Positions 1-64,000 of a stretch of 64,000 nt of DNA are shown here, one piece after another. How positions within the stretch are numbered: the first letter of the stretch is position 1; every line of letters starts with the position of its first letter. Location: positions 186,001 to 250,000 of the forward strand of contig JASBNA010000062.1 of assembly GCA_038087015.1 (NCBI GenBank), read 5' to 3'. Under the pieces are notes generated by a model, which did no database searches, was not told the origin of the DNA, and worked only from the letters and a program-made list of their open reading frames with translations. The DNA is from Cerrena zonata. Lineage: Eukaryota; Basidiomycota; Agaricomycetes; Polyporales; Cerrenaceae. The translations under genes were made by a program, and so were the position numbers.

Positions 1-3000
1 TTGACGTTGCTCTGTTGAGACAAGACGAAAGGGTCCGATCATAGCTGAGTACCGACTGAAACCTATGTGCATGGAAGTTCCGAGTTCCCGAAACCCGGTC
101 TTTGAATGCGTGTGTTTCACATCACTCAAAATATATGCGCGAATTAAGCATCCCTGAGGAATATATTCGAAACACACACAACTACCCTCAAATATATGTG
201 GAAATGTTCTGTACATCCGATACACCATAAGTTCCATGCCCTACTACTTAAGTGATCTCAAGTTCACATAGAGAAAAGGAGGATAGTACATAGATGTGTG
301 TGCATTATCGATATAACCATTATACGTACTCAAAAGCATACTTCCGATGTACACACACATATTGTTATTCTCAGTGTCTCATCTCCGCTACCAGTAACAA
401 GTGTATGTGAAAGTACTTGTGAAATCAGAAACAATGTGCGGGAAGCTCGAAGGTATAATGGAATCCAAGGTGCGGGAGACTGTCCATAAAAGGGAGCTAG
501 TACATTAGGGAAACTATTATCGAGGGGTTATATCCTAGAGTTAGCCCATGCTATATTATAAGGATGGTGAAGACGGCTAAGATACTTACCGTCTACGAAA
601 CAGCTGGATGTCTGATGCGGATGGGTACTACAGAACGTTTATACAGCATAGTCACAGTGCAGGCTCTGAATAGTCCGGAGTATCCTACACGCCTTATCAA
701 CAAGGATTGCTTGGGGCGTCTAACTGCTCGCTGTAGGCGTCTAAATGCTCGGCTCACCGACATGATGTCGCATATATCACTCTAGAGCGAAACAGGGATG
801 TATCTCACTGATACGAGTGCTTAAACTCCCTGCTAACAGGACGCAAATTGTATCTTGTATTAATATCCACCAAAGGCATGATAAGTGGTGGTATCTCAGA
901 AGAAATAGAACTTGTAGCCCGGCGAACGATTGACCGAATCACATCAACAGAACACAATACCGGGTGAGTCAACATTTACCATTGTATCCGAGGTGACTAT
1001 AGTTACCTCAAAGGTAATTTCAGGATGCGACCGGCGGGAAAAAAATACCAGAGTATGATATCATTGGAAGTAGATATTTAATACACAGCAGTCATCAGGA
1101 AAACCTACATGCACTGAGTCGCTGAGACCCTCCAATTGGCTTCTCAGGGGCTCAGAATTCCCAGAACTACCTCAGATGTCTCAGGAACTCAGAGTCACAT
1201 ATAATATCATGGTACTGTTATTCTTTACAACTCTGATATGTATATACAATATTATAAAAGGAGTTTCATCTCCTCAAAATGGGTGAAAGTAGGGCGAAGA
1301 AAAACCATTGAGTCGAATAAAAAGAATTGGACTTGGTGTTATGGTTCTCCCAGCGGGGATCAAGGGTACAGTAATGTAGTTGTAATGGCTCACGTAGTAT
1401 TGTATAATAGAGTATGATCACTCGCTGAATCTATCGAGCCCACCGTGAGCAGATTAAACTGCAGGGTTAGTGGTAGGGGTTATATCCCTGTTATATCGCA
1501 AGATATAGTAGACATGGGATGGATACCTATAGTATTGTATAAGCTGGAAGGCCTGGAGCTATGCTAAAAACGAGATGTAAGAATGTTGTACTAGTACCGG
1601 CTGGTGGTGGCCAGTGACAAAAAGCAGAGGGTCATGGGACGTTGTTTCAAGGCTGGAGATGATGTATAAGCCCGAGTTCCTATGTGTGTATAGCAGCACA
1701 TAGTGGGATATTGGAGTAAACTTGGTATGCAATGGTCATGAACGAGTACTTGAAGATGTCGATGACCATGATAGATGCAGTGTTTAATCGTTTAGAAACT
1801 CATGTTAGCGCTCAATGCAACGTTGACAGAGAGTGTTGGACTTAGTTGTTTTTCGACACTCACCATCCAAACGTCGATAATGTGGTCACCATTTCCTACT
1901 ACTAATATTGCATCATGCATCATGCCTCATGCACACGTCTCTTGCTTATATCTAGTATAGCTCCTGTGGGAACAATGAAATGCCCACTAGACAGAGCCAA
2001 CTGTGAGTCATCCACTGCTCTTTGCATGTTCTTTAATATTCAATACAGACATAGAATATCATCTTACTGTTGTAACCAAGGCTATCTTTAATTCTGTAGA
2101 GCTACGACACCGTTGTCCTTCCCGATTACCACACCTCTCTCTGAAGTTGACAATTCGATGCTCACAGTCCCCCTCCCGTCTTGTGTTCTTACTAAGGAGT
2201 TGACCGCTGCCGACTCATCCATTTCTCCTTGGTCTGATCAAGATCAAGTTAAGAAGGGTTAACAGAAAGTATCTCGCAGTACAAGAAGGCCAATATCAGC
2301 CCCATTCTGTCAGAACCTCTCACTGCTCTCTTACTCATCATGATGGTGACTACGTAGACAGTCTTAGAATAATGACCTTGTATAGGGAGGAAAACATACA
2401 ATAATACTTTTTTTGAATTCATAGCTTCTGAGAGATCTGAGCCCTGAGAATGCTATAAGTTCCGATGGTCCTGAGCATACCGTCTAAGGAAATTGGAACC
2501 AAAATCCAACATCCCTGAGGTCTGAGCCTCTGAAACCCCTGAAATGGCCTCTGACAGTGCGCTCTCAGACGAATGTAATGTTTCCTGGTAGCCACACACA
2601 CAATGGTACGGTACTTTACCTTCCCTTTCCATATATAATACTGGTCTGACGATTTTTCTGGCATATATGATGACGTCATGATGATTGCGCATATATCTCC
2701 AAGAAATGCTCAACATGCGGATAATTTATACTATGTCAGCTGTGGGACCTTGGTAAACAATTGCGTACCTATATCGTTGCGTGGTGGTGGCCGACGAAGC
2801 CCATTGTATCTCACATTGGGGTGCTGACTTTTGCAAGTACAAAACACTTGGAGCCATATGCACATTCCGTCCTTGAGAAAATCCGGTTGTAGCTATGACG
2901 ACAGCGTCAATAGCACGAACGCGACGGGATATTCACACCAAACTTCGATTTTCAAAAGGACTTATTCATTTTCTCAACGTTGGCAACAACAGCAGTAATG

Positions 3001-4369
3001 TTTCACTTGTGGTTCGTGTTTGTGTACAACCCCTTAACTTAAATGCGGACCTCAATTTTGTTGTCCCTGAATATATCAATAGCGTCACAGATATCTCAGC
3101 ACCATCTCAAGCTGACAGTGATGCTCCAAGGTTGTCACTAGAGGTTTCATAGGTACTCCTCAATCAGATGCAAGTACATTCACGGCTTCTGTCTGTTGAG
3201 AGGAGGGGATGAATTAGGGCGTTTGAAATTTCCAAAGAAGGGAATGGCGTAACTCATGAATGGGAAAGTAGATATATATGGACCTTTGTTGCAGAAATAT
3301 GTTTCTAAGACCGAATCCCCTCTTCGAAACAGTAAGTATGGTTGAGGAACATAACTATAACTACTAATGTTGAATCGATTGTAAAGAAATAACATACACA
3401 GCAATTGCTATATATAGTAGGTGTCGATTCACTCTTTCTGACAACGGTATGATGGAGCTGCCGGTGTTGATTGGTAACGGAGGAGTACAGTTGGTCCAAT
3501 TTCCAGCTCTTGCTATCTATTTCCATTTTTTTCTGCCAGTGATATATCGGTGTGTGTATAGTAGAAATCCGACTCAATGGTAGTTTCAAGGTCCTAAATT
3601 CCTCTCAAGTTTACAAGTCAGGAGTAAGAATTTTCCTATTTCTAGATCATGTATGAACCGTGCGCATGTACGGGAAGATATCCAGTCATAGATTACAATT
3701 TAATATCCTCCGATATCATTTTTTCTCTTCTTTTTCTTATTTTAAGAAAATTCGTGTCTATAGTACCCGAGGGCCTGGCCCAATGCTGGACTAAGGAATT
3801 ACATGATATGAATATAGGTAGCTACCTAAGATATCTGCGAGAGGACCCCCCCAAAGAGGCGGAGGCGGGAGGCCTTCATGTATGTGGGCAGACCCGACAT
3901 GTGAGCGCGACATCTGCTGTGGGGAATGTGAGCTAACCAAACAGTATGTTACGAGCCTGAGAGTAAGAGAGAGAGAGAGAGAGAGGATGAGAACGTTTAA
4001 TTAAGAGAGAGAGATAGAGAGATAAAGAGAGAAGTACGAAATGAGAATAGAGAAGGAGAAAATATGGGGGTGAGTGTGTCGGGTGTGGTTGTCGATGGAC
4101 GTGCTGTCCGAGGTAGCCAACATTTGAATACTCATGTGTTAGAGGACGGAGCGTGTGCGGCTGTGCGCTGAGAGATACTCGATCTGCGTAGAGAATGAGA
4201 GGAGCGAGTATTCTATGAATGTGGCTCTGGTGCAAGGAGGAAGCGTAGCATCAGTGAAGTCCAGGAGCCGCGAACTGGTACTCTCCTTATTTCTTTCAAT
4301 ATTGATGGACCTTCTTGAGGGAGGCTATGCTACGGTAGGTTTCATCGAAGCGGCCGATTCATTGCAGAA
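1..4369. other. No recognisable gene (5' gene desert)
   Basis: I see no coding region that I can support here. Open frames on both strands are under about 100 codons and look random, with no recognisable motif or phase-consistent intron set. Base composition is AT-leaning and the region reads as old decayed repeat DNA. The one structured item is an imperfect GA microsatellite near 3.96-4.03 kb, listed separately. Confidence 0.5.
3965..4034. repeat. Imperfect (GA)n microsatellite
   Basis: Runs of GAGA are interrupted by a short non-repeat block around 3986-4003 and then resume. The minus-strand reading through this region is a leucine/serine-rich artefact of the repeat, so no gene is called. 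Confidence 0.85.
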
Positions 4370-4379
4370 ATTTGAATAA

Positions 4380-5245
4380 TGGAGAGAGTGCTCACTTGTT
4401 GGAGAGGATGCTGGACGACGTATTTTAGCTCTATGGGATTTCCTCGCTTTCTGGTATGCTCGGCATGTGAAGATCAGGTGTCTGATTGCTTCCTCTTCCT
4501 GTCTGCATGATGGGCATAGTGGGAAATGTTCTTTGCCAATAGGATATAGAAAAAATAGAGGAGGGCGTGGCCTGTTCCGAGTTGCGTCAGGACGCCCGAT
4601 ACTCTTCTCCGCAGATGTACGGTGAGCTTTAGATGGCCTGCTGAAAGGAGAGTGTTATCGATCTTGTACATCTTGATGTATTTTGGGGAGGTTTTCCAAC
4701 TGTCTCCATGTGTAATCTTGAGGTACTCTTTGTACACTTTTCGTAGCTTGGAAGAGCTAGTGTTGAACTTGGTAAACTTGCAGGGGAGGGATTGATGGTC
4801 GAGTTCGAGTCTCGAGTCTACCCTCTTGACATGTCGATCCACCAGTTCACTACCTCTAATACCTTTGTGACCTAATGGTGAGGTGTAGTCATGGGTGCTT
4901 GCGTCTTGTCAGAGCAAATTTCTCGTGAAGTCTAACGACGAGGTAGTCAGCTTCGGCAGTTCGGGGCGTGCTTACTGCTTGTATTGCTGCTACGTCGTCG
5001 ATGGCAGTGGAGCAGTCAGTTATCCTGCATTGCCGTCAAATGAGCACCATCGCCAGGCTTAGTCCTTCCATCTCAGCCTCGAAGACCGTGGTTTGTGTTG
5101 AGGTGTCTAGCTGGACTCGGAGAATTGGTACAGATTGCAAGTTGTGATCGAAGAGCGCCGCTGCCGCTTCTACGCCTCCACTGTAGTCTGAGCCATCCGA
5201 GTAGGCTCTTTCTCCTCTAGCTCGGTTTGTCCTGGATGGCATCTC
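4380..5245 (-). pseudogene. Decayed non-LTR retrotransposon tail with RNase H domain
   Basis: Reading the minus strand from about 5242, the translation contains AYSDGS followed by a glycine-rich turn and AAAALFD. A block ending VFEAEMEGLSLA follows, and then, after a frame break, IDDVAAIQAV and GHKGIRGSELVDRHVK. This is the order of the RNase H fold found at the C-terminus of fungal non-LTR (Tad-like) reverse transcriptases: first Asp in the YSDGS strand, Glu in the FEAE helix, Asp in the IDD strand, and a final Asp in a G-x-E-x-x-D-like motif. After it comes the usual arginine-rich segment with RTGH-like text (RVSGVLTQLGTGHALL). Several stops and frame breaks lie between about 4845 and 5035. 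I find no reverse transcriptase domain upstream, so this is a 5'-truncated dead copy. The RNase H assignment is moderately firm and the clade is a guess. Confidence 0.65.
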
Positions 5246-6828
5246 TTGATTTGCTGATATCTATCCGAGAGGGTGGTGTCCAACCTGGTTGGCGCTCAAT
5301 AGAGGTCGTACGCTCGCATGAGGCTGTTCAGGTGAGAGCGATATCTCTTTCTGTTATGGTACCTAGATGCATTCTTGATTTTCTCCTCTCATCTCATGTA
5401 TCTTCAATCCAGGGCAGTAACTCGGTTATCCAGTTTCTGTGGCCCTTTTGGGGGGGGGATCGTATTTATCGTCCCACAGGGCGGAGCCTTATGTTGGAAG
5501 TAACGTAAATATTTATGAAACTCGACTGCGGTAAAACCACAGTTTCCCTCCCGTATAACAAGTTTGAGACCCGATACCCTTACGAGGGTAAAGGTATGAG
5601 CGTGCTGCGACCCTTCGGTGGTCCTAAACCCACCTTCCCTATTTTTAAGTCCTTGTTTCACACCCTTCAACCTTGTTTTATTTACAGTCTGTGCGTAGCA
5701 CTTGGAGGGAGACATTGAGAAATTGATTGTGGAATACACATGCAATGATGAAAGACTCATCTTGTCCTGACCTCACATTCATATACGGTGAGGATTGGAC
5801 TTATCTGACTCGGAGTCGACGGGAGCTTGTATCGGACTGATTCTAGTTCGGAAGATGTTAACCCATGTCGCTCACTATCCAGATCATACCCTCCTCTTGT
5901 GGCTGAGTTAGGTTCTCTTTTCCACCATCATCCAGTTGACTAGCTCGATATAAGCTTCAAGAACCACACTTTTAGATAAGGAGATGTAGGCTAAAGAGAT
6001 ATGCATAGTTCAGGGTGTCGCTTCAGTGCATTATACCGATTAAATTTAAAAGATCACATAGATGCGGCGAACTTAAGCTTCATCTACTATGTGGTGGAAT
6101 CCTAGTGAGCAAGTGATACATTTTGATCATGATAGCCAAGTTAGAGGAAAGTAAGGATTCTCACTCAAATGAGAGACACCCAATCATACCTCTGTCAGGA
6201 GCGAGACAATGTTGTAGAGCAACGACATCCTAACGTGAAGCTGGAAAGATCTATTAGGCAAATGATGAGCTACGGATGAGAGAGCCGCCCGAGCTGAGTG
6301 TTAGCCTTACAAGCCGTGTACGCTGAGTGCGAGATTCTGAGTCTGTTCGAGTCGAGACGGATTTTACGAATAGCAACCTCGCCTCCAAGATCACTACTAG
6401 CTGGTATGTCTTAGGTCCTGGTGTCTCTTCCTACTGTCCACTTCTTCATTACTTAGGTCTCTACGCCATAGAACCCTGCAAACGGTTGATACAGTATCCC
6501 GCTGATCCCATTACCAGAACAGGAAGTAAACGCCTGGGGAGGAGTCTATCCGGCAAGGGCCGAACGGGGATTGAAACGCATCACAGAGATTGAGACCGCC
6601 CCCAAATGGTCTGTCTTTCATTCACCACGTACTATCATACCTAGAACAGGCCTCTGACATCATCATAATACCCTAAAGTAAGTCTATATCATACTCTACA
6701 GCTGATGTCGGCAATATGGTAACTTCTCCATGCTCAGAAGATAATATCTAAGTACTCGATAGAAATGACAGGGCCTTCATCTACGTAGGTGTCGTCACAT
6801 TCTGCTGACAGATCAACTGATGCCATGT
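5246..6828. other. No recognisable gene
   Basis: Only short random frames are present. The 118-codon minus-strand frame near 5.4-5.76 kb and the 88-codon plus-strand frame near 6.33 kb show no motif, no good start context and no splice-consistent extension. An 8-base G run lies near 5451-5458. Nothing else is visible. Confidence 0.5.
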
Positions 6829-6951
6829 AAAGTAGCAACTACCCTACTAGACACCCTGCATGGCCATATGCCGACTGCGACTTGTATAAGGTCGGCCTGC
6901 AGGATGGCGAATATTTAGAGACAGCAGGAGATATTACCTGGCCCAGTGGGG
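6829..6951 (+). other. Possible upstream exon of the JmjC-like gene
   Basis: An open stretch after a TAA near 6825 reads WPYADCDLYKVGLQDGEYLE and ends at a GT donor (GGG|GTAAGG). The next acceptor (TTTATTTCAG, about 7045) continues in phase 0 to TPGVQSMAHTTD, which includes the ATG I used as start. No in-frame ATG is visible in this exon, so either more exons lie upstream or this is chance. Presented as an alternative only. Confidence 0.25.
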
Positions 6952-7071
6952 TAAGGACTGTGCTACCGTTCCTTCCATCAACGGAAGAGGTCAGCGTGCC
7001 AGTATTTATGATCACTGTTGCTCTAAAATAGAACTTTATTTCAGTCCATCAGCACACCAGGAGTTCAATCC

Positions 7072-8836
7072 ATGGCGCATACAACTGACGATTTACTAGC
7101 TCCAAAACAGAATCGTATCGCCGCAATCATTGCGCTTGGCACAGATCCCCTCTCGCCGACGGAGAGCCACGCACTCAACAAATGGATCCGAATTATGCTT
7201 TCCCGAGGTCGGCCTGTGATAATACACAAGACACCGATGTCTTCAACGGTGGATCTTACAGAAGAAGGATTTCAAACTCTCCGTTCAGATCTAGACAAAA
7301 CAATAGTAGTTCAAGGTGTGGGAAATCAATGTGCATTGTACCAATCTGACTAACGATTTTCTTTGTCTGCAGAGGAGCTAGCATCATATAATGCCTGCAA
7401 TGAGAAGAGGCAAAGTGACAAAGGAAAAAAGGTGGCTTGGAGAACCATTTCGAAGTCGAAAAGGGAACAAAGACACATATGTGAGTGTTTTATGACATCA
7501 TGAACTCATCAACGTTAATTGGTTGAAGTAAATGGACCTGAGGGTGATACTGAAGATGACGATCAAGGCACAACTGGTTATGAATCAACAGGTATGTAAT
7601 TGCGATACTCTCCAACCAGATTAGCCATGCAAATCACAAACGGTAGACAACGGCTCCAACGGTTTGCGTATAAAGATCCATGCATACGACAACCCAAATC
7701 GTGAAGGAACGCATGTGAACCTCACCATACGTGAATTCATACGCTGCCGATTTAACCCAAGGTTCTGTGGTAACTGGTTAGCCTCCGCAACAGTCTTTTC
7801 GGCTGGTGCTCCAATGTTTATACAGTAAGATATAAGATTTAATCACTGGACAAGACTGAAGCAGAATATCAGAGGGGTTTCAGACGATTCCATTGCAGCG
7901 GCTTCTTGTATGGATGTTGATACACAAAGTGATCATCGCAAGGACCCGTTTTCGCAAGATTGGGTGAGATGCAAGACCTGGAGCCTTGCTTGCCACGCAG
8001 CGTCTTGGACTCCGTGGCACCGTGATTCCAATGGGCTATGCACGTGGGGCCTGGTTATGTCGGGTGTTAAGGTGTGGGGATATTGTATCCCCGTTCGAAG
8101 GGTACTTGATCTGAGTACTCGGATGGGTCTTGACGAGCAAATATTTTCACCGGAGCCAAATCTCTATGGAATGCGCCAGGGCCATGTATTTCTCACCACT
8201 GGTAGTACAATGTATAGTGTTCTATCTTCTTTCTGTAGCATGAATGCTAACTATTGGACAACTAGAATTCAACCTCCTGGCTTGATACACACTGTCTTCA
8301 CACCCCTCTCGGCGGTCATGTGTGGTGGTCATTTCTACTGTTATGACACCATGGCGGCAACTGAGATGGCCATGCGATTGGACAAAAAGGGCACACTTAA
8401 AAAGACAAACGATCACCATATCTCCTGTATCCCTATGATGGTACGTATGGTGCTCGCGATACCGTCTGTATACAGAGGTAAGTTCTGCCCCTCTGAAGAA
8501 ATTTTGTGGCCTTAACCAGTTAGTTAAGACACCATACCATTTGATACTATCGCAGCATTCGGTGCCATACTCGGAGACCCACACTTCTACAAAGTTACTG
8601 GATTTAAGAAGGATACAGAGGCCGCAACGCTACTGGAGTCAGAAGCTATCGAGGCCGATCTGCTACAGAATGCGAAGGACTTTCTGTATCGAGGTCTAGT
8701 TAAGAGTGGCGAGGTCCAGGCTGAAAGCAAGTGGCATGCGATCGCAATACACCTGCGCAAGATGCTCGATGCAGGCCATCATATTCATAATGAGCCCACA
8801 AATATCTACATGTTGATGACTCACTTCAAAGGATAG
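7072..8836 (+). CDS. JmjC-like Fe(II)/2-oxoglutarate-dependent oxygenase, seven exons
   Basis: The exon model is 7072-7315, 7373-7480, 7529-7591, 7647-7824, 7873-8211, 8266-8477 and 8556-8836. All introns are GT..AG of about 48-78 nt and phases agree at every junction, giving 474 aa. The catalytic half lies around residues 228-330. WTPWHRDSNGLCTWG supplies the HxD pair (His247, Asp249), and QPPGLIHTVFTP supplies the distal His319. GGHFYCYDT follows, as in basidiomycete JmjC-like proteins. A Lys in SGVKVWGY after the HxD strand may bind 2-oxoglutarate. Such proteins hydroxylate or demethylate protein or nucleic-acid substrates, but the substrate here cannot be told. The start ATG sits in good context (TCCATGG). 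However, the frame is open back to an acceptor at about 7045 whose phase matches an open upstream stretch at about 6829-6950, so extra 5' exons are possible. No stops or frame breaks are seen, so the gene appears intact. It stands alone, upstream of a transposase remnant. Confidence 0.72.
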
Positions 8837-10839
8837 CACGCGCTGATAGAGATGTATTTGAATCGGTTGTTCAGCTGGCCCAACTAAAGCTCAAGCGCTC
8901 GTGGTTCGAAATAGTCGAGTGAATCTCTCAGACGAATGCTGACGGTAGTGAATCATAATATAGTTATGTGAAGTATAGCGTGCCAAGTGTACAACAATAT
9001 TAATCTTCTAGTATAGATTTTGCAGATTTTTCTTCGATTCAGTATGAATTGTACTATGTTTCTCCGATTTGTTGAAGTGTCTCTTCTTACCCTTGGTGAC
9101 ACGCTTCAGTTTTACTGGTGGATCCTTACAGTAGGTGATCTCGGTACTCTTGTCGACCGGACTGAAGAGCTTGAAGTCAAGAGCCGATACAGGTGAGGGA
9201 AAATAAACTTGGATTCCAAAAAGAAAGATTACGTCGTCACCGGGGAAGGAGCCACACGTACTAAGGGTACCGGTATTGTCAGAGCAAAGAATGACACCAT
9301 GAAAGCTACAGAGGGAAGAAGGCATAACTATGGATACATCTTCTTTGAGAAGGACTAGGATGTCGTCGAGACCAAAGCGGTACTTGCAACAGAAACTCGC
9401 ATCAAAACAGAAGATCTTTATGGTGTATTGTTGTGGCAGACAAGAGGGGAAGCACACCCACGGGGGGCATTGGGGAAGGTTAGGATGACGGCACTTTGGG
9501 CTTTACCGTACTCACTTCATGGGTTTTCACCTATTCCAGATCCTCGACACCCATTATCACAGCGGGGATCGTTTCTTGCCTCCTCCGGCGGCAAGGAAAT
9601 AACATCGAAATAGCAGATTAAATGTTTTCTCGATGTTCGCTTATCGAACGTCGTAAAAACTTGCGGCAAAGATGTGGAAAATAATTACACATGGAGAAAA
9701 CATGGTGAGAACACGCTCAAAATATGAGATACTTTTTCAATGTCATGAGGCCAAACATGTTACTAACAGTTTTGGTGTATATCTTCTATGTCTCGGATGT
9801 CCATCTCCCAGTGGACTGGATAACGTCTTCAGAAAGGCAGCATAGTAGACTGCACCGCTGGCACGTTCAAAATTTCCACCATATTGTTTCTATGGAAATA
9901 AACTGAAGCAGTTACGATCAAACCAGGATCGTGTAGGGCAAGACCCATCTTTCTTCAGAAAGAGAGCTACATGAGCAGTGAGTTCTTGTGGCTGAGCCGC
10001 TGAGGTTCCACACAGCATAATACCTGTTGTATCGTGACTAATTTTGAATTTTAAGCTTGTTGTAGGTTTTTGGATGTCATCCCTGCATTCAGAATCAAAT
10101 CATGAGGCCGTGGACGGCCTCAAACCAAGTTTCCGGAGATTCTCGCGAACTCGGTCGTCACACGTGCGGGCCCGGACGTTAGAGGCCATCAATACGTTTC
10201 CCACGTTTCTAAATTGAGACGTCTCGTTTCGGTTGACACCTGAGTGGCATCCCTATGGACTATAATAACATTGTGGCATCGAGTACATACTGTAGGCCTA
10301 GGGTGACGCACCGATAGGCATAAAAAGTGATGAATACTTAAGTTTCACTCCATGAGTTATATAGGGAGATTTAATGAGTCTAATGTCCATGTACGGACTC
10401 GTGTGGCTGGCGCTGAAAGGCCGCCTAGTTGCGCGTCTACAGGCCCAAAAACTGAGAAAAAATTGGACGCTGCGGCTAGGTTTTCTGAAAGCGCTATAAC
10501 TTACGAGAAGAAGTAAGTCGAGAGTCTGTAAGTGATATCTCCTTCCGGATGGACGATGATGTTGCAAGTGGCTCCAGTCCATCGTCCTCCTTCAACCCAT
10601 AGTCAATCTGTTGGAGTGCCTCTCATCACGGGAATACCCAAAACGCGGGGAAACCATGTAATATAATAGATCGGCTTGTACGCGCCATAATCTATTCCTA
10701 CAATCCGGTGAATTTAACGTTACAATGGAATGTGATTTGGGCTTTTGACATTGAGTTGCAACACCGCCTACATAATACATTATCTAATAAAAAAAATACA
10801 ACATACCAGAATAGTATAAGATTTTCGAGTGATCGTTGT
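8837..10839. other. No confident gene; one 149-codon minus-strand frame
   Basis: The minus strand at 9457-9008 is open for 149 codons. It has C/T-ending codons and a lysine-rich tail (VKLKRVTKGKKRHFNK), but I recognise no domain and find no supporting neighbouring exon. It could be an exon of an unknown or decayed gene. The rest, including 9.6-10.8 kb, shows only short frames. Coding similarity to the downstream transposase stops abruptly near 10.84 kb. Confidence 0.3.
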
Positions 10840-13671
10840 AAGGTGTCGTACCATTTAATGCATGCCTATGTTCATGGAGTAGTTATTCGCTGCGGGGATG
10901 GCATTGTAAGGCGAGTATTCCCTCGGTTCTTGGTCTATTCTGCGGATTACCCAGAGAAGTAAGTTTATTGATCGCTCTACCGCTACTTTACATCTCTAAC
11001 ATATTATTCCTAGATGCCTAATAGCATGTATAAGACAACTAGCCCGTTGTCCCTGTATGCGTTGCTATTGCGAGAAGTCGAAAATTCCGTCTATCGGTCT
11101 TAAGCGCGATATGAGAGGCAGAGTGATGAACATTAGAGTAGACACTCCAGCCATACATCGTCTTATCCAGGCTACACGAGGGTTGATCTTTGAAAAGGGA
11201 CTAGGAGTTCGCTCTGAACGTATTAAAAGGATGCTCGACCCAAAGTGTTTGCTGCCTATAAGGGTGTGTTCTCTCATTGTGCGCTTTTGCCCTCGTGTTT
11301 GACTTACACAAATTGTAGAGTGCCTTTTCAATTCGTCTCGCAGAACATGGCTTCAACCACTATGCCATGTTTGCCCCCGACTTTATGCACGAGTTCGAGT
11401 TGGGTGTTTGGAAGGCTATTTTTGTACATCTTCTGCGCCTGATGGTTGCATTGGGCGCAGACTCTATTCAAGATTTTGACCGCAGGTACGTTGGGAAGAA
11501 ATCGTTTAAACATTAATTAACCATCATTTATATTCTCTTTGGAAGATTTCGAAAAGTTGCAACATTCGGTTGCGATATTATAAGGCGTTTTCAGGTCAAT
11601 GTCTCATCCCAGAGGCGCATCTGTGCGAGAGACTATGAAGATCTCTTGCAGGTATTTATTTGTACTTTTCGTCTTTTTATTCTTTCTGATATACTTTACA
11701 GTGTATTATTCCTGTCATCGAAGGGATTTTCCCTAAACGCGATAACAGGGTCGTTCTTGACCTCCTCTACACACTGGCGGAGTGGCACAGCTATGCCAAG
11801 CTTCGCTTACATACCGAGTCTACTCTTGAAGATTTCGAATTGGTCACCAAACGCCTTTGCGACCTCATTCGCAAGTTCAAGAATACTGTCTGCAAACGAT
11901 ATGTTACCAAGGAACTGCCTCGCGAGATCAATGCTCGCGGTCGTCGTACTGCTCGATTGGCTGCTCAGGGGAAGGCTCCTCAGGCTCGTCGTGCTGTGAG
12001 TGCAGGGGCACGTAATGTCGGGTTTAATATGAGCACTTACAAGATGCATGCTCTACCCGACTATCCGCTTTATGTACGTGCCCTCGGAACGACTGACAAT
12101 TATACAACGCAAATGGTATGTTTTTATCATTTTCCTCCGACAAAACTAGCAAGTTTAATTTAAATTTTTAGGGCGAGCTCGAACATAAACGTCCAAAGGG
12201 CTTTTATGTTCGAACCTCCAAGAAGAATTTTGTAGTGCAAATTGCAAAACACGAGCGACGTCAACGACTCCTCAAACGGATTGGGGATCGTTTGCGAGGA
12301 GTACAGCTTGTACAAGAGTCTCTTTCTCGAAAACGGCGAAAAATTACACATGCAAGTCGCGGAGCAAACTCAACAACGCTGAAGGTTTCTTTTACAGAGG
12401 CAGAGCCTCTTTCACACTCGGTAATTCAAGACCCTTATCACATCTCAAAAGATCAACGGTTACATGTCGATCTCACTGGTCTTGTAACAAGTAACCGTAA
12501 AGACCCCGCATTCAAGGTATGTTTTTCTCGCTTAATGTGACACGGAGGATACTGCTAATAATTATTCGACTTGCAGGACTTTTATTACAATGTCGAGGGA
12601 CACATATTGTCCAGGCTCATGAACCGCGAATACGATGGGGCCGAACACGATTTTTCATTGAGCGAGCGGAGCTCTCTTCGAATCGAGAACAACCAACTCT
12701 TTAAGCACAAGGTGCTTCGTACACATTTCACTACCTACGACATGCGACGTTCTACCGACTCTATTAACCCCCGTGTTCCCGACCATGCCAACATTATTGT
12801 ACAGGGGCATGGAGGGAAGTTTTGGTATGCCCGGATTATTGGCATATTCCATGTCAACGCCCGACTCGCATCACGGGAAGATTTCGAGAGGTTAGACATA
12901 CTATGGGTGCGATGGTACGGCGAAGACACTACATGGGCATGTGGTCCAACCACTATGCGGCTGCCTCGTATGGGATTTATTCCTCACACAGAGCCCGCAG
13001 CGTTTGGATTCATTGATCCTAGGGATGTCGTCCGTGCTGCACACATGATCCCTGCCTTTGCACATGGTCGCACCGATTTCTACTTGCCTCGTTCTCAGGC
13101 TGCTCGAGCAGCATGCGAGAATGATGAGGACTGGACCTATTATTATGTGAACATGTGAGTTTAATTCTATAATCGTTCATCTACCTAGCTATAGTCTAAT
13201 TAAATTATTTACAGATTCGTTGATCGCGATATGTTTATGTTACACAGAGGCGGTGGAGTTGGACACCGTGTGGTTGAGATCATCGACGAAGAAGACAAAG
13301 ACAATGAAGAAGATTGGGAAGATGTAGGCGACGACGAAGAAGAAGAGGAAGAAGACGAGGAAGAAGACGAGGAGGAAGACGAGGAAGAAGACGAGGAGGA
13401 AGACGAGGAGGAAGACGAGGAAGAAGACGAGGAGGGAAAAGAGGGCGAGAGCGAGGACGAGGACAAGTTGGAGGACGAGATATTGGCCTATGGATATGAT
13501 CCCGAAGACTACGATGACGATGATGACAACGACAACGAGGAAGGCTTTGTAGAGCCAGAGGAGGAAACCGAAGGTATTGAAGAGATTGAGGAGAGGAGGG
13601 GGAATTTGGGACCGGAAGATGGAGAGTACGAAGATGACCACGACGGTTACTTTGGCTATGCACCTTTGTAG
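10840..13671 (+). pseudogene. Plavaka-family (CACTA-related) transposase, 5'-truncated
   Basis: The first recognisable block is DGIVRRVFPRFLVYSADYPE, followed after an intron by a cysteine cluster (CPCMRCYCEKSKIP) and then FAPDFMHEFELGVWKAIF. Further on come RYVTKELPREINARGRRTA, STYKMHALPDY and GELEHKRPKGFYVRTSKK. After two more introns come a chromo-like/BAH-like stretch (FWYARIIGIFHV, DILWVRWYGED) and the diagnostic FVDRDMFM-x4-GGGVGH. This order is that of Plavaka transposases in Agaricomycetes. Approximate exons: 10840-10958, 11014-11268, 11318-11486, 11546-11650, 11701-12114, 12172-12516, 12577-13155 and 13215-13671. All are open, with phase-compatible GT..AG introns. The N-terminal half, including the first part of the catalytic region, is missing upstream of about 10.84 kb, so the copy is dead. 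The C-terminus is extremely acidic. I find no terminal inverted repeats. Confidence 0.82.
13336..13435 (+). repeat. In-frame acidic minisatellite (GAGGAAGAC units)
   Basis: Nine-base units of the type GAGGAAGAC/GAGGAGGAC repeat about ten times in frame, encoding EED-type runs in the Plavaka C-terminal tail. The opposite strand therefore shows long Ser/Val/Arg-rich shadow frames that are not genes. Confidence 0.85.
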
Positions 13672-14884
13672 GACCATAAACTTGTGCAACGTATTTTTTT
13701 TAATTCGTGCATATACTTTCTTTGAGCTCCTCCAGCTGTGAACCACAATACTTGCCTATTTCGTACATTGGCGGGAACTCCTTAGCACAAAAAAAAAAAA
13801 GAGAACAGTGTATTAAATTACTATCTACAACAATAAATACCTCAATGTTCTACTGTATGGTATGGCATGCTAGGTTCCGAGCAACGTTGTACTATGTCGG
13901 AATTGATCCCCCCGTGAGAAAACACTTCACCACGGGCGCCCGTTAGTCCACAACGGCTCACCCCATCCTGGTTGTTTCCGTGATGCTCGTATGCGTGCAC
14001 TGGGACTGCGAAAATCCCTCCTGAGAGCTTTTGAATGTGTCTCAACGGGCTCCTGTTGTATTCTGGACGGTGCCGCCGGGAGCTCTCCACTGTCATTGAC
14101 TTTATTCTTTCCTCCTGTCTTCGTATTGCGCATATGGGGTAAGCGAACGAGGAGCACTTAGACCATAAAACATGCGGGCGGAGATAGAAGTGTAGTGTGG
14201 AAGAGGGTTACCGAGTGGTTTCATTTCAGGAGCACATGAAGGGGATAGAGAGAGAGAGTTGGGTCAGCATGTGGCGTAGGTGCACCACCTAGAACCGACG
14301 GGTCAATAGTACCGTTATTGAATGCATCCGTTGCGGAAAGTGAGTCGTCATAACCCTTGAAAACGGCAGACAGTCCTGGCGGTGGCCGGGTGGTGGGTCG
14401 ATCGAAGTATTGACTCCCATTATAATGAAGAAAAGTCGACCAACGCAGGAGTCTAGAGAAGAGGTAAACATCTTCTGTAAAGATAGGGCTAAGCTCTTTT
14501 TGGCTTCCATCCAACATTGGAGTCGTGATTATTTCATCGAAAGGATCATTCCTATCCTTCTCATATGAGGTAAAGCCATTTGACATACCAACGACACTGC
14601 TCGACGAGACTTCGGTAAAACCGAGGACCTGTTCTATCCATTACCATTCGTACTGTCCCATATTATCCCGATAAGCAGGGTCGACATTTGTGTCAACAGG
14701 TGTAATTCGTCGGGAGGTCGACATTAGTGGACTGGAAGAAGTGGGAGAATGGACCTTCTTGAGGAGCTACAGGGACTAGAGACCTTCAGCTTTCTTTTCC
14801 GCCGTCTCGTCCTCTTCTCGTTCCGTCCCTCGCTTCCTCCTATAGCACAGTATGGTAGTTAAAAGCGGGCTACATCGTCAGGAT

Positions 14885-15045
14885 TGTGACTAAGTGAGAC
14901 ATACGTGAATGTCTCAAAACTGGGTGTTACACTTACGTTCACTTGGTTGAATCTCACTTACAGCGCCAAAACGTTAACTTAAGTTACGTAAGTAACTTTT
15001 CTACGGTGTAAGTGACTCACGTACGTGAAATTGTTAACCCTCCGT
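14885..15045. repeat. Cluster of short palindromes and ACTTACGT-type motifs
   Basis: Within about 160 bases there are perfect palindromes AACTTAAGTT, TTACGTAA and TCACGTACGTGA. There are also several ACTTAC/GTAAGT copies in both orientations, for example TCACTTACA and GTGTAAGTGACTCACG. Such clustered inverted motifs are typical of subterminal transposase-binding regions of CACTA-like elements. No matching second end was found, so the link to the upstream Plavaka remnant is inference. Confidence 0.45.
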
Positions 15046-15184
15046 TTTTCTTGGTCGTTGGTGGGAAGTATAAATCACTCACGATTCCCACGCTCAATGA
15101 GAACATCGAGGGTTTCAGTGTCGATGGTCAGGATTTCAAAATTCCGATACCTCAATATATAGTAAAATAAACAAAAGCAAAATG

Positions 15185-15340
15185 TCTCCTGCTCCTCCGC
15201 ATCTGTCTTTGACAGAAGCACTGCCACAGGGATACAGAGCAAGGTGTGAGATTAAGTCACAATAAGTCCAAATGAAAGCACCAAGTGGCTGCTCCTCCGT
15301 ATCTGTCTTCGACAGAAGCTCCGTCGCAGGATGGGGAGTG
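15185..15340. repeat. Two tandem copies of a hairpin repeat (TCTGTC-nnn-GACAGA)
   Basis: Two copies about 100 bases apart each read CTCCTCCG, ATCTGTC, a three-base spacer, then GACAGAAGC. The core forms a 6-bp stem with a 3-nt loop. Related copies recur at about 46.56-46.70 kb, so this is a dispersed repeat family. Confidence 0.6.
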
Positions 15341-18300
15341 CCAGGGCCGGGAAAGGCCGGGAGAGGGATACGCAACAAAGGACAACAAAGGACGCGACGT
15401 GACCTGTAGCAGGTCACGAGGTGTGCGCGAAAGGTAAAACCGAAAACCGAAAACGAAAACCGATCCAGGGTATCGGAACCAGTACAAGCGGCGCCGGGCG
15501 CACATACCCGACCCCTAAGTGTATAGTATATTGTTCAGCTATCGTCCTACCGGTATGCCCTCTGATGCCCTCAATCTATAGTGTGAGGTCAAGAACCCCT
15601 CCCATATACCTTGACGAGATGCATTAAAAACTCCAGCCTAAGGATAGCCCCGTGGGAAAAACCTGGGAGTAGAGAAAAGCATATTTCTATATGAGAATAT
15701 TACCCTAAAATTGCCTATGAGAATATATCTCTAGAATTGCTGCCGGAATATGCTCTAGGACCAGCATGATGGTACGTAAGTTGCACATATTATGACTATA
15801 TACCGTCCTGTAAGATATCGCATGAATTCGTAACTGAGTATGCCGCCGATAAGCATCAATTTCATCATAACGTTTCCTGAATTCTGATGTCCAGTGCCGG
15901 AACCTCATCCAACAACGCGAATACGCTACTAAATAATTTTTGGTAATTTCAGGGTTCTCTTTGTGCGTGCTAGAGTATGGGAGGTCATATCCTCCTGACA
16001 GCCCCTATTCTTCACTACCCTGTTCGTAGCAGGGTTGACCTCGCTTGTGAAGTCTGCTCCCCATGATAAGAAGTATGAGGGCTTGACAATGATTGGGCGT
16101 AACAGTGATCAGATCTCCATAATAGCGCAGTATGGCATTACTTTTCGATAAAATTCCCATTCTTTCCGCAGGATCGAGGTAGAGTTGTAGAGGAAAAAGG
16201 TGCACCGTCAGAATTTTCCGGCAGGCGAGGACGATAGAGATGAGTAAGCAAATAAGCACACTCTGGTACGCTTTTTTTCCAGCTAGGGAGCGTATATTCA
16301 AATTTGTGCTCTAGTGGATGGAAGAGGTAGCGGAATGGGATTCGGGAACATCAGCATTCCAATAGTGTTTTCGCCGTGCAGTCTCAGTCGGTAAGCGTAG
16401 TATCTGAGGATTAGCTAGTGACGGCAACTGCACAACGGCGTTAGCCTCTATTTGGCTATTGCGATGACATCCATCCTCTACTGCTGAATTTCTTATATAG
16501 TACATCATTGATTGATTGTCATCAGATCGTCGCTCTATAGTCAGCAATGGAGACTATTACTTCCACCCGTTAAGCTCTAGTGAGGAAATAAATCAGCAGC
16601 CACAGGGCGAGAGGTGTTATCATGCATATGTGAGCGATCGCAGTTTTTACTCACTGGGTCTTCTACGACGGAAAATACCTTATTTCTGGTGTATATCAAT
16701 ACCCTGTAAGATTTCTTATTGTCTAATCTTCCCTCGGGGTTCTGCAAGACATAAGTTCTTAATGCACCGGCGACTTACACCACCCACACTCGTTTTTAAA
16801 CATGTCAACTGTGGTGCCGGAGGGACCGCAAGTTGTAATGTTGTCCAGATCGTCTTCCTTTCCTGTCCGTGTTATCCAATAGAGTAGCACGTCGTATTAG
16901 GCTCCCCAGAGGGAGACTGAAAAATGAACAACTCCTCCCACAAAGCCGAACATTTAGACGCTGAGTACGAGCAGCTAGACGCCATGGAGCTGGGAACTTG
17001 TTTACCTAATCAACGTATATGTACGAAACAGTACGATCCCAGTGCACCCAAGCTTAGGGTTTCGATTCTATGCTGATTAAAACCATCTCACCAGACCGAA
17101 TTTTAGATATGCTCAAAAGTGAGGAGTTTTTTGTGAAGATTGCTGCCCAAGCACAATATCCGGGTGTACCCTCCGGGAACGGAATCTTCTGACTCCTTCG
17201 AACACTTGTCCCGCAATCCCGATTTTGCCTCTAGTCAGCCTCTGTATACTATACCTCCGTCCAAGTCTCTATAGTCTGTAACGAAAATAGAGAAGGCGGT
17301 GCAGGTACACGCGTGCAAACTTTGGCGATGTCTTCGTGATTGAGAAGGCTTATTGTACTGCAAGCATGGTGCGCTACTCGAGACCTCAGAGGCGGTCTAT
17401 ACCTATATCTATGGATCCTGTATGTATATGTGAATGGTCGTGGTAAGAGCGCTTTTAGCTCGTGTTGGATGCAACAACGACAACTCACGAGTGGGAATAA
17501 TACTCGCCTTATCACATAATCTGGAAGAAGGTCCCCCAGAGTTAAGCTTCGCTCATGACGCAGATGTAAATGACAGAGGGATAGGAGGTACCAATGATCG
17601 TAGGGCACATATCCATGTAATCCATCCACAAAAACACCCTAGATGCGATGTAAAGCATCTTATGATCCGGTAAAAGGGAAATTATAATTTACCTAATCTC
17701 TTTGGGGAGAGGTTTCCACAAAGCAACAACTGAGACTTTTCAGCCACACATTTGCCTCCACGTTGGCTCTCCTCAAATTGTCGTGGGATATTTCCTCTGA
17801 ATAAAAGTGTTATTCAGAGTCCTAGAAAGAAGCATTTGATAAGGTCCCCAAGTCGTTAACGTCTAATCAAAAGAAACGAACTAGATTCATAATTTATGAG
17901 TTCAGTATTTCCACGACTGCTCGGAAGTCACAGGTCAGTAGAAAAGATACCCGGATTCCTCCATTCCTGTCAGAATATGAGGAAGAGGAGATGCAGCTGC
18001 TAGAGGGCTGGAGGATCATGACATCAATGAGTTACGATCATGTCATGAGCACTGATCTTGGCTCACCTGCGGGAGAGTTCAATAAAAGACTTGCATTTGA
18101 AACGGCCAAGATGACCAATATTTTCCCCAGTAAACAGTCGCAGCGGTCGGTTGCCACTATCAATACGTCAGATATAAATAGGGATCACTTACCGAGGACA
18201 TCATTCCAGGGCCATCGCTGGAGTTGACCCAACGTGACTCAAACCGGACCAAAGGCAGGCGTTCGACATTGTTATCTAAATGTAACCTGGAATATACTTT

Positions 18301-19080
18301 CCTATAATAAGCCATTGCCTTTACATATCTGCATGATAATTTATGGGAAAGGTGGTACAGAATACGGGAGACCGGGGTTATGAGAGTATAACTGCCGGAA
18401 TCCGGGTCAACCGACCACGCACCACCAAAAAAAGGTGGTACAGAATACTCAAAAAGATAATTTAGACTATCCGATATATTCAGAGGGTCACATGTAGCAT
18501 ACAGACCGACCTCGATATTAGCTTTACTAATGGTGCAAGAGGAGAAATTGTCAAATAGTTTTCGTCCTCGAGGAACCTCCTTTTTATGAAAAGGCACCAG
18601 TCGTCGAGCTTCAGAATCTCCCGCTATACGTTCTCGTGAGACTTCAGAGGACGAGAGTTTCTTGGTTGAAGGGACTCGAAGAAGGATGGTTTCTGTGCAG
18701 CCATTGGAGCAGACTTACAATATCAAGGTTAGTTGAACTTCGAGAAAAGCAGGTTACATGAACCGTTCACCGCAGACAATTAGCTAATATTCCAGCTTAC
18801 TAGTTTACGGATTCTCGTCCCGGAGGCCAGACAATACAGTATGCTCTGATTAGCATCAGGAAGCCACCACCTCTTGGAAGGCTCACTATGTTCAATCTTT
18901 ATGTTGCCTTACCAAGAAGTTCAGGGAGAGGTACAATCCGATTGTTATGGGACTTTTCCAATGACCTGTCCAAGCAGAAACATAACATTGGATCACTCAG
19001 TGAAGACGATAAACCAGAATCTTTAGCCTCACCACATTGCAATAGTGGCAGTATATGCAAAGTAGACATAGATAATCAGT

Positions 19081-19190
19081 ATGTATATTCTTCCTCGATC
19101 TAGAGCAACTTAAAGTGTTTCCTAGTCCAACTAGAGACACCCAATTTACCTCACGTACTAAATACTAGCGCTCCCAAAATGGAGGCCCCT
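19081..19190 (+). repeat. Dispersed repeat, partner of 48.45 kb
   Basis: This stretch aligns by eye with 48453-48545 in the same orientation. Shared words include TATATTCTT, TCGAT-TAGAGCAA, GTCCAACTAG-GACACC and AAAT-CTAGCG, at roughly three-quarters identity. It lies 1.7 kb upstream of a second shared repeat at 20.72 kb, and the same pair order recurs at 48.45 and 52.06 kb. Confidence 0.5.
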
Positions 19191-20710
19191 GCAACGACAC
19201 GCACGGTTGTGCTTGGTGTTGCTCGCTTTCAATAGACGCTCTTTACCCTCCGTAATCCGTGCTTTTGGATGGAGCTCGAATCATAGAATAGTTGGAAGAA
19301 CAACAAGACCGAGTGACATGGGCTTTGAAAATGGGTGGAAACGAGAGAGAGTTCTCAATATGGCATCGTGAATAGTCATTGCAGTGAGCCAGAGGGTCCT
19401 CTTGATTCACCCGTACTTCTAGAGATAAATTCCTATTTATAAACAGAAGTGCTAGTTTTGCGTGGACCCGAGACAAGTCGGGTCGGAATCACAAGGGTCC
19501 ACAGCTACAGAAAGACGGTGAGCGTATTACGGCAAGGTGAAACCAGAACAGAAACGAGTCCATGCTCGTAAATAACGAAGCATAAGGGAGGGTTCATGTG
19601 CTTCCTTTGACGGCATACATCGTAATCGATACGAGAGGGGAAATCAAAAGACGAGAGGGATGGTATCGGGAAGATGGTCATATGACAACATATGGGTTCA
19701 AGGAGTTAGAAAGCTGACGGTTGTTGGAGACAGAATCAAACACGGGGTAATTGATAACATGAGATTGGCTCAAATACAGGAAACAGAGCGTCCACGAAAA
19801 AGGCACGCGAGGCTAGCCAATCCATAAGAGGACTAAATTTCCGGCATATATTCGTTTACTCGCTGTAGTTATAGTGAGAGCAGTGAGAGGGAAGGATGGT
19901 CGGTTTGGGGAGATAATGGGAAATGAAGTTCATTCAAAGGTGGCGAGTATATGTTATATAGGGTGGGTCAAAATTCGGGGGGAGAATCTTCGTGTCCGAA
20001 CGTTATATCATATTTAGCGATGAGTCAGCGAGTACGAACTCGGAGGCTACAAGACCACTTGCTGTAAGAAACAAGTGTGGAACAATCAAACTCGAAGATC
20101 GGAACACTATTCGTCTTAGACAACAACACTATAAACACCCTGAAAACGGCGATGTTGTGACGCAGCACTTCGGACGATAGAAGAGACCAAGTCATTTAGA
20201 GAATATTTGTAAGGTTGAAGCGCAGCAAATGAACCAACTGTTCCTGACCTGATCTTGAGACTTAAGCAACCTTTATACATTGTGTCGCCTTGTTTTCATT
20301 TGGTGAATTGCACAAGGGATTGCATTGTACTCCCTTATGCTCAGTAATTCTGACCTACTAATCAGAATATACCATACGGATGATAAGACCTGCTCTCCTC
20401 GAATGGGTCAAATCACGCTAAGAACACCTCTTCTCTCGTCTGGATGCCGATATGAGTCATTAAATTGTGCAAACGGGACATCGAAAGATGGAATCGGTGT
20501 CATCGACTCGGAGATTTTCAACCTAGGTAGACGATCATGGGGAGGGAAGCAAAGCTAGGGGAAGACAGTTTGCCAAGAAATGCATTCCAAGTGTCATCGA
20601 GGTGATTCGAGATCGAAAAGGAGATCTCGCTGTAAGTTTTGCCACAGAGGGGAAAGTCATTCAAATGAGTCAGTTAGCGACAGTGGTCCAATAACGTTAA
20701 GACTAATCAT
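19191..20710. other. No recognisable gene
   Basis: This segment lies between two short repeats that recur in the same order at 48.45 and 52.06 kb. Only frames of up to about 77 codons occur, with no motif that I recognise. It may be the interior of a decayed non-autonomous element. Confidence 0.4.
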
Positions 20711-20719
20711 GAGTACTGT

Positions 20720-20810
20720 ATCTCTGAGCCTTAGTCAGTCCTATGAGGCATATGGAAAGCGAATCGGGAAATCGAAGAGCCACGCAGCGGCAATTGTCAA
20801 GTTTAAAATA
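20720..20810 (+). repeat. Dispersed repeat, partner of 52.06 kb
   Basis: This aligns with 52063-52145 in the same orientation. Shared words are TTAGTCAG, GAGGCA, GAATCGGG and AAGAGCCACGCAG-GGCA. The last contains GCCAC-GCA-GYGGC, a small stem-loop that is perfect in the 52-kb copy. Confidence 0.55.
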
Positions 20811-22487
20811 TGTCTCACCCTGTGAGAGGTTGGCCCAGCATGATCGACGTCGTGAGCATTATTTGTGCCTCCGTGGTGTACCAGCAACTATCGCTACTTA
20901 CTTAACCATACCTGAGTACACAATGCTACACATCTACCGGGTGTTTGTACACGTTCTGGTGTCACATTACCATGATCTCTTGTGTCAAAACTAAATAGCT
21001 TCGCATAACATTCGGATAACCGTCAATGCGGAATGTCAAGAGACACATTGCTGCGTGCAATGATTATTTTTAACGGTGCACGGGGAATCCTTGGTCACTC
21101 CATGGAAAGAGATATGAGCAGTCGTCTTGTTGTAAAGTGATTACTTACTCACTTTTGGTACCTACCGCGGAAAATAGTTCTGGGACACCGTATAGCCCAT
21201 ATCTATGGAGTGCTGCTATGTGAGCTGGAAATCTATTCATACTGATGAGATCGTTAAACACCTCAAAAATGCTGTAGGTCTTTCGTCAATCTCGTGACAA
21301 TCTTGAAGATGACTTCATGCGACCTTTCCAGTGTGTTATAAGGCAAAAGCTTGTTCTACACACATGTATCATGCTATCATAAAAGAGGCTATCTAACTCG
21401 CAACTGACAGTCACGTCTCACGGCTCTCGGACCTAAAGCATGCACTTCGACGGCTTCCTGTACCCATTGAGCTTTCGTATGCAGAAGGGCCAACCGCTGA
21501 CTCTGTAGCTAAAATGATACGACGTGGGAAGTGCCCTCCTGGGCCGTTTCAAACGGACAGTCGATCTTGCGGTGAGATTGCCCCTTCTCCAACTTCGTCT
21601 CAACCCTCCTGGAGAGAGCGACAAATTCCCCGCGAAAACATGTTTTCCTATTCAGGCAGAGCCTCAACTCGACTGCTCGGAAGGGAACATCATATAGCAG
21701 CTGAGAGGCTACGAAGGGAGCCGTATACTGACATTAATTTCAATACAATCCTCACTCGTCAGCACAGTGACCGTGATACTGCATGGACCATGAGTATTTC
21801 CAAGTTATATTTTTCTCTGCTAGCAACATTTATTACACTGATATTTGATTGCTGGAGAGTTCCTAATGCGACCCTAGCATATACATTCATACTCAACAGA
21901 CCGGCTTGAATATTTTTCCTACGGATTTTTGATCTAGTGGTTGTACAGGTTATGATGTCCGATGGGAAGAAACAAAAGGGCTGGTTGTTAGTAGTACTGT
22001 CTATGCCCATCCAATTAGCTATCGTAGTCATGCATGTATTCTTTCAAACTTGACCGTCGAGGCACGAGCGTTCGGATTACTCGTGTGTGTAAATTATGCA
22101 CTCACTCACTTACTTACTCACTCACTTACTCACTCGCCCGCTCAGGACCACGTTACGTACCATTATCGCTGTATGTGTGACTGTTAATAAGCAGATTTGG
22201 CATAAGTTGGTGTATGAGAACCCTGAGTAAGTACCTACTCCAAAATGCCAATATAGTGTCTTAGTCGCACCTATATACTATATCTGGTGACAGCTATGTA
22301 GACAACTCACTTTTAGACGTGAATTACTTTAATGTGTTCAATATCAATGACTTCAAATTGGTAAGACAAAATCCTACTTCTGACTTATACATGGTTATAT
22401 ACACAGAATGGTAGTACAAGGAATTGGTGTTGGTAAACAAATGTCATCTGGAGACAGTTAACGAGTAGAAGTCCAACAAGAAACATG
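20811..22487. other. No recognisable gene
   Basis: Only short frames are present. A 131-codon plus-strand frame near 21.5-21.9 kb has no motif that I recognise. A CTCACTTACT-type microsatellite lies at about 22.10-22.14 kb. Confidence 0.45.
22099..22143. repeat. (CTCACTTACT)n microsatellite
   Basis: Alternating ACTC and ACTT units repeat for about 45 bases. Confidence 0.8.
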
Positions 22488-24115
22488 CTACATCTCCAGC
22501 CAGAGTTCTCCAAGTGCATCAGAAAGAGCGTCAAATATGCCATCCCCAAATAATCCAAGACCTACATTGGTCTCAATCTCGTTGATGAAGTATGAGCATA
22601 CTCCATTCTTCTCGATGATCCCAATGTCCATGCGACACCATTCAGAGAGAATAGAATAACCCTCATCATCTTCATCCTCCTCGACCAAGTGACACAATGT
22701 ATCTTGCGCAAACTCCCTTAGCATGCAATCAATTGGCTCATATGCACTTGGCACGGAGAAAAGGAAGTCTGTATCCATCACCCCTTGACGAAGCATTGCA
22801 CTGCATTGAACAAAATTAGATATGATATATATGTACAAATCGTAACTTTGACATACCTAATCTCCTCCAGGCTTCTTGTCTCATTCTTGACTGATTTCGA
22901 ACACCAGCCCCCATCTACCTTGCTGAACCTAGCAAGGGACATCCATACAATCTCTTGCTGGACAAAATACACTTTGTATTCTCCTAAGTCGCGTAGGGTC
23001 GACACCCAATCTTGGACAACCCACTGTCTACCTGGGAGACAGCAAGCTTGAAGCAATGTTTCGACAGAGGGTTGTGGGCTATCAGGGAGGTAGACATGGG
23101 TTCCATATGCACTGTGTGTGCGCTTTAACACCTTTCCTGCTGGAATGGTAAGGCCATCCCATGGGCAACTAACCGGGCGATCGGTATGAGTGACAGATAA
23201 GGCGATCTTGTCAAAAAGTTGAATACGAGTGAGCTTTGCTGCACCCTTCTTTGCAGAATCGATTGGAGGCCAGAATTGCACATTAGTCGCAAATTTCTCC
23301 ATCTTTTCGTCGAATTCCTGGTAGTTGTCCAGTGTAACACCATTTGTGTCAGTGCTGAATAAGAATGTGTCAATACTTATTACCACTGGTCAAGAAACTG
23401 TGATAGCTACACATATTCGGCACTATAATCAATGCAGCCCAAGACTATAGTATCGGAACACAGATATGGTCCTATACCTAGTTTATCAACAGAGCCTTCA
23501 GTCATCAGCCAAGAGAAGAACTCTGTCCATGGTGTAACTTTGATCTTGAAATCGAATTTGCGCTGAAGGACTATGATCAACAGGAGCTAGATATATATAA
23601 TCAGTGTTATACAGCTCAGACCATTAGGTTGAAACACATGCCCATTTGTCTATGTAAAGTGTAACACATCCTAACCTTTTCCTCTCCTAGCAGCTCATAG
23701 TGCTCTTTGGCAGGGGAGATCAAATGAAACTCGGGGATAGTTATTGTAGCTCGCGTATAAAAGATGCTACTCCCTATGTTGACATCCATACTGCATCTGA
23801 GATTGGGGTCTGGGATGTAAAGAACATTATTTGAGGGTTTGACCTGAGCCTGAAATATAGACTTAAACAGATTATACATGGTCTCATTGCCACAGACCTT
23901 ATGCACATCCCCATCCTGAGTGTGTCAATAAGTGATATGTGAGATCCAAAGTGGTAACAGTAAGTGCATACCTCGCTGATATGTGAGACTGAGCGAGGTG
24001 GTGCCAACGTTTTACGAGCGATCCGGACCATTCTGGTGGGGAGGTTGCACTGCAATTCCGACAAAGAGGAGTCAGTAGCGTCAAGAGATATAGTAGTAAT
24101 CCTCTGAGAAGACAT
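22488..24115 (-). CDS. Probable ATP-grasp-like protein, five exons, function unknown
   Basis: Exons on the minus strand are 24115-23972, 23915-23676, 23586-23478, 23385-22857 and 22800-22488. All junctions agree in phase and the product is 444 aa, with no stops. The start is ATGTCTTCT. The C-terminal half reads VLKRTHSAYGTHVYLP, then a tryptophan-rich WVVQDWVSTLRDLGEYKVYF, and finally EWCRMDIGII with SYFINEIETNVGLGLF. A strand with R-x-D followed by an N-E-(I/V) strand, plus a basic residue near a glycine turn earlier, is the general pattern of ATP-grasp ligase-type domains. Many Agaricomycetes carry expanded families of this look. The fold call is inference and I cannot name a substrate. A stretch DEDDEG lies in the last exon. 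No related neighbour genes are seen. Confidence 0.6.
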
Positions 24116-26325
24116 GATCGATGTACGAGGTATGACTACTGAGTGCAGAGTGAGAGTACGTGTACGGGAAAGGACACGAACTTACGAACCTGACCCAACT
24201 TGTTACTTATCCTGCGGCCGCGTGTGAGTCTGGCATCATAATATCACCATTTTTGGACTTTAGTGTCCTTTCGGCGCTCTTTGGTATCTTTGATCGGAAG
24301 CACAACTTCAAGTTGTCCTCGGAGTAATTGCGGATTCCAGGGGTAGGGAGCAATTTCGTAGGCCTTTGCACAAAAGACTCGACACAGCCTTTCCCACTTC
24401 CCTGCTCACGCTCACTTCACTCGTCCGCAATTGACTACACCTCCTATTGAGTGCTAGCGACCCCCTAGCAGAGGCTCGATAGGGGGAAGTATGTAGCCTC
24501 TCAGCTGCCAACGGCCGGAGCTCTGCTCCTCGATTTATAGCTAGAGTCGGACTCATTGACGAGCAACCCTCCCTTTCCGACTCCAGGTATGTATCCCCTC
24601 TCGTGTTGGGCTTCAATGTTGACACTGACACGAACGCTCGCTTTCCGACTCTAAGAGCATTTTTGTTTATTACAATATCATCTAAAATCTATAATCTTCG
24701 TCTACCCGCGCACCTCTCCCTTTGTATTTATATCTCTTATTCACTGTTTTATAGTTTTTGATCTCCTCCTTTGAACCACTTATATTTTACAATCCCTATT
24801 GTATGCACATCTGATTTCTTCCTACAATTATCTTCTACTGTAACTGTACTTGTATTTGTACCTGTAGCCCTTTCTCGCGGCTCCCCAATATAGTCTTGAT
24901 GGGGACCGGCTACGCCGGTCTCGTACAGGCTACACTGCAGTTGTCCAGTCGTAAAGAGCAGAGGCAGGAGTTCACTCAGAATTACCTAGATCAGAGCCCA
25001 AAGTACATAAAGATAAATTACAATGATCTTGCTAATATATTGTTTCAAATACATGGTAATCAATATACCTATTAATATTTCTGAAGTGAATTCAACAAGG
25101 TGGAAGCAAGAGCCATCTGCATTGAAGCCGGGGGTGGTGATTTATCATCAGGTTCATTGCCATGGCGCAAGAACCGGCCAACTAGCACACACTCGTGAAC
25201 TTGCTTGTCAACAAAGAACCTAAAGAAAAGTCGAATGCGAGCAACCTCTACTCTACGGAAGCTATCCTCAACACATGTAGAGACGTAAACACAGCCGTAG
25301 TACCAACCTCACACTCATTGTTGAAAATAGGACTCCAAAGTAGATTCTCCAAGATGGCTTGATGAGATGTTGGTCTCGGGTCGAGGCCCGGGTTGTGACA
25401 TAGCGAAGGATTGCCACGATGCATCCCCGAGAGGGGTCATATCACTGACCTCATGTATCTCCTGAGCCAAGCCGAAAGACGGTACAGAATTCTCGACATC
25501 GCCATTGGCTGTGAGAAAAAGAAATGCAGCCCATATTTCAAGGAGCTGTTTGATTTAGGTTTCAGAGAGCGACTGAGTATCGCAAAACAGACAGTCAGCT
25601 GCCACAAATTCAAGGCGATTATCGCTCGGCGTCCAGTCGATGGAGCTTTGAGCTGAACGAGGTAGAGGTAGGGTACCGGGTGGTACAAAGGTACCATCCG
25701 CTGAACAAGGATGACCTAGGATAGACGAAGACATGTTGAGTAATAAGTATACGTAAGCTATAGAGGAAGACGTATCATGGATAGCGGGGTGAATGATTTG
25801 GATATAATCCTTGAGGCCATCATCACCGGAATCGTCAGGGCTAGGATCGCGAGCGGGATTCCCAAGTTGTGGAGTACCAAAAGCATCTTGAAAGTCTTAC
25901 GATAAGTCGGCACCAGCCCTAGACTTATATTACGGGATAGTGTGATGCTCGCGCCGGATGCGGTGCTTTGCATTGATATGTTGTGTCAGCTTTATGGAGA
26001 CTCTAGGCGACTTTTGGTAGTCCGGCGCAAGGAAAAGCTCGGAAGTTGAATTTCTTGCGACGCGGAGACATATCTTGTCAGTGGGAAATATTAGGGATGG
26101 AAGGATGCCAGAGTTTTAGGCATGTTGCCAGTATAGCCAATATAGTGGCTGTGACCACGCCCGAAAACCTTGGAAGCTAGGATATTAAGGCGATGGTCAG
26201 GACTCTGCTATATATAACATATCATTCACACCTAGGACGCAGCAGCCAGTCACTCTCCCCAAGCTACCACCACTATTGCTCGCATACCATTTACCTTCAT
26301 ATTTGCGCAAGCTCATTCTTCTCTC
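24116..26325. other. No recognisable gene
   Basis: No supported coding region. A GC-rich perfect hairpin lies at 24904-24920 (listed separately). Frames such as 107 codons minus at 24.3-24.6 kb and 86 codons minus at 25.4-25.7 kb show no motifs. Confidence 0.45.
24904..24920. repeat. Perfect 7-bp stem, 3-nt loop hairpin
   Basis: GACCGGC, TAC, GCCGGTC: a GC-rich stem-loop in otherwise AT-leaning DNA. The role is unknown. It may be the end structure of a decayed element. Confidence 0.6.
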
Positions 26326-26850
26326 ATGTCTTCCATCATCATCATGAACGTATCCAATGTGACATGCAGTCCCCCTACTACTCGTGCGAATAACGCCGAC
26401 CAGCACCCTGTCCAGGTCCTTTTTGACGGACAATGAAGTCAGCGAACACCCGCTCGAGTTGCTACCGACAACAAGAGGATTGAAGATGAGCGTACATCTC
26501 TGATTCAAAGGCAGGCTAACTTTGCTCAACAAATCGCTCGGTCGCAGGTTACACGATGCAATCAACATGAAACCAAGAGTTCTGAGACTGTATGGTCACT
26601 TATACTACAAGAGCAGCTCTCTGAGCTTCCGAATGGCAATAGAGTAGGTAGAAAGCGAGGGCAAGCCGTTGCACCTAGTCAGATCGTTGCACCATCTAGT
26701 GACCCCATGTCACTGGAGCATACTAGCGGTCGAAATGAAGCTCCTATAAATGATACAGGGATTCCAGTATTAGCTCCTTCTAAGGGCGGTAAACGTATGA
26801 AGTTACCTAAGCTCACTCAAGCAGATGTAGACTCTAGTCTGCTACCCTGA
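26326..26850 (+). pseudogene. Unknown protein remnant with one in-frame TGA
   Basis: A single frame of 175 codons runs from an ATG (TCATGTCTTCC) to a TGA and is interrupted only by a TGA at 26434-26436. After that stop the frame reads as ordered protein: RIEDERTSLIQRQANFAQQI, then PKLTQADVDSS near the end. The middle is hydrophilic and probably helical. I do not recognise the family. A downstream stretch at about 27.07-27.30 kb repeats a VTQADAD-like phrase and may be a further exon of the same dead gene. Confidence 0.35.
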
Positions 26851-27836
26851 GCATTGCTTCGGCAGTCCTCCAAGTCGTTGGCACAGTTATAAAATAGTTC
26901 TTCTAGTAGCATCATAGTAATGTAGACATATACTCAAAGCCTCAGAGTTCGAAGCGGAAGGTACAGAGCCTTGAGTACTACTAGTAGTAAGCGCTTCCCC
27001 TCACGTCTTGTTTGCTTATCACACATACTACTGATCGAACCACTTCGCCGTAGGCGTATGTACTTGTGGACCTTGGCACGGGTATATGTAGTTACATTGC
27101 GTCTGAAACAATACACTCGCTCGCTCACCATATCAGACCATCAACAAACAAGAAATTCAAGCCGGCTCATCCATCTGGGATCCTAATGGATATTCTCGCT
27201 GCGGTATATTCCCCTCCACCTGCTAGTAACTCTCCATCGTCACCTCCGGTTGTCACTCAAGCCGACGCAGACATGCTGGAGGATAATGTCAATTATTGAG
27301 AGTGTTTATCTTCAGATGATGAATTTAAGGTATATCATCAGGTTGATGGGGACGAAAGTCAACCAGATAACAATGGCAAGATAATTTTACCATTTACAAG
27401 AGTCGTCATCGCTTCGCTCCGACGTAGAAGGTGAAGTATAAGTACAGTAGATGCCCACGCATCGCGACGATCAATAGTGCAAAGGTCTACACACGATGCT
27501 CATGGGATGTAGTCGGCAACATTTCCCATATCAAACAAAGATTCTGAGCGCCCGAGCCAACTGTACACTCTCTCGGTAGCGTTAACCAGCAGAGGACGAA
27601 ACGTCGCACAGATTGCATTATAACTGTGATGAAATGTCAAATGCTGATCACACCTGCACACGTTGGCTGGTATAAGACATAGGTAACTTGAAGTAGATAT
27701 TTCATATCTGGCAGGTTTGTTTAGGAACTAACAACGTCACCTGTTATAACTTACACTACTCACACTGCTGAGCGGGATGGATGCTTGATGCGAGATATTA
27801 CGAACAGAATACGGATGTAGTGTCTACAGGAGTACA
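26851..27836. other. No confident gene
   Basis: The stretch 27066-27299 is open on the plus strand and proline/serine rich (SPPPASNSPSSPPVVTQADA). It may be an exon of the unknown remnant just upstream. Nothing else is recognisable. Confidence 0.35.
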
Positions 27837-28062
27837 TTAAATTAAAATGTCGAGGTAAGTGACATTATCTGTAGTGATGTGGTTATCTGGTAGCTGAACC
27901 ATAGCATGAGAACGGTGTCTAATTCGAGAGCATGCAGAGTACAGCTGTCCATGCTCGAAAACAGGCTGCATGAGATCCACACCGACACTTTCATAAGAAA
28001 GTCCTTGGCAGCTATTAGAGGTGGTTGCATAAACCGGAGCTAATGGGAACTGGCGGCGTAGG
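27837..28062 (-). pseudogene. Helitron helicase, C-terminal piece (split by KDZ insertion)
   Basis: The minus strand reads RRQFPLAPVYATTSNSCQGL and then YSACSRIRHRSHAMVQLP. This is the C-terminal motif block of the Pif1-like helicase (QG in the motif V region, S-R in motif VI) of Rep-Hel Helitron proteins. Its missing upstream part lies 15.8 kb away at 43856-44648, also on the minus strand. Joining at the duplicated GGCGTAGG (CCTACGCC on the coding strand) gives HTLL followed directly by RRQFPL in frame. The stop lies at 27837-27839. Confidence 0.82.
28055..28062. repeat. 8-bp target-site duplication, left copy (GGCGTAGG)
   Basis: Identical to 43856-43863. The flanks outside the two copies belong to one Helitron helicase reading frame, so this is a true duplication and not a chance match. 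KDZ elements are known to make 8-bp duplications. Confidence 0.92.
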
Positions 28063-29061
28063 CACACCTTTCAGTCAATACGGACCTAGTATATAGTATG
28101 AGATAGGGCGCCGACGTTACCTGTAGGTAGTATGAGATCGTCGAGCTCGAAAATACCGTGTGTGCTTACTGTGAGACTGAGATGGACTATCTCGATGTGA
28201 GGGAGAATAACTTAATGTGAGTACTAGATGGCCTATCTGACAATGGGGTGGAGAAGGGGGTGAGGTATATGAAGTATTGAGATTGTGTATCTGAAGCTGA
28301 AAGCCAGAGGGCGCAGCAAATATTGAGATGGGCAATCCCAAATGATCAGCGAGCGGCGCGCAAATCTCAGGGTGGTGAATCTCTGGTGGAGAGCGAGAAG
28401 ATCTGTGATAGCCGGATAGTCAGTTTGGAGCTGGAAGACAGGAGGACGGGGTGGTAGCCTGAGATAAACTGTCTGGGCGCGAGGACGATGCTGGCAGACT
28501 GTTGGAGATGGGCAATCTTGAGATAGGGTGGGCGGGATGGACAATCTGGAAGGGTGCAGGACCTCGGATGGAGTATCTCAGGCGGGAGAAGAAAAGGGGG
28601 GGAATAGTTGGTTTTTTTCAACTTTGTCAGACGAGTTAGTGAGTATTCAGAAGGGCTGTGGCGACATTCGGGAGTAGACAAAGTCTATAAAAAAGTTGAA
28701 ATGATCGCAAAGGGTCTTTAATGCGAGTCTGACTAGATATAAACACAAAACGACCCCTTTTGGTTTTGGGGGGTCGAGGAGAGGATGGGCTATAATACGC
28801 TAGAGAGCATATTACGGTATGATAGAAGTACCGCTGAGGTGTGTTGGACATACATAAGTCGGGAATGGGCACCATATCTCATTCCAACTCATTTGAGAGA
28901 CTGTACATGTCTCGCGCGCTGAGATTGAAAGTCGGTTTAAATACTCTGAAACTGTGTCCTTAGGAGGTAGACGATATTTAAATTATATGAAACAGGTGAA
29001 AAAGTGGAATACCATCTTCATCGTACAGAAACGATTGCGCAAGGTACCACGCGCTGCAAAT
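28063..29061. repeat. Left terminal inverted repeat with subterminal motif array
   Basis: About 999 bases, inverted relative to 42942-43855. The outer 130 bases and the block 28410-29061 match closely. The intervening 28190-28410 differs in length and sequence from the right side. Throughout are copies of an imperfect palindromic word close to AGATGGNCNATCT, for example near 28191, 28228, 28325, 28505, 28535 and 28565. A conserved 79-codon frame inside both repeats is probably incidental. Confidence 0.88.
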
Positions 29062-29633
29062 ACGACATCATGAGAGTCAGTGAAAATGAACTATAAGATC
29101 ATAAGATGCATCTAAATAGAGATAAATCCCCGATAATTGCATATTGGGTAGACATAATTGAGAGTTTATCCGTTGGACTTGCGAGAAACAGCATGGACTA
29201 GAACAGCGCACGGTGTGAGGTGCTGCAAATGTTGCACACTCCGGGATTATGAAAACATCATCGACAATGTAAAGGATATATAGATATTGAGAGGATGATA
29301 GTCTGAGGTAGTCCACTATCACATTGAGTGCTTCTACAAACTCAACGACTCAGCGGACGGTATGGCGCACGAATGACATAAGGACTGAGAAGAGGTAGAG
29401 GCGTATGAAGTGTGCAGTTAAAAGTAGGTGTAGTGGGAAGCTAAGCCTTACATGTGTTACCAAATTTGTCGGGCTCAAAATTGTCTTAGGGTTCGATAGT
29501 TGCGCGCGCGCTATGCAGTATACAAAAGAGAAGGAACCATAGTCAATGATGTACAATTGGAGATACACGAGTTCTTAATCTGAATACACCGTCAAATGTA
29601 AAAAAAACAAAGAAAAAGAAAAGGCTCTGTTCT
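29062..29633. other. Internal non-coding stretch of the KDZ element
   Basis: Lies between the left repeat and the 3' end of the 212-aa gene. No gene is visible. Contains a GCGCGCGC run near 29504-29513. Confidence 0.5.
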
Positions 29634-30386
29634 CTATCCAAAGTTTGGTTGAGTGACGTCGCGCGGGAAGCCCTGGGCGACCATTACCTGCATTTCTTCC
29701 ATCATATGACGGGAAGATCGCAGTAGAGTCTTTGTTTCCTCTAAATGAGACACTGTGACCAGCTTTTGCGGGATGTATTGCTGTAAAGAGATATTAGCAA
29801 GCGGAGCGCGCGCAGAATGTGTACAAACTCACCGGAACTGCAGCTTCATCGCAATCCCACCAGGGAGGTCGGGAGATATTGGGAGTCTGCATTTGTGCAT
29901 GATATTTCCACCACTCATTCTCGCTCAGAAGCTCTGGGGCGATGTGACGGAAAATCCAAGGGTACAATGGAATCTGCCTTGATAAAGGTTCGATGGTGGA
30001 CCAATTTATGATAAAAGCATCTTCGGAGTGCTTTTCAAGCCATGGAAACTGCATAACAGAGAAGAAGGGACCGCCTTGGCAACCAGAGACCATCAGGTCA
30101 CCAATAGCGCGCTTCAAAATAGTCTGTGCGCAAAGAATGTTGTATGATGTTGTTCAACACAGACTTGTCTCAGGAGCGCACTTACGAACTCATAATACAA
30201 GCCAATTCTCCATCTTCTCCGGCGTTTGTCATTACCCACATCACCAGCGACCAATGATGATAGAGCACGCCCGATCCGATTGACACGATAGACGACTGCG
30301 GCGGCCATGTGATAGTCAAGACGACCAGTGAAGAGATTTTCTGGCTGGGGCACAGCGGTACTAGTAGAGGCAGCAGAAGAAGACAT
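29634..30386 (-). CDS. KDZ-element cargo gene, 212 aa, unknown function
   Basis: Exons 30386-30186, 30123-29833 and 29780-29634 (minus) give 212 aa with clean GT..AG introns of 62 and 52 nt, both in phase 0. The start MSSSAASTSTAV is preceded by a short leader. The protein has a basic patch (NDKRRRRWRIGLYYEF), an aromatic-rich middle (NEWWKYHAQM, RPPWWDCDEA) and a helical C-terminus with methionines (RSSRHMMEEMQVM). I recognise no domain. It lies 124 bases downstream of the transposase stop on the same strand. The intact frame next to a transposase suggests a function in the element, but that is inference. Confidence 0.7.
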
Positions 30387-30509
30387 TGTGTAGAGCGAGG
30401 GGGAAGAGTAAAGAGAGAGCAGGATGATCAAAACGCGCGAGAGGAGATCGAATAAAATCATATTCGTTGAATACAAATAAAGACAAACAGTAACGAGAAA
30501 CAGCGGATA

Positions 30510-33500
30510 TTACGCATGGTCCATTGTCTCAAGCGCCTTCTGCGCGAGGTGTGCGAAACGGCGCCAATTGTATGCCTGCCGCAAGGCGTAACACTCAGCA
30601 CCCACCGTTGTATCCTTGGACCTATCAAGCCACGTTTTCTCGGTGTGCTTAAAATAGTTCCGGGTCCATTGCATCTCGGATTTGAGCAGAATTTTCTCTT
30701 CTTTCCATCTATCACGTCGAGCCTTGGCGCGCAGCCAATTGACACGCAGCACTGGAGGTAGATGAGAGCACAGAATGTGGTAGAGAGTAACGAATACCTA
30801 CTTTCCTCCATAAATTCAGGTGTACTAGAGGATTGAGTGCTTGTCTGCCAAATCCATGAAAGTTCTGCCTGACTTTGCCCTCGCGCATTGGGGTCAACAA
30901 CGGCTGTACTTGCTGCAAGATCTTCTTTGCGCAATACTTTGTACTTGTCAAGGAGGGTACTACTCGCCCCGAGGGTAATCATGGCCTTACGACAAGTGGA
31001 ATACACCTTGGCAGCGTGATCAATTGTCATCCGGATGGCGTGCGCATCACCGTAACTCCTCAAGCGTTCAGAGTAGCCAGTGGTGGGTGCATTCTTCCGG
31101 ACGCGGGAGCGAAAAATAAAGGATCTATGAGCAATTGCAACGCGAAGCTCGTGCAATGCATCATTCGCTTGCCCAATGCGTAGCTCAAGTTCGCACTGCG
31201 CAATTCCTGCTAGCTGTCCTTGGTATCGTTGTTCACTGTATGAGGAAGGAAGGGGAAGGGGTATCGTCTCAGGAAAAATGGATTCAACAGGAGGAAGATC
31301 ACTGCGAGATAAAACAGTCTCAACTGGATCGTCCCTATCAGTGTCCTCGTCGAACCACGAATCATCAATGAGAGCTGATGGGGATTGTGTCAAACTACCA
31401 ATATAATCGACTGACTGAGTAATGAACGAGTCGATTTTTGACTGCAGTCGACGACGCTTCGACTGAAGAGCAAGTTGCCTCTCATAAGTTGATTGGGTAT
31501 CCTTTTGCGCACGTCGTTCAGAAGTTCGATTCTAGCGCATGGTTAACTTACGAGCTGGTTGACAATGGGAGATACTAACTGTTGCTCTTCCAGTTTTAGA
31601 CCAAGGGCAAGCCAAGCTGCGGTGCCATTGGAGAGTGTTGACTCGTCTTCTGTTTCTGCTAATCGGCGTTGAATTTCAATTTTACCTTGGGCTGCTCGAC
31701 AAGTCAAAGGTAAGATCTTTGCAGGACAATTGTGAGCTAAATGACTAACCCTTTTCCTCTGAGACGTCTAGTCTATCCATCACCTCCGGTGATTCATCTC
31801 TTTGGGATGGCATCAGTTGTTCCTCCTCGCCCCACTTCGCGACGCGCGCGGGGCCCACAAATTCCGAGAGCTTGGCGAAATACTCTTCGCTGTCTTCCCT
31901 TTGCAGAATGCATGCCTTCCGTTTCCGTATTAGAGTGGCAACTACATTCTTTGAGTACGACCACATGTTATCTGTAGGAGGGACATACCCATGCGCGTGA
32001 GTTTCTTCCAGTTGGAATCTCCAATATGGCAATCCAGATACTCCTGGCGGTGGAACCAGGACATTGCCCGAGCACTACTAGCAGTATAGTTCAGGATATG
32101 CCACAGTGTCTCGATAATCTCCCCATCGAGCATTCCCGCGCCTGGAATAAAAGTGGGTGCGTAGCGAGCGTAACATTCTTTCATATGGCCGTGAACATGG
32201 AACAATCCAATACCGCGCTTGATGTTGAGATTATCGTTGAGCTTGATGAGGTCTTTGACAGCATTTGTTCGTGTGAGGAAGTTTGTCCAGTATTGGCACA
32301 TGATATCGTAAAGCAGTAAGATCATCAGGATAAATGGTATATAATTGATTGCATTAATAAATGCGTAATCAATATAACGATGTCTGAGTTGATAAGATTA
32401 AGTATATGTAGTAGCTGAGAGGATGCAACTAACATACCCTTCGCCTTTGCGGAAGTTGACAACCACATGGGGATAGAAACAGCCATGTCGTCCACAAGCA
32501 ATCGCTCCGATTCCAGTAGCATCCAAATGTGCTCAAGCAGAGTTTTGCGATTTAATTGGATCATATTCATGACAAGTAGCAGCCTGAAACTTATAAGCGT
32601 GACACCAAATATAACTTTGCGTGACAAACCTGAGTGGGTGGCGCTGGAGCCTTGTCAATGTAGTTGTCACAGTCCTTTTTCCCCACCAGATAGCCATGAC
32701 CATCGCTGAGTGGTACGTCATCTTCAGGGTACTTCATTTTGAGATGTTCCTGTTTAAAGTTCCCATCAGCCAAGAGCGTGCGCATGAACCGCCACCTATG
32801 CGCACAGTCAGTTCAGTGGCGAGATTGATTTAAGTACTACATACTGATCATTCTCTCGCTGCCAGCCTTCCGGTAGGTTAACTGCAGGCTGTGGACAGGC
32901 CGGACAAAATAAGGCAAGTCCTCCAGGCGCAATCTCCGCTTCTGAACCAGCGCTCCTGGTATAATGTGTACCTGCACGCATTCGTTGTTGAAGGTTTCTC
33001 CATTCGCGCATGACTCTCATAAATTCGCGATAACGGTCCGGAACAGATTGAGGAAAGGCATTTGAGGTGAGTCGTTTAAGCTTTGCGTAGTATCGTTGCG
33101 CAGAGGCTTTAGTTTCCAGATTCTCCAAGTCAACATCCTCAAGAACTCGAAATGTGAAGACTGTTTCTGGACGATAATATGTAACAGGATAAAGCGCGAG
33201 ACGAATGAGCTGTGTACGAATAGAAGGAGCATCCTCACATGTGCAGGAATGGACTGGAAGATGGTGAACACCGGTAATGTCGACAATGGTCATCCACTGA
33301 TTACCATTGGCATCGAGACCCTTTGGAAACTTCATAGACGATGATTCAATACCTCCTGTTTCAAATTCGAAGTCATCATCATCGGAATCAGCTTCGTACA
33401 ACATTGCATCAACACTCGATGCGCTGTCATAGCTGGCGTCTGTATCGTCGAAGCGAGCATGCCCACCATCTGGATGTGAATGCGGTATTTGCGCTTCCTC

Positions 33501-34566
33501 GTGCGAAAAAGCGGCTGACTGGGATGTTGTGTGTGACTGAGCAGTCTGAGGTGATGATGCGCGCGAGGAGGAGGGTGATGCGCCCAATGGTGAAGATGGC
33601 GGAGGCGGAGTACCAAAGTCAAACTCTGGGTCGGCAGCAAAGTTGGAAAGATCAAAATGTCCAAATACATCCGTCTCTTCATCGTCCAACATGTCAATGA
33701 CTCGTTGCTGTGCTGGGCGCAAGTTCGTGGTGGAACTTGAGTCTGGCGCCTCAGTTGGTAAAGTCCTCATTGGAGCCAGGATTGGTGAGGTAGGGGCTGA
33801 TGATGCCCTAGAGGACGATATGCTCTGCGGTGGAGTAGAGGAAAGCCCTTCTCCCGTCTGTAACATCCATGGGCAAGGCATGCCGTAGTGTCCCAAGTAG
33901 AGCGTGAGTCCAGTCTTGCGCAGCGAGGAATCACAGAAGGTTTTTCCATCCCACCTCTGGACTCGATGAAACGGAGCACGCTCATGAGCTTCTCTGCAGC
34001 ACGATGTACAGAAAACGGGATCACCAAAGCAATCACGACATCGCCACAGCATCAATCCACCGCACACACTGCAAGCAACCGGTAATGGAGGTGACGCGCG
34101 TTCAATGATTTCGGCCAAGAACTCATCACGATACCCCAGCCAAACGTTCAACAGTGCAGTCGCTGGCTAAACTTATGCATTAGATAAGTGAGAAAAAGGA
34201 GAGAGTTGTAATGCGGACCTTTCGTGTGCGTTCCGGCATGACTTCATGCTCTATGACAACACCAGCAAAGGGATCGTCATCATGCTCGTGAACCGACGAT
34301 GTATTGGCAACTGGGGGAACAGGAAACAAATTTCCTGCTGGCTGACTGATTGGAATCCACCTTGTGGGTCTTCGATATGCAGCTTCTGCAGGGACATGCG
34401 TATACATTCGACCGACGGGCGCGGTGCTTCGCTTTGGCTTCCGGCGCACATCCTCAATGACAACTGCATTCGAAAGAGTAGTTGGTAAAGCAGCTACTCG
34501 AGACCGCTTTGTTGGTGATCCTGAAGACGGAAGAGGCGGAAGCTGACTTTTGCGTTTCTTAGCCAT
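30510..34566 (-). CDS. KDZ transposase with CxC2-type cysteine cluster, nine exons, one in-frame TGA
   Basis: Exons (minus): 34566-34219, 34166-32845, 32795-32630, 32583-32438, 32383-31989, 31941-31750, 31691-31552, 31501-30802 and 30751-30510. They total 3,651 nt, all junctions in phase. The start is CACCATGG. After a basic N-terminus (MAKKRKSQLPPLPSSGSPTK) comes the cysteine cluster VACSVCGGLMLWRCRDC, then FCTSCC and a His. An acidic, serine-rich linker follows. The RNase H-like catalytic core includes ATGIGAIACGRHGCF, LLLYDIMCQYW (likely catalytic Asp), ECYARYAPTFIPGAGMLDGE and IIETLW (likely catalytic Glu). The helical C-terminus holds GQANDALHELR and a final LRVNWLRAKARRDRW block, as usual in KDZ proteins. 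The TGA at 32535-32533, just before HLDATGIGA, is the only lesion and cannot be spliced out with the introns I see. The copy may therefore be inactive or the base may be an error. Confidence 0.92.
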
Positions 34567-35002
34567 GGTGCGCAAGAAAGTTACTTCATGCAGCGCGCAC
34601 GTTTATTAATGTCTCTCAGTCCTAAAATAACATCCGGTATAACCAATACACGCTTCAGATTCATGGGAAAGTGACTTTAAATAGGTTACATAAGGTGAGA
34701 CACCGTCTCCATACAGACATGCTTCCATGCGCGAGAAGGTAACTATTCCATGGAAAGTGGGTCACTGTGAAGTGGTCCTACATGCTTTGACTTCCTCAGT
34801 CCAATCCAACGACGATATACCTCCTGACTCATCCATGAGCAAGGCCTGACATTACTAAACTCCTGCAATGACCCTCGCATGTAAAATGCGTGGCAAACGC
34901 GCGCGCCATCTGCCTGTGCCACGCCGTGGCGAAATGCGGTCCCACTGAAGCCTACAATTGTACCTGGCGTGTTTCCAATCTGTATTTCGTAGATATGGAG
35001 AT
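34567..35002. promoter_or_regulatory. Divergent promoter region inside the KDZ element
   Basis: 436 bases separate the start of the minus-strand transposase from the start of the plus-strand 707-aa gene, so both promoters must lie here or overlap. It holds two GCGCGC words (about 34596 and 34896). No clear TATA box is assigned. Confidence 0.5.
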
Positions 35003-37327
35003 ATGACTTGGTCCGAGTTCATTAACGATGTAGTTGCTTCTGCTCAACGCTGGTTTGGTGCCCACATGGTCGTCCTTGCATATCGGCCAAGTATCAAACT
35101 GAAATCTCGATTCGCCCAGTCAATGTAAGCTAGTATGTTTATCCACCAGAGATTGAAGACTAACAGCTCTCAAAGCCATGAAACACGTCCTGTCAAGCTC
35201 ACAGAACGTAAGTGGATTGATTCCCATGAAGATGGTCAGTGGAGCTGGTTCGCGAAAGATTATCTTACATGGCCTTTGACGTTGGGAGAAGCAACTCCGA
35301 ATAAGCCTCTACTTATCATGTTTGACACCGAGGGCGAACCTCTGCTTCCATCCCTTACCACTTTTACAACAGCGGAGCAACATAGAGATGTGCTCCACAT
35401 GTTTCTTACCACTCATTATAGTAAGCCCGCTCTCATCTCAAATAGCCATTAGGGTTCACGCTGTTATGCTCAGAGTTGGCCACCTGCGACCCCGCCTCGG
35501 CTCCTCCTTACATTCACATGTCTGGAAATGGTCCACTATTACTAGAGTGCCAGTACCTACCTGATACGGATGAATCTACGGCTTATGATGTCTACCTTCG
35601 AAAGCCTGGCTCCCTCAGAGGCGCACAACGATATGCGTTCTTGAGCCACTTGTATGCGCGCCAGGAGCGTTACCTCAGTGGTGAGAGCATTCTCGTCTTC
35701 AGGTGGAAATCCATCAAAGGTCCAGGAAAGGTGGTGACGTGGGAGCCGGCTAAGTACAGTCCGCAGTGGATGCTTCAGTTTGCCATGAAACATGGGACGA
35801 TTCGTGCGCCTCTGGACCTGGGAGCTCCTCCTGTCACTCCCAATCCTACTGAGCCAGCCCGTGTGCCAGATGCTGGTCCCTCATCGTCTAGAAGCCGTAA
35901 CAAGCGCAAGGAAAAACGGCGAAAGCAGGTAACGAATGCTGAGGTTAGTGAGCGTGAGGATGATCCATTTCAGTCGGGGAGTGAGGACGAGACAGATGAC
36001 GACGACAGAGTGGAGGGGATGGTGGTGGATAGTGAGGGAGAGGATTTTACCTCTGCACTCGATGCTGTGTCGTCGGATGAGGGGGAGGAGTTAGCTCGAC
36101 AATCAGCCGCGCGCGCAACAAACTCGAAGGGGAAAAGCGCAATACGACCACCCCATTACACTCCGCTTTCCAGAATTGATGCTGCTGAACAACCACAGCG
36201 AATGCCACTTCCACGCTCTGCCACTCATGCGCAACAACAGGTTCGATTTGGAGATGAGAACAACTTGGCCGACGATGAGGAGGAGGACAAACTCGACTTT
36301 CTCTTCAACCTGCTGCCAGGACCTACCTCACCACAGGTATCGACCATTTCTGTGGAATCTCAACCACCAAGCTGGACAGAAAATCGCCTCGATCGCAAGA
36401 TGCAGTACGTGCGCGCCATTGCGCCTGACCCACACTTTCTCGCGCTCGTGGACTGGTATGAGCAGTCGGCTGTAGGTACCATTCTTAATAGAAATATCTT
36501 CGTTCTAATCTTTGCAATGCAGGCCTTGGTTGTACTTCCTGCCTCTCCATTTGAATGGGCAAGTTGGGGGAGCGATGCTGCGCACCTACCGGAAGATGTA
36601 CACTGCAGGCCCGGAGGTGCTGCTAAGGCTGTTGGTATCGTTAACTCATGGAGAAAGTCCTCAAACAAGCGTTTCAATGAGCTTCCTTCATTCGAGCTGC
36701 TTCTCTTAACGTCAGCACTGATTTATCGCGATGTCAAGGCTGCTGCGTTCCACGAACAAGATGACCCCAAGTTCCCATTGTATTTCAACCAGTCTGTCTT
36801 TACCAGGAAGCAATACGACGGTCTCAGAGCCTCATTCAAGTACATTGCAGAGGAGCTTCCCATCGAAGGTGAGCAGGCAGCTCCAGACGCGCCAGCAATC
36901 CTTTCAGCAGGCCTCGACTCAAGCCCTTAATCCGAAACGTGTACCAAAGCCACGAAAGAAGGTTACAGAGAAAGCCAAACATCTCAAGGACAGTCAGCCT
37001 GGTCCATCTCAACCGCCAGTATCGACACCTCATAACTCGGATACCGAAGATGCGCGGGGATTGAAACGGGTGCCTGAATCCCCTACAACACCGAGGAAAG
37101 GCAAGGGAAGAAAGAAGCAAAAGGAAGCGACACCAACTGCGGCGGTACGACGAGGAACACGAGAAAGGACAGCTCCAAAGAGCTTTGATGACGATGTGGA
37201 TACCCCACTAGCACCCGCTGCCCACAGAGGTCGAGGACGAGGTGCTACTTACACGCAGAGAGGTAAAAATCAGCCCAAAAGGGGGGGGGCAACGTTAGAT
37301 AATGCAAAAGACACGTTATTCCACTAG
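35003..37327 (+). CDS. KDZ-element cargo gene, 707 aa, acidic middle and basic tail
   Basis: Exons 35003-35124, 35167-35420, 35474-36471, 36523-36868 and 36924-37327. Phases agree throughout and sum to 708 codons. The last intron uses an AAG acceptor (CTCAAG). If it is not spliced, the frame ends at 36930. The N-terminal 230 residues are ordered (MTWSEFINDVVASAQRWFG, DGQWSWFAKDYLTWPL, GESILVFRWKSIKGPGKVV). The middle is acidic and serine-rich. A second ordered block (around FEWASWGSDAAHLPEDVHC and DDPKFPLYFNQSVFTRKQYD) precedes a very basic tail with KGKGRKKQK and RGRGRG, like an AT-hook or nuclear localisation segment. I recognise no family. A nuclear DNA- or chromatin-binding role is a guess from composition. 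It is divergently arranged with the transposase. Confidence 0.72.
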
Positions 37328-37401
37328 TAGATATACAAATACATGTGTTTTACACGATGCCAAGATAGGGAAATTGCGGATGCGCACAACAAGATATTAG
37401 C

Positions 37402-40400
37402 TTACGGGATTGAGCCCACTGATATGTCCATGTCCTCTCCACCGGACGTGTCTTCCTGTCCAGCTGAGCTACGTTCAGCGACATCAGATTCTTGCTCAGA
37501 GGTGACGTTTTCTTCACCTTCAGAAGTGGGTAACACAACAGGCGCGTCAACGGTTGGGGGGACATTTGTTGTGGTCTCTGCAATGACGGTGGACAGCGAG
37601 GGGAGAGGTTGATATTGAATTGTGATACGAGGATCCTCGTTGTCCGTGGAAGATATAGCAAGATGGGCAAGACCAGCAGTTGGGGGCGCAGAAGTACCAC
37701 GACGGAGAGTAGATAGAGCCACACGGGGGGGTGGAGGAGGTGAAAAGAAAACGGCCCGAGTCGGTGGAGAAGGGGAAGCCATGCGAACGTCAGAGGATGA
37801 GCTTGCTTCTTGCTCTTCTGGAATTGGCGAAAGTGCTGCTTGCTCGAGTTGCGCGCCGCTACTTTGAGGCAGCAACTCGGTAAGATGAACACCTTCAGCT
37901 CCTGAAAGCAACGCCTGAAGTTGGTGTTTGATTGCTTCTCGTAAGCGTGATTCCGATTTGTCGCGATACTCCTCGAACTGAGCCACCGTCCTCTGAAGCT
38001 CCGTGCGCAGCGCATCATGTTCCCGTGTGAGGACGTTCATTGCCTCAATGGCATCTGGTATGGTGGCCTTTGCATCATCAAACCACCTTCTCGTCTCGTG
38101 AACAAGGTCAACCATTTCTTTGCTCGATTGCTGAGCTGCCTGCTCTTCGAGCACCGCAAGTCGTGTGTTGAGCTCTGTCAAGCGGGTGCGCATCTGAGCA
38201 AGCATAACTTACTTAGTGAGAATACTACGAGGCCTCCAAATCGCAAACTTACCCCTGCGTTAATCTGCTCAGCACTTGCCCTTGTGAGGGTGGATCCCGG
38301 GCGCTCCAATTCACGCTGTATTGGTGACAAGAAATCAATGGGTGCAGTACCCCGACGTGGTGTTTGTGGGGAGCCCTCTACTAAACTTCCTCCGATTTCC
38401 TGCCCTGAAGTTGTTGATGCATCGTCGCTTGGCCCTCCAGTGAGCATCGAGCCCTCCGCGCGCTGCGCACCGTGATTAGCTTTTCGCGCATGATGAAGTA
38501 ACTAAATGTTTACCAAGGTAGATGATGGAGGAGGAGACATGTTTCTCACGTTACGTCTCATCCTGCTCACAACACCCTTCTTAGGTGCTTTGAAATGACT
38601 TGGGAGGAGTTCATCGACCTCCATCGCCTCATCCTCACTTAATTCCTGCGCTATAAATTGGTGAGTTCGTCATCCTTGCATTACACCCTGTATGGTACGC
38701 TACCTTCAATGCTCAGAGGCATGTCATAGACGGAGGCCTTGCTACTCGATGTCCTTCGTTCGATTACCACGGGAGGCTCTTGCGCGCCGCCCAGCTCTTC
38801 ATCCTGACGTTCTTCCTCGTCTTCCACAATCTGGTCGATTTCCTCCTCAGTGTGGTCCCCAGACGTACTTGGTGTCGCATCCTCAAGCTGTTCTGCTTCC
38901 TCGACGTCGTCATCTTCATCATGCGCGTCGCCCCCCTCCTCTACCTCCTCTAATTCAGACTCTATGTCATCGTTCGTTGGAGTTCCCTCAAGCAATCCCA
39001 GCTCTCGTTGTCTCTCCTCTACCCATTTCTCTCTCGTCAACCCATAGGATTGGGGAGGACCCTTGAGCTCTGGGTTCTGGCCTGAAGGGAGAAGCGGAGG
39101 TATGTGTGGGGACAAGGGAGGGAGCTGAAGCATGTCATAGGCACAGAAGTTTTCTTGGGACCATGCTCGTTTTAGCGCCTCGTAATACTTGTCGACATAT
39201 TCCAGGTCCTTTTCAGTCAGACCATCCATGATATCCCACTGCGCGCAATCAACTAGAGCAACTTCCTCTGGGTCCTTGCTCATCAGTAATCGGTGAGCAC
39301 GCTCGGCGTCCCGGTATGGGAGCCCAAACCAGATGAGCTGCCAGACATCCTCCTCAATCTCCTTCAGCGCGAGCTTGGCGCGTCTCTTCTCTTCGGCCAA
39401 ACCATCCTTGGTGAAGTTGTGGGTTTTCACGCCGTGAGGCATGCCCTGTCCAAAGTGAATGTGCTCGATTCGTCTGGGTTGGATTTCCATTGGAGATCCT
39501 TGCATCCACAACGAGATTTGCTTGCAGTGAAATATCTTCCCTAACACCACGCTGTATGGTACGTGAACGTGTGTCTTGCCATCGCCAATGAATGGGACGA
39601 AGCTACATGAGTGACCAGAATCAATGCAGCTCACACATCCGGGCGAGATTCGAAGGTAAATCATGCAAGGTCGATTGTTGATTGTGCAAGAATAGCATGA
39701 TATGAGCTGCGCGCCGAAATGTTCAGTCTGGCACACATCTGGATATTTACCCTACTTACTGCGATCTGAAGCTCGTTGATGTCGGGGTGGATCTCTACAT
39801 CGAGCCAGTATGTATCCGGCAATCTGCCCTTCTCTTCGATCCAGTACTCAGGCCTTGTTGCGCAGTGGACTTGTCGTACAAGTTCAGAGTCCTCGTCTGA
39901 GCCATCCAGTGTTAGGTCAATAACGCCATCGTCATCGTCGTCCTCGAATCGCTTACCAGCACTCGTTAGGGTAATTTGAGGGATCTCTGCGGCTCTCATG
40001 GGTTTCTTCCCCTTAGTTTGCGTGCGCGCGCGAATGCCAGGCGTTTGTTGCTTCATTGGGGCAGTTGGTGGTGGCTGTCTGGTAGCTCGTTTCTCCACAG
40101 TCTTCCTGCGTAGTGAGTATCTTTTTTCACCTGATCCCTCGACGGCTTTCTGTTCCATCTCCATCTCAACATCCTCACTAATTGCTTCCTGAAGCTCGGG
40201 TTCTTCATTTGTTGAGCCTTCGGTCGGTTGGCGTTCCATTCGGCTCGGAATAATGGGTAACTTGGGAGGGCATGCAGCGCCCTGAAATTGAAAGATTGTT
40301 TTCCCTTCAGAGAGAGTTTAGTACGACATGCGCGCCATCCTTCATCTGATACATACCACTCGCCAGCATTTCACGAAGTCTTGTTGCCGTAATTCGCCCA

Positions 40401-41035
40401 AAGTAGGGTGTACTATCCAGCTTCAGTCGCTCTCTTCCCTCCCTTGCTCGTACTGCGTTGAAGGTATCAACTAAGAGAAGTTAGCTATGTCTCACGTATT
40501 CCACTGCGTGCGCATACCAGTCATTCCCAGCCATCTTCGATGTGGCATATCAATCCTCCCTTCTTCATCGATACTCAGCTCCAGGTCGTCGTATATGATC
40601 GGACCATCAGGCTGATATATGTATGTGAAAACCTTTACCAAGTCGAATGGAATCCCATCTTGCTTGTACGCTGTTATGCGCTTCAGAAACTCGAATATAA
40701 GCACTGGGAGCTCCCCTAGATTGCTTGTCGGCTCTGAAATATGCCTTGTGTCCTCCTGCATTCAATAAACCAGTAATCTGTTAGTTTTTCAAATCTTTTG
40801 TAAGTCTATGCGCGCGACGCACCTGCCAGAGGTCATGTATTCCTGTTATCCATGCATCGTACTCCTCAAGCATGGCCCCTTGAGGAAATGAAAAGATTGC
40901 CTCTCTCAGAAAGGCACAGAAGTTCCATGAGATGATCTCGTTTCCTTCTGGTTTAACTCCGGCTGGGCATGCGCCTTGCGCTGTGATTAGCTCCTCTGGT
41001 ATATTTGCAGTTTGCGGCTCTGAGGTAACTTCCAT
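37402..41035 (-). CDS. KDZ-element cargo gene, 1,083 aa, Zn2Cys6-spaced cluster plus coiled coil
   Basis: Exons (minus): 41035-40823, 40755-40518, 40470-40357, 40304-39760, 39706-38704, 38650-38514, 38462-38253 and 38193-37402. They total 3,252 nt with all phases consistent. The frame is also open up to an ATG at 41134, so the start is uncertain by 33 codons. Near residue 374 the protein has C-x2-C-x6-C-x9-C-x2-C-x6-C (SCYSCTINNRPC, then GCVSCIDSGHSC). This is exactly the spacing of the fungal Zn2Cys6 (Gal4-type) DNA-binding cluster, although it lies mid-protein rather than at the N-terminus. A SUMO/UBX-like acidic stretch (DDDDDGVIDLTLDG) precedes it, and long acidic runs follow. Exon 8 begins with a heptad-like helix (RTRLTELNTRLAVLEEQ and onward for about 95 residues), probably a coiled coil. 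The tail is Ser/Pro/acidic. This is the largest cargo protein. A DNA-binding accessory role is inference. Confidence 0.75.
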
Positions 41036-41235
41036 GCTGTAAGTTTTCTGGGCCGATAAGAGATATAGGTATGATAATAAATTGAGCCTCTCTGAGACGT
41101 TTGAGTTTGACCCCACCACAAGACTGTCACGCATGGTGACAGTGTTATGACATTTGCTCACGCATTGACCACCCTAGTAGCCCACGCCTCAAATCTGAAC
41201 GCTCAATTCCCCTCTCATGCAACTCATTAGCACTT
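41036..41235. promoter_or_regulatory. Second divergent promoter region of the KDZ element
   Basis: At most 200 bases lie between the 1,083-aa gene (minus) and the 281-aa gene (plus). If the upstream ATG at 41134 is used, only about 100 bases remain, so the two genes must share regulatory DNA. Confidence 0.4.
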
Positions 41236-42190
41236 ATGGCACCCAAGAAAGCAAAGCCAACAAGAGCTCCTCCAGTCGAAGAAGATGACCCAAATGTAAT
41301 CGCTGCTGTGCGTGACTTACAGTCTCGTGCTTCCATACTAGGCATGGGAACCGCTTATCTGAGGGACCACTCCCAGCGCAAAGAAATGACTCGTCGAGTT
41401 CCGGTCATTGCACCGAGCGTAGACTCCTCAATTCAGCCAGGTGTGTAACATATCTGCTAGAGACAACTTAATTTGGTCACTAATAGTTCTACCCGCCAGA
41501 AGCTGGCCCATCGAAGCCAGTGCGCTCTCCTCGAGTCAGTTCAGATCGTCCTACCAAGGTTTGTCTGATCTCCCCCTTGATTTAACACCATTCATAATGT
41601 TTCGTAAGCAATTAAAACCGGGGGAAGCCCTCATCACACCGTCAGGAGATCAGAACCCTAACTTGATGGGTGTTCTTGCTCTCCCTTACAAGCAACATCG
41701 CCCTCGTAGTGGTCCACCTGCGAGCTCTGTTCGTGCAGGCACGCTCACTGCTGCCACACAACCACCTCCATCTGGAGGTGAAAGAGCCCCAGCTTCCGCT
41801 CCTGTCCCACCCCGACATCCATCTAGCCCACAAGCGTCATCCTCGCGCATGGACCATACTCCTCATCACGCTGACAATGTACCGCCTGCGGCTGCTGCTC
41901 CAGTGAGCAGATTGCCTCAGAACATTCATCAAATGACGTCTCCCCAATCTCAAGCAAGTTCTCACTCCTTCGCTGCAGCATCAACGCAGCTACAACAGCC
42001 GCCTGCGCTACTCCCACCTTTCCAAGTCCAGCGCACTCTCTCTGCTCCCCAATCTCATTCATTTCCTGTATCACCCGGGAGCTCCCCTCCACACCCTGCT
42101 GGGCCTGCCCACCTTCAAGAGTGGGTGAATTGGACCCTCCGTGCGGCTGCTTTATGTCAGGCTATTGCAGAGTTGGAGAAGAAATTATGA
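41236..42190 (+). CDS. KDZ-element cargo gene, 281 aa, Pro/Ser/Gln-rich
   Basis: Exons 41236-41440, 41500-41558 and 41609-42190 sum to 282 codons. The introns are 59 and 50 nt; the second ends TAAG. An unspliced reading across the second intron is also open, so the middle of the protein is less certain. The N-terminus is basic (MAPKKAKPTRAPP), then EDDPNVIAAVRDLQSRASIL. A compact segment QLKPGEALITPSGDQNPNLM comes before a long low-complexity Pro/Ser/Ala/Gln region. It ends with a short helix (EWVNWTLRAAALCQAIAELE). No family is recognised. Confidence 0.65.
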
Positions 42191-42941
42191 TGTATCTTTC
42201 GCGCAACAACGTATCTCGATCCCATGTTTGTACGATATAGCATTTCTTGAGCGCAATGATGATATTCCGTCTTTCTGAAGTATTTCTCTGTCCAGAATTG
42301 CATGCTGAGATGAACAATGCCTTCGACGTGGCGACAATCGCTGTCTTGCGCGTCCTGAGTTCTCTCACTAACCACATCTCATAGATGCAATTTATATAGT
42401 GTAACGCACTCACCTAGGGTTTCGCACAACGTAAAATAGCTCCTGTTGAGTCTTTCTGGTTTTCAATTCTGTACCAATCTGCGCTTACTGGCTGTGCGCA
42501 TCATATTCTTTGCTCAACAACATCTGCCAAAAAACATATTGTATACATCATCATCTGACGAAAGCGCTGTATACAAAGCTATACAGACTTTTTTCACTCC
42601 TTTTAAACTCATCTTTTGATTCCATCATTTACAGCGCCCTTGCTGGGGCGCGACGTTTCTCATGACATGAAGTGATATGATCACTCTTTTATCCGGTTAA
42701 TGCAATTGTTTCATCGCTCTCGTTATCTTGGCAGCCTACTGAGACCGTTTTGTTATGTTTCTGAGTACACATTAACCATTGTTCGTTTGCCGCGCTTGGT
42801 ACGGTGCGCGATGGTTCACGCAAGACCAATCGGTAAGTGAGTGGAAAGATTCGCTGCATATACCGCTACCCTAAATAGCCCCTTCAAATACATGTATCTC
42901 ATGCTGTTATACATCTTTTCCATGCACCACCATTGTTTTTG
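42191..42941. other. Internal non-coding stretch of the KDZ element
   Basis: Between the 281-aa gene and the right repeat. No supported gene. AT-rich, with scattered TGCGCA-type words. Confidence 0.5.
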
Positions 42942-43855
42942 ATTTGCAGCGCGCAGAATCGTGCGCGATCGTTTCTGTACGATGGGGGTGGTATTCCACT
43001 TTTCCACCTATTTCATATAATTTAAATATCGTCTACCTCCTAAGAACACAGTTTCATAGTATTTAAACCGACTTTCAATCTCAGCGCGCGAGACATGTAC
43101 AGTCTCTCAAATGAGTTGGAATGAGATATGGTGCCCATTCCCGACTTATGTATGTCCAACACACCTCAGCGGTACTTCTATCATACCGTAATATGCTCTC
43201 TAGCGTATTATAGCCCATCCTCTCCTCGACCCCCCAAAACCAAAAGGGGTCGTTTTGTGTTTATATCTAGTCAGACTCGCATTAAAGACCCTTTGCGATC
43301 ATTTCAACTTTTTTATAGACTTTGTCTACTCCCGAATGTCGCCACAGCCCTTCTGAATACTCACTAACTCGTCTGACAAAGTTGAAAAAAACCAACTATT
43401 CCCCCCCTTTTCTTCTCCCGCCTGAGATACTCCATCCGAGGTCCTGCACCCTTCCAGATTGTCCATCCCGCCCACCCTATCTCAAGATTGCCCATCTCCA
43501 ACAGTCTGCCAGCATCGTCCTCGCGCCCAGACAGTTTATCTCAGGCTACCACCCCGCCCTTCTGTCTTTCAGCTCCAGATTGACTATCCAGCCATCCCCT
43601 TTTGCACTCTTACCATTTGAGATTGCCAACCTGAAGTACCACCCACCCAGGTAGTTCCAGATCGACCATCTCCTCAACGCAACCACACTCTCAGATAGCC
43701 TATCTCTAACAGAACCTCACACCTTCAGATAGTCCATCTCAGTCTCACAGTACGCACACTCGGTATTTTCGAGCTCGACGATCTCATACTACCTACAGGT
43801 AACGTCGGCGCCCTATCTCATACTATATATTAGCTCCGTATTGACTGAAGGGGTT
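42942..43855. repeat. Right terminal inverted repeat with subterminal motif array
   Basis: About 914 bases, inverted partner of 28063-29061. The shared 79-codon frame is identical between the two. The variable block at about 43590-43740 holds a different set of the AGATNGNCNATCT-like words (near 43473, 43490, 43578, 43659, 43693, 43727), so the arrays expand and contract independently. Confidence 0.88.
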
Positions 43856-43863
43856 GGCGTAGG
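43856..43863. repeat. 8-bp target-site duplication, right copy (GGCGTAGG)
   Basis: Matches 28055-28062 exactly. On the coding (minus) strand it is CCTACGCC within HTLLR of the Helitron helicase. Confidence 0.92.
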
Positions 43864-44648
43864 AGGGTATGACCAGATTGGAGGGTTCCCGTGAAAGAAA
43901 TGCGAGGTATGAGTATATCTTCATCTGCTATCCCTGAGTTGTTGTCAATTAAACGCACAGTTATCAGACGATCAACCATGCTGACGACGACTGCTCGTGC
44001 ATTCTTAACTAGTCCTCGATCAAGGGAAAAGTTGCGAAGTAATCGGTATACACCGTTGGTCTTCATAATTAATGTCAGCGGTGGGAAACCAGGTATTGTT
44101 CGGCGTACAGCGTAGTCGAGCATGGACTCAGGAGACTCAACGTTAGCATCGTCGACCTCTTTGATGCTATCGGCAGCGAGGTAAGTACGCTGGGAACCGT
44201 GCACCCTTCGAATGTCCCCAACATTGTACTCATCAATTTGTCTATTAGTTGGCGCAAGAATTGCACGGTCTACAGACAGGTGAGGATAGAGGAGGACGTG
44301 GGGAAGTACGAAATCAATGAGAGTTTCTGCAGAGACCGTAGATGCAAGCATCTCAAGTGAAACGGTAGGACTGGCGCCATCACCAATTTCGTCGATGACT
44401 GAACTGAACTCAGCATCTTCGGCGTTGCGAATAGGTCTTTCCAAGCGAAGGATGGTGAGCAGAGGCTACAAAGGCGACTATTTGATGGAAGCATCCACAA
44501 TCTGTTGTTTCGTACAACCCCGTATGACAGGGCATGTCTGCCGGAAGTCGCCAGCCAGCACTACAACCATATGACCAAAAGGTGATGTTGAACCTGACAC
44601 CCTGCGACACACCACTTCAACACATTGTAAAACAGCACGATTGGCCAT
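43856..44648 (-). pseudogene. Helitron helicase, middle piece (split by KDZ insertion)
   Basis: The minus strand reads MANRAVLQCVEVV, PFGHMVVVLAGDFRQTCPVI (GDFRQ helicase motif III region of Pif1-like enzymes), then VDRAILAPTNRQIDEYN (LAPTN motif). It then reads PLTLIMKTNGVYRLLRN and DILIPRISF, ending HTLLR at the KDZ insertion. Two in-frame TAG codons sit near 44480 (SIK*SPL*PLL), so the Helitron was already dead or is now dead. The ATPase Walker A region and the Rep domain are absent upstream of about 44.65 kb. The C-terminal end continues at 28062-27837. Confidence 0.85.
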
Positions 44649-47600
44649 AGATTGATGTAATCAGACGACCGTTGACAAGTATATAATTTTAGAGTTGGGT
44701 ATGTGTTTGTAGTAGTACTGACTTTCTTGGAATGTTTTTGCTTCTGTGGAATACCGGATACGCCGTGCGAAGAATCATCACAATCTCGTCACCACCCCCC
44801 AATGGCTGGAACTTGTTGTAAGATATATTATTATTAAAGTTGAGATTTGGACTACGGTAGATTGGCTTTCTGTCAGATTGGCATATCTCTATCATCCCAT
44901 CAACCACTCACCGTGGACTCACGACACCTACTGTCGATGATACCCTCTCTCCCCCCCCCCCGGGAAGGGCGTTATACTGTTACTGGCATCTTACACCGAC
45001 TCTGATTCGACTCTTATTTGACAGGAGCCCCACTTCAGTTTCTCAAGTCGGCTCTTCAGACTTTGGCTATCTACCGACCCCATCTTTCTCTCAATGCCCC
45101 GAAGCCTCCCCTATGCCTTCCAAACCCCCTATACGTACTTGCCCCTCGCTCACACCCTCCTATCAACTTGGATGGAGCTTCATTTTACTACTGATGTCAG
45201 CTTATGTCAGTAATGGAGGCTCCACGACAACGGCAGCGACGCCCACTCTCATCCTCTTCTCTTCTACTCGTTTACATACCTACCTCGCTCCTCTGGAAGT
45301 AAAGACATGCATTGCTGTCTCAATCTGGTCTCACTAGATGTGCTCACAATGCCACCTCCTTTCTTCGACTGTTTCATATGGGTAAATGCTAGAATAGAAT
45401 TTCTCCATATGATGTTCTATCTGGCCCTAACCCTTCGGAGGAGGACGGTAGTCTCTAGCATCACGAAGCTCCGGGAAATTGTAGCAAACAGATCAGCCAC
45501 TCCACTTCTCGCGCGATTCGTTTACCATATTCTCAGCATTTATGAAGTGTCCCGATGTATACTCCTCCGTGAATTTATATATAGGTACATCTTTGATCTT
45601 CGCGGCTGCGTCTGTGGTGTAGGATCGAGTCATACGAGCACAAGTACTTGGTGCGATGAGATTGGAAGCACTGGAGTTCGTAGTTGCTCTGTATGGTACA
45701 TGTCCCTTGCATGTATGTAGTACAGGCAACCGGCGTTTCTTTTAGGGACTTAGTCCGGAATATACCTACCTACCTACCTGCCGTGCCGAAAAGTTGTAGT
45801 ATCGGTATACACCGCCGACTGCACGAGGAAGAAGTGGTCGGGGTGCTGTCTCTCAGCCGGCTTTCGGTGGAGGGGGTGTCAGGGGTTGTATGGGGGTTTG
45901 GGGGTGGAAACAGAAATAAGTAGAATAAGAATGTCTGACCACCATTACTACTTGTCTACGATCCTCAGCTTGCTTAACTTGATGCGACTTTCCAGATTTG
46001 TATGGCTTCTGGAATAGGAAAAAAGGATCCGAATAGGGGTGCCAGATGCATGAGTGAATCAGATGTGGCGTACCCTTTGTCCCTGGGACTTTGGCTGATA
46101 ATGTGGGGAAAGTGGAAGGTGGGTAAAGAAAAAGGAAAGAATGCGCTAGTTGGAAGCCGTGAGGTTGTTTCTCCCACTGAGTGGGTGAGCGGGGAGAAAC
46201 AAGTCTAGGTGGCTTCCACTGGCTCGGACGCCCTGAGAACATGTGCACATAGACGGCGCTCTCTGCCTCTAATCATGCTTCATAGCGTCCGAGTCTGAGG
46301 CCATCACTCTATGTGTTTGTATTCTCAGGTTGTCTGCTTTGAGCAGAGACGAAATAATGTGATTGGTCATGCTTTGCCGTGTCCGGTTGCACTCGTTTTG
46401 CGATTGCAGTTGTTTCTACTAGTTAAAGCAGCGACAAGTCGCACAATTCCGATACCTTGCAATATACCAAAGTTTAACAAAGTACAAATGGATAAATACT
46501 GGCCCATCTCAATTGGGTGTGAAAAAATATGTAATAGGATATGAACCAAAAAAACATGTTGTGAATGTTCCTCCAGTTCTGTCTGCGACAGAACCTCCGT
46601 CACATCACTGCATAAGCAAGAAAGTATATAGATAAGCAAAAACTAAAAACATATTCCCATCTCTGCTCCTCCGCATCTGTCTTCGACCTGAAGATTCCGA
46701 GGTCCGAGTCCCTTTGGTGAGACATTTGCAGTCCCACCGTCCACAATAATTAAGTGAAAATATAATAAAATTACCATATCGGGAAACTCACCTAGAAAGA
46801 AAGTAAGTGAAATAAGCTATTAGCGGGATGTGAAAGGTTACGAAAAGACATGAAAGCTGAGGAACGGCAGGATAGACGGCAGGTAACTGGGACTATAAAG
46901 CCGTTAAGATGCCGTGAGGGAACGGGCGCGCGAGACTGTAAATCTACCAGATGCGGAATGTTTCGTACGTAAAGTTGGCTGAGAGTCCTGCCAAAGTTAC
47001 GCCCGTTCAAAACCCCTTCATACCGGAAGATTCGCAGTCCTAATGGTGCGATTCACAGTCCTTTTCGGCTAACAGTGGCTGTAATTTGACACTGCCGCCC
47101 TATGGGTGTCACTCATTTCTTCACCTTTTCAGGTATTTCCTCTTACTCTTAGAGCTCAATTACTGTGTATATCAAGCCTACTAGTACATAGGTAATATAA
47201 TAGTGCTTTTTTTGAGCCAATCTGAGCCAATGTAGCCATTGAAATTCACCACCCAAATCTCGACTTGGGAGTACTTCCTAAAGAGGCAACTACGTAGTGA
47301 CTTGTGTGATTACATAATACATAAGGGACTCGGAAGTAACAGGTTCCCAGCTTTACAGCAGTTTGCATAACTACGTGAAATTCAATAAAGTTTTTTCTTT
47401 CTCTGCACTTGCTTATGTCAGCCAATTAGTGACAAGCATCTGACATAGCCTAGAATGGAAGTCGCAGTATCTACGACTCTGAGGCTTACTGTACTACGTA
47501 TACGTATACAATGAGGGCCGAGTTCAATAAGGGTCCACACAATGTTGGAATGCCTTAATTAATGCATTGTTACCAAGATGGGAAGACTATGATAGCAAGG

Positions 47601-48030
47601 GGAGCTCATTGCTCCATTAGGCTTGTCTCAAAAACATGTTGTACATACTAAGCAAATACTAAGTATCTATTGACAATACAACATGTGGTTGTCTCTGTCT
47701 CTCAAGCGGTGTTATCCCGCATCCTGCAGAGCACCCATCTCAACCTCTCATGGAATCATGATCAAAACCGTGAATGAGCCATAGATAGAGCGTAACGAGC
47801 TCAGAGTTGCACACACCATTGAATCATCGGTCACAAACGCACCATATGTGACGATCAGTGACAACTGTCAGAACGGAGGAAAGGGAAAAAAGCTTGATCG
47901 AATTCCACGTAGTTATGCAAACTAGTTACTGCTGTAAATGATTCCTTCACTCTTGTTCATCGGAGGTGGTGTCATTGGATAGGTACAGTTCAATGAAGCG
48001 GTCTTGTATGTCGGGGACGTCTTGAACGAA
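44649..48030. other. Gene desert with scattered low-complexity DNA
   Basis: No supported gene. Items seen: a cytosine run near 44949-44961, a CTAC repeat near 45764-45778, and hairpin repeats near 46.56-46.70 kb (listed). The longest frames (137 codons plus near 45.3-45.7 kb, 131 codons minus near 45.85-46.25 kb) show no recognisable motif. Confidence 0.45.
46555..46705. repeat. Hairpin repeat related to 15.18-15.34 kb
   Basis: One copy reads GTTCTGTC, TGC, GACAGAAC (8-bp stem, 3-nt loop) inside CTCC-AGTT..CCTCCGTC. A second at about 46665 reads CTCCTCCGCATCTGTCTTCG and then diverges. Both match the 15-kb pair. Confidence 0.55.
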
Positions 48031-48038
48031 AGGGGCCA

Positions 48039-48236
48039 TTACTTGGGCATGCGGTACACTTTTAATGCATCACTTGCCCATCTTCCTTTTGTTTTGACGA
48101 CTTCAAAAGATACATTACGTAGAAAGTGCTCTATTCGGAAGGAATGTCCCTTTGATTCAACACTGAGATAAGAGAGGCGATCTAAAGCTTGAAGCTTGAA
48201 GCTTTGAAGCCTTCCGGACCCTACGGTGCAGGTCAC
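48039..48236 (-). pseudogene. Tyrosine-recombinase C-terminal fragment
   Basis: The minus strand reads KGHSFRIEHFL then FEVVKTKGRWASDALKVYR. This is the box II signature of tyrosine recombinases: H-x-x-R (HSFR), the conserved GRW, and the nucleophile Tyr in SDALKVY. It is the form found in fungal Crypton/DIRS-like or domesticated recombinases. The frame stops straight after the Tyr block. The upstream frame 48497-48288 may hold a little more, but stops intervene. Only the last 60 or so residues are identifiable. Confidence 0.55.
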
Positions 48237-48452
48237 TTAGATGCCGCCTATTTTGTACAGCGGCGGAATCGACTGGTGGTGCTAACCTCAGCTTAGTGTT
48301 GAGAAAGCGCCTTTAAACCTCAGAACTTCGTAGTTATGAAGGTCCCAATGACTCAGGAACCACCAGAAACGCACAAATCGCTTGATATCAGCACAAAAAG
48401 AAAACTTTTTTGGTAATCGACATATCCTTCGAGTCTTAGACACCCATGATAT

Positions 48453-48545
48453 ACTATATATTCTTGCTCGATTTAGAGCAAGCATCTCCCGGTCCAACTA
48501 GCGACACCATATTTGCCTCAAGCGCTAAATGCTAGCGTCAGTTGG
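48453..48545 (+). repeat. Dispersed repeat, partner of 19.08 kb
   Basis: See 19081-19190. Same orientation, about three-quarters identity by eye. It stands just upstream of the host-gene fragments. Confidence 0.5.
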
Positions 48546-48675
48546 TAACTCTCGCGAGGTCCAACTTGGCACCCGTTTTTCTGACGATTTGCAAGGTTAT
48601 GCTTACTTTTGTTTGGTCCTGCTGCACATCAAGTGTCGTATAGCAGATCGAGTAGACAGACAAAAAATACACATC

Positions 48676-48699
48676 TCTCTCGCTCTCTCTCTCTCTCTA
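48676..48699. repeat. (CT)n microsatellite
   Basis: About 24 bases of CT repeats with one interruption. Confidence 0.8.
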
Positions 48700-48774
48700 C
48701 CCGTCTCTCCTGTTGTTACCTCCAACGCCCAAATCCATATCCCCTCCCATTGATACTTGATATACTCCGAGAAG

Positions 48775-48966
48775 GGTAGAAAGATCAAAGAGGTCCGCTC
48801 TTACTGCAGTGGGTTCTTCGCACCAGAGTGCTCTACAAACCCACTCGGGTACAAATTTCCTTGGTCGCCCTGCAGTGTCCTCCTCGCTTTCCTCAACATG
48901 GCTGCTTACCTCGCCGAAGGCAAACAACTTGATATTGATGGAAAGGATCTCATGGAGTATGCTAAG
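48775..48966 (+). pseudogene. Saccharopine dehydrogenase (LYS9-type) fragment, first piece
   Basis: The frame reads RSYCSGFFAPECSTNPLGYK then FPWSP, LLAFLNMAAYLAEGKQ and GKDLMEYAK. Fungal saccharopine dehydrogenases (NADP, glutamate-forming; lysine biosynthesis) have SYCGGLPAPE..NPLGYKFSWS and a GK-L-M--AK(P) segment here. The similarity stops at AK (48966) and resumes at AKSYYISPAFAFV at about 51213. About 2.2 kb of unrelated DNA is therefore inserted. The N-terminal Rossmann part is absent. A dead duplicate, not the active gene. Confidence 0.7.
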
Positions 48967-49479
48967 GCATGTGCCCATCGCTCGGTCCTTTAAGCCCTCA
49001 AAGTTTTCCGTAACCCGTCGCCCAATCTGTTGCCCAATCCGCTCCCCACTCCTCCGCTTTTCTCCTCTTCCTCTCTTTCCTCCCTTTTCTTCTTCTTCGT
49101 CTTCCTTTTCACTTCTCCCAATCTTCTCGCATCTCTTATTATAATATTTTACGGGCTCGCATCCCTCTCATCTTATTATATCTCTCTTAATTTTATTGGG
49201 TACATGCTCGCACTCCCCCCCTCCCTGAGGCCTTGCACCTGCCCACCTCCCTCTCCTCTCATTTCACCTTCTTTACGCTCCAATTGCCAATGTTAATGGA
49301 TCACCATGACCATCACAGCAAGTCTGTTCATTGAATGCAACCAACAGCACTGCAGGTTCACTACGACATACCCTCTGGATCCGCTTGAAATCGGACTTAA
49401 ACCAGGAGTTTTTCGCTGCATCTCTTGCAGATGTACCACTCCAACGTATACCTATTTCTAGATACTTAGTTTGACAGGT
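48967..49479. other. Inserted DNA, pyrimidine-rich, no gene recognised
   Basis: Left part of the 2.2-kb insert inside the LYS9-type fragment. A strongly CT-rich stretch (49025-49130) gives a Ser/Leu/Phe-rich frame of 111 codons that I treat as an artefact. A short frame at 49304-49460 has paired cysteines (FRCISCRCTTP) but is not identifiable. Confidence 0.4.
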
Positions 49480-51175
49480 AAGTTGATATCCGTTGCAAGA
49501 ACTTTGTACGAGTCTAAATACTCGTCAGAAGATAGCATTAGGATGGCTCATACATTACAAGAGCCCTACTCAGGGACAAACCCTGTCCCAAGGATTGCTA
49601 CTAAACTCACATCGCTTATAAACCCTGAGAAAGCAACCGAAGCAAAGGCGCAACAAATTCAAGACCAGCGAGGTCCGAGCGAAGAGAATCTGACTAAGAA
49701 GCGAACAAAGCATCTTAGGAAAGGTCATGTTGTGCATGTCGTGGACCCTACTACTGGCGAAGAGGTGGACATCAAGAATGCAGACGCCTCGGACGAGCCA
49801 GACACTCGGTCTACGGGCGAAAACGTCCTTGATATGGATTTTCCTCCTCCAAGTACATTTATTGTGGCTCATACAACCAAACGGAACTAACCTTTTGGCC
49901 ATAGATTGGGATGAACACAGGTCTCGAGTCAAACTAGCAATTGACCGCAGTATCCCATTAATCACTTTGTCTTACCTGGTTTGCTTTACCATCGCACACT
50001 TTATCCACCATCCATACTTCTCGTTTGCATTAGCCACTATACCTTCATCTTTCCTCGCTTATACCCTTCTATTTCGCCTTCGCAACCTCGCTAGAAACAA
50101 GTTCGATGGTCGCGTCTGGCTGAAAGCGGGCTCAGACGTCGATGGGGGTGGTAAAGTTAGTGAAGAGGAACGAATCAAGGAGAGTGTCGAGTGGGCTAAT
50201 GCGGTTCTAAGGGGTGTATAGCCCTTCATGAACCCAGAATTGTGAGTATATGCACATAATTATTCACTCTAGGACTCACAAAATTGGAAGGTTTACGTCG
50301 CTGATTGATATGCTGGAAGACATTATGCCAGCTTCAGTGCCTTCTTTCATCGTAAGTTTCGATTCATACATCACGTCAGATCGTATCAAGTATCCATACT
50401 CCCGAACCAATGTACAATTGACCTTTAGCACTCAGTTCGTATTGCAGACCTAGGTCTAGGAAAGACCGCAGCCCGAATCACCTCTATCCTGTCTCTACCC
50501 GGTGCCAAAACACGCGAACGTCTGAAGGCGACTCGCGGTCAGGAGGCTAATACCTTCAACGAGAGATCAGAAGATACATCAGGTCCGAACAAGGATCAAG
50601 AGGAAGAATTGAGTGGTGATCATGTTAATGTGGAGGTCTCTTTTGCTTATCGGGGGCTACCGAGTGGGAAGAGTATTATAAGCAAGGCGATGAATGTTCA
50701 GTAAGTAGGTCCTGCACCTGTAAGGTAATATTCCATCGTAGTTCACCATTAAAATAGTTTGCTTGTCGACTTTTTCTTGGGTATACGAGGAGTGCGGGGT
50801 CTCAAAGTTCGTAAGTACTATCCGAGGATTATGATTATGAATTTTGAACAAGTCTAATTTGACCTGCTTGTTTAGCGATATGGGTCGAAGTCACCGGTAC
50901 AGTTGGCACAGCTCGAGCCCGTCTCCAGCTTATCTCTGACCCACCTTTGTGAGTATTGGAATCACCTTGTCTTGCAATACACTAACCATATGTATCATTG
51001 TTTGATAGTGTCAAGACGACTATGGTCAGTTCGATGGACCTACCCCGTATCACCATTTCGGTCGTACCTCTCAACAAAATCCTTCCTAGCGTCATGGACA
51101 TCCCTTTCGTTTCTGGTTTCATCTCAAGTGCGATTGATACCGCCGTGGCGGAGTATGTTGCACCTAATATCTGAC
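49480..51175 (+). pseudogene. SMP-domain (Mug190/tricalbin-like) gene fragment, unprocessed
   Basis: The frame holds RKGHVVHVVDPTTGEEVDIK, a two-helix hydrophobic stretch (VCFTIAHFIHHPYFSFALAT and on, likely the ER hairpin anchor), then ERIKESVEWANAVLRGV. After that come FTSLIDMLEDIMPASVPSFI, IADLGLGKTAARI, HVNVEVSFAYRGLPSGKS, LLVDFFLG, GTVGTARARLQLISDPPF and IDTAVAEYVAPN. This order is the SMP lipid-transfer domain of fungal ER-plasma membrane contact proteins. A TAG (50219-50221) replaces the expected Trp in GxWPxxNPEL. Introns are still present (for example at about 50242-50294 and 50702-50757), so the copy came through DNA and not through mRNA. The C2 domains are missing. Confidence 0.72.
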
Positions 51176-51209
51176 ATAGCCACGCAGCTAAAAAAGATAT
51201 GAAATAGGA

Positions 51210-51650
51210 TTCAAAAAAAAGCCAAGTCATACTATATCTCTCCTGCGTTCGCTTTCGTCACCTACACTGGCAGGAGCTCTGTTCCCTTCGGGGAGTTCTA
51301 TAACATTCCCATGGCTCAGGCTGTCGTTAGGGGTACCAGGGATTCCCTGAGGTCATCAAGACACTGGTGGAGATTAGGTTCTTAAATACGGAGCCTAAGG
51401 AGTGGTTGAAGGGCCGAGTTCACACAAAAGGCTATAGGCGTTGATGATACCATGGAAAGGTATGTTGGGTGATCCATATACCCCAATACCAATGCTAACT
51501 GGCTAGTTTTAGATGGATCGGTCTCTTCTCATCCGAGCCCGTCAAGCCTCATGCAGGAAACCTCCTCGACACTCTATGTGCCCGTCTCGAAGGCCTCATG
51601 AACAAGGTGAACGTCATCTCGTCATCTCGTCACGCTCCAGCACACTACGA
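51210..51650 (+). pseudogene. Saccharopine dehydrogenase (LYS9-type) fragment, second piece
   Basis: AKSYYISPAFAFVTYTGRSS, VPFGEFYNIPMAQAVVRG, then after a frame break QGFPEVIKTLVEIRFLNTEP and KEWLKGR. After an intact intron with a GCTAACT branch-like sequence comes RWIGLFSSEPVKPHAGNLLD then TLCARLEGLM. This is the C-terminal half of saccharopine dehydrogenase continuing from 48966. The frame break falls at a GGTACC that would be duplicated in the intact gene, suggesting a repeat-mediated 10-bp deletion. Similarity ends after GLMNKVN. Confidence 0.7.
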
Positions 51651-52614
51651 CCAAGAGGGCGGAGAGTGTTCAAAATAGTCTCTCTTTTGCTCGATCACTT
51701 GAGATGCATGTCGTAACGGCGTAGATGATTCTGAGAAGTTTCTCGGTCCACTATGTATACAATACCTTGTCGGTTGTCACAAAGAATAGGAGGGCGTACG
51801 CACAGGTTACCATCGTGCGTGAAGTACCATAGTGCAGTAGATAACGGCGAGCTCCTGCTCAAACCTCAGGCTCTTGACCAAGACCTCTAGTTGGACTTGT
51901 CTGTGAGTGGAACAGAGCACTTCTCATTCACTACATCGTCGTAGAAGAACATCACAACCTCATCTTCGGGGCGTGACCTGAGCGATTCATGGATTTTTCG
52001 AGAGATGCGGCTAGGGTACCTTTCCCCGTTCCAAGTTACTATGAATCCAGAGTCTCCGTAGTCTTAGTCAGCACTAGGAGGCAAACGGTAAATGAATCGG
52101 GCAAGCCAAGAGCCACGCAGTGGCATATTGTCGAGTATAGTAAGAGCGGCAGGATTCGGTAGCCTGAGAAATTATAACTCCATCAATTTTGAAGATATCA
52201 AAAATCCCTCTAGAGGAAATATTCCTCTCACGAAAAGGAGCATTTCTACAAGAGGAATAAGAAATCGGGGCATTTTTGAGAGCGCCAATGTCGTTGTTCA
52301 AAATAGGCGGTGACTAGATGACCTGCACCATAGCTGCCAATCTACACTCCTCCTCGCATTTAACCGCTAGCTACCAGTGTTGGTGCCGGTACGTCATATA
52401 CATCATCACACGTTTACTTCTTACTCATATTCTCCATACTAGATGCATCTGGTCTACAATGTGTTTACTGAACGTGCGATATGTTTATATGCGGATGATA
52501 TCTACGTCCCTCGCATAATCTCGACGCCTTGAACATGAATGCATCAGGTCCTTATCTGACCTCTGTACCAGCCTTTGGACTCTGTCTGTAGCTCTAATAC
52601 CTTACTTGTACCAT
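51651..52614. other. No recognisable gene
   Basis: Short frames only. Contains the dispersed repeat at 52063-52145. Ends at the hAT terminus. Confidence 0.45.
52063..52145 (+). repeat. Dispersed repeat, partner of 20.72 kb
   Basis: TTAGTCAGCACTAGGAGGCA, GAATCGGG and AAGAGCCACGCAGTGGCA, with the perfect mini-hairpin GCCAC-GCA-GTGGC. Same orientation as the 20.7-kb copy. Confidence 0.55.
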
Positions 52615-52793
52615 TAGTGGTGTGCAGGCCCGGCTTGGCGTGAAGACCCCGGATTTGGCCTTAGGGCTCGAGGTCAGAGAAATTATAAGCCAAGCCACAG
52701 GCCATTGTATACAGTTTGGCTCAGGCCGGCTTTGGCTTGAGCCGCGGCCCCATTATTATATTTTGAATAAATCATGTATTTATCGAAATAAAC

Positions 52794-55700
52794 CTATTCT
52801 ACCACATCCAGATTGTCAGGATCATCAAAAACGTAGTCATCAAGCACTTTATCCCATGTTTCTACCTCTTCTGCTTGTGTCTCTGCATTACCCCTTTCAT
52901 TATCCTCTAATTCTGATCCACCACCTTCGCTGTGAAGCTCTAGTTCCATCGCTGACGAGGGATCTCGGTCACGGAAGATAAGGTCTTTCCGAATTGAGCA
53001 CTTGAGTACTTGAAGTGCTTCAACGGTGTCCCCTTTAAAGCGAGAACGCCATTTGCTGATAGTGATACCCCCTTGGGAGAATGCACGCTCGCTCGAGACG
53101 GAAGATGCCATGATAGCAAGGTAGTCACGAGCTAGGGATGACCACACCGGATACTGAGGACTATGTAGCTATAAGATAGAAAGTTAGAATGTAGTATTTC
53201 AGAAGGAATGGGATGCAACCGTTTCGAATAAACCTACTTACCCCCCACCACTGTATGATGGATATACCATCGCCAAGGTAATCTGAATCGTTACTGTGGA
53301 GATACTTGTGAAATTCGGCGAGCCACGGCTTCTTTGGATCAACATTGGGATTTTCATGTGATTCCGTCTCGATCTCTTCCTCCGAGTCGCTAGAAAGATC
53401 GCGCAGAAGTGCTGACATCTTAGTAGAGGTTTGGGAAGACTTGCATGGTGGCATTGAAGACTGTCCGAACATCTGAATATGTCGAGCCTTGAACTAAATA
53501 GAAATGGGTATTAGATCTGGAGCGTTGATGAATACGAGTACGACATCTTCCATTGATGTAAGAGCCTCCGTTTCAAGCGTTGATGACCAGTATTTCTTAA
53601 AGTAGGCACCTTTCTGACATGGATTCAGGACTAATTTAAGTCGTTTGTGTGAGCAATACATTTGTGAGCTACATAGGAGTGTCACACGTACATATTGAAA
53701 CCACATAAGCATCGGTATTACCAGTTTTGTCATAGTATTCGGAAATCTTGTGACATGCAACTTTGAGAGCACGTGAAAAGGGTTCATATTGTTTCTTCTC
53801 TGCGCGGACGGACCATGCCTTGTGAAGTCCCTCTAAAACTAAAAAAAAACATACAGACACGGTTCATTCATTTCCGAAGAAAACATCTGCTGATGTGAAT
53901 CGACATGTGAAAGAAGCTGTAAAAACGACCCGACACGCTCCCACTCGTCAAAAGTTAGCTTGAGATTATCGATCTTTCGTCGTTCTTCAGCGTTGCTTGC
54001 GCACAAAGCCATCTTGCAGACGAAAGTGTCAACAAACTAAATGATAAATATTATATCAATATACTCTTGTGCATCTAAGCAAAGCACTTGCCTTCTTCGA
54101 CGGCTCGCTGCGGTGAAGCATAGCATAAGTTGACGACCGCCGTATTTTCATGTCAAGTATGAGCTGCTTTACTACCACTACATTGGAGCGTTGTTGGATT
54201 TCACGGAATAGCTCTTTGCGCTGTGCTGAAGAACGTTCCTGTGATGATGAAATTCGGTGATTACTCATTATGATTGACATTCGAATTAAGCTACTAACAT
54301 ACTTTAACTGCGATCGCGCGTACAAGCCCAATTTCATCTCGCTAAGGTCCATTTGTTCCTGCGATATCATTTTCTGGTGCTTCAGGGTCATACTATGGGG
54401 TGTTGCCGCTCGTAATACTTTTCGATAATCCGTCCATCCCTGGGTCCCGAGCACTTAGTTTGCCCCCAAACCGCACATTTGAATGCGATTATGTTCTGTC
54501 TATATGACCCAATTTTTTCTGAATTTAAATGTGGAGCTGTTGAGTTTGTGGAGAACCTTCAAGGAGAAATGATGCCTGACCACCGCTCGTAATACTTTAG
54601 TCACGCGTTACCTTGGCAGACAGTTCTCTCTTAGCGGAGTTTGAAATATCACGCTTTTGTCACTCATTGAAGGCCAAAATACCCTCCGTATGCTTCCACA
54701 TCCTCCTTTCTTTATCCAGAGCTATGTTATATGAAAGATACAAGCTGGAAAAGCTTAATGACAGCAAATAGAATTATTTCATTCAGCAGATCGATGGGAT
54801 CTGAGCACTCTTTCCCTTTTTGGCAGACCCACTTTTGATATAAATTTGGAATTGTGTTCTAACTGCTGATCCATTTGACACCAAAACCGAGAAACATATG
54901 GACAGCAATGGCATGAACCTGTCACAAATTTTTGAGTTCATTTGGATGAGTATGAAAGGGAGAAAGGTCTGAATTACGTTTGGAGGTCTATTACGAGCGG
55001 TGACACCCCATAGTAATGAGGTGATTTACCATATGTACTTATCAATATTTGGGTCGCAAGATTGATGACATGTCCTAAACAACTATTTGAAGAGAAGTTT
55101 TATTTAGAAAACAATCTTGAGATTGAAACAAGATTACTCACTTACTGCGATCTTTGACAGGGTCAAAAGAGCACTGATGACAGTTCTCAACATGCTTGGC
55201 GAACTCTTCGAGCATCATCCCGTTATTGCTTGCGTTGTCACATGTAACCTTGGAGATCTGGATTATTATTGGTTAGTTTCAGTTAGCGAGATGTGATATT
55301 AAAGATGGTACCTTATGTGCAATACCGAGTCGATCGACAACTCGATATAAGGCCTGTCCCAGGCGGACACCATTGTGGGCATTATTGAGCTTCGTAAAGC
55401 CTAATAATGCACTTTCGAGATGCCATGAATTATCACTTTTCACCTAAATCCAGTGTCCAGTTACCGCAAGATAACCATCAGTATTACTCGCCTGCCAGGC
55501 GTCGACAGCCAAGCTGACTGTAGAGGTAACCACACCACTTTTAAGTTTCTCGCGAAGATCACACATACGTTTCTTGAACATATTCATGGCATCCGCACGG
55601 CATACCTTGCGAGAAGGAATACTAACTCCATTCGTAGCGGCTGCAGCAACCTGGATCATTTCTTGAAACTTGGGATGCTCCAATGCTCCCAGGGGCTGAA

Positions 55701-56765
55701 GGATGTTCGCAGATAAACCAAATGAGGCTGAGAGATTGAGAAATAATATGCTTACCTTGTCTGTGACAATTAACCACTCGATTGCCACTTCTCGGAATTG
55801 TTATTCGGAGTACTTAATGACCCGTTCCTTTGGTGGGAGCTCCTTCAAATAGCCATGGGGAGTTTGCTGATGTTCAGCCTCCTTAGCTAGCGCTTCCTTA
55901 CGTGCGGTCATATCTTTGGGTAATCTCGAATCGAAGTCGTTGTTACGGCACCATTCTTGATAGATTTCATATGACCTATGAGCAAATACTTTAGAAAAAT
56001 ATGCATAACATACCTTACGACGAGCCTGCATGTGTCGCCGTAAGGTTGTCACTTCAAGTACAAAGTGACTTCTAGAACTTAAGTTAGCTTGATTGTTTCG
56101 TTCTCTCATAAGTTGTGATTACTCACGTGCATCCAGCTACCCGACATTGACGACGCTGTTCCGTGCCGATACTAGGTCCAAAGAAGTGGTCCGTGTTGCG
56201 CGTTTTCTGCTTCGGTGGTGGATTGACAAATGACTGGACATCAACGTCTTTGAGAAACCCTTCATCGTCGACAGGATCTAGAGGTCCTCTAGGTGCCTTC
56301 CGTTGCCTTTTCCGTGCCGTGTAATGAGTGAACAATGAGTAACTACTTGAGGGATGGATAGTAAATAAGTACGACACCTTTAGCTTTGCCAGCTGAGCCC
56401 TTCGAACGCTTCTTGGTCTTTTTCGATTTCTGTTCGTTATCGGAGCTACTATCATCACTGGTTACATCGGATGAGATTGGGATCGCCGGTGACGGTGGCT
56501 CAGACTCAGCAGTTTCGGGGGCTGTGATGGCTGACTTGACTCCTAGTGTTGCGGGTAAGGTAGGTACGGGTGGTGATACTGAAGCAGGAGGAACAGAAGA
56601 CGACTGAGTAGGTTCAAGTATATCTGGTTGAACACGATGGTTATGGGTGGCCATAGTATTCCACGTATACTCTTTGTGCTCACCAAGATTGTCCGGGTCT
56701 CTCAGCTTCTGAGTGAGCTTGATCGACCGCTGCGGACGGTAAGGAGCGGGGGGATTGGATGTCAT
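52794..56765 (-). pseudogene. hAT transposase, copy 1, with in-frame stops
   Basis: The start ATG at 56765 leads MTSNPPAPYRPQRSIKLTQK. Ser/Lys-rich text follows, then a zinc-finger-like CRVAGCTSHF..TLRRHMQARRK (BED-type). The core has STVSLAVDAWQASNTDGYLA (catalytic Asp region), ISKVTCDNASNNGMMLEEFA, GHVINLATQ and EIGLVRAIAVK-type text. The C-terminal dimerisation block is WSSLARDYLAIMASSVSSER then AFSQGG. In-frame TAA (YSE*QFREVAIEWL, about 55801) and TAG (GHWI*VKSDN, about 55444) disable it, as does the MITE at 54393-55013. Introns of about 50 nt separate the exons. Full catalytic assembly was not modelled. Confidence 0.85.
54393..55013. mobile_element. Mariner/Stowaway-type MITE nested in hAT copy 1
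   Basis: Inverted ends of about 25 bases begin CTATGGGGTGTYRCCGCTCG, and a TA lies on each side (54391-54392, 55014-55015). Removing the element and one TA rejoins the hAT coding frame as PHYDPE. No coding capacity. A second, internal copy of CCGCTCGTAATACTTT at about 54584 suggests nesting or an internal rearrangement. Confidence 0.85.
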
Positions 56766-57503
56766 ACTACAATGTGAGATGTGTTGCAAGAGAACGAAAA
56801 CACATACGAGAATTTGTGCTTACTGGACGAAGGGGTGCATCTGGTGACCCAGAGCATTTCTCATTCCAGCAGGGTCTCATCGAGAAGATAACAAGAGATC
56901 TGTTGACCAAAGACATGCTACCTCTACGGAATTCAATTCAAAGTACCGGGAGTACAACCGGGGGTGATCAGAGTTGCCTTCGGACACTTAGCAACTTGAA
57001 GAAGGATGTCAAGTAGCACAAACCGTGGAAATAGTGCAGTATTAATAGAGGTTCACCTCAATGATCTGCTGATACCTCCACGGAGCATGGAGAAAGGGCC
57101 AATCGCAGCAAGGAAACCTGTCCTAAGGCTAGGATAACTCGGATTGTGGAGCTCAGTTCTCACCCTACTAGAAGCATGGTTTGGGGGTTAACAAAAGTTA
57201 TATTGACCGCGGAACCGACCAAACATTAAGCCACTTGCTCAGGCTGTGATTGGTATTTGATAACCCAGCATCGACTCTAACTCTGTTGAAAATCCGTCGA
57301 CACGTGGTCTGTGAATATCACTAGCACCCACTATTGCTTGAACATGTCCTCGATCGTGTTCACAATTATGGCCACACAGCACATGTTCAAGGCCACGGCC
57401 TCAACGGCCTCCTCAGGCTATATATTTGGCCTGGCTCGGCTTGGTGTCAATACGGCCTGGCTTGGCTGGCTCAACGGCTTTGAGCCGGGCCCGCACATCA
57501 TTA

Positions 57504-58687
57504 GCCTCCAGCGGATACTAACCTAGTGTCATTGTGTGATTTACAGCACTGATAATGTTTCTAGCATGAAGAAGACACCATAGAAATATCATTTCATCCC
57601 GGGCCCGTTGCCAGTAGGACACACCTCCGTTTCGTCGATAATGAGGAACATAATATTATTGATATCAATGCAAATATCTAAATATATATAAAGTACAGAA
57701 AATTGAATTAAATTAAATCAAATTAACCACTAAACCCACCTCTGCTGGCCGCAGAGCCACGGCTTCATATAATTTCGCAACCACATTACATGAGGACCTG
57801 ACTCCCAAAGATCTATACAACAGTCCTTATAGGACGATGATATATCAAAGGATAAAGAAAACATACCATTTCGGTCAGGCACTTCCAAATCAAGGTCAAC
57901 ATCTCCTATATAATATACAAGAGTGAGTAAGCTTATCGAGGTCATGAACAATCATTTTGACATACATACCAACGATAGTACAATAAGAGACGATACCGAC
58001 TGGGAGTCGAGCTGGAGGAGCGTCACACGTGGCACGAGAATGACACGTTGTGCTTGGGCACGGCGATCGAATCCATCATCTGTAAGTTGAAGTTGTAACT
58101 GAGTCAGACGTGAAAACGACAAGCACGCGAAATCAAGAGACGTACATTTTCATTCCTCATTACTTTGTAATCATTTACGCTGTACTCGCGGGTTAGGAAC
58201 TTAAAGCATCAACCATCGCCGGTTATGACCTACCGCCGTAAGTCCCAAGTCCTTATCACAACGACTTTGATGAGTAGACAATGAGGTCGGCAATGGGGGG
58301 TCAACAAAAGGCGAGAAAATTCCTGCGAGGACGAGAGTCAAAAAAGGCATGGATTGACATTCCATCGTACACCTACAGCATACAGCCTGAGGTATCATAA
58401 TCGAGGTTTCATGCCAGAGGCTATTGGGCGAGAAAGTGTCCGTTGTGACGGACACTTTCGAGTGTGCGTGTCGGGCTATAACATGTAGAATTCAGTTTTT
58501 GCAGCAGGACTTGTCTTGCGTCCTGTTCTATCTAGGAGCTTACGTGGTGCGGCTGAATGCAAGACGTGGCGAGGAGAACGCGGAGAGGAGTTGGCTCTCG
58601 GATGTGATGTACTATTAAGGCATGCGTGACAAGTGTGACGTTTCTTAATATTTTCTTTCTACTACTATCACACCACCGGAGTTTGAC
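57504..58687. other. Non-hAT part of the left palindrome arm
   Basis: This 1.2 kb between the hAT end and the palindrome centre is also mirrored, so the duplicated unit is larger than the transposon. Weak minus-strand exon-like pieces (FDRRAQAQRVILVPRV at about 58.05 kb and GDVDLDLEVPDRN at about 57.89 kb) hint at an old gene but are not identifiable. Contains the 28-bp hairpin at 58432. Confidence 0.5.
58432..58459. repeat. Perfect 12-bp stem hairpin
   Basis: GAAAGTGTCCGT, TGTG, ACGGACACTTTC. Mirrored at 59092-59119. The strongest short hairpin noticed in the window. Confidence 0.85.
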
Positions 58688-58860
58688 CAAATTGTCAAAC
58701 TCTATGCGTTCTACAGTTTCCGCAAATAATTTAAATCAGCGGTGCAAGTATATGGCAGAGATATACTACTACATAAACTGTACAGATTTATAGCAGGTTC
58801 GGTGTAAAATTGAGTGTGCCAGAGGGGAAAGGGTAGGATTTTGACACTAGAGTTTGAAGC
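58688..58860. other. 173-bp palindrome spacer
   Basis: Unpaired centre between the arms. Its edges again hold GTCAAACTC and GAGTTTGA words, so the fold continues imperfectly for some 15-20 bases. No gene. Confidence 0.85.
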
Positions 58861-58863
58861 GTC

Positions 58864-60047
58864 AAACTCCGGTGGTGTGATAGTAGTAGTAGAAAGAAAA
58901 TATTAAGAAACGTCACACTTGTCACGCATGCCTTAATAGTACATCACATCCGAGAGCCAACTCCTCTCCGCGTTCTCCTCGCCACGTCTTGCATTCAGCC
59001 GCACCACGTAAGCTCCTAGATAGAACAGGACGCAAGACAAGTCCTGCTGCAAAAACTGAATTCTACATGTTATAGCCCGACACGCACACTCGAAAGTGTC
59101 CGTCACAACGGACACTTTCTCGCCCAATAGCCTCTGGCATGAAACCTCGATTATGATACCTCAGGCTGTATGCTGTAGGTGTACGATGGAATGTCAATCC
59201 ATGCCTTTTTTGACTCTCGTCCTCGCAGGAATTTTCTCGCCTTTTGTTGACCCCCCATTGCCGACCTCATTGTCTACTCATCAAAGTCGTTGTGATAAGG
59301 ACTTGGGACTTACGGCGGTAGGTCATAACCGGCGATGGTTGATGCTTTAAGTTCCTAACCCGCGAGTACAGCGTAAATGATTACAAAGTAATGAGGAATG
59401 AAAATGTACGTCTCTTGATTTCGCGTGCTTGTCGTTTTCACGTCTGACTCAGTTACAACTTCAACTTACAGATGATGGATTCGATCGCCGTGCCCAAGCA
59501 CAACGTGTCATTCTCGTGCCACGTGTGACGCTCCTCCAGCTCGACTCCCAGTCGGTATCGTCTCTTATTGTACTATCGTTGGTATGTATGTCAAAATGAT
59601 TGTTCATGACCTCGATAAGCTTACTCACTCTTGTATATTATATAGGAGATGTTGACCTTGATTTGGAAGTGCCTGACCGAAATGGTATGTTTTCTTTATC
59701 CTTTGATATATCATCGTCCTATAAGGACTGTTGTATAGATCTTTGGGAGTCAGGTCCTCATGTAATGTGGTTGCGAAATTATATGAAGCCGTGGCTCTGC
59801 GGCCAGCAGAGGTGGGTTTAGTGGTTAATTTGATTTAATTTAATTCAATTTTCTGTACTTTATATATATTTAGATATTTGCATTGATATCAATAATATTA
59901 TGTTCCTCATTATCGACGAAACGGAGGTGTGTCCTACTGGCAACGGGCCCGGGATGAAATGATATTTCTATGGTGTCTTCTTCATGCTAGAAACATTATC
60001 AGTGCTGTAAATCACACAATGACACTAGGTTAGTATCCGCTGGAGGC
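58864..60047. other. Non-hAT part of the right palindrome arm
   Basis: Mirror of 57504-58687. No gene is supported, and the same weak exon-like pieces now lie on the plus strand (about 59.5-59.82 kb). Confidence 0.5.
59092..59119. repeat. Perfect 12-bp stem hairpin (mirror copy)
   Basis: Same sequence as 58432-58459 by mirror symmetry; itself palindromic. Confidence 0.85.
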
Positions 60048-60785
60048 TAATGATGTGCGGGCCCGGCTCAAAGCCGTTGAGCCAGCCAAGCCAGGCCGTA
60101 TTGACACCAAGCCGAGCCAGGCCAAATATATAGCCTGAGGAGGCCGTTGAGGCCGTGGCCTTGAACATGTGCTGTGTGGCCATAATTGTGAACACGATCG
60201 AGGACATGTTCAAGCAATAGTGGGTGCTAGTGATATTCACAGACCACGTGTCGACGGATTTTCAACAGAGTTAGAGTCGATGCTGGGTTATCAAATACCA
60301 ATCACAGCCTGAGCAAGTGGCTTAATGTTTGGTCGGTTCCGCGGTCAATATAACTTTTGTTAACCCCCAAACCATGCTTCTAGTAGGGTGAGAACTGAGC
60401 TCCACAATCCGAGTTATCCTAGCCTTAGGACAGGTTTCCTTGCTGCGATTGGCCCTTTCTCCATGCTCCGTGGAGGTATCAGCAGATCATTGAGGTGAAC
60501 CTCTATTAATACTGCACTATTTCCACGGTTTGTGCTACTTGACATCCTTCTTCAAGTTGCTAAGTGTCCGAAGGCAACTCTGATCACCCCCGGTTGTACT
60601 CCCGGTACTTTGAATTGAATTCCGTAGAGGTAGCATGTCTTTGGTCAACAGATCTCTTGTTATCTTCTCGATGAGACCCTGCTGGAATGAGAAATGCTCT
60701 GGGTCACCAGATGCACCCCTTCGTCCAGTAAGCACAAATTCTCGTATGTGTTTTCGTTCTCTTGCAACACATCTCACATTGTAGT

Positions 60786-63700
60786 ATGACATCCAATCCC
60801 CCCGCTCCTTACCGTCCGCAGCGGTCGATCAAGCTCACTCAGAAGCTGAGAGACCCGGACAATCTTGGTGAGCACAAAGAGTATACGTGGAATACTATGG
60901 CCACCCATAACCATCGTGTTCAACCAGATATACTTGAACCTACTCAGTCGTCTTCTGTTCCTCCTGCTTCAGTATCACCACCCGTACCTACCTTACCCGC
61001 AACACTAGGAGTCAAGTCAGCCATCACAGCCCCCGAAACTGCTGAGTCTGAGCCACCGTCACCGGCGATCCCAATCTCATCCGATGTAACCAGTGATGAT
61101 AGTAGCTCCGATAACGAACAGAAATCGAAAAAGACCAAGAAGCGTTCGAAGGGCTCAGCTGGCAAAGCTAAAGGTGTCGTACTTATTTACTATCCATCCC
61201 TCAAGTAGTTACTCATTGTTCACTCATTACACGGCACGGAAAAGGCAACGGAAGGCACCTAGAGGACCTCTAGATCCTGTCGACGATGAAGGGTTTCTCA
61301 AAGACGTTGATGTCCAGTCATTTGTCAATCCACCACCGAAGCAGAAAACGCGCAACACGGACCACTTCTTTGGACCTAGTATCGGCACGGAACAGCGTCG
61401 TCAATGTCGGGTAGCTGGATGCACGTGAGTAATCACAACTTATGAGAGAACGAAACAATCAAGCTAACTTAAGTTCTAGAAGTCACTTTGTACTTGAAGT
61501 GACAACCTTACGGCGACACATGCAGGCTCGTCGTAAGGTATGTTATGCATATTTTTCTAAAGTATTTGCTCATAGGTCATATGAAATCTATCAAGAATGG
61601 TGCCGTAACAACGACTTCGATTCGAGATTACCCAAAGATATGACCGCACGTAAGGAAGCGCTAGCTAAGGAGGCTGAACATCAGCAAACTCCCCATGGCT
61701 ATTTGAAGGAGCTCCCACCAAAGGAACGGGTCATTAAGTACTCCGAATAACAATTCCGAGAAGTGGCAATCGAGTGGTTAATTGTCACAGACAAGGTAAG
61801 CATATTATTTCTCAATCTCTCAGCCTCATTTGGTTTATCTGCGAACATCCTTCAGCCCCTGGGAGCATTGGAGCATCCCAAGTTTCAAGAAATGATCCAG
61901 GTTGCTGCAGCCGCTACGAATGGAGTTAGTATTCCTTCTCGCAAGGTATGCCGTGCGGATGCCATGAATATGTTCAAGAAACGTATGTGTGATCTTCGCG
62001 AGAAACTTAAAAGTGGTGTGGTTACCTCTACAGTCAGCTTGGCTGTCGACGCCTGGCAGGCGAGTAATACTGATGGTTATCTTGCGGTAACTGGACACTG
62101 GATTTAGGTGAAAAGTGATAATTCATGGCATCTCGAAAGTGCATTATTAGGCTTTACGAAGCTCAATAATGCCCACAATGGTGTCCGCCTGGGACAGGCC
62201 TTATATCGAGTTGTCGATCGACTCGGTATTGCACATAAGGTACCATCTTTAATATCACATCTCGCTAACTGAAACTAACCAATAATAATCCAGATCTCCA
62301 AGGTTACATGTGACAACGCAAGCAATAACGGGATGATGCTCGAAGAGTTCGCCAAGCATGTTGAGAACTGTCATCAGTGCTCTTTTGACCCTGTCAAAGA
62401 TCGCAGTAAGTGAGTAATCTTGTTTCAATCTCAAGATTGTTTTCTAAATAAAACTTCTCTTCAAATAGTTGTTTAGGACATGTCATCAATCTTGCGACCC
62501 AAATATTGATAAGTACATATGGTAAATCACCTCATTACTATGGGGTGTCACCGCTCGTAATAGACCTCCAAACGTAATTCAGACCTTTCTCCCTTTCATA
62601 CTCATCCAAATGAACTCAAAAATTTGTGACAGGTTCATGCCATTGCTGTCCATATGTTTCTCGGTTTTGGTGTCAAATGGATCAGCAGTTAGAACACAAT
62701 TCCAAATTTATATCAAAAGTGGGTCTGCCAAAAAGGGAAAGAGTGCTCAGATCCCATCGATCTGCTGAATGAAATAATTCTATTTGCTGTCATTAAGCTT
62801 TTCCAGCTTGTATCTTTCATATAACATAGCTCTGGATAAAGAAAGGAGGATGTGGAAGCATACGGAGGGTATTTTGGCCTTCAATGAGTGACAAAAGCGT
62901 GATATTTCAAACTCCGCTAAGAGAGAACTGTCTGCCAAGGTAACGCGTGACTAAAGTATTACGAGCGGTGGTCAGGCATCATTTCTCCTTGAAGGTTCTC
63001 CACAAACTCAACAGCTCCACATTTAAATTCAGAAAAAATTGGGTCATATAGACAGAACATAATCGCATTCAAATGTGCGGTTTGGGGGCAAACTAAGTGC
63101 TCGGGACCCAGGGATGGACGGATTATCGAAAAGTATTACGAGCGGCAACACCCCATAGTATGACCCTGAAGCACCAGAAAATGATATCGCAGGAACAAAT
63201 GGACCTTAGCGAGATGAAATTGGGCTTGTACGCGCGATCGCAGTTAAAGTATGTTAGTAGCTTAATTCGAATGTCAATCATAATGAGTAATCACCGAATT
63301 TCATCATCACAGGAACGTTCTTCAGCACAGCCCAAAGAGCTATTCCGTGAAATCCAACAACGCTCCAATGTAGTGGTAGTAAAGCAGCTCATACTTGACA
63401 TGAAAATACGGCGGTCGTCAACTTATGCTATGCTTCACCGCAGCGAGCCGTCGAAGAAGGCAAGTGCTTTGCTTAGATGCACAAGAGTATATTGATATAA
63501 TATTTATCATTTAGTTTGTTGACACTTTCGTCTGCAAGATGGCTTTGTGCGCAAGCAACGCTGAAGAACGACGAAAGATCGATAATCTCAAGCTAACTTT
63601 TGACGAGTGGGAGCGTGTCGGGTCGTTTTTACAGCTTCTTTCACATGTCGATTCACATCAGCAGATGTTTTCTTCGGAAAATGAACCGTGTCTGTATGTT

Positions 63701-64000
63701 TTTTTTTAGTTTTAGAGGGACTTCACAAGGCATGGTCCGTCCGCGCAGAGAAGAAACAATATGAACCCTTTTCACGTGCTCTCAAAGTTGCATGTCACAA
63801 GATTTCCGAATACTATGACAAAACTGGTAATACCGATGCTTATGTGGTTTCAATATGTACGTGTGACACTCCTATGTAGCTCACAAATGTATTGCTCACA
63901 CAAACGACTTAAATTAGTCCTGAATCCATGTCAGAAAGGTGCCTACTTTAAGAAATACTGGTCATCAACGCTTGAAACGGAGGCTCTTACATCAATGGAA
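60786..64000 (+). pseudogene. hAT transposase, copy 2, partial, same stops as copy 1
   Basis: Same protein as in the left arm, now on the plus strand. The TAA after KYSE (61748-61750) and the TAG after GHWI (62105-62107) are both shared. The MITE is at the same place. The dimerisation block lies beyond the window. Confidence 0.85.
62538..63158. mobile_element. Mariner/Stowaway-type MITE nested in hAT copy 2
   Basis: Mirror copy of 54393-55013, with the same TA duplication and position in the hAT frame, so it was inserted before the inverted duplication. Confidence 0.85.

What the first reader, a model, noticed from the sequence alone, without database searches (positions are those of the whole stretch)
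28063..43855. A complete five-gene KDZ transposon with four unrecognised cargo genes
Exact boundaries, 8-bp duplication, long inverted repeats and five phase-consistent gene models can all be read from the sequence. KDZ elements are known from fungi mainly by their transposase and by association with TET/JBP genes (established). None of the four cargo proteins here looks like TET/JBP, and I recognise none of them. They stay open although the surrounding DNA is decayed, which suggests they matter to the element. This is the best candidate for an undescribed multi-component transposition system.
Basis: partly seen in the sequence, partly recalled or inferred. Interest (0 to 1): 0.93.

Follow-up and report, generated by a model that had tools for sequence, protein, structure and literature searches.

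The report
Broken copy of TET-carrying fungal transposon
In the wood-rotting fungus Cerrena zonata, this 15.8-kb stretch is a damaged copy of a jumping DNA element whose relatives in the same genome carry, in one fixed order, a transposase gene, a predicted TET-type DNA-oxidising enzyme gene and up to four more genes that likely help the element move and escape silencing.

Summary
The element is real: a KDZ transposon at 28063-43856 with CA..TG ends and long inverted repeats. The target duplication is 7 bp, not 8, as in 5 of 5 elements with both ends. It is not complete. Two relatives in the same genome show that this copy has lost 1,897 bp, covering most of a TET/JBP gene and the 5' part of cargo gene G3; that is why no TET/JBP was seen. 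The transposase also has an in-frame stop. The cargo is a genuine module: 16 elements share the order G2-transposase-TET-G3-G4 on the same strands, and 2 of 2 examined loci that first showed only transposase and TET carry diverged G3 and G4. Against a diverged full-length relative, dN/dS is 0.07-0.28 for the five window genes. G4 has a six-cysteine array with Zn2Cys6 spacing, and the inverted repeats hold 10 of the window's 11 copies of a 12-bp motif. Best reading: a broken TET+ Kyakuja-type element whose accessory proteins likely assist transposition and anti-silencing (inferred). TET-carrying Kyakuja elements are known; the long repeats, six-gene set and Cys6 protein look like a new variant.

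The parts
28063..43856 (.). KDZ element, 15,794 bp, 5'-CACACCTTTCAG..CTGAAGGGGTTG-3'
28056..28062 (.). left target-site duplication GCGTAGG (7 bp)
   Evidence: 7 bp confirmed on C37, C111, C1, C4
43857..43863 (.). right target-site duplication GCGTAGG (7 bp)
28067..29114 (+). left inverted repeat in two matching blocks (28067-28199 and 28407-29114); the stretch between them is not alignable
42889..43852 (-). right inverted repeat in two matching blocks (42889-43596 and 43720-43852)
28181..28547 (+). subterminal repeats GAKRGNCWATCT, left: 28181, 28227, 28507, 28536
   Evidence: 11 matches in the window, 10 in the inverted repeats, 0.41 expected; motif drawn from this copy
43456..43738 (-). subterminal repeats GAKRGNCWATCT, right: 43456, 43485, 43577, 43693 (overlapping a + strand match at 43694), 43727
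29634..30386 (-). G2, 212 aa, 3 exons, no Pfam match
   Evidence: P0001 identical
30510..34566 (-). transposase gene: CxC2 zinc cluster and KDZ catalytic domain, multi-exon
32533..32535 (-). in-frame TGA in the KDZ region; sense codon in C53 and C37
34743..34985 (-). remnant of a TET/JBP gene: last 80 aa, including the distal metal-ligand His region; HxD motif and N-terminus lost
   Evidence: intact region in C53/C37:
34981..34986 (.). deletion junction: one TGTATT kept; C53 has TGTATT at both ends of the 1,897-bp segment that is absent here
35003..37327 (+). G3, 5'-truncated (704 aa annotated as P0007); relatives have about 200 further N-terminal residues, HMG-like by eye only
37402..41035 (-). 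G4, about 1,052 aa in my model (one long gene, or two); C-terminal part coiled-coil-like by eye
39605..39697 (-). G4 six-cysteine array C-x2-C-x6-C-x9-C-x2-C-x6-C
41236..42190 (+). G5, 302 aa, Pro/Ser-rich, divergent from G4
   Evidence: positional counterparts in C4 and C1:

Best explanation
This is a damaged copy of a TET/JBP-carrying KDZ transposon of the Kyakuja type: a 1,897-bp deletion has removed most of the TET gene and the start of cargo gene G3, the transposase gene has an in-frame stop, and the four cargo proteins likely work beside the transposase and the TET enzyme in transposition and escape from silencing. Shown: ends, duplication, gene order in relatives, deletion, stop, and constraint on the genes against a diverged relative. 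Inferred: the KDZ transposase would cut at the CA..TG ends and insert with a 7-bp stagger. TET would oxidise methylated cytosines on element DNA, in a genome where the two closest copies differ mostly by C/T transitions, more than half of them at CpG. G4, with its Zn2Cys6-spaced cysteine array, would bind the 12-bp repeats in the inverted repeats and so bring TET, the transposase or both to the element; G3 would act as a DNA-bending or chromatin partner, and G2, which sits next to the transposase, as a transposase partner. The window copy itself probably cannot move without help from an intact copy elsewhere. The 1,897-bp loss has a 6-bp direct repeat at its edges, which fits microhomology-mediated deletion.
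For: KDZ and CxC2 domains. TET/JBP in the segment missing here: PF12851 41.7 bits (C37) and 35.4 bits (C53), cut-off 34.9; PDB matches CcTet 7vpn and 8jkk, E about 4e-9. The segment is shared by C53 and C37 (73.5% over 2,048 columns) at the same site, with TGTATT at both edges in C53 and once in the window. No C62 hit in the genome-wide PF12851 search. Same order and strands G2- K- TET- G3+ G4- in 16 of 16 elements that show all five (15 clusters). Two loci that had shown only K and TET carry G3 and G4 by profile, one also G2. dN/dS window vs C37: transposase 0.07, G2 0.08, G3 0.17, G4 0.17, G5 0.28; TET C53 vs C37 0.06-0.14. Six cysteines invariant in 5 of 5 aligned G4 proteins and present with the same spacing class in C53, C41 and C115. 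Repeat motif: 10 of 11 window matches in the inverted repeats, 0.41 expected; in the outer 700 bp of each end versus body: C37 9 vs 0, C111 12 vs 0, C4 5 vs 0, C1 1 vs 0. Of 191 differences between the window copy and C53, 146 are transitions of C/T or G/A and 82 of these lie at CpG.
Against: No step of the mechanism is tested. No Pfam family matches G2, G3, G4 or G5 above its cut-off, G4 does not match the Zn2Cys6 family at E<=1, and the HMG idea for G3 is not supported: best Pfam E 0.069 to a WDHD1 HMG box in 1 of 9 sequences, and PDB Abf2 at E 4.2 behind unrelated chains. The repeat motif was drawn from this copy, and C1 has only one. Window vs C53 dN/dS is 0.39-0.85 with wide intervals (G5 not computable), so recent constraint on these two copies is weak. 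dS against C37 is 0.55-1.46, near saturation, and the filter on local identity lowers the ratios. G4 has 4 of 21 clusters without KDZ or TET (C18, C38, C51, C83). 39 of 84 KDZ clusters show no cargo. Kojima 2025 describes two Laccaria Kyakuja families as having no inverted repeats, whereas these are long.
Confidence: 0.6

Rival explanations
1. The accessory proteins are purely transposition machinery (end-binding, synapsis, target choice), and TET is the only anti-silencing part.
For: G2 is adjacent to the transposase and shows constraint as strong as the transposase's (0.08 vs 0.07). Subterminal repeats read in one main orientation at both ends, as expected of transposase or accessory end-binding sites. 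KDZ clusters without visible TET also occur, so TET is not needed by every KDZ family.
Against: The module was found together with TET at all 16 complete elements, and the two examined K+TET loci also carry it; I have no element with the accessory genes and a clearly TET-less ancestry.
Confidence: 0.3
2. The cargo genes are passengers: former host genes carried along, with a function for the fungus or none.
For: No recognised domain; 4 of 21 G4 clusters have no KDZ or TET hit; similarity searches found relatives only in C. zonata.
Against: Fixed order and strand across 16 elements and about ten lineages (grouped by eye), constraint against C37, diverged copies at 2 of 2 examined further loci. 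C51 is cut by its contig start and C18 also has G2 and a transposase stretch, which lessens the four exceptions.
Confidence: 0.08
3. The deletion and the stop are assembly or sequencing errors, and the window copy is in truth intact.
For: One assembly only; no reads available to me. The same contig holds a near-perfect 10-kb inverted repeat at 53548-64000, which can be an assembly product.
Against: The deletion has a clean 6-bp repeat junction and the stop is a C-to-T change at a CpG, both ordinary natural changes. The annotated protein P0007 begins at the same truncated start, but it rests on the same assembly.
Confidence: 0.05

Closest known systems
TET+ Kyakuja DNA transposons of Agaricomycetes (Kojima 2025, PMC12730594; abstract, sections 4 and 18, part 1 of section 24 and passages read)
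   Same: KDZ transposase with a TET/JBP gene beside it, 7-bp target duplications, CA..TG ends, Polyporales among the hosts; the TET is nearest to CcTet, which that paper calls close to the AG type of Kyakuja.
   Different: The two Laccaria families described there have no inverted repeats, while here the repeats are about 1 kb. The text I read does not mention G2, G4 or G5 type genes in Kyakuja. The window copy has lost the TET.
KDZ elements of Iyer et al. 2014 (PNAS; not held; abstract recalled)
   Same: TET/JBP linked to KDZ transposases; as I recall, several elements also encode further proteins, including a divergent HMG domain, which G3 may be.
   Different: I could not read the paper, so whether G2, G4 or G5 were seen there is open.
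VANDAL/VANC anti-silencing of Arabidopsis (Hosaka et al. 2017, PMC5735166; abstract and section list read)
   Same: Proposed likeness in working: an element-encoded protein that targets repeats in the element's non-coding DNA and causes methylation loss.
   Different: Different transposon superfamily; no sequence relation tested. VANC effect is shown by experiment, this one is only inferred, and here an enzyme that can oxidise 5mC is encoded too.
IS3EU TET+ elements of rust fungi (PMC12730594, section 24)
   Same: Fixed order of transposase, TET and a further gene.
   Different: Further gene there is an alpha-kinase; 6-bp duplications; another superfamily.

Membership tests
KDZ transposons | KDZ transposase domain PF18758 | tested here: met
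   98.3 bits, cut-off 26.6
[quoted passage not shown]
   PF18803 CxC2, 83.4 bits, cut-off 27
Kyakuja lineage | 7-bp target duplication | tested here: met
   5 of 5 elements with both ends
Kyakuja lineage | 5'-CA..TG-3' termini | tested here: met
   5 of 5
Kyakuja lineage | no inverted repeats (stated for two Laccaria families, not as a definition) | tested here: not met
   inverted repeats of about 1 kb; so I call it Kyakuja-type, not a settled member
Kyakuja lineage | transposase clusters with Kyakuja in a tree | not tested
   no named reference sequences fetched
TET+ transposon | TET/JBP gene inside the element | tested here: met
   met in relatives C53, C37; in the window only an 80-aa remnant
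Zn2Cys6 (GAL4-type) proteins, for G4 | C-x2-C-x6-C-x5..12-C-x2-C-x6..8-C (spacing recalled) | tested here: met
   W, C53, C37, C18, C1, C4, C41, C115; no such pattern in the window outside the element
Zn2Cys6 (GAL4-type) proteins, for G4 | match to the Pfam family | tested here: not met
   no family at E<=1; hence 'Zn2Cys6-like' only
HMG domain, for G3 N-terminus | sequence match to HMG models or structures | tested here: inconclusive
VANC-like anti-silencing | element protein binds element repeats and lowers methylation | not testable with these tools
   only repeats and a DNA-binding-like array seen

The most novel reading that the evidence does not exclude
TET+ Kyakuja elements of this fungus carry a self-targeted demethylation machine: the Zn2Cys6-like protein G4 recognises short repeats in the element's own inverted repeats and delivers the element's TET enzyme there, with G2, G3 and G5 as fixed partners. 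This would be a fungal, enzyme-armed counterpart of the plant VANC anti-silencing system, kept as one six-gene cassette across deeply diverged elements.
Probability: 0.25. Interest if true: 0.8.

Novelty: new variant of a known kind. Interest (0 to 1): 0.5.

Why it matters
It turns 'four unknown cargo genes' into a testable module: a transposase, a TET enzyme and up to four accessory genes kept together in order across elements whose proteins are only about 25-45% identical. Why basidiomycete transposons carry TET genes, and how such an enzyme would find its own element, is open (PMC12730594 says the function is not experimentally validated and suspects untargeted action). A DNA-binding-like partner plus repeats in the ends makes targeting directly testable. 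It also warns that a TET-free KDZ copy may be a deletion derivative.

Tried and rejected
Rejected: an 8-bp duplication (fits the window only; 7 bp in the others). Rejected: that the 1.9-kb segment in C53 is a later insertion; C37, about 25% diverged, has the same segment at the same place. Rejected: a cargo set unrelated to TET. Not supported: HMG in G3. Led nowhere: relatives in other species; three protein searches returned only C. zonata proteins (2, 2 and 3), but that tool needs shared 5-residue words and scored only 7,992 candidates, so this is no evidence of absence. Papers: the listings showed no description of the G2/G4/G5 set; Iyer 2014 could not be read. The first dN/dS script stopped with an error after four genes and was replaced; part printed blank and was redone.

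Rows dropped: one search used one typed row per gene and locus, not every exon match: KDZ 86 of 141 (count), TET 53 of 53, G4 23 of 47, G3 24 of 54, G2 22 of 43, G5 5 of 12; clusters joined rows less than 9 kb apart. Two G4 matches found later at C34 and C135, both beside KDZ and TET, are not in those counts. The dN/dS left out columns under 35% local identity and stop codons.
Full report
What it is. The window is contig C62:186001-250000 of a 55.5-Mb fungal assembly. Proteins identical or nearly identical to my models carry C. zonata locus tags, on contigs of the same length as those searched (e.g. C53 327,619; C37 458,247; C4 2,183,932). The element runs from 28063 to 43856 (15,794 bp). Its ends read CACACCTTTCAG and, from the other side, CAACCCCTTCAG. 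Taking the ends as CA..TG gives a 7-bp duplication here and in the four other elements whose two ends I could read: C37 (18,354 bp), C111 (6,092 bp), C1 (17,131 bp), C4 (17,015 bp). The inverted repeats match in two blocks, 138 and 708 bp, at 93-94%.

Genes. A Viterbi gene finder of my own, with codon usage from this window and simple splice rules, gave G2 (212 aa), the transposase, G3, G4 (about 1,052 aa) and G5 (302 aa). G2 equals annotated protein P0001; G3 is annotated as P0007 with 704 aa; the annotation of G4 in the C53 and C37 copies is a 402-aa protein covering only its first part, so G4 may be one gene or two. The transposase has CxC2 and KDZ domains. No Pfam family matches the cargo above its cut-off (G5 was scanned from residue 69 on, G4 in pieces).

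Why there seemed to be no TET/JBP. C53 (about 98.5% identical, but with a 0.7-kb insert in the transposase and running off its contig end) and C37 (71-79% identical over most of its length) both hold about 1.9-2.0 kb, 73.5% alike, exactly where the window copy jumps. In C53 the segment is bounded by TGTATT on both sides; the window keeps one TGTATT. Its minus strand encodes a TET/JBP oxygenase core: PF12851 at 41.7 and 35.4 bits over a cut-off of 34.9, PDB matches to CcTet, with the HRD motif aligned to the same motif of CcTet. Its plus strand encodes the 5' exons of G3. TET and G3 are thus head to head, and one deletion removed the start of both together with the DNA between them. The last 80 codons of TET remain at 34743-34985. 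The genome-wide PF12851 search gave 53 matches, 47 over the cut-off, none of them at C62.

A second lesion. In the conserved KDZ frame the window has TGA at 32533-32535 where C53 and C37 have a sense codon; it is a C-to-T change at CpG. My gene finder avoids it only with an intron that leaves the conserved frame. So the copy is probably not autonomous. C53 is damaged in another way.

Is the cargo part of the element? I tabulated KDZ, TET, G4, G3, G2 and G5 matches by position. 15 clusters, 16 elements, show G2, KDZ, TET, G3 and G4, all in the order and strands 2- K- T- 3+ 4-. Many are recent copies of one another; by eye there are about ten lineages. The window is the one locus with G2, KDZ, G3, G4, G5 and no TET. 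G2 has 21 clusters, 20 with KDZ; G3 23, all with KDZ or TET; G4 21, 17 with KDZ or TET; TET 52, 44 with KDZ. Against a general rule, 39 of 84 KDZ clusters showed nothing else, 21 showed only KDZ and TET, and G5 was found by similarity only in the window, C53 and C37, with fragments in C80 and C26. Two of the 21 KDZ+TET clusters were opened. C41 has G2 (E 1.3e-4 and 6e-4), the G3 N-terminus (5e-10), further G3 exons and the G4 Cys6 region (3.7e-6) in the same order. C115, read on one side only, has G3 (5.8e-11, 3.1e-9) and G4 (4.2e-6). These E-values are for sets of 133-194 frames. The same profiles on the window's flanks gave at best 0.017, for two mirror-image frames in the palindrome. G5 has counterparts by position and strand in C4 and C1, with a similar last stretch (judged by eye).

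Selection. Window against C37 (Nei-Gojobori): transposase 0.069 (0.05-0.09), G2 0.079 (0.05-0.13), G3 0.165 (0.12-0.22), G4 0.167 (0.13-0.21), G5 0.277 (0.19-0.37); TET, C53 against C37, 0.139 (core) and 0.059 (N-terminal piece). dS is high (0.55-1.6), so these are rough. Window against C53 gives 0.39-0.85 with wide intervals (G5 not computable), as expected of two copies that no longer need to work.

Hints of working. G4 has C-x2-C-x6-C-x9-C-x2-C-x6..8-C, all six cysteines invariant in the five aligned proteins and present in C53, C41 and C115. This is the spacing of fungal Zn2Cys6 clusters (recalled), without a Pfam match. The inverted repeats carry GAKRGNCWATCT: 11 in the window, 10 of them in the repeats, against 0.41 expected. 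The motif was drawn from this copy, so C4 (5 in the outer 700 bp of both ends, 0 in the body), C37 (9 and 0), C111 (12 and 0) and C1 (1 and 0) are the better test, though the ends of C37 and C111 are related to these. Of 191 differences between the window copy and C53, 82 are transitions at CpG, 65 of them with the changed base in C53. That fits deamination of methylated cytosine, which a TET would counter; it is a hint, not proof.

Reading. This is most likely a broken TET+ Kyakuja-type KDZ element. Kojima 2025 (PMC12730594) describes TET+ Kyakuja from Polyporales and other orders, 7-bp duplications and CA..TG ends, but no inverted repeats in its two Laccaria families, and says the TET function is not tested. 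Iyer 2014 reported further proteins in KDZ elements, including a divergent HMG domain (recalled; not held). Long repeats, the fixed six-gene set and the Cys6 protein are what looks new here; I found no description of them. How the accessory proteins work is inferred: I favour end binding by G4 serving TET, the transposase or both.

Noticed in passing
window 53548-64000: Near-perfect inverted repeat: arms of 4,797 nt (100%) with 216 nt between them, plus 321 nt further out, reaching the window's end. A natural palindrome or an assembly product.
   Followed up: no
L025 (G000:C111:25301-31392): A 6.1-kb relative with the same ends and a 7-bp duplication that is almost only inverted repeat: at least 2.5 kb per arm at 99.9%, with internal repeats and 12 copies of the end motif; a likely non-autonomous fold-back type.
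   Followed up: partly
window 28063-43856 versus L021/L022 (C37), L026/L027 (C1), L037/L038 (C4): The two ends differ (CACACC.. and CAACCC..). In the window the CACACC end lies next to G2; in C37, C1 and C4 the CAACCC end does. The inside is flipped relative to the ends, perhaps by recombination between the long inverted repeats.
   Followed up: partly
L019 (C53) 6790-7520: An AT-rich insert of about 0.7 kb with long inverted repeats (CACTGGA..TCCAGTG) in the transposase of the C53 copy; looks like a MITE.
   Followed up: no
L035/L036 (C80) and G000:C26:493105-500102: G5-like fragments with stop codons and no KDZ hit nearby; C80 also has an element end. Probably relics.
   Followed up: no
window 43830-44465, minus strand: An open frame at the right border that resembles, by eye, the end of a Pif1/Helitron helicase; Pfam found nothing. 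The element may sit in an old Helitron.
   Followed up: no
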